Assembly (NCBI GenBank): GCA_947630755.1
Contig: CANRIU010000013.1
Coordinates: forward strand, 1 to 45,263
Length of the DNA stretch: 45,263 nucleotides
From: an uncultured Oscillospiraceae bacterium
GTDB taxonomy: Bacteria; Bacillota; Clostridia; Oscillospirales; Oscillospiraceae
Direction: 5' to 3'
This document shows positions 1 through 45,263 of this stretch, one piece after another. The position numbers and the translations under genes were made by a program. The stretch's first letter is position 1. Each line of letters starts with the position of its first letter. The notes under the pieces were generated by a model that saw only the letters and a list, made by a program, of their open reading frames with translations, was not told where the DNA came from and did no database searches.

Positions 1-426
1 GAGGTGGACGCCACCCACTCGCCCATGTTCCACCAGGTGGAGGGCATGGTCATAGATAAGGGCGTCACCATGGCGGACCTGAAGGGGACGCTCAACACCG
101 TGGTGAAGGGCCTCTACGGCGAGAACACAAAGACCCGCTTCCGTCCCCACCACTTCCCCTTCACTGAGCCCTCCTGCGAGATGGACGTCCAGTGCCACAA
201 GTGCGGCGGCGCGGGCTGCCCCACCTGCAAGGGCGAGGGCTGGATAGAGCTCCTTGGCGCCGGGATGATCCACCCCCACGTTCTGGAGATGGCCGGCATC
301 GACCCGGAGGTCTGGTCCGGCTGGGCCTTCGGCTTCGGCCTGGAGAGGCTGGCCATGCGCAGGTTCAGGATCGACGACCTGCGGCTCATATTTGAAAATG
401 ATGTCCGCTTTTTGGAGCAGTTTTAA
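1..426 (+). CDS. pheS: Phenylalanine--tRNA ligase alpha subunit, C-terminal part
   Basis: The window opens inside this gene, and only the last 141 codons are present. PheS carries the catalytic core of the alpha2-beta2 enzyme that charges tRNA-Phe in the cytoplasm. The visible part has the class II motif 3 region ([13 protein letters not shown]), followed by the usual C-terminus [19 protein letters not shown]. It also has a Cys-rich insert ([14 protein letters not shown]) just before WIELLGAGM, which is typical of Gram-positive-type PheS and probably binds zinc. The reading frame is open from base 1, so the start lies outside the window. pheT follows after 12 bases with its own GGAGGTG ribosome-binding site, the usual pheST order. 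Confidence 0.97.
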
Positions 427-438
427 GGAGGTGTTCAC

Positions 439-3132
439 ATGAATTTAAGCAGAAAATGGCTAAGAGAGTTCGTTCCCGTGGATGTCTCCGACCGGGAATT
501 TGCCGAGGCGATGACACTCTCCGGCTCCAAGGTGGAGACCACCGAGGACCTGGGCGCCCAGATCTCAAACGTCGTGGTGGGCAGAATAGTCGGGATGGAG
601 AAGCACCCAAACTCCGACCACATGTGGGTCTGCCAGCTCGACGTTGGGAAGGACGAGCCCGTCCAGATAGTTACAGGCGCCTGGAACGTCCACGAGGGCG
701 ACATGGTGCCCGTGGCTCTCCACAGATCCACCCTCCCCGGCGGGAAGAAAATCGAAAAGGGCAACCTCAGAGGCGTTAAGTCCAACGGTATGCTCTGCTC
801 CTTAAAGGAGCTGGGCCTTGACGAGCGCGACTTCCCCTACGCCCGCGTCACCGCCGCCGCCCTTTTGAATGACTACCACCCCATAGACCCGGAAAAGCCC
901 TCCATCCCCGCCGACATAAAGCCTGGCGACAAAATTTACGGCCCCGTAGTGGCGGCGGAGGTATGGGAGTGCATGCCCCTTAGCGACGGAAGCTACCACA
1001 CCTGCATGAACATTGGGGAGAAGGGCACAGTCTGCCCCGATATTCGCTGTGACAACGTCCATGTGGGCGACATGGTGGCCTATAATGAAAAGACGGACAC
1101 CGTCTGCACCCTCTCCGACCTCCGCGCCGAGCAGCGGGAGTTCCCCCACTGCATCGAGGACGGCATCTTCGTCCTCCGGGAGGAGGGGATAAAGCCCGGC
1201 GACGACATAAAGCCCGTCATCAACGCCGACGACAGCGTTGTGGAGTTTGAGATAACCCCCAACCGCCCGGACTGCCTCTCCGTCATCGGCCTTGCCCGGG
1301 AGGCTGCCGCCACATTTGATAAACCCCTGACCCTCCACACCCCCTGCGTTCATGGCGGCGGTCCCGGCGTTCTCACGGACCTTCTCCGGGTGGAGACCCC
1401 GGACCCCGACCTGTGCCCCCGCTACACCGCCCGCATGGTCCGGAATGTGAAGATAGCCCCCTCCCCCAAGTGGATGCGGGAGCGCCTTCGCGCCATGGGC
1501 GTCCGCCCAATTAACAACATAGTCGACATCACCAACTATGTGATGCTGGAGTACGGACAGCCCATGCACGCCTTCGACTACCGCTATGTCAAGGGCGGCA
1601 GGATAATCGTCCGCCGCGCGAGGGCGGGGGAGGAGCTCACCACCCTGGACGGGAACGTGAGGAAGCTCAACGAAAACCACCTCGTCATCGCCGACGGCGA
1701 CAGAGCGGTGGGCCTTGCCGGGATCATGGGCGGCCTCAACTCCGAGATAGTCCCCGACACCGTGGACGTGGTATTTGAGTCGGCAAATTTCGACGGCACC
1801 TGCATCCGCAAGGGCGCACTGGCCCTTGGTATGCGCACCGAGGCCAGCGCGAAATTTGAAAAGGGCCTGGACATCGAGAACACCCTCCCCGCCGTGAACC
1901 GCGCCTGCGAGCTTGTGGAGCTGCTGGGCGCAGGAGAGGTGCTGGACGGCGTCATCGACATCAAAAACCGCGTCCCCGAGCCCTACCACATGGAGCTGGA
2001 GCCGGAGAAGATAAACGCCCTTCTGGGTACTGACGTCCCCGAGGAGGAGATGGTCCGCATCCTCAGAAAGCTTGACTTTGAGGTGGAGGGCCGCCATGTT
2101 ACCGTTCCCTCCTGGCGGGGCGACGTGCGCCGCATGGCGGACCTTGCCGAGGAGGTGGCCCGTTTCCACGGCTACAACAACATCCCCGTGACGCTCATGC
2201 GGGGCGAGACCACCCGCGGCGGCTACAACCGTGAGCAGAAGCTGGAAAACAGGCTGGGCGAGCTCGCCCGGGACTGCGGCTATGACGAGATAATCACCTA
2301 CTCCTTCATCTCCCCCACGGCCTACGACAAAATATGCTGGCCCGCCGACGATCCCCGCCGCCAGTCCTTCAGGATTTTGAACCCCCTGGGGGAGGACACC
2401 TCCATCATGCGCACCACGGCCCTGCCCTCCATGCTGGAGATTTTGACCCGGAATTTCAACTTCCGCAATAAGGACGTGAAGCTCTACGAGCTGGGCCGCG
2501 TCTACCTGCCCGGCGGGGATGAGGGCCTCGCGGTGGAAAACCGGGTCCTCACCCTGGGCGCCTACGGCGAGGGGATGGACTTCTACGCCCTCAAGGGCGC
2601 GGTGGAGGCAATCCTTCGCGGCATCCGCGCGGAGGATGTGGAGTTTGAGCCCGTCCGGGATAACCCCTCCTACCACCCGGGCCGCTGCGCCAGGGTGAGC
2701 GCCGGGAGCCGCCTCATCGGCGTTCTCGGTCAGATCCACCCCAATGTTGCCAAAAATTACGGCGTGGACGCGGATCTCTACTGCGCCGAGCTCGACTTCG
2801 GCCGGCTCCTCCTGAGCATGGGCCCCGACCCGGTGTACAGGCCGCTGCCCCGCTACCCCAGCGTCACCCGGGACCTGGCCCTCATCGCCCCCCACGAGGT
2901 CACCGTTGGCCAGATCGAGGCGTGCATAAAAGAGAGCGGCGGCAAATACCTCAAATCCGTCTCCCTCTTTGACATCTACGAGGGCCCCGGAATCCCGGAG
3001 GGCAGCCGCTCCACGGCATACTCACTGGAGCTTCGCTCCGACGAGGGCACCCTCACCGACGCCCACGCGGACGAGACTCTGAGGGACATATTAAAAGCCC
3101 TCGGCGAGAAGCTTGGCGCTGTGCTGAGATGA
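439..3132 (+). CDS. pheT: Phenylalanine--tRNA ligase beta subunit, enlarged form
   Basis: This is the beta subunit of PheRS, responsible for tRNA-Phe binding and editing. At 897 residues it is about 100 longer than the roughly 800 usual for bacterial PheT. Domains in order: N-terminal B1 start (1-40), OB-fold tRNA-binding domain (about 41-125, GRIVGMEKHPNSDHMWVCQLDVG), an extra segment (about 135-238), the rest of B1 (VEFEITPNRPDCLS, about 268), B3/B4 editing module (about 300-470), B5, the catalytic-like core, and a C-terminal ferredoxin-fold anticodon-binding domain (about 805-897, RYPSVTRDLALIAP). The extra segment resembles a second OB domain: VVAAEVWECMPLSDGSYHTC followed by NVHVGDMVAY mirrors NVHEGDMVPV in the first. 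The start ATG has a strong AAGGAGGTG site. A hairpin terminator follows the stop. Confidence 0.97.
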   Translation: MNLSRKWLREFVPVDVSDREFAEAMTLSGSKVETTEDLGAQISNVVVGRIVGMEKHPNSDHMWVCQLDVGKDEPVQIVTGAWNVHEGDMVPVALHRSTLPGGKKIEKGNLRGVKSNGMLCSLKELGLDERDFPYARVTAAALLNDYHPIDPEKPSIPADIKPGDKIYGPVVAAEVWECMPLSDGSYHTCMNIGEKGTVCPDIRCDNVHVGDMVAYNEKTDTVCTLSDLRAEQREFPHCIEDGIFVLREEGIKPGDDIKPVINADDSVVEFEITPNRPDCLSVIGLAREAAATFDKPLTLHTPCVHGGGPGVLTDLLRVETPDPDLCPRYTARMVRNVKIAPSPKWMRERLRAMGVRPINNIVDITNYVMLEYGQPMHAFDYRYVKGGRIIVRRARAGEELTTLDGNVRKLNENHLVIADGDRAVGLAGIMGGLNSEIVPDTVDVVFESANFDGTCIRKGALALGMRTEASAKFEKGLDIENTLPAVNRACELVELLGAGEVLDGVIDIKNRVPEPYHMELEPEKINALLGTDVPEEEMVRILRKLDFEVEGRHVTVPSWRGDVRRMADLAEEVARFHGYNNIPVTLMRGETTRGGYNREQKLENRLGELARDCGYDEIITYSFISPTAYDKICWPADDPRRQSFRILNPLGEDTSIMRTTALPSMLEILTRNFNFRNKDVKLYELGRVYLPGGDEGLAVENRVLTLGAYGEGMDFYALKGAVEAILRGIRAEDVEFEPVRDNPSYHPGRCARVSAGSRLIGVLGQIHPNVAKNYGVDADLYCAELDFGRLLLSMGPDPVYRPLPRYPSVTRDLALIAPHEVTVGQIEACIKESGGKYLKSVSLFDIYEGPGIPEGSRSTAYSLELRSDEGTLTDAHADETLRDILKALGEKLGAVLR

Positions 3133-3141
3133 AAATCCGCC

Positions 3142-3176
3142 CCGGCCCCGGACGGAAATACCCCGTCTGGGGCCGG
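3142..3176 (+). terminator. GC-rich hairpin after pheT
   Basis: Nine bases after the pheT stop an imperfect stem pairs CCGGCCCCGGACGG with CCGTCTGGGGCCGG across a short loop. It is followed by AAATTGGGTCCATTTG rather than a clean T-run, so termination may be inefficient or Rho-assisted. The next 270 bases (3180-3449) are AT-rich with many A/T tracts, and I see no gene in them. Confidence 0.5.
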
Positions 3177-3449
3177 AAATTGGGTCCATTTGTCTAATTT
3201 TAAAAATTTCTCCAAAAAATTTGAAAAAAACTCTTGCAAAATCGTCAGGAATGAGTAAAATTGATGTCAGAGACTTTGCGCGGAGCGGGATAATTTGACA
3301 AATCTCAAATTTTTTTGATAAATTTTGTAATGCCACAGGATAAATTTTCCGCAAAATTTCATCAAAAAAACCTCAAACCCCTTGGGGCGCAAGGACTTTG
3401 GGGCTTGTCCCCGCCTGTAACCTTTTTGTAACCAATCTCAGTTTAAATG

Positions 3450-3478
3450 TTGACATTGCTCTAACTATGTGATAGAAT
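3450..3478 (+). promoter_or_regulatory. Strong sigma-A promoter for the left SLH gene
   Basis: TTGACA (3450-3455) and TAGAAT (3473-3478) are separated by exactly 17 bases, a near-consensus housekeeping promoter. Transcription would start near 3485, about 405 nt before the SLH start codon. The promoter lies outside the 479-bp inverted repeat, so it stays put if the segment between the repeats inverts. Whichever SLH tail is joined at the left repeat would be driven by it. Confidence 0.75.
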
Positions 3479-3484
3479 GTCTAC

Positions 3485-3891
3485 AAATCCGTGGTGGAAC
3501 TGCGTTTTGACCCCCTCCTCCATGGATGTATGGCAAAAAACCTTACTTACAACAGGGTCGACCACATCCGCGCCGGGCGACCGGAGCGGTGAAGTCTTCA
3601 TTATGTAAGTGTACGGCGGGGGGTCTTGGAACCGCCCAACCTCGATTCCTCGCCGTACTCCTCCTTTAAAAAATTTTCCACGAATAAAACGCGGATTTGG
3701 GGGAACAAAGGTTTCGAAGCTTAAGTCATAAGGGCGTAATGAGCAGCCGGGGGGCCGCGAAAAACCGAACACCCGGCGCGACCATGATGTGAATAGCCGA
3801 CCGGCAGGTCCGGCGTTTACATAACAAAAAGTCCGGTTCATGTAACGGGCGAAAAATTAATCAATAATTTTTATTAAGGAGGAAACACTAC
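3485..3891 (+). promoter_or_regulatory. Long structured 5' leader of the left SLH gene
   Basis: About 400 nt lie between the predicted transcription start and the SLH start codon, with no convincing ORF. Visible hairpins include GTACGGCG (about 3611) pairing with CGCCGTAC (about 3649), and TTACAT (about 3818) pairing with ATGTAA (about 3839) near the 3' end. Long stable leaders are known for S-layer mRNAs in other Gram-positives, where they lengthen mRNA half-life; that role here is inference. The last 26 bases, including the ribosome-binding site AAGGAGG, belong to the inverted repeat shared with the second SLH gene. The rest is unique to this side. Confidence 0.5.
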
Positions 3892-4344
3892 ATGAAGACT
3901 CTGAAAAAGACCCTGTGCTTGGTCTTGGCAGTGGTCATGGCGGTGGGCGTGCTCGTCATTCCGGCGAATGCTGTCGACTTCGATGATCTCACTGACAAGG
4001 ACGAAATCAAGCACGCCGAGGCGGTTATGGTGCTCAATGGAATGGGCATCCTGACCGGCAAGGACGACGGTTCTTTCGACCCGACCGGGACACTCTCCCG
4101 CAACCAGGCCGCTAAGATCGTTGCCTATGCTCACGGTGGCGCAGCTCTGGCGGAGAGCTATGGCAAGACCGAGACCTTGTTCAACGACGTTCCTGCAAAC
4201 GGCTATTACACCGGGTTCATCAACTATGTTGCCATGAACGGCCTCGTAGGCGGCGACGGCGCTGGCAATTTCATGCCCACCAAGTCCCTTACCGGCTATC
4301 AGCTCGGCAAGATGATGCTTCTTGCTGCCGGCATCGGCGTCGAG
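3866..4344 (+). repeat. Left copy of a 479-bp perfect inverted repeat
   Basis: Read on the plus strand, 3866-4344 is identical base for base to the reverse complement of 10043-10521 (paired positions sum to 14387). It spans AATTTTTATTAAGGAGG, the start codon, the signal peptide and codons up to 151, ending at GTCGAG. Beyond 4344 the genes diverge to patchy similarity; upstream of 3866 there is none. Perfect identity over 479 bp beside strongly diverged tails implies recent recombination or gene conversion between the two ends. Confidence 0.95.
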
Positions 4345-6390
4345 TCCGACTACTCCGGAAGCGGCTGGACCATGAAGGTCAACAACGCTCTCGTGAGGAA
4401 TGGCCTCCTCGAGGATCTCACTGTTGACCTCTCCAAGGCCATCACCCGTGATGATGCCGCTCAGCTCCTCTGGAATGTTATGAACTATTCCGAGAAGGGC
4501 GAGAGCTCCGTTTTCGGCGTTTATGCGAGCGCTGAAAGAGACGCTGATCAGATTACCACTACAAGCGATCCTATGGAAGTCCTCAGCTACAAGGCCGCCG
4601 GATATGTCATTCGTGTCATCACCACCAAGGCTGACTCCCTCGCGGGCAGGAACTATGGCTTCTCTACCGCTACCGGATCTGATGCGTGGGGACGTTCCAC
4701 CGTTCAGTACACCAACGGAAGGACTGACAACAGGAAGGTTATCTATGCTTCCTTTGATGCTACCCCCAGCAAGACTTATCTTGTCGCCACCAACCTCGAC
4801 ACCATCCTCAAGGACCTTGGCTATAAGCTTAACGGCAAGGTTTCCTTGACTATCTACAAGAACGGCGTTGAGATTACCGATTACACTGAGTATGGTGCTG
4901 CTTCTGACAAGACCTTTACCCGCACTTCTGACACTGCTAACAGCAAGAGGCTTGGCGGAACAGGCACTCTCGTTGAGGTATTCAAGTACTCCGGAGATGC
5001 TGTCCGCGTTGACCTGATTGAGACTCATATCTACAAGCTCACCGCTGACGACATCACTGCTCATAAGGCTGCTACCGCTGATACCAACGAGGTTCCTGCC
5101 TCCATCACCATTAACGGCTGCTCCCTTGAGACTGACAAGTTCAAGAAGAACGACATTGTTGTCTACACTGCCAACGAGGACACCAAGGCCATTGTTGACA
5201 TCGCGATTGCCGGCACTGTTTCCGGTAAGGTTACTGCTACTGGCAGCGGCTACATCCGTATTGATGGTACTCAGACCTATGTTTCTCAGAGCGCCAAGGC
5301 TCTTGCCGACGGCAAGTTCACCGCTGATGTCGTAGTTGGATCTACTGCTGGCTTCAAGTATGATGCCACCACCAATTATGTCTTCTATCTTGACTTCTAC
5401 AAGAACGTTATCGGTGCCGAGCCTGGCAAGGTTCAGGAGATTCAGACCGACTATGTTTACGTTCAGGCGTTTGAGGCTTCCGCTGGCGAGAAGGGCGGCG
5501 GCGACCTCATCACCACCGCTGGCACTGCGGCAGTTGCCAAGGCCCGTGTCATCCACCTCGACGGAACCGTTCAGGTTGTTGACATTGGTATAGTCAGAAA
5601 GCCCACTGGCGATTACGAGTATGCCGATTACAGCGGCGCCGCTTCCGGCAAGGCTGTTACTGGCAGCTCCGACTACACTGGTGGAAAGTTCTATGAGTAT
5701 GTGACCCTTGCTGACGGCAGCTATGTCCTTGTCGCTGACGCTACTGGTGATACCGAGAACGTCAACCTTGTTAAGGGCACCGCTAAGATCGCCGACGGTC
5801 TCTTCGCCAACTCCAGCACAGTTGCTACTGTCATGGTTTATAAGGATGGCAAGACCACTGTGACCAAGATTACTGGCTACAACTCCTTCCCGAGCTCCAA
5901 CGGAGTCCTCAACGGCGCTCTCGTATTTGCCAATGCCGCTGGTACTGTTTCCGAGATTTATGCAGTAACCTCTGCCCCCGTTGGCTCCACCGAGGCTCCC
6001 GTACATTATGCCATCTACGCCGGCGCTGGTGAGACCACTAACGTTGCTCACATCCAGTTCTATGTTGACGGCGCTCTTGTTGAGTACGAGTATAAGGGAA
6101 CAACCGCTCTTGTACCTGGTACTGTTTATGACATCACCGTTTCCGGCAACGAGGTCACGAAGGCTGATCCGATCACAACTGGCAAGACTGAGAACGTCTC
6201 CGTTGTCTCTGTTGAGGCTGAGTACTTCGTTGGTAAGAACGCCACCTCTACTGAGGCTTACACCTTCGCTTCTAATTGCCTGATCGTCGATGCGAACGCG
6301 AGCTATGCCAAGGCTGCCCTCGAGGTTGATGACGTTGTCACCATCTTCGTGAAGGATGGCAAGGTTGAGCTTGTTATCATCACCAAGTAA
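3892..6390 (+). CDS. SLH-domain surface (S-layer-like) protein A, expressed orientation
   Basis: This 832-residue secreted protein has a signal peptide (KKTLCLVLAVVMAVGVLV, cleavage likely after ANA27). Two clear SLH motifs follow (about 30-80 and 97-142) and a weaker third (about 158-200, NNALVRNGLLEDL to ITRDDAAQLLWNVM). SLH domains bind pyruvylated secondary cell-wall polymers, so the protein should sit on the cell surface. Residues from about 210 on are a long Thr/Gly/Ala-rich region of beta-type character, probably the exposed part. Residues 1-151 are identical to protein B (7937-10495), while the tails are only distant homologues (both keep a VVxYTANED patch). T-ending codons are common, suggesting very high expression. 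The promoter at 3450 and terminator at 6422 make this a complete monocistronic unit. I infer an S-layer or major surface protein; the exact role is unproven. Confidence 0.9.
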   Translation: MKTLKKTLCLVLAVVMAVGVLVIPANAVDFDDLTDKDEIKHAEAVMVLNGMGILTGKDDGSFDPTGTLSRNQAAKIVAYAHGGAALAESYGKTETLFNDVPANGYYTGFINYVAMNGLVGGDGAGNFMPTKSLTGYQLGKMMLLAAGIGVESDYSGSGWTMKVNNALVRNGLLEDLTVDLSKAITRDDAAQLLWNVMNYSEKGESSVFGVYASAERDADQITTTSDPMEVLSYKAAGYVIRVITTKADSLAGRNYGFSTATGSDAWGRSTVQYTNGRTDNRKVIYASFDATPSKTYLVATNLDTILKDLGYKLNGKVSLTIYKNGVEITDYTEYGAASDKTFTRTSDTANSKRLGGTGTLVEVFKYSGDAVRVDLIETHIYKLTADDITAHKAATADTNEVPASITINGCSLETDKFKKNDIVVYTANEDTKAIVDIAIAGTVSGKVTATGSGYIRIDGTQTYVSQSAKALADGKFTADVVVGSTAGFKYDATTNYVFYLDFYKNVIGAEPGKVQEIQTDYVYVQAFEASAGEKGGGDLITTAGTAAVAKARVIHLDGTVQVVDIGIVRKPTGDYEYADYSGAASGKAVTGSSDYTGGKFYEYVTLADGSYVLVADATGDTENVNLVKGTAKIADGLFANSSTVATVMVYKDGKTTVTKITGYNSFPSSNGVLNGALVFANAAGTVSEIYAVTSAPVGSTEAPVHYAIYAGAGETTNVAHIQFYVDGALVEYEYKGTTALVPGTVYDITVSGNEVTKADPITTGKTENVSVVSVEAEYFVGKNATSTEAYTFASNCLIVDANASYAKAALEVDDVVTIFVKDGKVELVIITK

Positions 6391-6421
6391 TTAGAATAGT
6401 TAACCAAAAGCACAGACCTTT

Positions 6422-6455
6422 CTCCCCCCGGGCTTTGCCCGGGGGGAGATTTTTT
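6422..6455 (+). terminator. Intrinsic terminator of SLH gene A
   Basis: CTCCCCCCGGGC and GCCCGGGGGGAG form a perfect 12-bp stem with a TTT loop, followed by A and six T's. The same 12-bp arms, with loop ATC, occur after SLH gene B at 7884-7910, so the two ends of the locus are mirror images. Confidence 0.93.
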
Positions 6456-6471
6456 CATACCCTTCTCGGTT

Positions 6472-6525
6472 TTATGTTAACCTGCCTCAAAAAATACCGC
6501 TTTTTTGTGTCTTGTAAGTGTATTG
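6472..6525 (+). repeat. Left member of an inverted site pair flanking the recombinase gene
   Basis: Blocks: TTATGTTAACCTGCC (6472-6486), 20 variable bases, GTGTCTTG (6507-6514), TAA, GTGTATTG (6518-6525). The same blocks occur in reverse orientation at 7758-7812 with a 21-base variable segment. The two octamers differ by one base and are spaced 11 bp, about one helical turn, as in recombinase or regulator binding sites. Function is inferred from position: the pair brackets the tyrosine recombinase gene exactly. Confidence 0.65.
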
Positions 6526-6557
6526 TCCGGCGGAGTGGAAGCTTCTTACATGGAAAA

Positions 6558-7637
6558 TCAGTAGCTCAGCTTGTCGACCTCCGCCAGAAGTTCCGGCAGG
6601 TCCTTGTGGGTGTAGCGGTCCGTCACGTCCCGCTGGCTGTGCCCGACGATGAACATCATCGCGGCCCGGCGCACCCCCGCGGTGTCCAGGGCCGAGACGA
6701 AGGTATGCCGGGTGTCGTGCGGGGTGTGGCGCATCCCCAGCGCCGGAAGGACCCGGTCAAACCAGCCGTACTTGTACTGGGAGTATGTAAGCGCCTTGCC
6801 CTCCGGCCCGGTAAAGAGCTGCTCCTGCCCGGCGCGGTCCAGAATCCGCGCCATCACCGGGAGAATGTCCGTGTGCAGTGGCACCCGGCGGCGTGCGGCC
6901 TTTGTCTTAGTACCCCGCAGGTCGATGAACCGCTCCTTCAGATTCACATCCCCCCGCCGGAGGTCCAGAAGCTCTCCCACCCGCAGCCCGGTGTACAGGA
7001 GCAGCAGCACCGACTCCAGCATGACGCCGCCCCGGAAGCGCTCCGGCTCCCCGGGGACGGGTCCGCCCTCCCGCCAGAGCCGCCAGAGGGCGCGGATCTC
7101 CTCCCGGGTGAAGACCCGGCGGCTGGAGTCCGCCTCCGGCGCCGTGAGCTCAACGTACTGCGACCAGTCGCGCTCGATGACACCCCGGCTCATGGCCCAG
7201 CGATAGAGCATGTGCATCAGCGACCGGACCTTGGACTGATACCCCCGTGACTTGCCGTCCATCCGGCGGATCACCTCCTGAAGCTCCCAGGTGTTGAGCT
7301 CACGCAGCGGGCGGAACCAAATCCTGCTGCAAAAGGCCATGGCGCTCTCCGTCACCCGGCGGGTGGAGGGGTACTTCTCAAAATACTCCGGGCTCCACCG
7401 CTCGTAAACCTCCCGGAAGGTCATCTGCCGGGCCTCCGGGTCGTAGGGCTTCCGGTTGTACTCCGCCAGCGCCAGCATCGCCTCCCCCCGGGTCTCGAAA
7501 TACCCCAGTGTCGCGTACTGCTGGAGCGCCGGACCGCTGGGGCGCTCCTCCCACCCCACTGTGACCCGCGCCCGATAGGGCCTGCGCCTGTTCCCCGGGA
7601 GCCTCGACACTCCGCCGTAGCCGTTTGGATTTCTCAT
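6558..7637 (-). CDS. Tyrosine-type site-specific recombinase (integrase family)
   Basis: This 359-residue tyrosine recombinase has all catalytic residues visible: Arg219 (TGLRVGELL), a Lys in TKTK (244/246), His307 and Arg310 (HDTRHTF), His333 (GHSQ) and nucleophile Tyr342 (RYTH). The N-terminus MRNPNGYGG with RRRPYRAR is a basic arm-binding-like region. It is followed by an SAM-like core-binding domain (about 72-165) and the catalytic domain (about 175-359). The ATG has an AGGAGG site and a near-consensus promoter 36 bases upstream. There are no phage structural or excisionase genes around it. It sits alone between two convergent SLH genes that share a 479-bp inverted repeat, so a DNA-inversion role is the simplest reading. 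A solitary integrase remnant is the alternative. Confidence 0.95.
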   Translation of the reverse strand: MRNPNGYGGVSRLPGNRRRPYRARVTVGWEERPSGPALQQYATLGYFETRGEAMLALAEYNRKPYDPEARQMTFREVYERWSPEYFEKYPSTRRVTESAMAFCSRIWFRPLRELNTWELQEVIRRMDGKSRGYQSKVRSLMHMLYRWAMSRGVIERDWSQYVELTAPEADSSRRVFTREEIRALWRLWREGGPVPGEPERFRGGVMLESVLLLLYTGLRVGELLDLRRGDVNLKERFIDLRGTKTKAARRRVPLHTDILPVMARILDRAGQEQLFTGPEGKALTYSQYKYGWFDRVLPALGMRHTPHDTRHTFVSALDTAGVRRAAMMFIVGHSQRDVTDRYTHKDLPELLAEVDKLSY

Positions 7638-7672
7638 TTTATACCTCCTGAAAATTTTTTGATATGTGGGAG

Positions 7673-7701
7673 ATTATGACCTATCCGGCACGGTTTTTCA
7701 A
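7673..7701 (-). promoter_or_regulatory. Promoter of the recombinase gene
   Basis: On the minus strand TTGAAA (7696-7701) and CATAAT (7673-7678) are 17 bases apart, each one mismatch from the sigma-A consensus. Transcription would begin near 7666 and give a leader of about 30 nt ending in AGGAGGTATAAAATG. The recombinase therefore need not depend on read-through from SLH gene B, whose terminator lies just upstream. Confidence 0.65.
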
Positions 7702-7757
7702 TCACAATCGCGATTTCAGGACAAATTTCCAAGGAATTTCTTCCCACCCGTGAGGAG

Positions 7758-7812
7758 CAATACACGCGCAAGACACATATTATTTCCGCGATATTCCGGC
7801 AGGTTGACATAA
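7758..7812 (-). repeat. Right member of the inverted site pair flanking the recombinase gene
   Basis: Read on the minus strand: TTATGTCAACCTGCC (7798-7812), 21 variable bases, GTGTCTTG (7769-7776), CGC, GTGTATTG (7758-7765). It matches the left member (6472-6525) at 14/15, 8/8 and 8/8 positions in inverted orientation. It lies between the recombinase promoter and the terminator of SLH gene B. Confidence 0.65.
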
Positions 7813-7877
7813 CATCTCTCAAGTAAAGCGGAGGCTGATATGTTAATGAAAATCGAGTTGAGAGGGGGTAAAAGGAC

Positions 7878-7910
7878 CAAAAACTCCCCCCGGGCATCGC
7901 CCGGGGGGAG
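7878..7910 (-). terminator. Intrinsic terminator of SLH gene B
   Basis: On the minus strand CTCCCCCCGGGC and GCCCGGGGGGAG pair around a three-base loop and are followed by five T's. The arms are identical to those of the terminator after SLH gene A, in mirror orientation. Confidence 0.9.
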
Positions 7911-7936
7911 AAAAACTTTTTTTAATTCAGCCCAAA

Positions 7937-10495
7937 TCAGCCAACGTTGACAAGAGCGAACTCGATCCTGCCGGAAGCATTCTTGAAGACGGTGAGGACA
8001 TCGTCAGCCTCAAGGTCAGCAACCTTAAGAGCAGCGTAGTCGTTAGCCGCATCGTAAATCGCGCAATTGTCAGCGAAGAAGGTAACAACGTCGTCAGCGC
8101 CAACAACATACTCAGCCTGAACGAGCTTAACGGTAATGTTGGAGCCAATGAGCTCGGTAGCGGTGAGCTGTCCGTCGCTCTCGCTGATGTCATAGACACT
8201 GTTAGCCTTCAGAGTGACCTCGGTGGTAGCCTTATCGCCAACGCCATAGACCTTGCCATCCTTGTCGGTGACGTTCTTGACCTCGCCGCCAACGAAGAAG
8301 CTGTAAGCGGTGACATCGGAAATCTCACCGGGCCCAATGTAGATAGCATAAGTTGTGCTGGTGACAACAGCGTCAGGAGCCTTAACAACAGTGATCTTGG
8401 TGATGATGCCATTGCTGTCAACCTCAACAAGCGCATCAGTGTAAGTTGCGTTGGAGAAGTTGGTGTAGCCAGTGGAAGTGGTCACGTTGACAGCACCAGT
8501 CTGAGCATTGTAGGTAAGGATGTTCAGGACAGTGGAGCTGTTGGCAACATAAGTCTTGCCATCAACGATCTGGACCTTCTGGGTGTCGCTTATAACGACC
8601 TTCTCAAGAGAGGCAACTCTATCGACAAGAACGATGCTGCCGTTCTCAAGAGTAGTGAAGGTGTAATAGCTGTTTCCAACAAAGCTGTTGGTAGCTTCAA
8701 CAGGCGTGGAGCTGGCAGCTCCGGTCTGGTCAGCATAGAAGTAGCCAGTCTTGGCAGCGTTCTGGACAACGGCGAGGTCAACGATCTTCCTTGTGCCCTG
8801 AGCCAGATCGATAACCATAGCCTGAGCCCTTGCGGCGTTGCCGGGGATCTCCTCAAAGAGGTTACCGCCAGTGGTGTTACCGCCAGCAGCCTGAGACTTG
8901 ACCTGAAGGACATAGACGTAATCCTTCTTGACTTCCTGAGTCTGGCCCTTGACAGCCATGATTATGTTGCCATAATCGTCGAAGTAATAGGTGAACTCGG
9001 GCTTGGCGCTGTCAAACTTGAAGCCTTCGGTAGTGCCGAGGGTGGCGCCGGAGTGAGCGGAGAGGTACTTGACCTCATTGTTGATGCGGAGGTAGCCATT
9101 GCCTTGAGCAGTAACAACACCGACAGTAGCGGGGGCAACAACCATGTTGACGATCTCGTCCTCGTTCGCGGTGTAAAGGACAACGTCGCCCTTCTTGAAC
9201 GCGTCAGTAACGATGACCTTGCCGTCAACGGTAACATAAGCGGGAGATGCCTCAGTGGTCGCGGTGGCAGCCTTGGCCTTAACGATGTTCTCGTCAGCAA
9301 GCTTAACAGCATAGGTGTCAATCTTTATAAGGGTGACAGTCTTGTTGTCCTTATAAGCCTCGATGAGAACGCCGTAGCCGCCGATGTCGTTGCTGAGCTT
9401 GGAACCATTGACAACATAACCAGTGGTACCGAGGAGAGCAGCGCGGGACATCTTCTCATAAGTGGTGGGAGTGCCGTTGTCGATAAGCTTTACAGTGACC
9501 TCATCGGTGGTCTTGAAGCCAAGATCAGAGAGGATGGTGCTGTACTTGGTGGCAGCTGTATAGCTCTTCTGATAGGAAGGAGCGAGGGAAGCATAAACAA
9601 CGTTGGTGTTGTTCTTGTTGTACCAAATCTTATACTCACGACCGAAATCGTCGGCATCGGTGCCGGACTTAAGGCCATAGTTGACATCAGCAAGAGAGCC
9701 AACGTTGGTGGTAGCGGTAGTCATACGGCTGCCTTCGTTGCTGGCCTTCATGAGGAGAGCAGTTATCTCGTCGGTGCCGCTCCAGATGAACTCGTCCTGA
9801 CCCTGGGTGTACATCTTGTCGCCAACGGTCTTATCGGCATTGACAGGATAAGTATCGTTGTAAACAACATACTCAACGCTGGTGCCGTTGGGAGCATACT
9901 GCATCACGTTGAAAAGGAGCTGAGCGGCATCGTCACGGGTGATGGCCTTGGAGAGGTCAATGTCCGCAAGGTTTGCAAGGAGATTCGCCTTAACAAGGGC
10001 GTTGTTGACCTTCATGGTCCAGCCGGTTCCGGAGTAGTCAGCCTCGACGCCGATGCCGGCAGCAAGAAGCATCATCTTGCCGAGCTGATAGCCGGTAAGG
10101 GACTTGGTGGGCATGAAATTGCCAGCGCCGTCGCCGCCTACGAGGCCGTTCATGGCAACATAGTTGATGAACCCGGTGTAATAGCCGTTTGCAGGAACGT
10201 CGTTGAACAAGGTCTCGGTCTTGCCATAGCTCTCCGCCAGAGCTGCGCCACCGTGAGCATAGGCAACGATCTTAGCGGCCTGGTTGCGGGAGAGTGTCCC
10301 GGTCGGGTCGAAAGAACCGTCGTCCTTGCCGGTCAGGATGCCCATTCCATTGAGCACCATAACCGCCTCGGCGTGCTTGATTTCGTCCTTGTCAGTGAGA
10401 TCATCGAAGTCGACAGCATTCGCCGGAATGACGAGCACGCCCACCGCCATGACCACTGCCAAGACCAAGCACAGGGTCTTTTTCAGAGTCTTCAT
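7937..10495 (-). CDS. SLH-domain surface (S-layer-like) protein B, probably the silent or weak partner
   Basis: This 852-residue protein has residues 1-151 identical to protein A: signal peptide ending ANA27 and SLH motifs at about 30-80 and 97-142. A diverged third SLH (about 158-202, DLSKAITRDDAAQLLFNVM) follows. The tail has the same architecture as A but low identity (shared patches such as FKKGDVVLYTANED and KKDYVYV against QTDYVYV), ending at EFALVNVG. It is transcribed toward gene A and ends in the mirror-image terminator. Upstream of the shared repeat I find only a -10-like TATAAT (10635-10640) with no good -35. As oriented it should be expressed weakly or not at all. If the interval between the repeats inverted, this tail would be joined to the promoter and leader at 3450-3891. 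Codon use is the same T-rich style as gene A. Confidence 0.9.
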   Translation of the reverse strand: MKTLKKTLCLVLAVVMAVGVLVIPANAVDFDDLTDKDEIKHAEAVMVLNGMGILTGKDDGSFDPTGTLSRNQAAKIVAYAHGGAALAESYGKTETLFNDVPANGYYTGFINYVAMNGLVGGDGAGNFMPTKSLTGYQLGKMMLLAAGIGVEADYSGTGWTMKVNNALVKANLLANLADIDLSKAITRDDAAQLLFNVMQYAPNGTSVEYVVYNDTYPVNADKTVGDKMYTQGQDEFIWSGTDEITALLMKASNEGSRMTTATTNVGSLADVNYGLKSGTDADDFGREYKIWYNKNNTNVVYASLAPSYQKSYTAATKYSTILSDLGFKTTDEVTVKLIDNGTPTTYEKMSRAALLGTTGYVVNGSKLSNDIGGYGVLIEAYKDNKTVTLIKIDTYAVKLADENIVKAKAATATTEASPAYVTVDGKVIVTDAFKKGDVVLYTANEDEIVNMVVAPATVGVVTAQGNGYLRINNEVKYLSAHSGATLGTTEGFKFDSAKPEFTYYFDDYGNIIMAVKGQTQEVKKDYVYVLQVKSQAAGGNTTGGNLFEEIPGNAARAQAMVIDLAQGTRKIVDLAVVQNAAKTGYFYADQTGAASSTPVEATNSFVGNSYYTFTTLENGSIVLVDRVASLEKVVISDTQKVQIVDGKTYVANSSTVLNILTYNAQTGAVNVTTSTGYTNFSNATYTDALVEVDSNGIITKITVVKAPDAVVTSTTYAIYIGPGEISDVTAYSFFVGGEVKNVTDKDGKVYGVGDKATTEVTLKANSVYDISESDGQLTATELIGSNITVKLVQAEYVVGADDVVTFFADNCAIYDAANDYAALKVADLEADDVLTVFKNASGRIEFALVNVG

Positions 10496-10521
10496 GTAGT
10501 GTTTCCTCCTTAATAAAAATT
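10043..10521 (-). repeat. Right copy of the 479-bp perfect inverted repeat
   Basis: Identical to the reverse complement of 3866-4344. It includes the ribosome-binding site, start codon and first 151 codons of SLH gene B. Identity stops abruptly at 10521 upstream and at 10043 downstream. Inversion between the copies would exchange the tails of the two SLH genes and flip the recombinase gene, leaving both outer promoter regions in place. Confidence 0.95.
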
Positions 10522-10619
10522 GGGAGAAAATTACTTACACAATAGCTGTGGAATTATTTGGGGAAATGTGGCAAAAGCGCGGTTTCACGAACAATTTCGA
10601 CATTTTGGGTCCGGAGGGT

Positions 10620-10640
10620 GTGTCTTGCGGGAGTATTATA
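10620..10640 (-). promoter_or_regulatory. Weak promoter-like -10 for SLH gene B, overlapping a half-site
   Basis: TATAAT on the minus strand (10635-10640) stands about 115 bases before the common repeat, but no recognisable -35 lies 16-18 bases upstream (an A-run is there). On the plus strand the same stretch reads GTGTCTTG, CGG, GAGTATTA, which resembles the octamer pair at the recombinase-flanking sites (8/8 and 6/8). It may be a recombinase-related site, a weak promoter, or chance. The remaining 10496-10768 region is AT-rich without genes. A GCCCCGGG/CCCGGGGC pairing (10703-10710 with 10751-10758) encloses a small hairpin. Confidence 0.3.
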
Positions 10641-10768
10641 CAGTATTTTCCACTGCATTTTTTGAGAAAAAGGGTATTTTTGTGAGGGTAAAAAGGTGAT
10701 TTGCCCCGGGCTTTAAGGAAAGGTTTTTGTACAAAGATACAAGCTTTTTTCCCGGGGCGCTTTCATGC

Positions 10769-10797
10769 TTGACGTGGTGCGGGGGAGACAATATAAT
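10769..10797 (+). promoter_or_regulatory. Promoter of the purine operon
   Basis: TTGACG (10769-10774) and TATAAT (10792-10797) with 17-base spacing form a strong sigma-A promoter. The start would be near 10804, about 77 nt before purE. I do not recognise a purine riboswitch or a clear PurR-type operator in the short leader. Confidence 0.8.
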
Positions 10798-10880
10798 AAA
10801 CATGGAATAGAGTTTATCCGCTGGACGGAGGTTTTCTGAGGGATCCGGAAGGGCCCTGTTTGTATTTTGGAGGGGGTAAC

Positions 10881-11375
10881 ATGAAAAAAGTCGGAATTCT
10901 GATGGGGAGCGCCAGCGACCTGCCCGTGGTGGAGAAGGCCGTGGCGGCGCTTCGCGAGTACGGCGTGGAGTCGGAGACTCACGTCTATTCCGCCCACCGC
11001 ACGCCGGAGGAGGCGCGGGATTTCGCGCTGAAGGCGCGGGAGAACGGGTTCGGAGTTATCATTGCCGCCGCGGGCATGGCGGCGCACCTGGCCGGGGCGG
11101 TGGCGGCGAACACAACGCTGCCGGTGATAGGCATACCCTGCAGGTCCACGGTGCTGGACGGCATGGACGCGCTGCTGTCCACGGTCATGATGCCGCCGGG
11201 AATACCCGTGGCGACAGTTGCCATCAACGGGGCGCAGAACGCGGCGCTGCTGGCGATAGAGATCCTCGCCGTGACCGACGATGAGCTCGCGTCGAAGCTC
11301 GACGCCGCCCGGAAGGCGGGCGCGGAGAAGGTACTGAGGTCCGACGCCGAGGTAAACGAGAAGCTTTACGGCTGA
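10881..11375 (+). CDS. purE: N5-carboxyaminoimidazole ribonucleotide mutase (PurE)
   Basis: PurE converts N5-CAIR to CAIR in de novo purine synthesis. The 164-residue protein starts [15 protein letters not shown]. It keeps the phosphate-binding GSASDLP loop, the HRTPE motif (about residues 39-43) and the AGMAAHL and GIPCRS patches of class I PurE. The ATG at 10881 is chosen because GGAGGGGG precedes it at good spacing; an in-frame start 21 bases earlier has no ribosome-binding site. No purK is seen in the window, and class I PurE normally needs PurK, so it should lie elsewhere. This is the first gene of the operon, and purF follows after 48 bases. Confidence 0.96.
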
Positions 11376-11423
11376 TTAGGGCGGGAGCCTGACTATCGGT
11401 CAAAATTTGCAAAGGAGCTGCTT

Positions 11424-12848
11424 ATGGGCGGATTTTTTGGAGTTACATCTAAGCGCAACGCGGTTTTTGACGTGTTTTTCGGGACGGACTACCACTCGCA
11501 CCTGGGCACCCGCCGGGGCGGAATGGCGGCCTGGAGCCCGGAGCACGGACTTCAGCGGGAGATACACAATATTGAGAACACGCCATTCCGGACGAAGTTC
11601 GAGGACGACGTGCTGGAGCTCAAGGGCGCAAGCTGCATCGGCTGCATATCCGACACGGACCCCCAGCCGATACTCATACGCTCCCACCTTGGCGTGTACG
11701 CCGTGAGCATGATAGGCATAATCCGGAACATGGAGGAGCTGACAAACAGGTTCCTCGACGCGACCTACGGGCACTTTGAGGCCATGGGCGGGGGAAGGGT
11801 CAACCAGTGCGAGCTGGTGGCGGCCCTGATAAACCAGCAGAGGACCTTTGAGGACGGCATACGCTTCGCCCAGGAGAAGATAGAGGGCACGGTGTCGCTG
11901 CTCATCCTCACCGACAAGGGGGAGATCATCGCCGCCAGGGACAAGATGGGCAGGCTGCCCATCATAATCGGCAAAAACGAGGACGGCTACTGCGTGAGCT
12001 TTGAGTCCTTCGCCTTTGAGAAGCTGGGCTACTCCTACGTCCGGGACATCGGCCCCGGGGAGATAGTCCGCGTCTCCGCCGACGGCTGGGAGACGATCGG
12101 CGAGCCGGGCGACAGGATGAAGATATGCACCTTCCTGTGGACCTACTACGGCTACCCCAACTCCCGCTACGAGGGGATGAACGTTGAGGTCAGCCGGGGC
12201 AGGAACGGGCGGCTCATGGCAAAGTACGACCGGGAGCACGACGGCATCCCCGACGTGGACTACGTCTGCGGCGTGCCCGACTCCGGCACGGCCCACGCCA
12301 TCGGCTACGCCAACGAAAGCCACATCGACTTCGCCCGGCCCTTTATCAAATACACGCCCACCTGGCCCCGCTCCTTCATGCCCCACAAGCAGGAGATACG
12401 CAATCAGGTGGCGAAGATGAAGCTCATCCCGGTCCACGAGCTCATCGACGGCAAGAAGCTCCTCTTTGTTGACGACTCCATCGTCCGGGGCACGCAGCTT
12501 GCGGGGACGGTGGACTTCCTCAGAAACAACGGCGCCAGGGAGCTCCATATGCGCTCCGCCTGCCCGCCCATCATGTACGGGTGCAAGTATTTAAACTTCT
12601 CCCGCTCCACCTCGGAGATGGAGCTCATCGCCCGCCGGACCATGAAGGCGCTGGAGGGTGACGAGGGCTTTGACCACGCCGGCGAGTACGTTGACGGCAC
12701 CACCTCAAGGGGCAAGGCCATGCGTGAGCACATATGCAGGACCCTCCGGTTCGACTCCCTGGAGTACCAGACCCTGGACGGGACGCTCTCCGCCATAGGA
12801 ATAGACAAGTGCAAGCTGTGCACTTACTGCTGGAACGGCGAGGAATAA
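11424..12848 (+). CDS. purF: Amidophosphoribosyltransferase (PurF) lacking the N-terminal catalytic Cys
   Basis: PurF makes phosphoribosylamine from PRPP and ammonia, normally released from glutamine by an N-terminal Cys. This 474-residue protein has a good PRPP-binding motif (LLFVDDSIVRGTQ, about 347-359). It also has the Cys residues expected for a Bacillus-type Fe4S4 cluster: Cys282 (CGVPDSG), Cys380 or Cys387, and C-terminal Cys463, Cys466 and Cys469. However, the N-terminus reads MGGFFGV where family members have Cys-Gly, and the usual HRGQEG region reads TRRGGMA. No upstream in-frame codons offer a Cys. The start is fixed by AAGGAG seven bases upstream. It is the only PurF in the operon. 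Likely readings are an ammonia-dependent enzyme, or a Cys-less paralogue with the true glutamine-dependent copy elsewhere. Confidence 0.9.
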   Translation: MGGFFGVTSKRNAVFDVFFGTDYHSHLGTRRGGMAAWSPEHGLQREIHNIENTPFRTKFEDDVLELKGASCIGCISDTDPQPILIRSHLGVYAVSMIGIIRNMEELTNRFLDATYGHFEAMGGGRVNQCELVAALINQQRTFEDGIRFAQEKIEGTVSLLILTDKGEIIAARDKMGRLPIIIGKNEDGYCVSFESFAFEKLGYSYVRDIGPGEIVRVSADGWETIGEPGDRMKICTFLWTYYGYPNSRYEGMNVEVSRGRNGRLMAKYDREHDGIPDVDYVCGVPDSGTAHAIGYANESHIDFARPFIKYTPTWPRSFMPHKQEIRNQVAKMKLIPVHELIDGKKLLFVDDSIVRGTQLAGTVDFLRNNGARELHMRSACPPIMYGCKYLNFSRSTSEMELIARRTMKALEGDEGFDHAGEYVDGTTSRGKAMREHICRTLRFDSLEYQTLDGTLSAIGIDKCKLCTYCWNGEE

Positions 12849-12849
12849 G

Positions 12850-13035
12850 GCTGGCTTTGAAGGGCTTCGCCCTTCAAATGCCAAGGGGGAGTAACTGGCT
12901 TTGAAGGGCTTCGCCCTTCAAATGCCAAAGGGAATTTGCCGGAATACTCCGCGCACGGCCCGGAGGGCCGCACACTGCGTATTCCTATAAGGGCAAATTT
13001 TCAAGGCGCATGTCCTTGAAAATTTGATTTGGATT
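12850..13035 (+). repeat. Hairpin-rich intergenic repeat, family 2, copy 1 (purF-purM)
   Basis: Two tandem copies of a hairpin unit (GGCTTTGAAGGG loop CCCTTCAAATGCC, at about 12851-12882 and 12897-12928) are followed by a long fold. In it AATTTGCC (about 12934) pairs with GGCAAATT (about 12991), enclosing GGAATAC/GTATTCC and GGCC/GGCC. Next is a hairpin TTTTCAAGG-cgcatgt-CCTTGAAAA (12999-13023), then two direct repeats of GCCGCTGCGGCGGC (13040-13053, 13072-13085). The second copy, between AICAR formyltransferase and purD, shares the unit, the CGCACACTGCG-like segment and the GCGCATGTC loop, but its stems differ in sequence. There is no coding capacity. Confidence 0.7.
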
Positions 13036-13135
13036 TATTCGCCGCTGCGGCGGCGAAATCTGCGATGCTTTGCCGCTGCGGCGGCGGGGTTTTGTGCTTT
13101 GAATCGTTTTGGGGAATGAGAGAAAGGATTTTTTT

Positions 13136-14176
13136 ATGAACGATTCCAGATCCGATTTTTACGCCTCGGCGGGGGTGGACATCACCGCCGGGTACAAGGC
13201 CGTGGAGCTCATGCGCGCCCATGTCAGGCGCACCGTTATACCCGGAGCTGACGACGACATCGGCGGCTTCGGCGGCACGTTTGTACCTGACCTTGCCGGG
13301 ATGGGCGAGCCCGTGCTCGTCTCCGGCACCGACGGGGTCGGCACGAAGGTGAAGCTCGCCTTTGAGCTTGACCGCCATGACACCGTGGGCATCGACTGCG
13401 TGGCCATGTGCGTCAACGACATAATCTGCTGCGGGGCAAAGCCCCTGTTCTTCCTGGACTACATCGCCTGCGGGCGGAACATACCGGAGAAGATAGCCTC
13501 CATCGTGGGCGGTGTGGCGGAGGGCTGCGTCCGGGCCGGATGTGCCTTGATCGGCGGCGAGACCGCGGAGCACCCGGGCCTCATGCCGGAGGAGGAGTAC
13601 GACCTTGCCGGGTTTGCCGTGGGGATCGTGGACAGGCAGAAGGTCCTGAAGCCCGATTCCGTCACCGAGGGGGACGCCATAATCGCCCTTCCCTCCTCCG
13701 GCGTCCACTCCAACGGCTTCTCCCTTGTGAGAAAGATACTTGCCGAGTCCGGCACGAAGCTCACGGACACCTTTGAGGAGCTGGGCGGCAGGACCGTCGG
13801 CGAGGTGCTCCTCACCCCCACGAGGATATATGTGAAGTCCGTTTTGAAGCTCCTGGACGAGGTGAAGGTGAAGTCCATAGCCCACATCACCGGCGGCGGG
13901 TTTTATGAGAACATCCCCCGGGCGCTGCCCGAGGGGCTGGGGGCGAAAATCGACAGAAGCTCTCTCAGGACCCTGCCCATATTCCCGCTTCTGGCGAGGC
14001 TCGGCGGCGTCCCGGAGAGGGAGATGTTCAACGTCTACAACATGGGCGTGGGCATGACGGTAATTGTCGCTCCCAAGGACGCGGACAGGGCCATTGAGGT
14101 CCTGAAGGAGGCCGGGGAGGACGCCTATGTTTGCGGCACAGTCGTAAAGTCCGGGGAGAGGATGTCCGTATGCTGA
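13136..14176 (+). CDS. purM: Phosphoribosylformylglycinamidine cyclo-ligase (AIR synthetase)
   Basis: PurM closes the imidazole ring to make AIR, using ATP. The 346-residue protein has the expected order: YASAGVDITAGYKAVELM at the N-terminus, the substrate/ATP loop GTDGVGTKVKLAF, DCVAMCVNDIICCGAKPLFFLDY, GGETAEHPG and C-terminal HITGGGFYENIPRALP with NMGVGM. The ATG at 13136 is chosen over an upstream in-frame start because AAAGGA precedes it and the family N-terminus begins here. Family length is about 340-350, so it is complete. The last 7 bases overlap purN, suggesting translational coupling. The leader contains the family 2 repeat. Confidence 0.97.
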   Translation: MNDSRSDFYASAGVDITAGYKAVELMRAHVRRTVIPGADDDIGGFGGTFVPDLAGMGEPVLVSGTDGVGTKVKLAFELDRHDTVGIDCVAMCVNDIICCGAKPLFFLDYIACGRNIPEKIASIVGGVAEGCVRAGCALIGGETAEHPGLMPEEEYDLAGFAVGIVDRQKVLKPDSVTEGDAIIALPSSGVHSNGFSLVRKILAESGTKLTDTFEELGGRTVGEVLLTPTRIYVKSVLKLLDEVKVKSIAHITGGGFYENIPRALPEGLGAKIDRSSLRTLPIFPLLARLGGVPEREMFNVYNMGVGMTVIVAPKDADRAIEVLKEAGEDAYVCGTVVKSGERMSVC

Positions 14177-14793
14177 AGACGAGGATCGCGGTGCTGGTGT
14201 CCGGCGGCGGCACGAATCTCCAGGCCCTCATCGACGCTGAGAAAAGCGGCGTCATCAAAAGCGGCGAGATAGTGCTGGTCGTATCCAACGTCAAGGGCGC
14301 CTACGCCCTTGAGCGGGCGGAGAAGGCGGGCATCGAGCACATGACGCTGAGAAAGCGGGACCTGGGCGGTCAGGAGGGCTTTGAGCGGGTGCTCCAGGCT
14401 GCGCTGGAGGAGAGAGGCATCGAGCTTATCATCCTCGCCGGGTTCATGAGCATCCTGTCGGCGGATTTCACCTCCAAATGGCCAATGAGGATAATCAACG
14501 TCCACCCGGCGCTCATACCCAGCTTTTGCGGGAAGGGCTATTACGGCCTCAAGGTCCACGAGGCGGCGCTCTCCTACGGCGTGAAGGTCACGGGGGCCAC
14601 GGTGCATTTTGTGAACGAGGTGCCCGACGGCGGGCAGATCATAGCTCAGCGGGCGGTATACATAGAGGACGGCGACACGCCGGAGACGCTGCAGCTTCGC
14701 GTCATGCGTGAGGCGGAGTGGAAGATACTCCCCGAGGCGGCGGAGACGGTCTCAAGGCAGATAATGGAGGGTAAAGATGAAATACAGCATTGA
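14170..14793 (+). CDS. purN: Phosphoribosylglycinamide formyltransferase (GAR transformylase)
   Basis: PurN transfers a formyl group from 10-formyl-THF to GAR. The 207-residue protein has VLVSGGGTNLQALID at the start (phosphate-binding) and the signature region ILAGFMSILSADF. It also has the catalytic Asn-His-Asp set: IINVHPALIPSF (Asn and His) and the later VPDGGQI Asp. The start ATG overlaps the end of purM, with GGGGAGAGG upstream, and matches the family N-terminus MLKTRIAVLVSGGG. The 3' end overlaps purO by 17 bases. Confidence 0.97.
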   Translation: MLKTRIAVLVSGGGTNLQALIDAEKSGVIKSGEIVLVVSNVKGAYALERAEKAGIEHMTLRKRDLGGQEGFERVLQAALEERGIELIILAGFMSILSADFTSKWPMRIINVHPALIPSFCGKGYYGLKVHEAALSYGVKVTGATVHFVNEVPDGGQIIAQRAVYIEDGDTPETLQLRVMREAEWKILPEAAETVSRQIMEGKDEIQH

Positions 14794-15481
14794 AAAGCTC
14801 CTCAGCGAGAACACCTACCCCGGGCGGGGGATAATCCTCGGCAGGTCCCGGGACGACAAAAAGGCCGTGGTGGCCTACTTCATCATGGGCCGCAGCGCAA
14901 ACAGCCGCAACCGGGTCTTTGAGGCGACGGAGGACGGCATCCGCACAAGGGCCTTTGACGAGAGCAAAATGGAGGACCCCAGCCTCATAATCTACCACCC
15001 GGTGAGGGTGCTGGAGGGGACCACCATCGTCACCAACGGCGACCAGACGGACACCATCCGGGACTCCATGGCGGCGGGGCACTGCTACCGCCACGCCCTT
15101 CACACCCGGACCTTCGAGCCCGACGGCCCCAACTGGACACCCCGAATCTCCGGCGTGGTGACGCCCGACGGGAAGTACGCCCTCTCCATTTTAAAATCCA
15201 TGGATGGCGACCCGGAGTGCTGCTGCCGTTACTTCTTTGAGTACGAAAGACCCCTCCCCGGCACGGGCCACTTCATCCACACATATAAGTGCGACGGTGC
15301 GCCCATCCCCAGCTTTGAGGGGGAGCCGGAGCGGATAGCCATCGAGGCGGACACCGCGGAGGAGCTTTCCCGCATCCTCTGGGACAGCCTCAACGAGGAC
15401 AACAGGGTGTCCCTCTATGTGAGCTTTATCGACATAGCCTCCGGCAAGGCGGACAGCGTCATCATAAACAAGAACGTGTGA
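14777..15481 (+). CDS. purO: IMP cyclohydrolase, PurO type (archaeal-like, stand-alone)
   Basis: This 234-residue protein matches what I recall of the IMP_cyclohyd (PurO) family, which converts FAICAR to IMP. That step is catalysed in most bacteria by the N-terminal half of PurH. Visible features: YPGRGIILGRSRDDKKAVVAYFIMGRS, SRNRVF, IYHPVRV, a TNGDQTDTI block and GKYALSILKS. It starts inside the end of purN with GGAGG upstream and is followed 9 bases later by a stand-alone AICAR formyltransferase, which is exactly the complementary half of PurH. The context makes the assignment strong. PurO was first described in archaea; Clostridia with this arrangement probably acquired it laterally or kept an old form. 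Confidence 0.88.
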   Translation: MKYSIEKLLSENTYPGRGIILGRSRDDKKAVVAYFIMGRSANSRNRVFEATEDGIRTRAFDESKMEDPSLIIYHPVRVLEGTTIVTNGDQTDTIRDSMAAGHCYRHALHTRTFEPDGPNWTPRISGVVTPDGKYALSILKSMDGDPECCCRYFFEYERPLPGTGHFIHTYKCDGAPIPSFEGEPERIAIEADTAEELSRILWDSLNEDNRVSLYVSFIDIASGKADSVIINKNV

Positions 15482-15490
15482 GGTGCGAAA

Positions 15491-16675
15491 ATGACTGAAT
15501 TTGAACTTAAATACGGCTGCAACCCCAACCAGAAGCCCTCCCGGATATTCATGCGCTCCGGCGCCGAGCTGCCCATAGAGGTCCTGAACGGGCGGCCCGG
15601 GTATATAAACTTCCTCGACGCCCTCAATTCCTGGCAGCTCGTCCGGGAGCTTAAGCGCGAGACCGGCCTTGCCGCCGCAGCCAGCTTCAAGCACGTCTCC
15701 CCCGCCGGCGCCGCCATTGGCACAAGGCTCTCCGAGGAGCTCAAACGCGCCTGCTTTGTCAGCGACATCCCGGGGCTTGACGACTCGCCTCTGGCCTGCG
15801 CCTACGCCCGCGCCCGCGGCACGGACCGCATGAGCAGCTTTGGGGACTGGATAGCGCTCTCCGATGTGTGCGACGTCACCACCGCGAAAATCATAAAGCG
15901 CGAGGTCTCCGACGGCGTCATCGCCCCGGGCTACACCCCCGAGGCGCTGGAGATACTCTCCGCCAAGAAGAAGGGCGGCTACAACGTGGTGAAGATAGAC
16001 GCCGGGTACGTCCCCGAGCACGAGGAGACGAAGGACGTTTTCGGCGTGACCTTCTCACAGGGCAGAAACGATTTCAAAATAGACTACGAGCTTTTGAAGA
16101 ACGTGGTCACGGCAAATAAGGAGATCCCCAATTTTGCCCGCCGGGACCTGATAATATCCCTCATCACCCTGAAGTACACCCAGTCCAACTCCGTGTGCTT
16201 TGCCGCCGACGGACAGGCCATCGGCGTGGGCGCGGGCCAGCAGAGCCGCATCCACTGCACACGCCTTGCAGGGGGCAAGGCCGACACCTGGCATTTGCGG
16301 CAGTCCCAGCGGGTGCTGGAGCTTCCCTTCATAAAGGGCCTGGGCCGGGCAGATCGGGACAACGTCATCGACGGCTATATAAACCACAACGAGGAGGATG
16401 TCACCGCCGACGGCGTGTGGCAGCGCTACTTCACCGAGCGGCCCCGGTATTATAGCCTGGAGGAGCAGCGGGAGTACCTGGACACCGTCACCGACGTGTC
16501 CTTGGGCTCCGACGCCTTCTTCCCCTTCGGCGACAACATCGAGCGGGCGCACCGCAGCGGCGTGAAGTACATCGCCGAGCCCGGCGGCTCCGTCAGGGAC
16601 GACAACGTCATAGAGGTCTGTGACAAGTACGGCATGGCTATGGCGTTTACGGGCATGAGATTATTCCACCACTAA
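15491..16675 (+). CDS. purH: AICAR formyltransferase, stand-alone PurH C-terminal half
   Basis: This 394-residue enzyme formylates AICAR with 10-formyl-THF. It corresponds only to the C-terminal domain of bifunctional PurH; the IMP cyclohydrolase domain is absent and is supplied by PurO just upstream. The catalytic Lys-His pair is visible in SFKHVSPAGAA (about residues 65-75), with later landmarks SNSVCFAADGQAIGVGAGQQSR, SDAFFPFGDNIE and the C-terminal IAEPGGSVRDDNVIEVCDK. The start ATG follows GAGGTG at good spacing. A family 2 hairpin repeat separates it from purD. Confidence 0.93.
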   Translation: MTEFELKYGCNPNQKPSRIFMRSGAELPIEVLNGRPGYINFLDALNSWQLVRELKRETGLAAAASFKHVSPAGAAIGTRLSEELKRACFVSDIPGLDDSPLACAYARARGTDRMSSFGDWIALSDVCDVTTAKIIKREVSDGVIAPGYTPEALEILSAKKKGGYNVVKIDAGYVPEHEETKDVFGVTFSQGRNDFKIDYELLKNVVTANKEIPNFARRDLIISLITLKYTQSNSVCFAADGQAIGVGAGQQSRIHCTRLAGGKADTWHLRQSQRVLELPFIKGLGRADRDNVIDGYINHNEEDVTADGVWQRYFTERPRYYSLEEQREYLDTVTDVSLGSDAFFPFGDNIERAHRSGVKYIAEPGGSVRDDNVIEVCDKYGMAMAFTGMRLFHH

Positions 16676-16676
16676 T

Positions 16677-16880
16677 CTGGCTTTGAAGGGCTGAAGCCCT
16701 TCAAATGCCAGGGGGAGCGTGCGGTGAAAAATTCTGAATTTTGCGAAATTCAGAATTTTTCACCTGCCGCCGCGCTGCGTGCGCCGCAGGCGGCACACTT
16801 GCGCGGCATAAGGGATTTTTTCCAAGGCGCATGTCCTTGGAAAAAATATTGAACTGGAGTTATTCACTATCGGATTTTCC
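16677..16880 (+). repeat. Hairpin-rich intergenic repeat, family 2, copy 2 (AICAR formyltransferase-purD)
   Basis: It begins with the same hairpin unit as copy 1 (GGCTTTGAAGGG-ctgaag-CCCTTCAAATGCC, 16679-16710). An 18-bp perfect stem follows (about 16723-16762, loop TGCG), then a GCCGCC/GGCGGC stem. Last comes TTTTTTCCAAGG-cgcatgt-CCTTGGAAAAAA (about 16816-16846). The loop and flanks of the last hairpin are shared with copy 1, but the stem differs with both arms changed, so pairing is kept while sequence is not. No gene in the 221 bases. Confidence 0.7.
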
Positions 16881-16897
16881 GCTATGGGGAGGAGAAT

Positions 16898-18169
16898 ATG
16901 AAAATTCTTGTCGTTGGCGGCGGAGGCCGCGAGCACGCCATTATAAAGGCCATTAAGAAAAACCCGGATGTCGAGAAGATTTATGCCCTTCCCGGGAACG
17001 GCGGCATTGCCGCCGACGCGGTGTGCGTGAACGTCGGGGCGACGGACATCGTGGGGATCGTGGATTTTGCCGCGAAAAACGCCATCGACTACGCCGTGGT
17101 CGCCCCCGACGACCCCCTGGCGCTGGGGTGCGTGGACGAGCTGGAGGCCATTGGCATACCCTGCTTCGGACCCAGCCGGGACGCGGCGGTGATCGAGGCC
17201 AGCAAGGCCTTCGCCAAGAGCCTGATGAAGAAGTACGGCATCCCCACCGCCAGGTTCGAGACCTTCACAAATATGGACAGGGCCCTTGAGTACATCGATA
17301 AGGTTGGCGCGCCAATAGTTGTCAAGGCCGACGGCCTTGCCCTTGGCAAGGGCGTCACCGTGGCAATGAGCGTGGAGGAGGCCAGGGCCGCCGTCCGGGA
17401 CATGATGGAGGGCGGCAAATTCGGCGCCTCCGGCGCAACCGTTGTCATTGAGGAGTACCTTGAGGGGCCGGAGGTCTCCGTCCTCTCCTTCACCGACGGG
17501 AACACCGTGGTGCCAATGGTGTCCAGCATGGACCACAAGCGCGCCGGGGACGGGGATGTGGGCCCCAACACCGGCGGCATGGGCACCATCGCCCCCAACC
17601 CCTTCTACACCCCCGAGGTGGCGGAGCGGTGCATGAGGGAGATATTCCTGCCCACCATAAAGGCCATGAACGCCGAGGGCCGGACCTTCAGAGGCTGCCT
17701 CTATTTCGGGCTCATGATAACAAAGGACGGCCCGAAGGTCATAGAATATAACTGCCGCTTCGGCGACCCGGAGACACAGGTGGTCCTGCCGCTTTTAAAG
17801 TCCGACCTGCTCACTGTCATGCGGGCGGTGACGGACGGGAAGCTTTCGGAGACGAAGGTGGAGTTTTCCGATAAATCCGCCTGCTGCGTAGTGCTGGCCT
17901 CCCGGGGCTACCCGGTGAAGTACCAGAGCGGCTTTGAGCTGGGCCTTCCCAGGACCGGGGAGGGCCGGGAAATATACGTCGCCGGGGCGGAGCTCCGGGA
18001 CGGGAAGCTCCTCAGCCACGGCGGGCGGGTCCTGGGGTGCGTCGCCGTGGAGGACGACCTGGAGGACGCCATCGCCGGGGCCTACGAGCTTGCGGACCAG
18101 GTGAGATTTGAAAACGGTTTTTGCCGCCGGGACATCGGTCAGAGGGCAATTAAGGCTTTGAAGGGGTAA
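16898..18169 (+). CDS. purD: Phosphoribosylamine--glycine ligase (GAR synthetase)
   Basis: PurD joins glycine to phosphoribosylamine with ATP, the second step of the pathway. The 423-residue ATP-grasp enzyme starts MKILVVGGGGREHAI. It has PLALGCVDELEAIGIPCFGPS, the ATP-grasp region PIVVKADGLALGKGV, EEYLEGPEVSVLSF, DHKRAGDGDVGPNTGGMG and VIEYNCRFGDPETQ, which carries metal-binding residues. Length is normal. The ATG follows GGGGAGGAG. purL starts 6 bases after the stop. Confidence 0.98.
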   Translation: MKILVVGGGGREHAIIKAIKKNPDVEKIYALPGNGGIAADAVCVNVGATDIVGIVDFAAKNAIDYAVVAPDDPLALGCVDELEAIGIPCFGPSRDAAVIEASKAFAKSLMKKYGIPTARFETFTNMDRALEYIDKVGAPIVVKADGLALGKGVTVAMSVEEARAAVRDMMEGGKFGASGATVVIEEYLEGPEVSVLSFTDGNTVVPMVSSMDHKRAGDGDVGPNTGGMGTIAPNPFYTPEVAERCMREIFLPTIKAMNAEGRTFRGCLYFGLMITKDGPKVIEYNCRFGDPETQVVLPLLKSDLLTVMRAVTDGKLSETKVEFSDKSACCVVLASRGYPVKYQSGFELGLPRTGEGREIYVAGAELRDGKLLSHGGRVLGCVAVEDDLEDAIAGAYELADQVRFENGFCRRDIGQRAIKALKG

Positions 18170-18175
18170 GCTTAA

Positions 18176-21100
18176 ATGGTATACAGAGTTTTTGTGGAGA
18201 AAAGAAACGGCCTCACGCTGGAGGCCGACGCCCTGCTTGGGGACCTGCGGGAGCTTCTGGGGATAAAGAACCTCAAGGGCGTCCGGGTCCTGAACCGCTA
18301 CGACGTGGAGGGCATCGACGAGGAGCTCTTTAACCGGGCGGTAGCCACGGTGTTCTCCGAGCCCCAGCTTGACGTGACCTGCGCCGAGCTGGAGACCACG
18401 GGGACGGTGTTCGCGGTGGAGTATCTGCCCGGACAGTTCGACCAGCGGGCGGACTCCGCCGCCCAGTGCATACAGATACTCTCTCAGGGCGAGCGCCCCG
18501 CCGTGCGCACGGCAAAGGTGTATGTCCTGCGGGGCAAGCTCACAAAGACGGAGCTTGAGAGGATAAAGAAGTACGTCATAAACCCCGTGGAGGCCAGGGA
18601 GGCGAGCCTTGACAAGCCCGACACCCTGAGGTCCGACTACTCCGTACCCGAGAGCGTTGAGACTCTTGAGGGCTTCAACGAGCTCACCCATGAGCAGATA
18701 GAGGCGTTTGTTAATAAATACGGCCTTGCCATGGACGCGGACGACCTCAACTTCTGCCGGGACTACTTCAAAAGCGAGGGCCGGGAGCCCACCATCACCG
18801 AGATCCGGATGATAGACACCTACTGGTCCGACCACTGCCGCCACACCACCTTCCTCACCCACATTGACAGCGTGGAGTTTGAGGACAGGGACGCCCAGAC
18901 GGAGTATGAGAGCTACCTTGCCATGCGCAGCTGCTGCGGCGACACAAAGCCCATCTGCCTTATGGACCTTGCCACCGTGGGGGCAAAGTACCTCAAAAAG
19001 CGCGGCCTTCTCCCGAAGCTTGACGAGTCTGACGAGATAAACGCCTGCACCGTGAAGATAAAGGTCAACGTGGACGGCGCGGAGCAGGACTGGCTTCTCC
19101 TATTTAAAAACGAGACCCACAACCACCCCACGGAGATCGAGCCCTTCGGCGGCGCGGCGACCTGCATCGGCGGGGCCATCCGCGACCCCCTCTCCGGGCG
19201 CAGCTACGTCTACGCCGCCATGCGGGTGACAGGCGCCTCCGACCCCACGGTCCCGGTAAGCGAGACTATGGCGGGAAAGCTGCCCCAGAGGCAGCTCGTC
19301 ACAGGCGCCGCCGCGGGCTACAGCTCCTACGGCAACCAGATCGGCCTTGCCACGGGCATTGTCGATGAGATATACCACCCCGGCTACGCTGCCAAGCACA
19401 TGGAGATCGGCGCCGTGCTGGGCGCCGCCCCGGCGGAGAACGTGCGCCGGGAGCAGCCGGAGCCCGGCGACATAGTCATACTCCTTGGCGGGCGCACGGG
19501 CCGTGACGGCATCGGCGGCGCCACCGGCTCATCCAAGGCCCACAACGCCCACTCGGTGGAGACCTGCGGCGCGGAGGTCCAGAAGGGCAACGCCCCCGAG
19601 GAGCGTAAGCTCCAGCGCCTCTTCCGCAACCCCCTCGCCACCCGCCTCATAAAGCGCTGCAACGATTTCGGCGCGGGCGGCGTGTCCGTCGCCGTGGGGG
19701 AGCTTGCCGACGGCCTGCTCATCGACTTAAATCAGGTCCCCAAGAAGTACGAGGGCTTGGACGGCACGGAGCTTGCAATATCCGAGTCCCAGGAGCGCAT
19801 GGCTGTTGTCGTCGCCCCGGAGGACAGGGACGAGTTCATGGAGCTTGCCCACACCGAGAACCTTGAGGCCACCGTCATCGCCGTGGTCACCCGGGAGCCC
19901 AGGCTCGTCATGGAGTGGAACGGCGCGAAGGTCGTGGACATCTCCCGGGACTTCCTCAACACCAACGGCGCGCCGAAGCACACCTCCATAAAGGTCGCAG
20001 CTGAAAAGCCCCTGAAGAACAAATATACCGGCTCCTTCGCCGAGGATATGTCGGCCCTTGTCTCCGACCTCAACGTCTGCTCAAAGCGGGGACTTGCTGA
20101 GCGCTTTGACTCCACCATCGGCGCGTCAAGCCTGCTCATGCCCTTCGGCGGAAGGAACCAGCTCACGCCGATACAGGCCATGGCCCACCGTCTGCCCCTG
20201 GACCACGGTCACACCGACGCCTGCTCCTTTATGGCCTGGGGCTACAACCCGGAGATAATGGAGGCCAGCCCCTTCAAGGGCGCCTACCTTGCGGTGGTGG
20301 AGTCCGTCTCCAAGCTCATCGCTACGGGGGCCTCCTTTGAGGACGTGTACCTCACCTTCCAGGAGTATTTCTGCCGCCCGGGCACAAAGCCGGAGCGCTG
20401 GGGCCAGCCTCTGGCGGCCCTTCTGGGCGCGCTGAAGGCCCAGCGGGAGCTGGGGATAGGCGCCATCGGCGGGAAGGACTCCATGTCCGGCACCTTTGAG
20501 GACCTGGATGTTCCCCCCACCCTGGTCAGCTTCGCCGTCACCATGGGCGTGGACTCCGACGTGCGCTCCAACGACTTCAAGGCCCCGGGACACAGGGTCA
20601 TATGGCTTAAGCCCGAGTACAAAAACGGCCTTCCCACGGCGGAGAGCCTGAAAAGGCTCTATGACCGTGTCCACGGCCTTCTTAAAAGCGGCGAGGCCCT
20701 CTCCGCCTACACCCCCGCTTTCGGCGGCGCGGCGGAGGCCATATTCAAGATGTGCATCGGCAACGGCTTGGGCTTCAAATACGCCCCCGGCGTTGACAAG
20801 GCGGACCTCTTCGCCCACTCCTACGGCTCATTCATACTTGAGCTGTCCGGTGACCTGGAGGGCGGGGACCTGCTTGGCGAGACTACGGACGGCCCCGGCA
20901 TCGTCCTTGGCGATGAGAGCGCGGAGCTGTCGGCCCTTCTCGCCGCCTGGGAGGGGAAGCTGGAGCGGGTCTATCCCACAAGGGCGGGGGAGAGCGTCCC
21001 CGCGCCGGAGTTCAGCTTCCTCGCCATCACCCGCCCCGCGCCGAAGGCCCCCGTGGCAAGGCCCCGGGTGCTGATACCCGTGTTCCCCGGCACAAACTGC

Positions 21101-21853
21101 GAGTACGACACCGCCCGCGCCTTTGAGGAGGCCGGGGCGGAGAGCAGCATATTCGTCATCCGCAACCAGTCGAGCTCCGACATCGCAAAAAGCGTGGAGG
21201 AGTTTGCCAGGTCCGTCGCCGACGCCCAGATAGTTTTCATCCCCGGCGGCTTCTCCGGCGGCGACGAGCCCGACGGCTCCGGCAAATTCATAACCGCCTT
21301 CTTCCGCGCCGCGGCGGTGAAGCAGGCGGTGACGGACCTTCTGGAGCGCCGGGACGGCCTGATGGGCGGTATCTGCAACGGCTTCCAGGCACTGGTGAAG
21401 CTGGGTCTGGTGCCCTACGGGCGCATCATCGACACCGACGCCGGGTGCCCGACCCTCACATACAACACCATAGGCCGCCACCAGTCGCGGCTTGTGCGCA
21501 CGAAGATCGCCTCCAACAAGTCCCCCTGGTTTGCCCTGACGACCCCCGGGGAGATATACACCGTCCCCATCTCCCACGGCGAGGGCAAGTTCCTCGCCTC
21601 GGCCCAGACCGTGGCTCAGCTTGCCGAGCGCGGGCAGATCGCCACACAGTATGTGGACTTTGAGGGCAGGCCCACCATGGACATCGCCCACAACCCCAAC
21701 GGCTCCGTCGCCGCCATCGAGGGCATCACCAGCCCCGACGGGCGTGTGTTCGGAAAGATGGGCCACTCCGAGCGCGTGGGCGGCCTCTACCGGAACGTGC
21801 CCGGGGAGTTCGACATGAAGCTCTTCAAGGCTGCTGTCAAATATTTTAAGTGA
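18176..21853 (+). CDS. purL: Phosphoribosylformylglycinamidine synthase, large single-chain type
   Basis: This 1225-residue enzyme makes FGAM from FGAR, glutamine and ATP. It is the fused form: an N-terminal PurS-like part (1-150), a linker, two AIR-synthetase-like ATP domains (TYWSDHCRHTTFLTHI near 220, FKNETHNHPTEIEPFGGAATCIGG near 310, GGKDSMSGTF near 765) and a C-terminal class I glutaminase. The glutaminase shows PVFPGTNCEYDTARAFEEAG, nucleophile Cys1067 in GGICNGFQALVKLG, and His/Glu in GHSERVG. Thus separate purS and purQ are not needed. Unlike PurF in this operon it keeps its glutaminase Cys. It is the last gene of the operon. A hairpin repeat begins 8 bases after the stop. Confidence 0.97.
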   Translation: MVYRVFVEKRNGLTLEADALLGDLRELLGIKNLKGVRVLNRYDVEGIDEELFNRAVATVFSEPQLDVTCAELETTGTVFAVEYLPGQFDQRADSAAQCIQILSQGERPAVRTAKVYVLRGKLTKTELERIKKYVINPVEAREASLDKPDTLRSDYSVPESVETLEGFNELTHEQIEAFVNKYGLAMDADDLNFCRDYFKSEGREPTITEIRMIDTYWSDHCRHTTFLTHIDSVEFEDRDAQTEYESYLAMRSCCGDTKPICLMDLATVGAKYLKKRGLLPKLDESDEINACTVKIKVNVDGAEQDWLLLFKNETHNHPTEIEPFGGAATCIGGAIRDPLSGRSYVYAAMRVTGASDPTVPVSETMAGKLPQRQLVTGAAAGYSSYGNQIGLATGIVDEIYHPGYAAKHMEIGAVLGAAPAENVRREQPEPGDIVILLGGRTGRDGIGGATGSSKAHNAHSVETCGAEVQKGNAPEERKLQRLFRNPLATRLIKRCNDFGAGGVSVAVGELADGLLIDLNQVPKKYEGLDGTELAISESQERMAVVVAPEDRDEFMELAHTENLEATVIAVVTREPRLVMEWNGAKVVDISRDFLNTNGAPKHTSIKVAAEKPLKNKYTGSFAEDMSALVSDLNVCSKRGLAERFDSTIGASSLLMPFGGRNQLTPIQAMAHRLPLDHGHTDACSFMAWGYNPEIMEASPFKGAYLAVVESVSKLIATGASFEDVYLTFQEYFCRPGTKPERWGQPLAALLGALKAQRELGIGAIGGKDSMSGTFEDLDVPPTLVSFAVTMGVDSDVRSNDFKAPGHRVIWLKPEYKNGLPTAESLKRLYDRVHGLLKSGEALSAYTPAFGGAAEAIFKMCIGNGLGFKYAPGVDKADLFAHSYGSFILELSGDLEGGDLLGETTDGPGIVLGDESAELSALLAAWEGKLERVYPTRAGESVPAPEFSFLAITRPAPKAPVARPRVLIPVFPGTNCEYDTARAFEEAGAESSIFVIRNQSSSDIAKSVEEFARSVADAQIVFIPGGFSGGDEPDGSGKFITAFFRAAAVKQAVTDLLERRDGLMGGICNGFQALVKLGLVPYGRIIDTDAGCPTLTYNTIGRHQSRLVRTKIASNKSPWFALTTPGEIYTVPISHGEGKFLASAQTVAQLAERGQIATQYVDFEGRPTMDIAHNPNGSVAAIEGITSPDGRVFGKMGHSERVGGLYRNVPGEFDMKLFKAAVKYFK

Positions 21854-21860
21854 CCGCGTT

Positions 21861-21973
21861 TAATACTGCTTCCGGATGAAAATGCAAATTTTCATCCGGA
21901 AATGCTGAGCTGCGTCGGCTGCGCTTCGGCGCCATAAAAGGTGCGTTGCACCTTTTAGCAGGTTTCAGTATCA
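21861..21973 (+). repeat. TAATACT-type multi-hairpin repeat, copy 1 (after purL)
   Basis: It begins TAATACTG and ends CAGTATCA, so the ends are inverted repeats. Inside are a 14-bp perfect hairpin (TTCCGGATGAAAAT with its complement, loop GCAA), GCGC-ttcg-GCGC, and AAAAGGTGC-gtt-GCACCTTTT, then TAGCAGGTTT. Copies at 24449-24543 and 43236-43397 have the same end blocks and hairpin plan with different stem sequences. The remaining bases up to 22123 contain a TATAAT (22087-22092) that may be the -10 of the MATE gene, without a good -35. Confidence 0.7.
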
Positions 21974-22123
21974 GGTCCCGCGGGCCGGGGCGAAGTCCGG
22001 AATGACCGGGCGGCGCATCGGCCCCGTTTTGACGTATAAACGGTAAAAATTTATAAAAAGTTTATCATTACCTGAGCTGGCCGGAGTATAATATTACATT
22101 GCATATATTTTGAGGTATTACAT

Positions 22124-23482
22124 ATGAAAGAGAACAAGATGGGCGTCATGCCCGTGGGGAAGCTCCTCATAACCATGTCCCTCCCCATGATGGCGTCGAT
22201 GCTGGTGCAGGCGCTCTACAACATTGTGGACAGCGTTTTCGTCAGCCGCGTGAGCGAGAACGCCCTGACCGCGGTGTCGCTGGCCTTCCCGATCCAGACG
22301 CTTATCATCGCCTTCGCCAACGGCGTGGGCGTGGGTATGAACGCCCTTCTGTCCCGGGCGCTGGGGGAGCGGCGCGGCGATGAGGCGAACAAGGTCGCCC
22401 GCCACGGAATAATACTTATGGCGGCGTCCTACCTCGTCTTTCTGCTGTTCGGGTTTTTTGCCGTGAGGCCGTTTATGGCGACTCAGGTCACGGCGGAAAC
22501 CGACCCGGAGATTTTTAATTACGGCGTGCAGTATCTTAGCATCGTCAGCATCTTCTCCTTCGGCATATTCGCCCAGATATTCTCCGAGCGGCTCTTTCAG
22601 TCCACGGGCAAGACCATATACTCCATGGTGACTCAGGCCGCCGGGGCGATAATCAACATAATCCTCGACCCCATAATGATTTTCGGCCTTCTTGGCTTCC
22701 CGAGGATGGAAGCCGCCGGAGCCGCCATCGCCACGGTGATAGGGCAGATATGCGCCGCGGTGCTGGGGGCGGTACTGAACGTATTTCTCAACCGGGAGGT
22801 CCAGGTGGAGATAAGAAAGCTCTTCTCCATCGACTGGGGCGTGGTGAAGCGGATGCTGCTCGTCGGCGTGCCGACCACAATAATGCAGGCCATGGGCTCG
22901 GTGATGAGCTATGTGATGAACCGCATACTCATGGGCTTCTCCTCCACCGCCGCCGCGGTGTTCGGGGCCTACTTCAAGGTCCAGTCCTTCGTGTGTATGC
23001 CCGTGTTCGGCTTAAACTCCGGCATGGTGCCGATAATCGCCTACAACTACGGCGCCGGGAGCAGGGACAGGATAGAGAAGACCATAAGCCTTGCCATAAT
23101 ATTTGCCGAGTGCATCACCACCGTGGGCTTTCTCGTGTTCCAGCTTGCGCCGGACAAGCTTTTGGGCTTTTTTGACGCATCGGAATACATGCTTGAGATC
23201 GGCGTGCCCGCCCTTCGGATAATCTCCACCCACTTTCTGCTCTGCGGGGCGTGCATAGTGATCGGCTCCGTGTTCCAGGCCCTGGGCAACGGGATATACA
23301 GCGCCATCGTGTCCTTCATGCGGCAGTTAGTGGTGCTGCTGCCCGTGGCATATATATTCTCAAGGGTCTTTAATGACCTGTCCGCCGTCTGGTGGTGCTT
23401 CCCCATTGCGGAGACCGCCAGCCTTTTGACATCGATTTACCTCCTCGGGAGGATAAGAAGAGACGTGCTCATCCCCATGTGA
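22124..23482 (+). CDS. MATE-family multidrug/toxin exporter
   Basis: This 452-residue integral membrane protein has about 12 predicted hydrophobic segments in two similar halves. Family landmarks near the start are MPVGKLLITMSLPMMASMLVQALYN, followed by VDSVFVSRVSENALTAVSLAFP, with GVGVGMNALLSRALGERRGDEAN after that. The second half repeats the pattern from about residue 240 (KRMLLVGVPTTIMQAMGSV). MATE proteins exchange cationic drugs or metabolites for Na+ or H+, but the substrate cannot be read from sequence. The start ATG has a modest GAGGT site. The DUF975-type gene follows after 34 bases and is probably co-transcribed. Confidence 0.93.
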   Translation: MKENKMGVMPVGKLLITMSLPMMASMLVQALYNIVDSVFVSRVSENALTAVSLAFPIQTLIIAFANGVGVGMNALLSRALGERRGDEANKVARHGIILMAASYLVFLLFGFFAVRPFMATQVTAETDPEIFNYGVQYLSIVSIFSFGIFAQIFSERLFQSTGKTIYSMVTQAAGAIINIILDPIMIFGLLGFPRMEAAGAAIATVIGQICAAVLGAVLNVFLNREVQVEIRKLFSIDWGVVKRMLLVGVPTTIMQAMGSVMSYVMNRILMGFSSTAAAVFGAYFKVQSFVCMPVFGLNSGMVPIIAYNYGAGSRDRIEKTISLAIIFAECITTVGFLVFQLAPDKLLGFFDASEYMLEIGVPALRIISTHFLLCGACIVIGSVFQALGNGIYSAIVSFMRQLVVLLPVAYIFSRVFNDLSAVWWCFPIAETASLLTSIYLLGRIRRDVLIPM

Positions 23483-23516
23483 GCCCATTGGCCCAAAGGC
23501 CGAAAGGAGAGTGCCC

Positions 23517-24374
23517 ATGTACCAGACATCCAGGGAATTGAAGCAGAGGGCGAAGGCGGTAATGCACCGCAGGCTCTTTGCGCTGATGATGACCGCCGCG
23601 CTGCTGTTGGTCGCCAGCTACCTCATAAGCTACCTGTCAAATGAGCTCTCCGGCGTCAACGCCTGGAACCGGGAGTTCTCCCGGCGGCTGGATGCGGAGC
23701 TGTCACGGATACAGATCACGGACTCAATGACATATGAGGAGATGATGGGCGTAATAGCCAGCGTCCAGATGCCGCCCATCGAGCAGTACTACAAGGGCAA
23801 TTTTGCGCTTCTTCTCTCCGCCCTCGTGTACATGATGAGCATACCCCTCTCCACGGGCTACTCCTGGCACGCCCTTATGGAGAGCCGCGGCCTTATCACC
23901 CGCATAACATCCATAACCTACGGCTTTCGCTTCACCTTCAAGACCATACGCCTCGCCATCGCGAGGGACCTTATGGTGCTTCTGGGGACGATACTCTTTG
24001 TGGTGCCCGGCATAATCCTCACCTTCCGCTACTCCATGGCGGTGAACGTGCTTGTGGACGACCCGAGCAAGGGCGTCATACAGTGCCTCAAGGAGTCCGC
24101 AAAGCTCATGAAGGGCAGCAAGTGGAGGCTCTTTAAGGTCGAGCTCTCCTTCATCGGCTGGCAGATCGTGGCCAATCTCTTCACCGCCTTTATCGGCGCG
24201 CCCATATTCAACATCTGGCTCATGCCCTATATGAGCCTTACCGAGGCCTGCTTCTATAACGAGCTTCTGGGCCGTAAGGACTACAACTGGAGCGCGGAGG
24301 CGGAGACTGACAGCATGAACTACTTTGGCAGCGACAAAAATGACGACGATGATGATGATGACGACGACGAGTGA
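23517..24374 (+). CDS. DUF975-type membrane protein with poly-Asp tail
   Basis: This is a 285-residue membrane protein of unknown function. The N-terminal MYQTSRELKQRAKAVMHRR, the later TYGFRF region and the segment PGIILTFRYSMAVNVLVDDPSKGVIQCLKES match what I recall of DUF975. It has about five membrane segments (about 20-40, 95-115, 150-175, 215-240). The ATG at 23517 is preferred to a GTG 6 bases upstream because AAAGGAGA sits right against the GTG but 7 bases before the ATG. The C-terminus is an acidic run of ten Asp and one Glu coded by gac/gat repeats, a slippage-prone tract. A bidirectional terminator follows. Confidence 0.85.
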   Translation: MYQTSRELKQRAKAVMHRRLFALMMTAALLLVASYLISYLSNELSGVNAWNREFSRRLDAELSRIQITDSMTYEEMMGVIASVQMPPIEQYYKGNFALLLSALVYMMSIPLSTGYSWHALMESRGLITRITSITYGFRFTFKTIRLAIARDLMVLLGTILFVVPGIILTFRYSMAVNVLVDDPSKGVIQCLKESAKLMKGSKWRLFKVELSFIGWQIVANLFTAFIGAPIFNIWLMPYMSLTEACFYNELLGRKDYNWSAEAETDSMNYFGSDKNDDDDDDDDDE

Positions 24375-24401
24375 TACTCCGACGAATATGAAATGATACA
24401 T

Positions 24402-24442
24402 AAAAAACTCCGGCCTGACGCAAGTCAGACCGGAGTTTTTTA
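24402..24442. terminator. Bidirectional intrinsic terminator
   Basis: AAAAAACTCCGGCCTGAC and GTCAGACCGGAGTTTTTT form a long stem with a GCAA loop. It has T-runs on both strands, so it can end the rightward DUF975 transcript and the leftward ylxM-ffh-rpsP-khpA transcript that converge here. Confidence 0.92.
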
Positions 24443-24448
24443 TGGATT

Positions 24449-24543
24449 TTTATACCTGTTGGCAGCGGAGCCGCCAACAGGCGCGGCGCCTGACGCGCCG
24501 CGCCCCCAATAAAAAGCACTGTTTTTATTGGAGAACAGTATTA
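24449..24543 (-). repeat. TAATACT-type multi-hairpin repeat, copy 2 (overlaps khpA stop)
   Basis: On the minus strand it starts TAATACTG, its first three bases being the stop codon of khpA. CCAATAAAAA-cagtgc-TTTTTATTGG follows, then GCGCGGCGC-gtca-GGCGCCGCGC and CTGTTGGC-ggctccgct-GCCAACAG, ending GGTATAAA. The end blocks match the copies after purL and before the response regulator (TAATACT at one end, ACAGGT plus TATAA at the other), while all stems differ in sequence but are preserved as stems. Confidence 0.65.
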
Positions 24544-24774
24544 GTCGTCCACAATATCAACGCTTATGTGTTTGCCCTGACGCTGGGCGACGGAACGCAT
24601 GAGGGTCCTGATCTCCTTGGCGATTTTGCCGTGGCGGCCTATCACCTTTCCCATGTCGTCCGGAGCCACGCGGAGCTCATAGACTGTCTTGTCGGGCTCC
24701 TCACGCTCCGTCACTGTGACGTCGTCTGGCGAGTCCACCAGATTCTGGGCGATATAGAGCAGCAATTCCTTCAT
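24541..24774 (-). CDS. khpA: KH-domain RNA-binding protein KhpA (YlqC family)
   Basis: This 77-residue single KH-domain protein starts MKELLLYIAQNLVDSPDDV, with the RNA-binding GxxG loop in GKVIGRHGKIAKEIRTLM. KhpA binds RNA broadly, often with KhpB, and in Gram-positives influences cell division and ribosome-related processes. The ATG at 24774 is chosen over an in-frame TTG four codons upstream because GGTGG precedes it and the family starts with MKEL. It lies 13 bases after rpsP, the classic rpsP-ylqC pairing. The stop codon is the first three bases of a hairpin repeat. Confidence 0.93.
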   Translation of the reverse strand: MKELLLYIAQNLVDSPDDVTVTEREEPDKTVYELRVAPDDMGKVIGRHGKIAKEIRTLMRSVAQRQGKHISVDIVDD

Positions 24775-24787
24775 CTGGACCACCAAA

Positions 24788-25027
24788 TCAAAGAACGCCG
24801 GCGTTCTTCAGCAGGGTCTTGACGGTATCGGTGGGCTGGGCGCCGTTCTTTATCCACTCCCTGGCCTTGTCGCCGTCGACCTTGACGGTGTTGGGCTCGG
24901 TGCGGGGGTCATAGGTGCCTATCTCCTCGATGAAACGCCCGTCACGGGGATAACGGGAGTCCGCCACAACGATCCTGTAAAAGGGGGCCTTCTTGGCGCC
25001 CATCCTGCGAAGCCTGATCTTTACCAT
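24788..25027 (-). CDS. rpsP: 30S ribosomal protein bS16
   Basis: Complete 79-residue bS16: [20 protein letters not shown], then [20 protein letters not shown] and the C-terminal [20 protein letters not shown] small-subunit protein that stabilises the 5' domain of 16S rRNA. GGAGG lies at normal spacing before the ATG. It sits between ffh (74 bases upstream) and khpA in the standard order. Confidence 0.99.
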
Positions 25028-25101
25028 GATAAATCTACCTCCAAATTTGTGTTAAAAAGAATTTATTTCAAATATCCTTTACAAAGATAAATGATTGCCT
25101 G

Positions 25102-26448
<1,347 letters not shown>

Positions 26449-26451
26449 AAT

Positions 26452-26802
26452 TCAACCCTTCAATTCTGCAAGCCCCCTGCGGAGCCGCTCCGCAAGCTCC
26501 CGCGCCTCGCCGGAGGTCATGGGGGCGAGCCTTTCCGCGTCCTCGATGAGGGCATCCACCCGGCGGCTGACACTCATAAACCGCGCCACCACCCCGGTCT
26601 TGTCCTCATACTGCCTCAAAAGCCGCTCCGTCCTCAAAAGAGTGTCCCGGACGCCCTGGCGGCAAACGCCTGTGAGCTCCGAGATCTCCCCAAGGCTCAG
26701 ATCGTCGCAGTAGTAGTACTCAAAATACTCCCGCTGCTTGTCGGTGAGCAGCTCCCCAAAGAAATCGTAGAGCATGGTGAGTTCGTAGGTTTTATCACTC
26801 AT
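26452..26802 (-). CDS. ylxM: YlxM/p13-like helix-turn-helix protein
   Basis: This 116-residue sigma-70 region 4-like HTH protein begins MSDKTYELTMLYDFFGELLT, with the HTH segment LSLGEISELTGVCRQGVRDTL (about 40-60). The family is encoded just before ffh in many Firmicutes and is linked to SRP function; the streptococcal homologue binds Ffh and SRP RNA. The ATG at 26802 is chosen because AGGTGG precedes it and the family sequence begins here; the frame upstream runs into the promoter. It is the first gene of the operon. Confidence 0.92.
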   Translation of the reverse strand: MSDKTYELTMLYDFFGELLTDKQREYFEYYYCDDLSLGEISELTGVCRQGVRDTLLRTERLLRQYEDKTGVVARFMSVSRRVDALIEDAERLAPMTSGEARELAERLRRGLAELKG

Positions 26803-26839
26803 ATGACCACCTGTAATGTGAAAAAACATTACAGCGAAG

Positions 26840-26868
26840 ATTATAACCCGCCCCGGGCCGATTGTCAA
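26840..26868 (-). promoter_or_regulatory. Consensus promoter of the ylxM-ffh-rpsP-khpA operon
   Basis: On the minus strand a perfect TTGACA (26863-26868) and a perfect TATAAT (26840-26845) stand 17 bases apart. The short leader contains a small hairpin (CTGTAATG / CATTACAG, 26811-26834) just before the ribosome-binding site, which might modulate initiation. Confidence 0.9.
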
Positions 26869-26936
26869 GGAATATTTTGCGTATTCGGAGGAAAAATAAT
26901 CCCGTTTATATTAATTTCGGGAATCGGAGGACGAAA

Positions 26937-29900
26937 ATGACCGAAAAGGACATGGGAATATATATGGAGGACGAGAGGCTTGCGAATTTCGCCAGGAACA
27001 CCGCCGCCACGGTTGACGCCTCCGGCAGGGTGCCCGGGCGGCGCGCCGCCCGGGAGGTCCGCCAGTGTCTGCGGCGGCTGGAGCTGCGTATGAAAAGCTC
27101 CAGTGGCACGGGGGCCGCGGCGGAGTGGTTCTCCGACAACTGGTACATCGCCCAGCGCGAGGGGAAGAGCGCCGCGTCGGAGCTGGAGGCCTCCGGGCGT
27201 CTCCCCGGCGCGCCGGGGGGCAGGGCTGCGGTGATGGAGGCGGCGGGGGCCCTCGTCCGGGCGGGCAGGGGCGAGGTGACGGGGGAGCGGGTGAAGCTCT
27301 TTCTCACCCAGCTCCAGAAGGTCCGTCCCCTAACCGAGGGGGAGCTGGCGGCCTTCATCCCGGCGCTCCGGGCGGAGCTGGTGTCCTTCCTTGACGAGCT
27401 GTACCCCAGGTCCCTGGACAAAATAAGGGATGACGGGGAGCTTGCCGGGACGACGGGGCGGGTCTTCACCTCTCTGAGGCTCCTGTCCAGCGTGGACTTC
27501 TCGCCGGTGCTGGAGGAGGTGAACCTGATGGAGGCGGCCCTGCGCCGGGACCCGGCGGGGATATACCCGCTGATGGACGAGGAGACCCGATCTTACTACC
27601 GGGAGCGGCTTTCAAAGCTCGCCGCGGCCTCCGGCATGACCGGGGCCGCGGCGGCGGAGCAGTGCCTGAAGCTCGCCGAGGCGGGGCCGGAGCGCCATGT
27701 GGGCTACTACATCCTTGAAAAGCCGCTGGGCGGGGAGAGAAGGCCCCGCCGGGGCGGGCTCTATATGGGCATGACGGTGCTTGCGACGCTGTTTTTCACG
27801 CTGCTTATCGGCATGGGCACGGGCAGCGTCCTGGCGGCGGCGCTGGCGCTGGTGCCGATTTCCGAGCTTGTGAAGAACGTGACGGACTTTGCGCTGCTGC
27901 GCATCGTGCGCCCCAGGCGCCTGCCGAGGATGGAGCTGGAGGGCGGTATCCCACGGGTCGGCAGGACCGTCTGCGTTATCTCCGCCCTGCTGACGGGCGA
28001 GGAGGACGGCAGGCGGTACGCGAAGCTCATGGAGGAGTACAGGCTCCTTAATCGGGACGCCGGGGAGGAGCTGCTCTTCGGCATACTCGCGGACCTTCCG
28101 GAGCACGGCGAGGCCGCCGCGCGGGAGGACCGGAGGATACTTGAGAGCGCCGGGGACGCCGTGGAGGAGCTTAACCGCAGGTACGGCGGGGGCTTCTACC
28201 TCTTTGCCCGCCCCCGGGAGCTGAACGCGGCTGACGGCGTCTGGATGGGCCGGGAGCGAAAGCGCGGGGCCATAGAGGACCTGGTGCGGCTCATCTCCGG
28301 CGACAGGACGTCCCTCCGGGTGCTGGCGGGGGAGGAGGGGCGCGTCAGGGGCTGCGCCTACATCCTGACTCTCGACGCGGACACCCGCCTCACCGCGGGC
28401 TCCGCCAGGGAGCTGGTGGGGGCGGCGCTCCACCCGCTGAACGTCCCGGTGGTGGATGAAAAATCCGGCCGGGTGGTGTCCGGCTACGGGGTGTTTGAGC
28501 CCCGGGTCGCGGTGGACCTCGCCGCCGCCGGGCGCAGCGACTTTGCGAAAATCTACGCCGGGGAGGGGGGCATCGACCCCTACAACAGCGTGACGTCGGA
28601 CCTGTATCAGGACATCTTCGCCGAGGGGACATTCATGGGCAAGGGCCTCATCAACGTGCCCGTATACAGGCGCCTTCTTGACGGGCGCTTCCCGGACAAC
28701 GCGGTGCTCTCTCACGACATACTGGAGGGGGCGTATCTTCGCTGCGCCTTCGTCTCCGACACGGAGCTCACCGACGGCTGGCCCTTCAAGGTCACCTCTT
28801 ATTTCGCCCGTCAGGAGCGGTGGATACGGGGCGACTGGCAGAACCTTCGCTGGTGCACCCGCCGCGTCAGGACCCGGGACGGGGCGCTGGTTAAAAACCC
28901 CATAAGCTCCCTGAACCGCTGGAAGATCGCGGACAACCTGCGCCGCAGCCTTCTGCCGCCCCTGGCCCTCGCCGGAATTTTGGCGGGGGCGGTGCTCTCC
29001 GGACCGGGGCTGGGGCTGTGCGCGGCGCTGGGGGTGCTGGCACTGGCAAGCCCCCTGGTGCTCACCTGCGCGGAGCTCCTCGTCCGCCACGACGGCTCCG
29101 GCAGGGCGAGATACCAGTCCGGTGTCATATCCGGGGCCGCTGGGGTGATGCTCCGCACGGCTGTGAGGCTCCTTCTCCTCCCGGCGGAGGCGTGGGTGTC
29201 CGTCCGGGCGGCGGCTACGGCCCTCTGGCGGATGCTCGTGACGAAAAAGCGCCTTCTCGCCTGGGTGACATCCTCGGAGGCGGAGCGCCGCCACGGCAAC
29301 ACCCTGGCCGTAAATTACCGGCGGCTCCTCGCCTGCCCCATCCTTGGGGCGCTGGCGCTGATACCCGTGAGGACCCCGCTTCTCGCCGCGGCGGGGATAC
29401 TGTGGCTCTTCACCCCGGCATACGCCTGGGCGCTCTCCCGCCAGATACGCCCCCACAGCGCCGTGACCCGGTCCGACAGGGCGTACCTCATGGAGCGGGC
29501 GGGAGAGATATGGCGGTTTTTCAGGGAAAATTTGACCGGGGAGGACAACTACCTCCCCCCGGACAACGTCCAGACGGAGCCGGACCTGGGCCGCGCCCAC
29601 CGCACGAGCCCCACGAATATCGGCCTTGCGCTGCTCTCCTGCGCCGCCGCGGCGGACCTGGGGCTAATATCGGAGTCCGAGGCGGCGGAGCTTGCGGAGC
29701 GGACCATCGGCACGGTGGAGAAGCTCACAAAGTGGAACGGACATCTTCTCAACTGGTACGACACCAGGACCCTCCAGCCCATGGAGCCCAGGTACGTCTC
29801 CACCGTGGACAGCGGGAACCTCATGGGGTGCCTTCTCGCCGCTGAGCAGTGGCTTCGGGGCATCGGCAGGGAGGAGCTCGCCTCAAGGTGCGAGGCCCTC

Positions 29901-32900
29901 GCCGCCGGATGCGACTTAAGGCCCCTCTTTGACGGCAGGAGGAAGCTCTTTCACATCGGCTTTGACCTTTCAAAAAACGCCCTCACCGAGGGCTGGTACG
30001 ACCTTCTCGCCAGCGAGGCCCGGCTCACAAGCTACGTCGCCGTGGCCCTGGGGCAGGTGCCGAGGAAGCACTGGCGCAGACTGGGCCGGGCGCTGGTGAG
30101 CCTTGACCGATACTCCGGCATGGCGAGCTGGACCGGGACGATGTTCGAGTACCTCATGCCGAACCTGCTCCTGCCCTGCCCGGAGAACTCCTTAATTCGC
30201 GAGAGCTCGGATTTCTGCCTCTACGTCCAGCGCCGGGCCTTCCCCGGCATTCCCTGGGGCATATCGGAGAGCGCCTACTACGCCTTCGACCCCGGTCTTG
30301 CCTACCGCTACAAGGCCCACGGCGCCCAGCGCCTTGCCCTGAAGCGGGGCATGGACCTGGAGCGGGTCATCTCCCCCTACTCCACATACCTGGCCCTGCC
30401 CCTTGACACGCCCGGGGCGGTGAGGAACCTCAGGCGGCTGGAGGACGCGGGGCTCATGGGCAGATACGGGCTATACGAGGCGGTGGACTACACCCCCGGC
30501 AGGGCCGCCCCCGGGCGGGGGGAGATAGTGAGGACCTTCATGGCCCACCACCTGGGAATGAGCCTCATCGCCATTTCCAACGCCCTGTGCGGCGGGGTGT
30601 TCCAGAGGCGCTTCATGTCCGACAGGCGCATGGGCGCGTACAGGGAGCTTCTGGAGGAGCGCCTCCCGGCGGGGAGGCTCATCCTCCGCCAGCCCCCCAG
30701 GGAGATCCCCGAGAAGCCCCACCGCGCCGAGGGCGGCGGCTACCGGGAGGAGCTCATGGAGACAGACGCCCTGGAGCCCAGGTGCGTCCCGCTGTCAAAC
30801 GGCGTCTACACCCTCATTTTTTCTGAGGTAGGCAAGACCCGCGCCCTCTGGCGGGGCCTTGATGTGACGGCCTTTGACCCGGACCCCGAGGGCCCCGGCG
30901 GTATGGCGATCTACCTTCGCGCCGCCGGGACCACCATCCCCCTGACCCCCTGGCCCGAGTACGAGGAGGACACGGAGTACCGCGCCGCCCTCACCGACAG
31001 CTACGGCAGGATCCGGGCGAAAAAGGGCCGCGTCTCGACCACTCTCACCGTCACCGTCCCGCCCTCCGGGGCGGGGGAGCTGCGGCGGGTGGAGATCTCC
31101 GCCCCGGCGGAGGAGACAAAGGCCGAGCTTCTGTGTGTCTTAGAGCCGGTGCTCCAGCGCCGGGGGGACTACCTCTCCCACCCGGCCTTCTCCCGGCTCG
31201 CGCTGGAGGCGTCCTTCAGCTCCAACGTCCTCACCATCCGCCGCCGCCCGAGGCCCGGCGAGGGCGAGGTGTGCCTCTCCCTCACGGCTGGTGGGGAGAT
31301 GCGCGTCACCACCCACCGCCGCCGTGGGGACGAGTATACGTCCGGGGAGCTTCTGAGGCTCTCCCCCGATATGGTGGTCGCCGCATCGCTGCCCGTGAAG
31401 CTGACAGCCGGGCGCGGCGAGGTGTTTATCGCCCTCTCCGCCGGAGAGGACCCGGAGGAGACTGCCCTTGCCGCCCGGCGCGCCCTGGAGACGGGTGACA
31501 CCCCGGCGATAAGCCGCGTCGCCGCCGCGTCGCTGATGCTGGGGCTTCGTCAGGCGTCCGTCAGGGCTGCTGTGGCCCGGACCGGGGCACTTATCTTCGG
31601 CGCGCCCTACGGGCAGGCCCGGCGTGAGGCCATCGACGGCGGCAGCTTTTCCCGGGAGAGCCTCTGGGAGTACGGCATATCCGGCGACCTCCCGGTCGTC
31701 GCCGGGAAGATAAGCTCCCAGAGCGACCTGGAGGCCGCCTCGGAGCTCACATTAGAGCACGCGCTGCTGGCGGAGAACGGAGTGGAGGCCGACCTCGCCC
31801 TGCTTATAACCGACGGCGGAGACTACCGGAGCGCCCAGCGCGAGGCCGTGCTCTCCGCCCTGCGCCGCGCCGGGAGGGAGGGGACCGTGGGCAGGCCCGG
31901 CGGCGTCGCCCTCATTGACTGGACCCAGCGCGCCGAGGACTGCCTTCGGGCAATGGCGTCGCAGTTCGTGCGCCTGGACGCCATCCCCGCCCAGAGCGCC
32001 CACCGCCGCCGGGTATACCCCAGGGAAGAGAGGTACCTCCGTGGCTCCGAGCCCGTGAGGTACGGCTTTACCGGGGAGGGGACCTTCCGCTTCCTCACCA
32101 CCGACACCCTGCCCGGCGCGGGGTGGAGCCAGGTGCTGACCAGCGGCTCCTTCGGCGCAATTATGACCGAGACAGGCGCGGGGTATATGTGGTCCGGAAA
32201 CTCCCGGCTCATGAAGCTCACCCCCGCCCCAACGGGGGGCCTTGAGCCGGAGCGGAGCGAGACACTCAGGCTTTTACTGCCCGACGGTACCGGCCGCAGC
32301 CTCTTTGCCGACGGCTCCGGCCCGGCGACGGCGGTGGAGTACGGCTTCGGCTTCGCCCGCTGGGAGCGGGACCTGGGACAGATAAAGACCCGCGTCACCG
32401 CCTTCGTCCCCGAGAGCCCCGACTGCCGGGTGATGATAGTGGAGCTGGAGGGCGCGCCGGAGGGCGCAGAGCTTCAATGGTGTCTGAGGCTCTCCATGGG
32501 CGAGAGCAACACCCCCGACCCGGCCCTCCGGGTGCTGCGGGAGGGCGGCTGCCTCACCGCCGCCGCCCCCGGCGGCCCATTTAAGGGTACTCGTTTTCGG
32601 GTCCTCTCCGACCCCGAACCTTCGGGCTTCACCTGCGATCACGACGCCTTCCGGATGGGGCAGCTCAACGGGGAGCAGGGGAGCTTCCTGCGCCCCTGCG
32701 CGGCCCTCTCCGTCACGGCGGGGAGCAGGACCGTCCTGGTGTGCGGCTGTGCCCCGGAGGACAGCCTGCGCCGCGCCGCAAGGTCCGCGCAGGAGCTCTT
32801 TGTCGGTACGGCGGAGCTGTGGCGCGGGCGGGTCGCCAGACTCGCTGTTAAAACAGGCGTCCCCCGGGTGGACGCCTACACCTCCGGCTGGGCCGGGTAT

Positions 32901-34106
32901 CAGATCTGGGCCGGGCGGGTCCTTGCCCGGACCGGGCTTTACCAGAACGGCGGCGCGGTGGGCTTCCGGGACCAGCTCCAGGACGTGTGCGCCCTCATCC
33001 CGGCGGACCCGGGCCCTGCGCGGCGGCAGATCTGCCTTGCCGCCTCAAGGCAGTATCTGGAGGGGGACGTGATGCACTGGTGGCACGACACCCCCTCGGG
33101 CCCCATGGGCGTCAGGACAAGGTGCTCCGACGACCTTTTGTGGCTGCCCTGGGCGCTTTGCGACTACGTCCGCCAGACCGGGGACCTCTCCGTTTGCCGG
33201 GAGCGGGCGGCGTTCCTCAAATCCCCGGAGCTTTCGGAGGAGGAGCGCGACAGGTACGAGCGCCCGGGCGCCGCCGACGAGGCCAGCATCCTCGACCACG
33301 CCCTCCGGGCGGCGGAGCGGTTCATAAGCCGGGGCTCCGGGGCGCACGGCCTCGCCCTTATCCTCGCCGGGGACTGGAACGACGGCTTTGACCGCCTGGG
33401 GGTCCGGGGCCGGGGGGAGAGCGTGTGGCTCACCTTCTTCGGCAGCATGGTCCTGAGGGACCTGGGGGAGCTCTGCCGCGCTCAGGGCGACACGGAGAAC
33501 AGCGATAAGCTCCTTCGCAAATCAAAGGAGCTTCTGCGCGCCGGGGAGGGGGCCTGGACGGGCCGCTGGTATCTCAGAGCCTACGACGACGAGGGCCGCG
33601 CCATAGGCGCGCCCGGCTGCCCGGAGTGCGAGATCGACAGCCTGCCCCAGAGCTTCGCCTTCTTCGCCGGGGCGGACAGGGACCGGGTCCGGGAGGCCCT
33701 CTCCGCCGCATTTGAGAGACTTTACGACAGCGCCTCCGGCACGGTGAAGCTCTTCGACCCGCCCTTCGACCGGGGCCGCGCCGAGCCCGGGTATATAAGG
33801 ACCTACGGCCCGGGATTTCGGGAAAACGGCGGGCAGTACACCCACGCCGCGGCATGGCTTGCCCTCGCCCTCATCGAGAGCGGCAGCCGGGACCGTGGCC
33901 TTGAACTCCTCTCCGCCATCTCCCCCTGGGGGCGGGACAACGACCGCTACCTCACCGAGCCCTACGCCGTCACGGCGGACGTGTACACCGCCCCGGGACA
34001 CCTGGGGCGGGGCGGCTGGAGCTGGTACACCGGCTCCGCGGGCTGGTTCCTCCGGGCGTCCAGGGCCGCGGGAGACAGGTGCCTCCCCGCCGGGGCGGTA
34101 AAATAA
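26937..34106 (+). CDS. Cyclic beta-1,2-glucan synthase-like giant membrane enzyme (GT84-GH189-GH94 type)
   Basis: This 2389-residue multidomain protein matches the layout of cyclic beta-1,2-glucan synthases. Parts in order: an N-terminal cytoplasmic region; membrane segment (about 275-315); a glycosyltransferase with LDADTRL (about 478-484) and RQERWIRGDWQ (about 625-635); and membrane clusters (about 666-716 and 800-835). A glycoamylase/GH189-like cyclisation domain follows (about 875-1255, DNVQTEPDLGRAHRTSPTNI), then a GH94 phosphorylase-like C-terminus (LWEYGISGDLPV near 1575, GFRDQLQDVC near 2010, catalytic-Asp motif GDWNDG near 2145). Such enzymes polymerise UDP-glucose into beta-1,2-glucan, cyclise it, and trim length with GH94. 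The ATG at 26937 has GGAGG upstream; the open frame before it lacks a good start. It stands alone between a divergent promoter and a strong terminator. Confidence 0.85.
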   Translation: MTEKDMGIYMEDERLANFARNTAATVDASGRVPGRRAAREVRQCLRRLELRMKSSSGTGAAAEWFSDNWYIAQREGKSAASELEASGRLPGAPGGRAAVMEAAGALVRAGRGEVTGERVKLFLTQLQKVRPLTEGELAAFIPALRAELVSFLDELYPRSLDKIRDDGELAGTTGRVFTSLRLLSSVDFSPVLEEVNLMEAALRRDPAGIYPLMDEETRSYYRERLSKLAAASGMTGAAAAEQCLKLAEAGPERHVGYYILEKPLGGERRPRRGGLYMGMTVLATLFFTLLIGMGTGSVLAAALALVPISELVKNVTDFALLRIVRPRRLPRMELEGGIPRVGRTVCVISALLTGEEDGRRYAKLMEEYRLLNRDAGEELLFGILADLPEHGEAAAREDRRILESAGDAVEELNRRYGGGFYLFARPRELNAADGVWMGRERKRGAIEDLVRLISGDRTSLRVLAGEEGRVRGCAYILTLDADTRLTAGSARELVGAALHPLNVPVVDEKSGRVVSGYGVFEPRVAVDLAAAGRSDFAKIYAGEGGIDPYNSVTSDLYQDIFAEGTFMGKGLINVPVYRRLLDGRFPDNAVLSHDILEGAYLRCAFVSDTELTDGWPFKVTSYFARQERWIRGDWQNLRWCTRRVRTRDGALVKNPISSLNRWKIADNLRRSLLPPLALAGILAGAVLSGPGLGLCAALGVLALASPLVLTCAELLVRHDGSGRARYQSGVISGAAGVMLRTAVRLLLLPAEAWVSVRAAATALWRMLVTKKRLLAWVTSSEAERRHGNTLAVNYRRLLACPILGALALIPVRTPLLAAAGILWLFTPAYAWALSRQIRPHSAVTRSDRAYLMERAGEIWRFFRENLTGEDNYLPPDNVQTEPDLGRAHRTSPTNIGLALLSCAAAADLGLISESEAAELAERTIGTVEKLTKWNGHLLNWYDTRTLQPMEPRYVSTVDSGNLMGCLLAAEQWLRGIGREELASRCEALAAGCDLRPLFDGRRKLFHIGFDLSKNALTEGWYDLLASEARLTSYVAVALGQVPRKHWRRLGRALVSLDRYSGMASWTGTMFEYLMPNLLLPCPENSLIRESSDFCLYVQRRAFPGIPWGISESAYYAFDPGLAYRYKAHGAQRLALKRGMDLERVISPYSTYLALPLDTPGAVRNLRRLEDAGLMGRYGLYEAVDYTPGRAAPGRGEIVRTFMAHHLGMSLIAISNALCGGVFQRRFMSDRRMGAYRELLEERLPAGRLILRQPPREIPEKPHRAEGGGYREELMETDALEPRCVPLSNGVYTLIFSEVGKTRALWRGLDVTAFDPDPEGPGGMAIYLRAAGTTIPLTPWPEYEEDTEYRAALTDSYGRIRAKKGRVSTTLTVTVPPSGAGELRRVEISAPAEETKAELLCVLEPVLQRRGDYLSHPAFSRLALEASFSSNVLTIRRRPRPGEGEVCLSLTAGGEMRVTTHRRRGDEYTSGELLRLSPDMVVAASLPVKLTAGRGEVFIALSAGEDPEETALAARRALETGDTPAISRVAAASLMLGLRQASVRAAVARTGALIFGAPYGQARREAIDGGSFSRESLWEYGISGDLPVVAGKISSQSDLEAASELTLEHALLAENGVEADLALLITDGGDYRSAQREAVLSALRRAGREGTVGRPGGVALIDWTQRAEDCLRAMASQFVRLDAIPAQSAHRRRVYPREERYLRGSEPVRYGFTGEGTFRFLTTDTLPGAGWSQVLTSGSFGAIMTETGAGYMWSGNSRLMKLTPAPTGGLEPERSETLRLLLPDGTGRSLFADGSGPATAVEYGFGFARWERDLGQIKTRVTAFVPESPDCRVMIVELEGAPEGAELQWCLRLSMGESNTPDPALRVLREGGCLTAAAPGGPFKGTRFRVLSDPEPSGFTCDHDAFRMGQLNGEQGSFLRPCAALSVTAGSRTVLVCGCAPEDSLRRAARSAQELFVGTAELWRGRVARLAVKTGVPRVDAYTSGWAGYQIWAGRVLARTGLYQNGGAVGFRDQLQDVCALIPADPGPARRQICLAASRQYLEGDVMHWWHDTPSGPMGVRTRCSDDLLWLPWALCDYVRQTGDLSVCRERAAFLKSPELSEEERDRYERPGAADEASILDHALRAAERFISRGSGAHGLALILAGDWNDGFDRLGVRGRGESVWLTFFGSMVLRDLGELCRAQGDTENSDKLLRKSKELLRAGEGAWTGRWYLRAYDDEGRAIGAPGCPECEIDSLPQSFAFFAGADRDRVREALSAAFERLYDSASGTVKLFDPPFDRGRAEPGYIRTYGPGFRENGGQYTHAAAWLALALIESGSRDRGLELLSAISPWGRDNDRYLTEPYAVTADVYTAPGHLGRGGWSWYTGSAGWFLRASRAAGDRCLPAGAVK

Positions 34107-34110
34107 AAAA

Positions 34111-34170
34111 GCCGGCTGGAATTCCAGCCGACTTTCAAGCCGTCGGCAAAGTCCTTGCCGACGGCTTTTT
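34111..34170 (+). terminator. Terminator of the glucan synthase gene
   Basis: A first hairpin (GCCGGCTGG-aatt-CCAGCCGAC) is followed by a 13-bp stem (34137-34149 with 34155-34167) ending in a T-run. Strong intrinsic terminator for the rightward gene. It also separates it from the leftward nrdDG unit. Confidence 0.92.
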
Positions 34171-34184
34171 ATATTTTCCGACGC

Positions 34185-34709
34185 TTATATTCCCTCCCAG
34201 AGAACTACGCGCCCCTCGCTTCTGGTTTTCGCCATGTCGATGAGCCTCTGGTTGCGGGAGCCGCGAAAACGGAGGGAGATGTCCTTCTGGGCCAGCACGA
34301 ATTTCCCGTCCACCAGCACGTCGATCAGGGACAGAAGCTCGTCCGTAGCCTCGCACCTGGGGTGGGAGCCGTCGGTGAGAAGCTCCTCCAGCGTGAAGCC
34401 GGAGTAGCACCAGACGGTCTTTTTGGGGTAAGTCTCCCGCACCCGGCGGACAAAGGGCAGGAGCGCGCGCTGGTTTTGAGGCTCCATGGGCTCGCCCCCG
34501 AGGAGCGTCAGGCCGTTTATGTAGGACGGCGCCAGCATGGCAATAAGCTTCTCCTCCGTCTCCCCTGTAAAGGGCTGCCCGTAGTCAAAGTCCCAGGTCT
34601 GGGGCTGGAAGCACCCCTCGCAGTGGTTGGTGCAGCCGGAGACGAACAGAGTGACCCGCACCCCCTGACCGTCGGCAATGTCGCAGTTTTTTATCTCTCC
34701 GTAATGCAT
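34185..34709 (-). CDS. nrdG: Anaerobic ribonucleotide reductase activating protein (radical SAM)
   Basis: NrdG uses S-adenosylmethionine and a 4Fe-4S cluster to generate the glycyl radical on NrdD. The 174-residue protein starts MHYGEIKNCDIADGQGVRV and has the radical-SAM CxxxCxxC motif at Cys26, Cys30 and Cys33 (CTNHCEGC). The SAM-binding LLGGEPM and C-terminal LSLIDVLVDGKF to RGSRNQRLID are typical. The ATG at 34709 is chosen for family fit and a GGAGG-like site; the open frame upstream extends across the nrdD gap. It follows nrdD in the same direction after 87 bases. Confidence 0.96.
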   Translation of the reverse strand: MHYGEIKNCDIADGQGVRVTLFVSGCTNHCEGCFQPQTWDFDYGQPFTGETEEKLIAMLAPSYINGLTLLGGEPMEPQNQRALLPFVRRVRETYPKKTVWCYSGFTLEELLTDGSHPRCEATDELLSLIDVLVDGKFVLAQKDISLRFRGSRNQRLIDMAKTRSEGRVVLWEGI

Positions 34710-34796
34710 GGCGAGCCTCCTTGTTGGTGAACGGGATTTTCCGCCCAAAGGGCGGTGCGTTTTGTCCACCACCAAGGGTGGACAAAGCACCCGCAA

Positions 34797-36995
34797 TTAG
34801 AGGTGCAGTACCCTGTCCCGGATCTCCTGCGTCCTGCCCTGATTCCAGAACTGGGTGCCGATGTACCCGCAGGTCCTGCGGGCCACGTTCATCTTGTTCT
34901 GGTCGGTGTTGCCGCACTTGGGGCAGCGCCAGATGAGCTTCCCGTCCTCCTCCACGATTTGGATCTCGCCGTCCCAGCCGCAGCACTGGCAGTAGTCGGA
35001 CTTGGTGTTGAGCTCGGCGTAGATGATGTTGTCGTAGATGAACCGCATGACCTGCAAAACAGCCTCCAGGTTATTCTGCATGTCCGGGACCTCCACATAG
35101 CTGATGGCTCCGCCGGGGGAGAGAGCCTGGAACTCCGCCTCGAACTTGAGCTTCGTGAAGGCGTCGATGGGTTCGGTGACGTGGACATGGTAGGAGTTGG
35201 TGATATACCCCCTGTCGGTTATGCCCTCGATTATGCCGAAGCGGCGCTGGAGGCACTTGGCGAACTTGTAGGTGGTGGACTCCAGAGGCGTTCCGTAGAG
35301 GGAGTAGTCGATGTTCTCCGCCTGCTTCCACTCCCTGCACTTGTCGTTCATGCGCTGCATGACGGCGAGGGCGAAGGGCGTGGCCTCGGGGTCGGTGTGG
35401 GATTTTCCGGTCATGTACTTGACGCACTCGTAAAGCCCCGCGTAGCCCAGGGAGATGGTGGAGTAGCCGTTGTAGAGGAGCTTGTCGATGGGCTCGCCCT
35501 TTTTGAGCCTCGCCAGCGCGCCGTACTGCCAGAGTATGGGGGCCACGTCGGAGGGGGTGCCCAGAAGCCGCTCGTGACGGCACCGGAGGGCCCTGTGGCA
35601 GAGCTCCAGCCGCTCGTCAAATATGGTCCAGAATTTGTCCATGTCCCCGCCGGAGCTGAGAGCCACATCGGGGAGGTTTATGGTGACGACGCCCTGATTG
35701 AAGCGCCCGTAGTACTTGTGCTTGCCGGGGACGTAGTTTCCGGCGTTGGCGACGTTGCCCACGCCCGCGTCGGTGAAGCGGTCGGGGGTGAGGAAGGAGC
35801 GGCAGCCCATGCAGGTGTACACGTCGCCCTTGAGCTCCAGCATCTTCTTCTCGCTTATATAGTCGGGGACCATGCGCCGGGCGGTGCACTTGGCGGCGAG
35901 CTTTGTGAGATAGTAGTAGGGCGTGCCCTCCTCGATGTTGTCCTCCTCAAGGACGTATATGAGCTTGGGGAAGGCGGGGGTGACCCAGACGCCGTCCTCG
36001 TTCTTGGTGCCCTCGTAGCGCTGCTCCAGAGTCTCCTCGATGATGAGGGCCAGGTCCCTGCGCTCCCGTTCGTCCCGGGCCTCGCCCAGGTACATGAACA
36101 CGGTGACGAAGGGCGCCTGCCCGTTGGTGGTGAGAAGCGTCACCACCTGATACTGTATCGTCTGGACGCCCCGGCGGATCTCCTCCCGCAGGCGGTCCTC
36201 AACGATTCTCTGTATCTTCTCCTCACTGGGGTTGACGCCCAGTGTCACCAGTTCCTGCTCCACTACCTTGCGTATCTTCCGGCGGCTGACGTCCACAAAG
36301 GGCGCCAGATGCGTGAGGGATATGGACTGCCCGCCGTACTGGTTGGAGGCCACTTGAGCGATTATCTGAGTGGCAATGTTGCAGGCAGTGGAGAAGGAGT
36401 GGGGCCGCTCGATGAGCGTCCCGGTTATGACCGTCCCGTTCTGGAGCATGTCCTCCAGATTCACCAGGTCGCAGTTGTGCATGTGCTGGGCGTAGTAGTC
36501 CGTGTCGTGGAAGTGTATGATGCCCGCCTCGTGGGCCTCCACGATGTCCCGGGGCAGGAGAATGCGCTCGGAAAGGTCGCGGCTCACCTCGCCCGCCATG
36601 TAGTCCCGCTGGGTGGAGTTGACAACGGGGTTCTTGTTGGAGTTTTCCTGCTTTGCCTCCTCGTTGCAGCACTCGATGAGGGAGAGTATCTTCTCGTCCG
36701 TAGTGTTGCTCTGGCGCACTAAAGACCGGGTGTAGCGGTAGGTGATGTAGTTTTTCGCCACCTCAAAGGCCCCGTGGGCCATTATCTGCTTCTCGACAAG
36801 GTCCTGTATCTCCTCAACGGAGGGGGAGCGGCCCATGTTCTCACAGTCCAGCTCCACGGACTGGGAGATCCGCTTTATCTGGAGGGGCGTCATCCTCGAC
36901 TGCTCCTCCACCGACATGTTCGCCTTGCTGATGGCGTTCTCTATCTTCTTTATGTCGAACTCCATCTCCGCGCCGTTTCTCTTTATGATTTTCAT
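34797..36995 (-). CDS. nrdD: Anaerobic (class III) ribonucleoside-triphosphate reductase
   Basis: This oxygen-sensitive enzyme reduces ribonucleotides to deoxyribonucleotides by a glycyl radical. The 732-residue protein has an N-terminal ATP-cone (1-90, MKIIKRNGAEMEFDIKKIENAI) for allosteric control. The catalytic barrel follows, then a C-terminal zinc site (CQCCGWDG with CPKCGN) and the glycyl-radical motif RRTCGYIG (Gly at about 710). The ATG at 36995 is preferred to an in-frame TTG five codons earlier that forms part of the ribosome-binding region. Its presence indicates anaerobic growth. A promoter and a candidate NrdR box lie upstream, and nrdG follows. Confidence 0.98.
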   Translation of the reverse strand: MKIIKRNGAEMEFDIKKIENAISKANMSVEEQSRMTPLQIKRISQSVELDCENMGRSPSVEEIQDLVEKQIMAHGAFEVAKNYITYRYTRSLVRQSNTTDEKILSLIECCNEEAKQENSNKNPVVNSTQRDYMAGEVSRDLSERILLPRDIVEAHEAGIIHFHDTDYYAQHMHNCDLVNLEDMLQNGTVITGTLIERPHSFSTACNIATQIIAQVASNQYGGQSISLTHLAPFVDVSRRKIRKVVEQELVTLGVNPSEEKIQRIVEDRLREEIRRGVQTIQYQVVTLLTTNGQAPFVTVFMYLGEARDERERRDLALIIEETLEQRYEGTKNEDGVWVTPAFPKLIYVLEEDNIEEGTPYYYLTKLAAKCTARRMVPDYISEKKMLELKGDVYTCMGCRSFLTPDRFTDAGVGNVANAGNYVPGKHKYYGRFNQGVVTINLPDVALSSGGDMDKFWTIFDERLELCHRALRCRHERLLGTPSDVAPILWQYGALARLKKGEPIDKLLYNGYSTISLGYAGLYECVKYMTGKSHTDPEATPFALAVMQRMNDKCREWKQAENIDYSLYGTPLESTTYKFAKCLQRRFGIIEGITDRGYITNSYHVHVTEPIDAFTKLKFEAEFQALSPGGAISYVEVPDMQNNLEAVLQVMRFIYDNIIYAELNTKSDYCQCCGWDGEIQIVEEDGKLIWRCPKCGNTDQNKMNVARRTCGYIGTQFWNQGRTQEIRDRVLHL

Positions 36996-37088
36996 TTTAA
37001 GTACCCCCAAAAGCGATTATATTATATCTTTCACGCCCGAAAAATCGGAATTTGATTTACATAATCAGTAAAGCCGAAAACATCATCA

Positions 37089-37117
37089 AATATATCACAT
37101 CGACCGGGCGCAGTCAA
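37089..37117 (-). promoter_or_regulatory. Probable promoter of nrdD-nrdG
   Basis: On the minus strand TTGACT (37112-37117) and TATATT (37089-37094) are 17 bases apart, giving a leader of about 85 nt. A second AT-rich TATAAT cluster (about 37015-37027) lies closer to the gene but has no matching -35. Confidence 0.6.
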
Positions 37118-37123
37118 GAGGGG

Positions 37124-37139
37124 ACAATATATGTTGTGT
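37124..37139. promoter_or_regulatory. Candidate NrdR box
   Basis: ACAATATATGTTGTGT matches 14 of 16 positions of the NrdR-box consensus as I remember it (ACACWATATATWGTGT). It lies 6 bases upstream of the -35 of the nrdD promoter. NrdR boxes usually come in pairs; a clear second box is not visible, which lowers confidence. Confidence 0.45.
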
Positions 37140-37281
37140 TTTTCCATTGGAGAAAGTACTACATAATGTATAATGCCATATTTGAATAAAAAACCTGAAA
37201 AACGGTGACAAATCGGGAAAAAACTGTCCGGATGTAAAGCGCGAGCACAGGAAAAATTGTAGAAATGCACAAAGCTTTTTT

Positions 37282-37962
37282 CTATAAATTGTACTCAATG
37301 GACCCCAATATATTGATGTCTTTGGGGGTAATTTCGCAATTTAAACACAATATATTGACACCAACGTTTTTTGCGTCACGGAGAGCCGCGGCAAATTCAC
37401 CGTCGCAGCTGGCATTTGGCTCAAAGTATCTCACGCGCTCCATCTGTACCACAAAGACCGCGTATGCCTCAAAGCCGGCCTCGTGGGCGCGGACCAGCTC
37501 CCGGAGGTGCTTTGTGCCACGGGCGGTAGGCGCGTCGGGAAAGCGCGCCACGCCGTCCTCCTCCAGGGTGACGCCCTTCACCTCGCAGAAGGCCCGCCTC
37601 CCGCCGCCCTCCAGGTAAAAGTCGAGGCGCGAGTCCCCGAACACCGTCTCCGGCCGGATGAGGCTGGGCGCGGGTATCAGCCGCCCGGCGGCCAGGTACT
37701 CCCCGAACGCGGCGTTCGGGGCCTGAGAGTCCATATTGATGAGCATACCGCCCTTCTGGACGGTGATGAGGTCGTATTTCGTTTTTCTTGCGGGATTCAG
37801 GCTCTCCTGCACCCAGACCCGGGCCCCGGGGACGAGAAGCTCCCGGCACCGCCCCGTATTCCTGACGTGCACGGTCTCAATCTTGCCTGAAAGCTCCACA
37901 TGGGCGATAAACCTGTTGGGCCTGTCGATAAACCGCCCCTCGATGATCCGCTCGTAGGTCAT
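37282..37962 (-). CDS. sfsA: SfsA-family DNA-binding/nuclease protein
   Basis: This 226-residue SfsA homologue begins MTYERIIEGRFIDRPNRFIA. It has HVRNTGRCRELLVPGARV, KTKYDLITVQK, SRLDFYLEGGGRRAFCEVKGVTLEE and FPDAPTARGTKHLREL, the conserved blocks of the family. SfsA was named for sugar-fermentation stimulation in E. coli and has a nuclease-like fold (the ExK-type CEVKGVTL patch). Its physiological role is uncertain. The ATG is preceded by a GGCGGGG site. It lies between the ABC permease terminator and nrdD. Confidence 0.95.
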   Translation of the reverse strand: MTYERIIEGRFIDRPNRFIAHVELSGKIETVHVRNTGRCRELLVPGARVWVQESLNPARKTKYDLITVQKGGMLINMDSQAPNAAFGEYLAAGRLIPAPSLIRPETVFGDSRLDFYLEGGGRRAFCEVKGVTLEEDGVARFPDAPTARGTKHLRELVRAHEAGFEAYAVFVVQMERVRYFEPNASCDGEFAAALRDAKNVGVNILCLNCEITPKDINILGSIEYNL

Positions 37963-38012
37963 ATCCCCGCCTCCCCGGCCTTGAATATACCCCCAAAGCC
38001 GGGAAAAGTCAA

Positions 38013-38040
38013 CAGCGCGGGCCAGGAACGGCCCGCGCTG
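38013..38040. terminator. Hairpin terminator after the ABC permease
   Basis: CAGCGCGGGCC and GGCCCGCGCTG form an 11-bp stem with a 6-base loop. On the minus strand it follows the permease stop directly and is succeeded by TTGACTTTTCCC. On the plus strand it is followed by a better T-run (GTTTTTTAATTTTT). It can therefore act in either direction. Confidence 0.7.
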
Positions 38041-38052
38041 GTTTTTTAATTT

Positions 38053-40707
38053 TTACATAAGCTCGCTCTTCATGGCGTCGATGGGGTTGTCGCGCTTTAT
38101 GGAGCTCATGGCGTAGAGCATGGTGGCGAACACCACCAAAAATACGCTGCCCACAGCGATGAACACCGCCGACCAGGGCAGGTAGAAGCTCGTCTCGTAC
38201 CCCATATTGATGGAGCGGAATATGAGGTAGGTCACGCCGAAGGCCGCAGGTATGCCGAAAAGCAGCGCCTTCGTGCCGTAGAGTATGCACTCATAGCTCA
38301 TCATCCTGTTAAAGCCCCGGCTCGTCATGCCCACGGATCTGAGCATTGCAAACTCCCGCCGCCGGAGGAACACATTTGTGGATATGGTGTTGAACACGTT
38401 TGCCGCGGCGATGAGGGAGATGAGAGTTATAAATCCGTAGGCGGCGACCCTGACCACGGTGATGAGCCCCCGCTGGTTTGCGGACTGCTCGTACACGTCC
38501 TGAAAATAGCTGCGCCCCGGAAGGCCGTTTTCCACCGCAAGCGCGGCAAGGGACTCCGTCGCCGCCTCGTGGTCGTCGGCGAGGAAATATACGGCTGAGT
38601 AGGTGTAGCCCTTCTGTGGTATGGCGTCGAACACCGACATGGGCAGCAGCAGGCACACCCCGTAGTTGGCGTTTAGGCACCCCATGGGCAGCTCCTGCGC
38701 CTGACAGCCTATCCTCACCGTGGTGTAGTACTGGCAGCTCTCATAGAGCGCCTCCTGCTCCTCCTCGGGCAGCTCCTCGTAGTCGTCCCGGCGGTAAAGC
38801 TCCGTGAGCCGGTCTGAGTCGTAGGTGTTCACCACCACCTGGGAGACGTCGTCCCGCAGGAGCGTCATGGTGATATACCTCTGTGCGTCGGAGTCAAAGC
38901 CCTGGATGGTGGAGTGTATCACCCCCAGAGCCTCCGGCCCGGTGTAGAGGGCCGGGTCCAGCCCCAGTCTCTGTATATACTCCTCCCACGTCCCGTCCTC
39001 GATCCCGTAGACATAGAAGCTGGGGTAGAGCCTGTCCGGGTCCTCCCCGGCAATGCCGCCGGTGGGGGCGTCGGAGAAGTAGACCCTGAGGGCCTCATCG
39101 GTGAGCTGGTCCCTGGTGAAGCCCTCGCAGGCGCAGGAGAAATTGGTGTTGGCGGAGACGGCGGTGATGTGCTCCGCCCTACCCAGAATATCCACCACCT
39201 CGTCAAGGCTCTTTCCCGACTGGTCCGCCATCTCGCCGTGGAAGGAGTAGCGTATGTCGTAGTCAGTGCTGTCGCTGAAAACTCCCGTCACGGAGTCCGT
39301 CAGGTATCTGCAAAAGGAGCTTGCGGAGATGAAGAGCACCACCGACATGAAGAGCGACACCACCGTGGCCCGGTAGCGTTTGCGGCTGCGCTTGAAGTGC
39401 TTTCCCGCGATGGCCCCCTCCAGGCCGAAGAGCCTGTAGGTGAGGGGGGAGGTCCTGACCTCCCGGCGCTTTATTTTCACGTCGGAGGTCTGGCGTATGG
39501 CCTCTATGGCGGAGACCCGCATGGCCCGCCTGGAGGGGGCCCAGGCGGATATGAGCACCGTCACAAAGCCTATCGCCGCCGCCGCGGCCACGGAGAGCGC
39601 CGAGACGTGTATCCTGAAGGTCGGTGCGATCTCCCCGTCTGCCAGAAAGTCCGAAAGCGCCCCGCCGATGAAGTGGAAGGTCACCGCCATACCCGCGATC
39701 CCGGCGACGATGCCCAGGGGTATGCCTATGGCGCTCACTGTCACGGCCTCGGTAAAGACCATGCCCCGGATCTGCTTTTTCGTGGCGCCCACGGACCGCA
39801 GGAGCCCGAACTGCTTTGTCCGCTCCGAGACGGAGATGGAGAAGGCGTTGTAGATGAGGCTCACGGAGCCGAACATTATAAGCCCGATGAGTATCGCCGC
39901 CATGGAGTAAATGATATGGTAGAAGGTGTCGTACCGCACCACGCCCAGGGTCATGAGGTAATTTGTGTTGTCCAGAGATCCGGCAAGGTCTTTATAGTCC
40001 TGCTGGAAATCAAAGGTGTCCCTGGGGTTTTTGAGCAGCAGGAAGGAGTCGATGTAGGGCACGTCCTCCCCGCTGTCCCAGTATGTCAGCGCCGTTTCTC
40101 CGGCGTCCATGAAGGGCTCGTAGGAGGTATGATCGACATAGCCCACCACGGTGTATGTGCGCCGCTCATGGACTACCAGCTCCTCGCCCTCGGTGTAGGG
40201 GTTGAAGTCCGTCATGAGCTCCCCGTCAAGGTACCGATACCCCAGCTCCAATGTCACGGTGCTGCCCAGGGGTATATACTCATCCCCCAGATAGCCGTGG
40301 CGCAGGGCGATCTCGTAGGGCGTCTGGGGAAGGCGTCCGGCCTCCAGATTCACGGGCAGGCGCTCATAGAACTTATCGTCCCCTCCGGTGACGAAGACGT
40401 ACCTGTTTGAGCTGTCGTTATCGCTGTTTACAAGGGCGACGCCCACCTTTTGTGCGTTGGCGGCGGAGCCGAAGCGGTAGTCCTCCTCAAGCTCCGAAAG
40501 CTTCTCCGTGGGCAGGTAGATATACTCCAAGTGCCACAGCCCCTCCGTCGCCGCCGTGTAGTCCTGAAGATACCGGAAAAAGCTGGACATGGTCGTTGTC
40601 ACCGCCGTTATCATGGCGGCGGAGAGGATTATGCCGATGATGGTGACCACGGTCCGGGTCCTGTTTTTCGCCAGGGTCTTGTGGGTGACCTTTGAAAATA
40701 TGCTCAT
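38053..40707 (-). CDS. ABC transporter permease with two FtsX/MacB-type modules
   Basis: This 884-residue permease starts [23 protein letters not shown] with a first membrane helix (about 18-40). A large extracytoplasmic region follows, then three helices (about 265-400, with SERTKQFGLLRSVGATKKQIRGMVF, the FtsX coupling segment). A second module has another extracellular region and three C-terminal helices (about 735-880, RRREFAMLRSVGMTSRGFNRM). This double FtsX layout is used for peptide export, lipoprotein release or antimicrobial-peptide defence rather than small-molecule uptake. The start ATG overlaps the ATPase stop by 4 bases. It is the last gene of a two-component/ABC unit. Confidence 0.92.
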   Translation of the reverse strand: MSIFSKVTHKTLAKNRTRTVVTIIGIILSAAMITAVTTTMSSFFRYLQDYTAATEGLWHLEYIYLPTEKLSELEEDYRFGSAANAQKVGVALVNSDNDSSNRYVFVTGGDDKFYERLPVNLEAGRLPQTPYEIALRHGYLGDEYIPLGSTVTLELGYRYLDGELMTDFNPYTEGEELVVHERRTYTVVGYVDHTSYEPFMDAGETALTYWDSGEDVPYIDSFLLLKNPRDTFDFQQDYKDLAGSLDNTNYLMTLGVVRYDTFYHIIYSMAAILIGLIMFGSVSLIYNAFSISVSERTKQFGLLRSVGATKKQIRGMVFTEAVTVSAIGIPLGIVAGIAGMAVTFHFIGGALSDFLADGEIAPTFRIHVSALSVAAAAAIGFVTVLISAWAPSRRAMRVSAIEAIRQTSDVKIKRREVRTSPLTYRLFGLEGAIAGKHFKRSRKRYRATVVSLFMSVVLFISASSFCRYLTDSVTGVFSDSTDYDIRYSFHGEMADQSGKSLDEVVDILGRAEHITAVSANTNFSCACEGFTRDQLTDEALRVYFSDAPTGGIAGEDPDRLYPSFYVYGIEDGTWEEYIQRLGLDPALYTGPEALGVIHSTIQGFDSDAQRYITMTLLRDDVSQVVVNTYDSDRLTELYRRDDYEELPEEEQEALYESCQYYTTVRIGCQAQELPMGCLNANYGVCLLLPMSVFDAIPQKGYTYSAVYFLADDHEAATESLAALAVENGLPGRSYFQDVYEQSANQRGLITVVRVAAYGFITLISLIAAANVFNTISTNVFLRRREFAMLRSVGMTSRGFNRMMSYECILYGTKALLFGIPAAFGVTYLIFRSINMGYETSFYLPWSAVFIAVGSVFLVVFATMLYAMSSIKRDNPIDAMKSELM

Positions 40708-41387
40708 TTTCTCAGCACCTCGTCCCGGGTTATCCGCCCGTCCTCGATGGCGATTATCCTGTCGGCCTGGAGGGCTATGCTCTCGTCGTGGGTTATGACG
40801 ATGAGCGTCTGGTCGTACTTCTTGTTTGACAGCCTCAGAAGGTCCACTATCTCCTGACTTGCCCGGGAGTCAAGATTCCCCGTGGGCTCGTCGGCGAGGA
40901 CCACCGCCGGGGCGTTCATCAGCGCCCGGCCTATGCTCACCCGCTGCTGCTGTCCGCCGGAGAGCTGGTTCGGCAGGTGGTTCGCCCTGCCCACAAGCCC
41001 CAGCACGTCCATGAGCTCGGAAAACCGCTCCTCGTTCACTGGCCGCCCGTCCATAAGCACCGGGAGAGTTATGTTCTCCCGCACGTCCAGCACCGGGATG
41101 AGGTTGTAAAACTGATAAATCAGCCCCACCTCCCGGCGGCGGAAGATAGCCAGCTCCTCCTCGCTCTTGGCGTAGACGTCCTGCCCGTCCATGTAGACCT
41201 TCCCGGATGTGGGCGTGTCCACGCCGCCGATTATGTGCAGAAGCGTGGACTTCCCCGAGCCCGAGGGCCCGATAATGGCCAGAAACTGCCCTTTCTCCAC
41301 GGAGAAGGACACCCCGTCCAGAGCCCGGACGGCGTTATTTCCCTCGCCGTATACCTTTGTCAGATTTTCAACACGCAGTATTTCCAT
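40704..41387 (-). CDS. ABC transporter ATP-binding protein (MacB/LolD/BceA-like)
   Basis: This 227-residue ATPase has Walker [10 protein letters not shown] (about 38-46), Q-loop [13 protein letters not shown], signature [15 protein letters not shown] (about 143-157), Walker [13 protein letters not shown] and the switch His in IVITHDES. Its sequence type is that of ATPases paired with FtsX permeases. The ATG has AAAGGAGGC upstream and overlaps the permease start by 4 bases. It is preceded by its own promoter with a likely response-regulator operator. Confidence 0.96.
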
Positions 41388-41417
41388 GCGTCAGCCTCCT
41401 TTGCTTTGTATGCGGGT

Positions 41418-41449
41418 ATTATACAAAGTCAAGGTGACGCCACGGTGAC
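41418..41449 (-). promoter_or_regulatory. Promoter and direct-repeat operator of the ABC transporter
   Basis: On the minus strand a perfect TATAAT (41418-41423) lacks a good -35. Overlapping the -35 position are two direct repeats GTCACC (plus-strand GGTGAC at 41433-41438 and 41444-41449) spaced 11 bp, one helical turn. OmpR/PhoB-class regulators bind such direct repeats and replace the -35 contact. The adjacent response regulator is the obvious candidate. A further inverted repeat (ATTAC/GTAAT) lies at about 41456-41471. Confidence 0.55.
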
Positions 41450-41499
41450 TTTTGCATTACAAAAATGTAATTTTACCAGCACCCGCCGATTCCTGACAG

Positions 41500-42510
41500 C
41501 TATACCGCGCCCTTATAAAACCTCACGGTGAACACAGCCCCGCCCCCGGGCGCGTTCCCGGCGCGTATGACGCCGCCGGAGCGGTCTATCACCGTCTTTG
41601 CCAGTGCCAGCCCCACGCCCGCGGACTGGGCGTCCGCGTTCTTCCCCCGGTAGAACCGCTCAAATATGTGGGGCAGGTCCTCCCTTGAAAACCCCTCCCC
41701 GGTGTCGCTGACGGTGAGCTCGGTGTAAAGGGCGTTCTCCCGCGCCCGGACGGTGATGGTCCCGCCGGGGGGCGTGTGCTCCATGCAGTTTTTCAGAAGA
41801 TTCCCCACCGCCTCCGCGCACCAGGCCGGGTCCGCCGAGAAGCTCTCCGTCCCGTCAAGGTCCAGCTCCAGCTCTACGCCCCGGACCTCGAGGGGTATGG
41901 CCAGCGGCTCCGCCGCGTTTTTAACTATCCGCTCCGCCGTCACCCGCTCAAGGTTGAACTCCACCGTCCCCGCGTCAAGCCGCGACAGCTTTAAAAGCGC
42001 CTCCACCAGCCACTCTATCCGCCCCAGCCCCCGGGCCACGTCCCGGGCAAGCTCCGTCCGCCGCTCCTCGGGAAGCCCCGGCTCCGCCAGCATGGCGGCG
42101 GCGAGGTTGAGGCTCGTCAGGGGCGTTCTTATCTGGTGGGATATGTCCGCCAGCGCGTCGGCGAGCACCAGCCTGTCCCGCTTCAGCGCGTCCCACTGGC
42201 TGCGCAGGGTTATGATGAGCTTTGAGATCTGTGACTCAAGTATGGACAGCTCCCCCTCGGCGTACCTTCCGAGATTCCTGTCCCCGGCGCTGTGTAGTAT
42301 CCTGTCAATGTCCGCGGACAGCTCCTCCATCTGCCGGAATCTCCGCCGGGCGCATATGGCGCAGTGCAAAACAGCCGCCGCCCCCAGCCCCAGGGCCAGA
42401 AGCCCGGAAAATACGTCGCGGGCAAACCCCACGGCGGCAAATACGGCGCAGACAGGCAAAAGCGCCAGAAGCTCCGCCCGGAAGCCGGGATTTTTCCAAA
42501 GCCGCATCAT
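41500..42510 (-). CDS. Sensor histidine kinase, small-sensor membrane type
   Basis: This 336-residue kinase has two membrane helices (about 13-29 and 33-52) separated by only a few residues, so there is almost no extracellular sensor. Then come HisKA with phospho-acceptor His125 (ADISHQIRTPLTSLN), the N-box LLKNCMEHTPPGG, G-boxes DTGEGF and GVGLALAKTVI, and the F-box IFERFYRG. Kinases with so little sensor often take their signal from a partner ABC transporter, as in BceS-like systems, and this one lies next to such a transporter. The ATG overlaps the response-regulator stop by 4 bases. Confidence 0.95.
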   Translation of the reverse strand: MMRLWKNPGFRAELLALLPVCAVFAAVGFARDVFSGLLALGLGAAAVLHCAICARRRFRQMEELSADIDRILHSAGDRNLGRYAEGELSILESQISKLIITLRSQWDALKRDRLVLADALADISHQIRTPLTSLNLAAAMLAEPGLPEERRTELARDVARGLGRIEWLVEALLKLSRLDAGTVEFNLERVTAERIVKNAAEPLAIPLEVRGVELELDLDGTESFSADPAWCAEAVGNLLKNCMEHTPPGGTITVRARENALYTELTVSDTGEGFSREDLPHIFERFYRGKNADAQSAGVGLALAKTVIDRSGGVIRAGNAPGGGAVFTVRFYKGAV

Positions 42511-43172
42511 AACCCCACCTTGTAGCCCAGCCCCCGGACCGTCAGTATTATGGCGGGGTCCGCCGGGTCATCCTCTATTTTGTCCCGAAGCCGCTTGATA
42601 TAGACCGTCAGGGTGTTGTCATTCACAAAATCCCCCGCCGCGTCCCAGATCTCCTCCAGAAGCTTCCCCCGGGTCAGCACCCGCCCCCGGTTATTGAGGA
42701 AAACGAGCAGCAGCTTGTACTCAAGGGCGGAGAGATACACCTCCTGCCCGTTTTTCGTCACCTGCGCCCGCTCCGTGTCCACCCGCAGACCCGGAAGCTC
42801 GATGACGGAGCTGGCCCTGCCCGTGCGCCGCAGGACGGACCGCACCCGGCTCACCAGCTCCCTGGGGCGGAAGGGCTTGGCCACATAGTCGTCCGCCCCC
42901 AGCTCCAGCCCCGTGACCACGGAGGACTCGTCCCCCGAGGCGGTGAGGAATATTACAGGCACGCCGAACCTGCGCTTGAGCTCCGGGCACAGGGCAAAGC
43001 CACTGCCGTCGGGCAGCCCCACGTCCAGCAGCACCAGGTCCACATCCCCGCTCATGCCCTCCAGCGCCCCCGAGGCCGTGCGGGCGGAGGCCACCTCAAA
43101 CCCCTCCCCGGTGAGAAACCTTGTGAGATTTTCAACTATCCCCGGGTCGTCCTCCACAATAAACAGCTTCAT
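42507..43172 (-). CDS. OmpR/PhoB-family response regulator
   Basis: This 221-residue regulator has a receiver domain with acidic Asp8/Asp9 (MKLFIVEDDPGI), phospho-acceptor Asp50 (LVLLDVGLPDGSG) and Lys in DDYVAKPFRPREL. A winged-helix DNA-binding domain follows (from about 125, LSALEYKLLLVFLNNRGRVLTRGKLLEEIW and NTLTVYIKRLRDKIEDDP). The ATG at 43172 is chosen because AGGTGAT, a perfect anti-16S match, precedes it; in-frame starts further upstream are poorly spaced. It is first in the RR-HK-ABC ATPase-permease array and is a likely activator of the transporter promoter. Confidence 0.96.
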   Translation of the reverse strand: MKLFIVEDDPGIVENLTRFLTGEGFEVASARTASGALEGMSGDVDLVLLDVGLPDGSGFALCPELKRRFGVPVIFLTASGDESSVVTGLELGADDYVAKPFRPRELVSRVRSVLRRTGRASSVIELPGLRVDTERAQVTKNGQEVYLSALEYKLLLVFLNNRGRVLTRGKLLEEIWDAAGDFVNDNTLTVYIKRLRDKIEDDPADPAIILTVRGLGYKVGL

Positions 43173-43235
43173 TCTCATCACCTCACCCTGATTGTACACC
43201 AAAAACCTGAGCTTGTGGAGCAAAAGAGTAAAAAT

Positions 43236-43397
43236 TAATACTATTCCCAGATAAAAATATCAATTTATATCTGGGAAGGCCGTGCTACGCACAGCCCATT
43301 TAAGCGCTGGAAGCGCTTAAATGACGTCTCATACTAACCTTGCGCGCCTTCGGCGCTATAAAAAGTGCTTTGCACTTTTTAACAGGTTTTAGTATAA
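43236..43397 (+). repeat. TAATACT-type multi-hairpin repeat, copy 3 (upstream of the response regulator)
   Basis: It begins TAATACTA and ends TAGTATAA. Inside are an imperfect hairpin starting TTCCCAGATA, a perfect 12-bp hairpin CATTTAAGCGCT-gga-AGCGCTTAAATG, GCGCC-ttc-GGCGC and AAAAAGTGC-ttt-GCACTTTTT, then TAACAGGTTTTAGTAT. The 3' part aligns closely with copy 1 (GCGC loop, TATAAAA, paired stem, CAGGTTT), and the stem bases change on both sides. Confidence 0.7.
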
Positions 43398-43426
43398 GCT
43401 GAAATTAAACCTGGACAGTCAAAAAG

Positions 43427-43546
43427 CCCGTCACCTTAAGCATAAATTTCCTGAAATAATCGGAAAAAGACCAAAATAAGAAAATTCCCCGTGTTTTGAA
43501 ACACGGGGAATATCATAAATTGAGCAAAAGAGCTTAAGGTGACGGG
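43427..43546. repeat. 15-bp inverted repeat around a terminator
   Basis: CCCGTCACCTTAAGC (43427-43441) is the exact reverse complement of GCTTAAGGTGACGGG (43532-43546). The right arm is also the outer end of the structured element at 43536-43812. The arms enclose the hairpin terminator at 43485-43510. Confidence 0.75.
43485..43510 (-). terminator. Intrinsic terminator downstream of the structured element and VWA gene
   Basis: TTCCCCGTGTTT and AAACACGGGGAA form a 12-bp perfect stem. On the minus strand it is followed by TTTTCTTATTTTGG. It would end leftward transcripts that run through the VWA gene and the 277-bp structured element. Confidence 0.75.
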
Positions 43547-43812
43547 AGTCGAACCCACGTCGCTCCATGCGGGCCCTTTTCGGCGCTTTTCACCTTGTCG
43601 TCGTCGCCTTGCGTCAGCAAGGCTTCCTCCGACCCGGCGAAAATCACTCGAAAATTGCGACCCGTGGAGTGCTAAGCAGTTTCTGGCGAGCGGATTTGTG
43701 TCCGGGCGAGTAAAAGCCCACAGGGAATACTTTCGTATTTCCAAGGGCTTTGCCGAAGTCCGGGCGCAAATCAGCCGTCAGAAACCGACGTGTGTTCGAC
43801 TCCCGTCACCTT
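43536..43812 (-). other. 277-bp structured inverted-repeat element, possible ncRNA or MITE with T-arm-like ends
   Basis: The two ends (43536-43562 and 43786-43812) are 27-base inverted repeats with one mismatch. They carry GGTTCGACTCCCGTCACC-like sequence resembling the T-arm and acceptor of a tRNA or tmRNA. Inside the outer stem two further arms can be drawn, giving a three-way junction. One arm is CTCCA (43563-43567) with TGGAG (43665-43669), enclosing GCCTTG-cgtcag-CAAGGC. The other is GTTTCTG (43679-43685) with CAGAAAC (43779-43785), enclosing nested ATTTG/CAAAT, AAAGCCC/GGGCTTT and AATAC/GTATT. The stems abut without gaps. I see no tag-peptide ORF as in tmRNA and no standard tRNA fold. 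A leftward terminator follows, so it may be transcribed, alone or as the 3' end of the VWA mRNA. Confidence 0.6.
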
Positions 43813-43821
43813 ATTTAAAAA

Positions 43822-44466
43822 TCAATTTCCTCTCTTTTTAACGTCCTCTTCAATTCTGTCCTTCCAGTTTGCCCCGAGAGGCGCGTTGGAGCGGACGGCG
43901 GAAACGGCGTCGGAGATGACGGAGTAATTGAGCTTCGTGCCCTTGCTGTCGGACTTGTACCTCACGGCCCTGTCTGCGGCGATGCCGAAGCGCGCGGCCT
44001 CCTTTGCGGCGTCGATGTTCGCGCCGAGGAATATGAACTCCCAGCCCTTTGCCTTCTGCTCCTCGATGAGCTCCTTCACCATGTGGTAGTTGTAGCTCCT
44101 GCTGGCGTTCTCAAGGCCGTCTGTGGTGATGACGAACACGGTCTTTTCCGGCACGTCCTCGGGGCGGATGTACCTGTGGACGTTCCTTATGTGCTTTATT
44201 GCCCCGCCGATGGCGTCAAGCAGGGCTGTGCAGCCCCGGACGTAGTACTCCCTGTCCGTGAGCTTCGGCACGTCCTTCAGGGGCGTCCTGTCGTGGATGA
44301 CCTGGGAGTCGTTGTCGAAGAGTACGGTGGAGACCAGAGCCTCGCCGGGCTCCCGGCGCTGCTTTTCGATCATGGAGTTGAAGCCCCCGATGGTGTCGGA
44401 CTCCAGACCCCCCATGGAGCCGCTGCGGTCAAGGATAAATACCATTTCTGTGAGATTCGTCTTCAT
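43822..44466 (-). CDS. VWA-domain protein (TerY-like)
   Basis: This 214-residue protein is essentially one von Willebrand factor A domain. The metal-ion-dependent adhesion motif DRSGSMGG (Asp13, Ser15, Ser17) is intact, with the later Thr in RGCTALLDAIGGAI and Asp in ITTDGLEN completing the site. There is no signal peptide, so it should be cytoplasmic. Similar proteins occur near tellurite-resistance or stress loci and as solitary genes; no partner is visible here, so the function is unknown. The ATG has a strong AAAGGAGG site that lies inside a 15-bp inverted repeat. The stop codon is 10 bases from the structured repeat element. Confidence 0.9.
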   Translation of the reverse strand: MKTNLTEMVFILDRSGSMGGLESDTIGGFNSMIEKQRREPGEALVSTVLFDNDSQVIHDRTPLKDVPKLTDREYYVRGCTALLDAIGGAIKHIRNVHRYIRPEDVPEKTVFVITTDGLENASRSYNYHMVKELIEEQKAKGWEFIFLGANIDAAKEAARFGIAADRAVRYKSDSKGTKLNYSVISDAVSAVRSNAPLGANWKDRIEEDVKKRGN

Positions 44467-44475
44467 TATAAAAGA

Positions 44476-44520
44476 CCTCCTTTGTTTTTGATGGTGTTAT
44501 CATACCAAAAACAAAGGAGG
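44476..44520 (-). promoter_or_regulatory. 15-bp perfect inverted repeat containing the VWA ribosome-binding site
   Basis: CCTCCTTTGTTTTTG (44476-44490) and its exact complement (44506-44520) are separated by 15 bases. On the minus strand the proximal arm contains the AAAGGAGG that serves the VWA gene, and the distal arm is its perfect anti-sequence. If transcribed, the mRNA would hide its own ribosome-binding site. The loop contains TATGAT (44499-44504), which could be a -10 box; in that case the repeat is more likely an operator. Confidence 0.6.
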
Positions 44521-44604
44521 AAAAGGTCGCGCGCCAGGCGACAAATTTCTGAAGCCGGAGAACGCCAAAGTGTCTATGGCTCTTATGAAAGGCGCGTAAG
44601 AAAT

Positions 44605-44757
44605 TCACTGCTTATTTTTGGAAAAGAGATTTACAAGGGCGAGAGAACATCCCACCCATAAGACAATATATATGATTGCGTTTTGAAACAGATAGCCGAC
44701 GACAGCAGAAAACAGAAAACCGATAACTACACTCAAAAGTGTTTTAGGCCAGCTCAT
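44605..44757 (-). CDS. Small membrane protein, unknown
   Basis: This 50-residue protein is almost entirely two hydrophobic helices (LLSVVIGFLFSAVVGYLF and IIYIVLWVGCSLALVNLF) with a basic end SKNKQ. The ATG at 44757 is chosen because GGGGTGAT precedes it at good distance. It is AT-richer than the upstream genes. A holin-like or toxin-like role is possible but not supported by any motif. It adjoins a phage tape-measure-like fragment transcribed the other way. Confidence 0.55.
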   Translation of the reverse strand: MSWPKTLLSVVIGFLFSAVVGYLFQNAIIYIVLWVGCSLALVNLFSKNKQ

Positions 44758-44782
44758 TAAATCACCCCTTTTGCTGCCCGGC

Positions 44783-45154
44783 ATGTCCACAACTAGCACG
44801 GCGGTTTATATTGCATCTACTGGAAGAATGACACGGGCAACATTTGATTCAATGAATTTAGCATTGAATGGATTGCCTGAATCACAAACTGCCGCTACGA
44901 TGAGTTTGAGTGGGTCAGGTGCGGAACAGATTGCAAGTACGCTTAAATCGTCTCAATTTACTGCTGGACAAGTGGCCTCTGCGATGGCATTAATGCAATT
45001 TTCTGAAACCGCTGCTGTAAGTGCAATGAGCGCGGCTGGGTTTACAGACCGGGAAATTGCCGGAGCTACTGCCGGCTTGACGTTTGCCGCTGCACAAAGT
45101 TCCGCGACTGTGGCTGCTGGCGGGTTATCCGCCGCAATATCCGGATTAAGGTGA
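44783..45154 (+). pseudogene. Truncated phage tape-measure-like fragment
   Basis: About 124 residues of low-complexity Ala/Ser/Thr/Gly helix (QTAATMSLSGSGAEQIA, FTAGQVASAMALMQFSETAA, GFTDREIAGATAGLTFAAA). This repeated TAAQ/TAGQ style occurs in internal parts of phage tail tape-measure proteins. No ribosome-binding site precedes the ATG, the fragment is far shorter than any tape-measure protein, and its stop codon comes from the GGTGACGGGAG repeat that cuts it off. Base composition is lower in GC than the window average. Probably a prophage remnant; the family call is by sequence style and not certain. Confidence 0.45.
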
Positions 45155-45189
45155 CGGGAGTCGAACGCGGGTTTAACTCCCGTCACCTT
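45148..45189. repeat. 42-bp palindrome made of the ends of the structured element
   Basis: AAGGTGACGGGAGT (45148-45161) and ACTCCCGTCACCTT (45176-45189) are exact inverted copies with a 14-base centre. These arms and the first bases of the centre (CGAACGCG) match the outer ends of the element at 43536-43812, as if the two ends were joined with the middle lost. The last 74 bases of the window hold no recognisable feature. Confidence 0.75.
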
Positions 45190-45263
45190 TGCTAATGTGC
45201 GATAAAGAAGTAATAGAAGTGTAAAAAATTTTGCCGTTCCTATCCGGCACTTAGGGCTGTGTC

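Follow-up and report, generated by a model that had tools for sequence, protein, structure and literature searches.

The window, the whole 45,263-nucleotide stretch of DNA analysed here, comes from an uncultured gut bacterium of the Oscillospiraceae. In this bacterium, as in many close relatives, several alternative coat-protein genes seem to be maintained and to be swapped behind one strong promoter through breakage and rejoining of DNA at the gene starts, probably by a recombinase encoded between two of them. Judged from sequence, the locus is very likely an expression-site switch for multiple SLH-protein cassettes that acts at the gene starts. According to the proposed mechanism, one chromosomal site beside pheT would supply the strong promoter and a leader of approximately 400 nt, and several SLH cassettes with near-identical starts of approximately 65 bp would be joined to this site by recombination in the shared block. 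Within the window, two inverted blocks flank a 6.6-kb segment with the recombinase gene in its middle, so that a single crossover would flip the segment and B would replace A. A crossover with a dispersed cassette would exchange longer pieces of the chromosome. The unlinked cassettes are presumably silent, and the switch may serve to vary the surface as a defence against phages or host factors. The features of the locus are the following.

439..3132, plus strand: pheT, constant flank of the expression site
3450..3478, plus strand: expression-site promoter, TTGACA-17-TAGAAT (11 of 12), the -10 being preceded by TG
3479..3891, plus strand: long 5' leader, conserved in the genus
3866..4344, plus strand: left arm of the perfect 479-bp inverted repeat
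3875..3940, plus strand: core A, the conserved block at the start of cassette A (RBS to codon ~16) and candidate region of recombination
3892..6390, plus strand: SLH cassette A (832 aa), behind the promoter in the present assembly
3907..3926, plus strand: weak candidate dyad AAGACC-N8-GGTCTT in core A
6421..6449, plus strand: terminator of A
6558..7637, minus strand: tyrosine recombinase gene
7884..7910, minus strand: terminator of B, mirror image of the A terminator
7937..10495, minus strand: SLH cassette B (852 aa), without a recognisable promoter as oriented here
10043..10521, minus strand: right arm of the perfect 479-bp inverted repeat
10447..10512, minus strand: core B, the conserved block at the start of cassette B and candidate partner site
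10461..10480, minus strand: weak candidate dyad AAGACC-N8-GGTCTT in core B
10860..11375, plus strand: purE, far flank

The two convergent SLH genes and the perfect inverted repeat described in the earlier note were confirmed. Genes A and B are identical from 26 bases 5' of the ATG to coding base 453 (zero mismatches, and 0 synonymous differences over 151 codons), and the repeat extends to 529 bp at 99%. It cannot have arisen by chance. Further downstream, an ungapped comparison of coding bases 501 to 800 gave only 11-19 matches per 50 bases. The tails do diverge past codon 151, as had been claimed, but homology of the proteins continues outside the repeat (amino-acid identity 48% overall, 36% across the tails), and the tails are therefore diverged paralogues, not unrelated sequences. 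SLH domains were identified in both proteins with Pfam, and both starts look signal-peptide-like as judged by eye. The window's own genome contains 74 SLH matches distributed over many contigs. The earlier note also took the wall anchor to be constant; this is not always so, as in other species the SLH part differs between partners as well, so that the entire secreted protein may be exchangeable. In G016 and G026 the SLH part goes with the leader and the tail with the recombinase, a mosaic that points to exchange farther downstream at least once. Assignment of tail orthology by recombinase side (P or Q) across all species was abandoned, as tails change and move too fast; the pattern is clear only in these two genomes.

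Comparison was extended to a genus set of 34 Oscillospiraceae genomes, which are draft assemblies, the named ones being MAGs. All 26 cassette starts visible at orthologous loci have the same peptide and the same core, a block of approximately 65 bp from the RBS to codon ~16. A 44-bp core was found in 27 of the 34 genomes with 1-6 copies per genome, and its reversed control gave 0 matches. Bases -17 to +26, save +11 and +14, are invariant or show one exception in 62-65 covering copies (65 copies counted, with G006, G008, G010 and G012 left out here and in the dyad analysis). At least two core copies are present in 18/18 genomes with the recombinase vs 4/16 others (Fisher p=3e-6, each species being counted as an independent case). 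Codon usage in the block was compared in 69 copies, i.e. the 71-copy core set (which excludes the core copies of G007, G011 and G024) minus 6 that are too short, plus G003, G004, G005 and G007. The 16 bases upstream of the start are unchanged in all of them. Synonymous changes were counted at eight codons within 3-12, leaving out the variable codons 5 and 10, and also 13, in every group. Recombinase genomes had 8/429 changed (54 copies), multi-copy genomes without recombinase 4/80 (10 copies) and single-copy genomes without recombinase 20/37 (five genomes); the last are more distant and the consensus is that of the recombinase genomes, so the contrast is not a clean test. Of 294 genomes sampled outside the genus a single one carries the core, and the same genome alone has a recombinase orthologue above 70% identity.

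The alternative genes share their 5' region, and the recombination site within it is, from these comparisons, likely the block of ~65 bp around the start codon, not the 479-bp repeat to which the earlier note had assigned it. The long identity in the window more likely reflects homogenisation. As 453 identical coding bases exceed what a crossover near codon 9 would need, RecA-type recombination or gene conversion is probably active as well. A textbook dyad was sought as the recombination site and rejected: only the 6-bp dyad listed above was found, and 51 of 1000 shuffles were equally good, which makes it suggestive only. In G025, base +27 in the dyad spacer differs between the partner cassettes.

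A strong promoter and a long leader had been noticed on the A side only, and the scan that gave this promoter found no promoter-like site upstream of B (minus strand, 10496-10870). The mirror-image terminators were likewise found where reported, at 6421-6449 (+) and 7910-7884 (-). No Rfam match at gathering score was obtained within 3133-10860. Among the 61 core copies with at least 500 nt upstream, the promoter with at most one mismatch is present in 22/22 leaders examined vs 1/39 other flanks. A perfect match is present in a non-leader flank of G022 (contig C103), and six of the 39 non-leader flanks have two mismatches. In 30 of the 34 genomes the long leader occurs at a single place, with 1-8 weak candidates in several genomes left unscored. 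Its neighbour in the mapped relatives is pheT/pheS, replaced in one clade by an Mbeg1-like gene. Leader and promoter counts together suggest one expression site per genome.

The recombinase matches PF00589 (E=1.4e-19, Pfam). Residues R219, K244, H307, R310, H333 and Y342, which we take to be the catalytic R-K-H-R-H-Y set of tyrosine recombinases, are invariant across 19 orthologues, in agreement with the intact catalytic set reported for the gene between A and B. An identity as XerC or XerD was rejected, with scores of 55.9 and 54.9 bits vs NCBIfam equivalog cut-offs of 335.15 and 329.6. Orthologues with 63-74% identity were found in 18 of the 34 genomes, and the next homologues within the genus have approximately 30%. 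At 15 of 19 orthologous loci the recombinase lies between two convergent SLH cassettes; G020 has a single cassette beside it and G029 none on the visible side. Two genomes of 97-99% completeness, G014 and G030, have three cores each and no recombinase was found in them. None of 47 loci of more distant recombinase relatives (L051-L087 and L222-L231) gave an SLH-like gene with a single tblastn query within the sequence covered, which is ~1.5 kb on each side for L222-L231 and short for several others too; the SLH link therefore looks specific to the orthologue clade. One of these loci, L078, has a flanking inverted repeat. It is likely that the resident tyrosine recombinase performs the switch.

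The earlier note had envisaged a self-contained flip of two genes, which does not hold. Relatives indicate that the window shows one state of a wider system. In the window's own genome, contig C35 begins with a third cassette, contig C18 has at its start a third flank whose end lies in the block, and up to six core copies on several contigs occur in the genus. What stands of the proposed switch is the set of alternative SLH genes, the one strong promoter and the central recombinase; the two-gene scheme based on the 479-bp repeat does not. Related genomes, when compared for both orientations as had been suggested, have both beside the same leader-side flank. Relative to the leader, the cassette-recombinase-cassette unit is parallel in five genomes and antiparallel in three, with at least three changes on the recombinase tree. 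Both arrangements are seen between species, and within one population are suggested only by the contig ends of G025. Gene neighbours are reshuffled across the block: what precedes the eleven cassettes adjoining purE is kbl in three cases, metY in two, the leader in three, and a PBP-type gene, another flank and a contig end in one case each. The flank gene pairs themselves are intact, with pheT-pheS in 15/15, M20-YihY in 18/18, purE-purF in 11/11 and kbl-SDR in 10/10 cases (54/54 decidable cases; five at a stretch edge are undecidable, two of them pheT-pheS). G020 and G033 show the arrangement expected for the reciprocal products of one exchange between expression site and cassette. Whether all this amounts to a genus-wide programmed chromosome rearrangement, in which the start-codon and signal-peptide region of a dispersed SLH family serves a resident, integrase-like recombinase as its site, is evenly balanced.

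The expression sites of G015 and G025 share 96% nucleotide identity, yet different cassettes stand behind them. The cassette of G025 is present in G015 without the leader (94.5% over 4,981 bp). One 77-mer of G025 forms both the end of its leader contig and the beginning of the following contig; it contains leader-specific bases and stops one base before a base that discriminates the cassettes. The pattern is mirrored at a second join, also over a 77-mer. On the simplest reading of these ends, the leader would be joined to two coexisting cassettes in the G025 population. Contig ends as general evidence were set aside as ambiguous: for 30 of the 71 core copies a contig end is less than 100 nt away, and most breaks may be plain repeats. 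G025 alone was used, because its broken 77-mer has leader-specific bases.

Switching might instead proceed by RecA homologous recombination between the repeated gene starts, the recombinase being a domesticated integrase with another role. This is unlikely, but several observations fit it, namely identity that often runs far beyond the core (479 bp in the window; 987 bp at 88% in L050), the mosaic of SLH parts and tails, and the several cores of G014 and G030. It accounts less well for a block that is conserved at synonymous sites genus-wide with an edge near codon 16, that drifts in single-copy genomes without recombinase, and that accompanies the orthologue in the sole core genome outside the genus (1/294), or for a recombinase so regularly placed between two cassettes.

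That no switching takes place, and that A and B are old duplicates in which gene conversion preserves the likeness of the starts amid ordinary slow rearrangement, appears quite improbable. Gene conversion would account for the 479-bp identity, and the shuffled junctions fall in repeats, where breakpoints of genome rearrangement are commonly located; but both orientations exist beside a constant leader-side flank, the leader keeps to a single place per genome, near relatives carry different cassettes behind the promoter, and the contig ends of G025 suggest double junctions. An artefact of assembly or binning, with repeats misjoined in metagenome bins, is highly improbable. The data are draft bins with many cores near contig ends, and the contig of the window spans a 479-bp perfect repeat, so that its own orientation may be arbitrary. 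Against this, the layout is repeated at 15 loci of different species and the flank gene pairs are whole wherever decidable. Short-read assemblies of such genomes may nevertheless break or choose arbitrarily at these loci.

By analogy, the switch read here from gene starts and flanks would work like Mycoplasma vpma/vsa and Lactobacillus acidophilus slp, but with dispersed cassettes; a recombinase gene in the locus, as looked for in systems of this kind, was found. The statement that no described system has this exact layout needs qualification, the L. acidophilus slp locus, which the earlier note did not name, being a close precedent. Inversion at slpA/slpB was reportedly described by Boot et al. 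in 1996. To our knowledge the slp system has two genes, whose proteins are unrelated and lack SLH domains, and a dedicated recombinase inside the segment is absent. According to PMC7858073, inversion of a chromosomal slp segment interchanges the active and silent S-layer genes. The likeness lies in the exchange, proposed here, of S-layer-type genes in a gut organism, but the present case has a resident recombinase and up to six cores per genome.

The vpma/Xer1 locus of Mycoplasma agalactiae and the vsp locus of M. bovis, as described in PMC2268961, have a single active promoter, 5' untranslated and signal-peptide regions that are conserved, and a tyrosine recombinase gene in the locus, and inversions link silent ORFs to the promoter. 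The products are lipoproteins, the proposed sites precede the start codon at -1 to -72, and the locus is single (same source). Here, by contrast, the block enters the coding region and the cassettes lie over several contigs. At vsa/HvsR of M. pulmonis, PMC2268961 describes a promoter, RBS and constant gene start, with 714 constant coding nucleotides, joined to alternative 3' parts. Here ~16 codons are constant, and ~150 in the window. The vsa products are lipoproteins.

The sap system of Campylobacter fetus is a family of S-layer genes and silent homologues that share a conserved N-terminus, with one promoter, whose segment inverts among clustered cassettes; the organism is Gram-negative and the proteins are not known to have an SLH anchor. 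Gene type and conserved start are thus similar, but an SLH anchor and dispersed cassettes are found here. CwpV/RecV of Clostridioides difficile is an ON/OFF control of one gene in which cassettes are not known to be exchanged, unlike the exchange proposed here. CwpV is a phase-variable cell-wall protein of a Firmicute (PMC2784873). For BT1927 of Bacteroides thetaiotaomicron, PMC12548429 ties S-layer variation by DNA inversion in a gut organism to phage resistance, and describes inversion of the promoter without gene exchange, whereas the switch proposed here would exchange genes. No description of an SLH cassette switch in Oscillospiraceae was found in a literature search of titles and abstract starts covering few subscription papers.

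If the proposed switch is real, gut Oscillospiraceae would have coat switching comparable to that of mycoplasmas and lactobacilli, with the site built into signal-peptide codons, dispersed cassettes, and one recombinase kept across much of the genus. The part of the coat that changes would be predictable, and genome rearrangement would be tied to surface variation. On the reading of a genus-wide programmed rearrangement, each change of coat would be a crossover between one expression site and a cassette anywhere on the chromosome, and coat switching would also reshape gene order between species.

The proposed SLH switch locus consists of two convergent SLH genes, A and B (hereafter cassettes), and a recombinase gene:

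3892-6390, + strand, SLH gene A, convergent with B
6558-7637, - strand, tyrosine recombinase, between A and B
7937-10495, - strand, SLH gene B, convergent with A

Sequence comparison bore out the earlier note's description of a convergent pair with a 479-bp perfect inverted repeat, beginning 26 bp before the start codon, around the recombinase. Past the repeat the tails are 36% identical, and A and B are, judged by their sequences, diverged paralogues there. Two mirror terminators lie between them. The single strong promoter that the note placed on the left was likewise found, at A only of the two SLH genes. The gene after purE (11424-12845) scores 175.6 bits to the purF family (cut-off 350), and its predicted product is a diverged PurF-like protein. 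An open frame of 2,414 codons occupies 26862-34106.

Cassette starts share a conserved core, from the ribosome binding site to about codon 16. Relative to the start codon, columns -17 to +26 are invariant or show one exception in the 62-65 copies covering them, except at two wobble positions, +11 and +14. Conservation continues over +27 to +48, where 61 or more of 63 copies agree in most columns (+27, +38 and +41 vary); past codon 16, mixed codons occur even at conserved amino acids. Of the 34 genus genomes, 27 contain the 44-bp core, in 1-6 copies each; its reversed control pattern was found in none of the 34. Outside the genus, one of 294 family genomes sampled (G237) carries the core, and it is also the sole sampled out-of-genus genome whose recombinase exceeds 70% identity; the contig is short and could be misbinned. 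This 6.4-kb contig (C121, locus L039) holds the recombinase and a core-bearing cassette, by either transfer or misbinning. In single-copy genomes without the recombinase, the 16 bases before the ATG are unchanged and the codons drift: 20 of 37 comparable codons are changed. The corresponding figures are 8 of 429 for genomes with the recombinase and 4 of 80 for multi-copy genomes in which none was found; codons 5, 10 and 13 were excluded throughout. The single-copy genomes are also more distant, so the contrast lends support without being a clean test.

The window genome is a draft of 2.19 Mb in 98 contigs, the window being contig C13. A third SLH cassette, of 868 codons counted from the first base of contig C35, starts in the core at that contig end and adjoins an M20 peptidase gene; C18 carries a third flank, on the kbl side, which terminates within the core. 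The 74 SLH domain matches are spread over many contigs, few of them in core-bearing genes, which indicates that many SLH proteins lie outside the proposed switch.

A recombinase orthologue (63-74% identity) is present in 18 of the 34 genus genomes searched, the window genome included; matches of about 30% (that of G010 and a second one in G019) were left out of this count. Together with G237 from another genus these give 19 orthologous loci, across which none of the six expected catalytic residues varies. An SLH-type cassette lies on each side, convergent on the recombinase, in 15 of the 19, and 26 of these 30 cassettes have their start on the contig; all 26 begin alike. In the remaining loci the contig breaks off on one side (G237, G021), one cassette is present (G020) or none is visible (G029). 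In several relatives (loci L020, L021 and L024) the recombinase is also bracketed by a second inverted repeat (104-250 bp) inside the first; this inner repeat might allow separate inversion of the recombinase segment.

In 30 of 34 genomes the leader of A matches at a single place (19 candidates scored where more existed); in G016 and G025 this place is split over two contig ends. G021 has the final 23 leader bases only, and 3 of the 34 genomes gave no leader match. Every one of the 22 leaders for which 500 nt or more of sequence was available has the promoter pattern TTGACA-17/18-TARAAT, versus 1 of 39 other cassette flanks. The leader adjoins pheT/pheS, or a Mbeg1-like gene in one clade. Hairpins (GTCCG..CGGAC or ..CGGGC; GCCCG..CGGGC in G026) are conserved over the final ~150 bases of the leader in the window (3479-3891) and in 17 relatives. 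Against 60 column shuffles, the alifold energy lies 10 sd lower, and Rfam gave no match for the leader. The hairpins possibly represent RNA that stabilises or regulates the message.

Comparison of related genomes, a check proposed in the earlier note, revealed both orientations of the cassette-recombinase-cassette unit. Among eight genomes with leader and unit on one contig, the recombinase is parallel to the leader-borne gene in five (G015, G018, G028, G031, G033) and antiparallel in three (the window genome, G013, G026). At least three orientation changes are needed on the recombinase tree, and restricting the tree to well-supported branches leaves that minimum unchanged. The closely related G031 and G013 share a leader-side flank and have the unit in opposite orientations. 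On the side away from the leader, six of the eight have the M20 gene; in the window that position is taken by purE, and in G013 the contig ends there.

Junctions at the core are also shuffled. Eleven cassettes have purE downstream, and upstream of them lie kbl (3), the leader (3), metY (2), a PBP-type gene (1), another flank (1) or a contig end (1). No flank gene pair is separated in any decidable case (pheT-pheS 15/15, M20-YihY 18/18, purE-purF 11/11, kbl-SDR 10/10), five further cases at stretch edges being outside these counts. The names pheT, purE, M20 and Mbeg1-like come from search results; kbl, SDR, YihY, metY, PBP and MATE are what we take these genes to be from their sequences. As the pairs stay intact while the upstream neighbours of cassettes differ, it is at the core, rather than within these flank pairs, that gene order is interrupted. 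The order is leader-unit-M20 and kbl-cassette-purE in G033, and leader-cassette-purE and kbl-cassette-recombinase-M20 in the related genome G020. This layout is as expected from one reciprocal exchange, with cassettes too diverged for proof.

The near relatives G015 and G025 share an expression site (96% identity over 4 kb), followed in G015 by cassette C7_4260 and in G025 by the purE cassette C11_51. The latter occurs in G015 without the leader (94.5% over 4,981 bp, from base -27); that copy has 28 bases before its start, and its flank can be distinguished from the leader by the last base alone. A relative (83%) of the G015 leader cassette is present in G025, also without the leader. That different cassettes stand behind the leader is supported mainly by the assembly running unbroken from the G015 leader into the other cassette; in G025 the link depends on 50 leader bases plus an overlap of 77 bases between contig ends.

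Exact 77-base overlaps recur between contig ends (G014, G022, G025), and 77 is presumably the assembler k-mer. In G025 the 77-mer from -50 to +26 ends the leader contig and begins the purE-cassette contig. It holds leader-specific bases and is thus unique sequence, in which a break is unexpected. Its last base lies just before +27, a position where the purE cassette has C and cassette C36_25 has T. Another 77-mer left unmerged (-24 to +52) links another flank to C36_25 and begins right after -25, the position at which this flank and the leader carry different bases. A single short edge from leader to C36_25, deduced from contig ends and not from reads, would explain both breaks and would place a crossover between -25 and +27; the leader would then have two junctions in one sample. 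Alternatively, the second neighbour of C36_25 could be a different flank that shares the base at -25.

The simplest account would be crossover in the core by the resident tyrosine recombinase. G016 and G026 are mosaic: the first ~200 residues track the leader, and the tail tracks the recombinase. Together with the long identity in the window, this suggests exchange further into the gene as well, which might proceed by gene conversion or homologous recombination.

The SLH switch would work like the vpma/vsp and vsa systems of mycoplasmas (PMC2268961) and the slp inversion of Lactobacillus acidophilus (PMC7858073). Unlike these, it involves SLH proteins, a block inside the coding start, dispersed cassettes and a recombinase between two cassettes.
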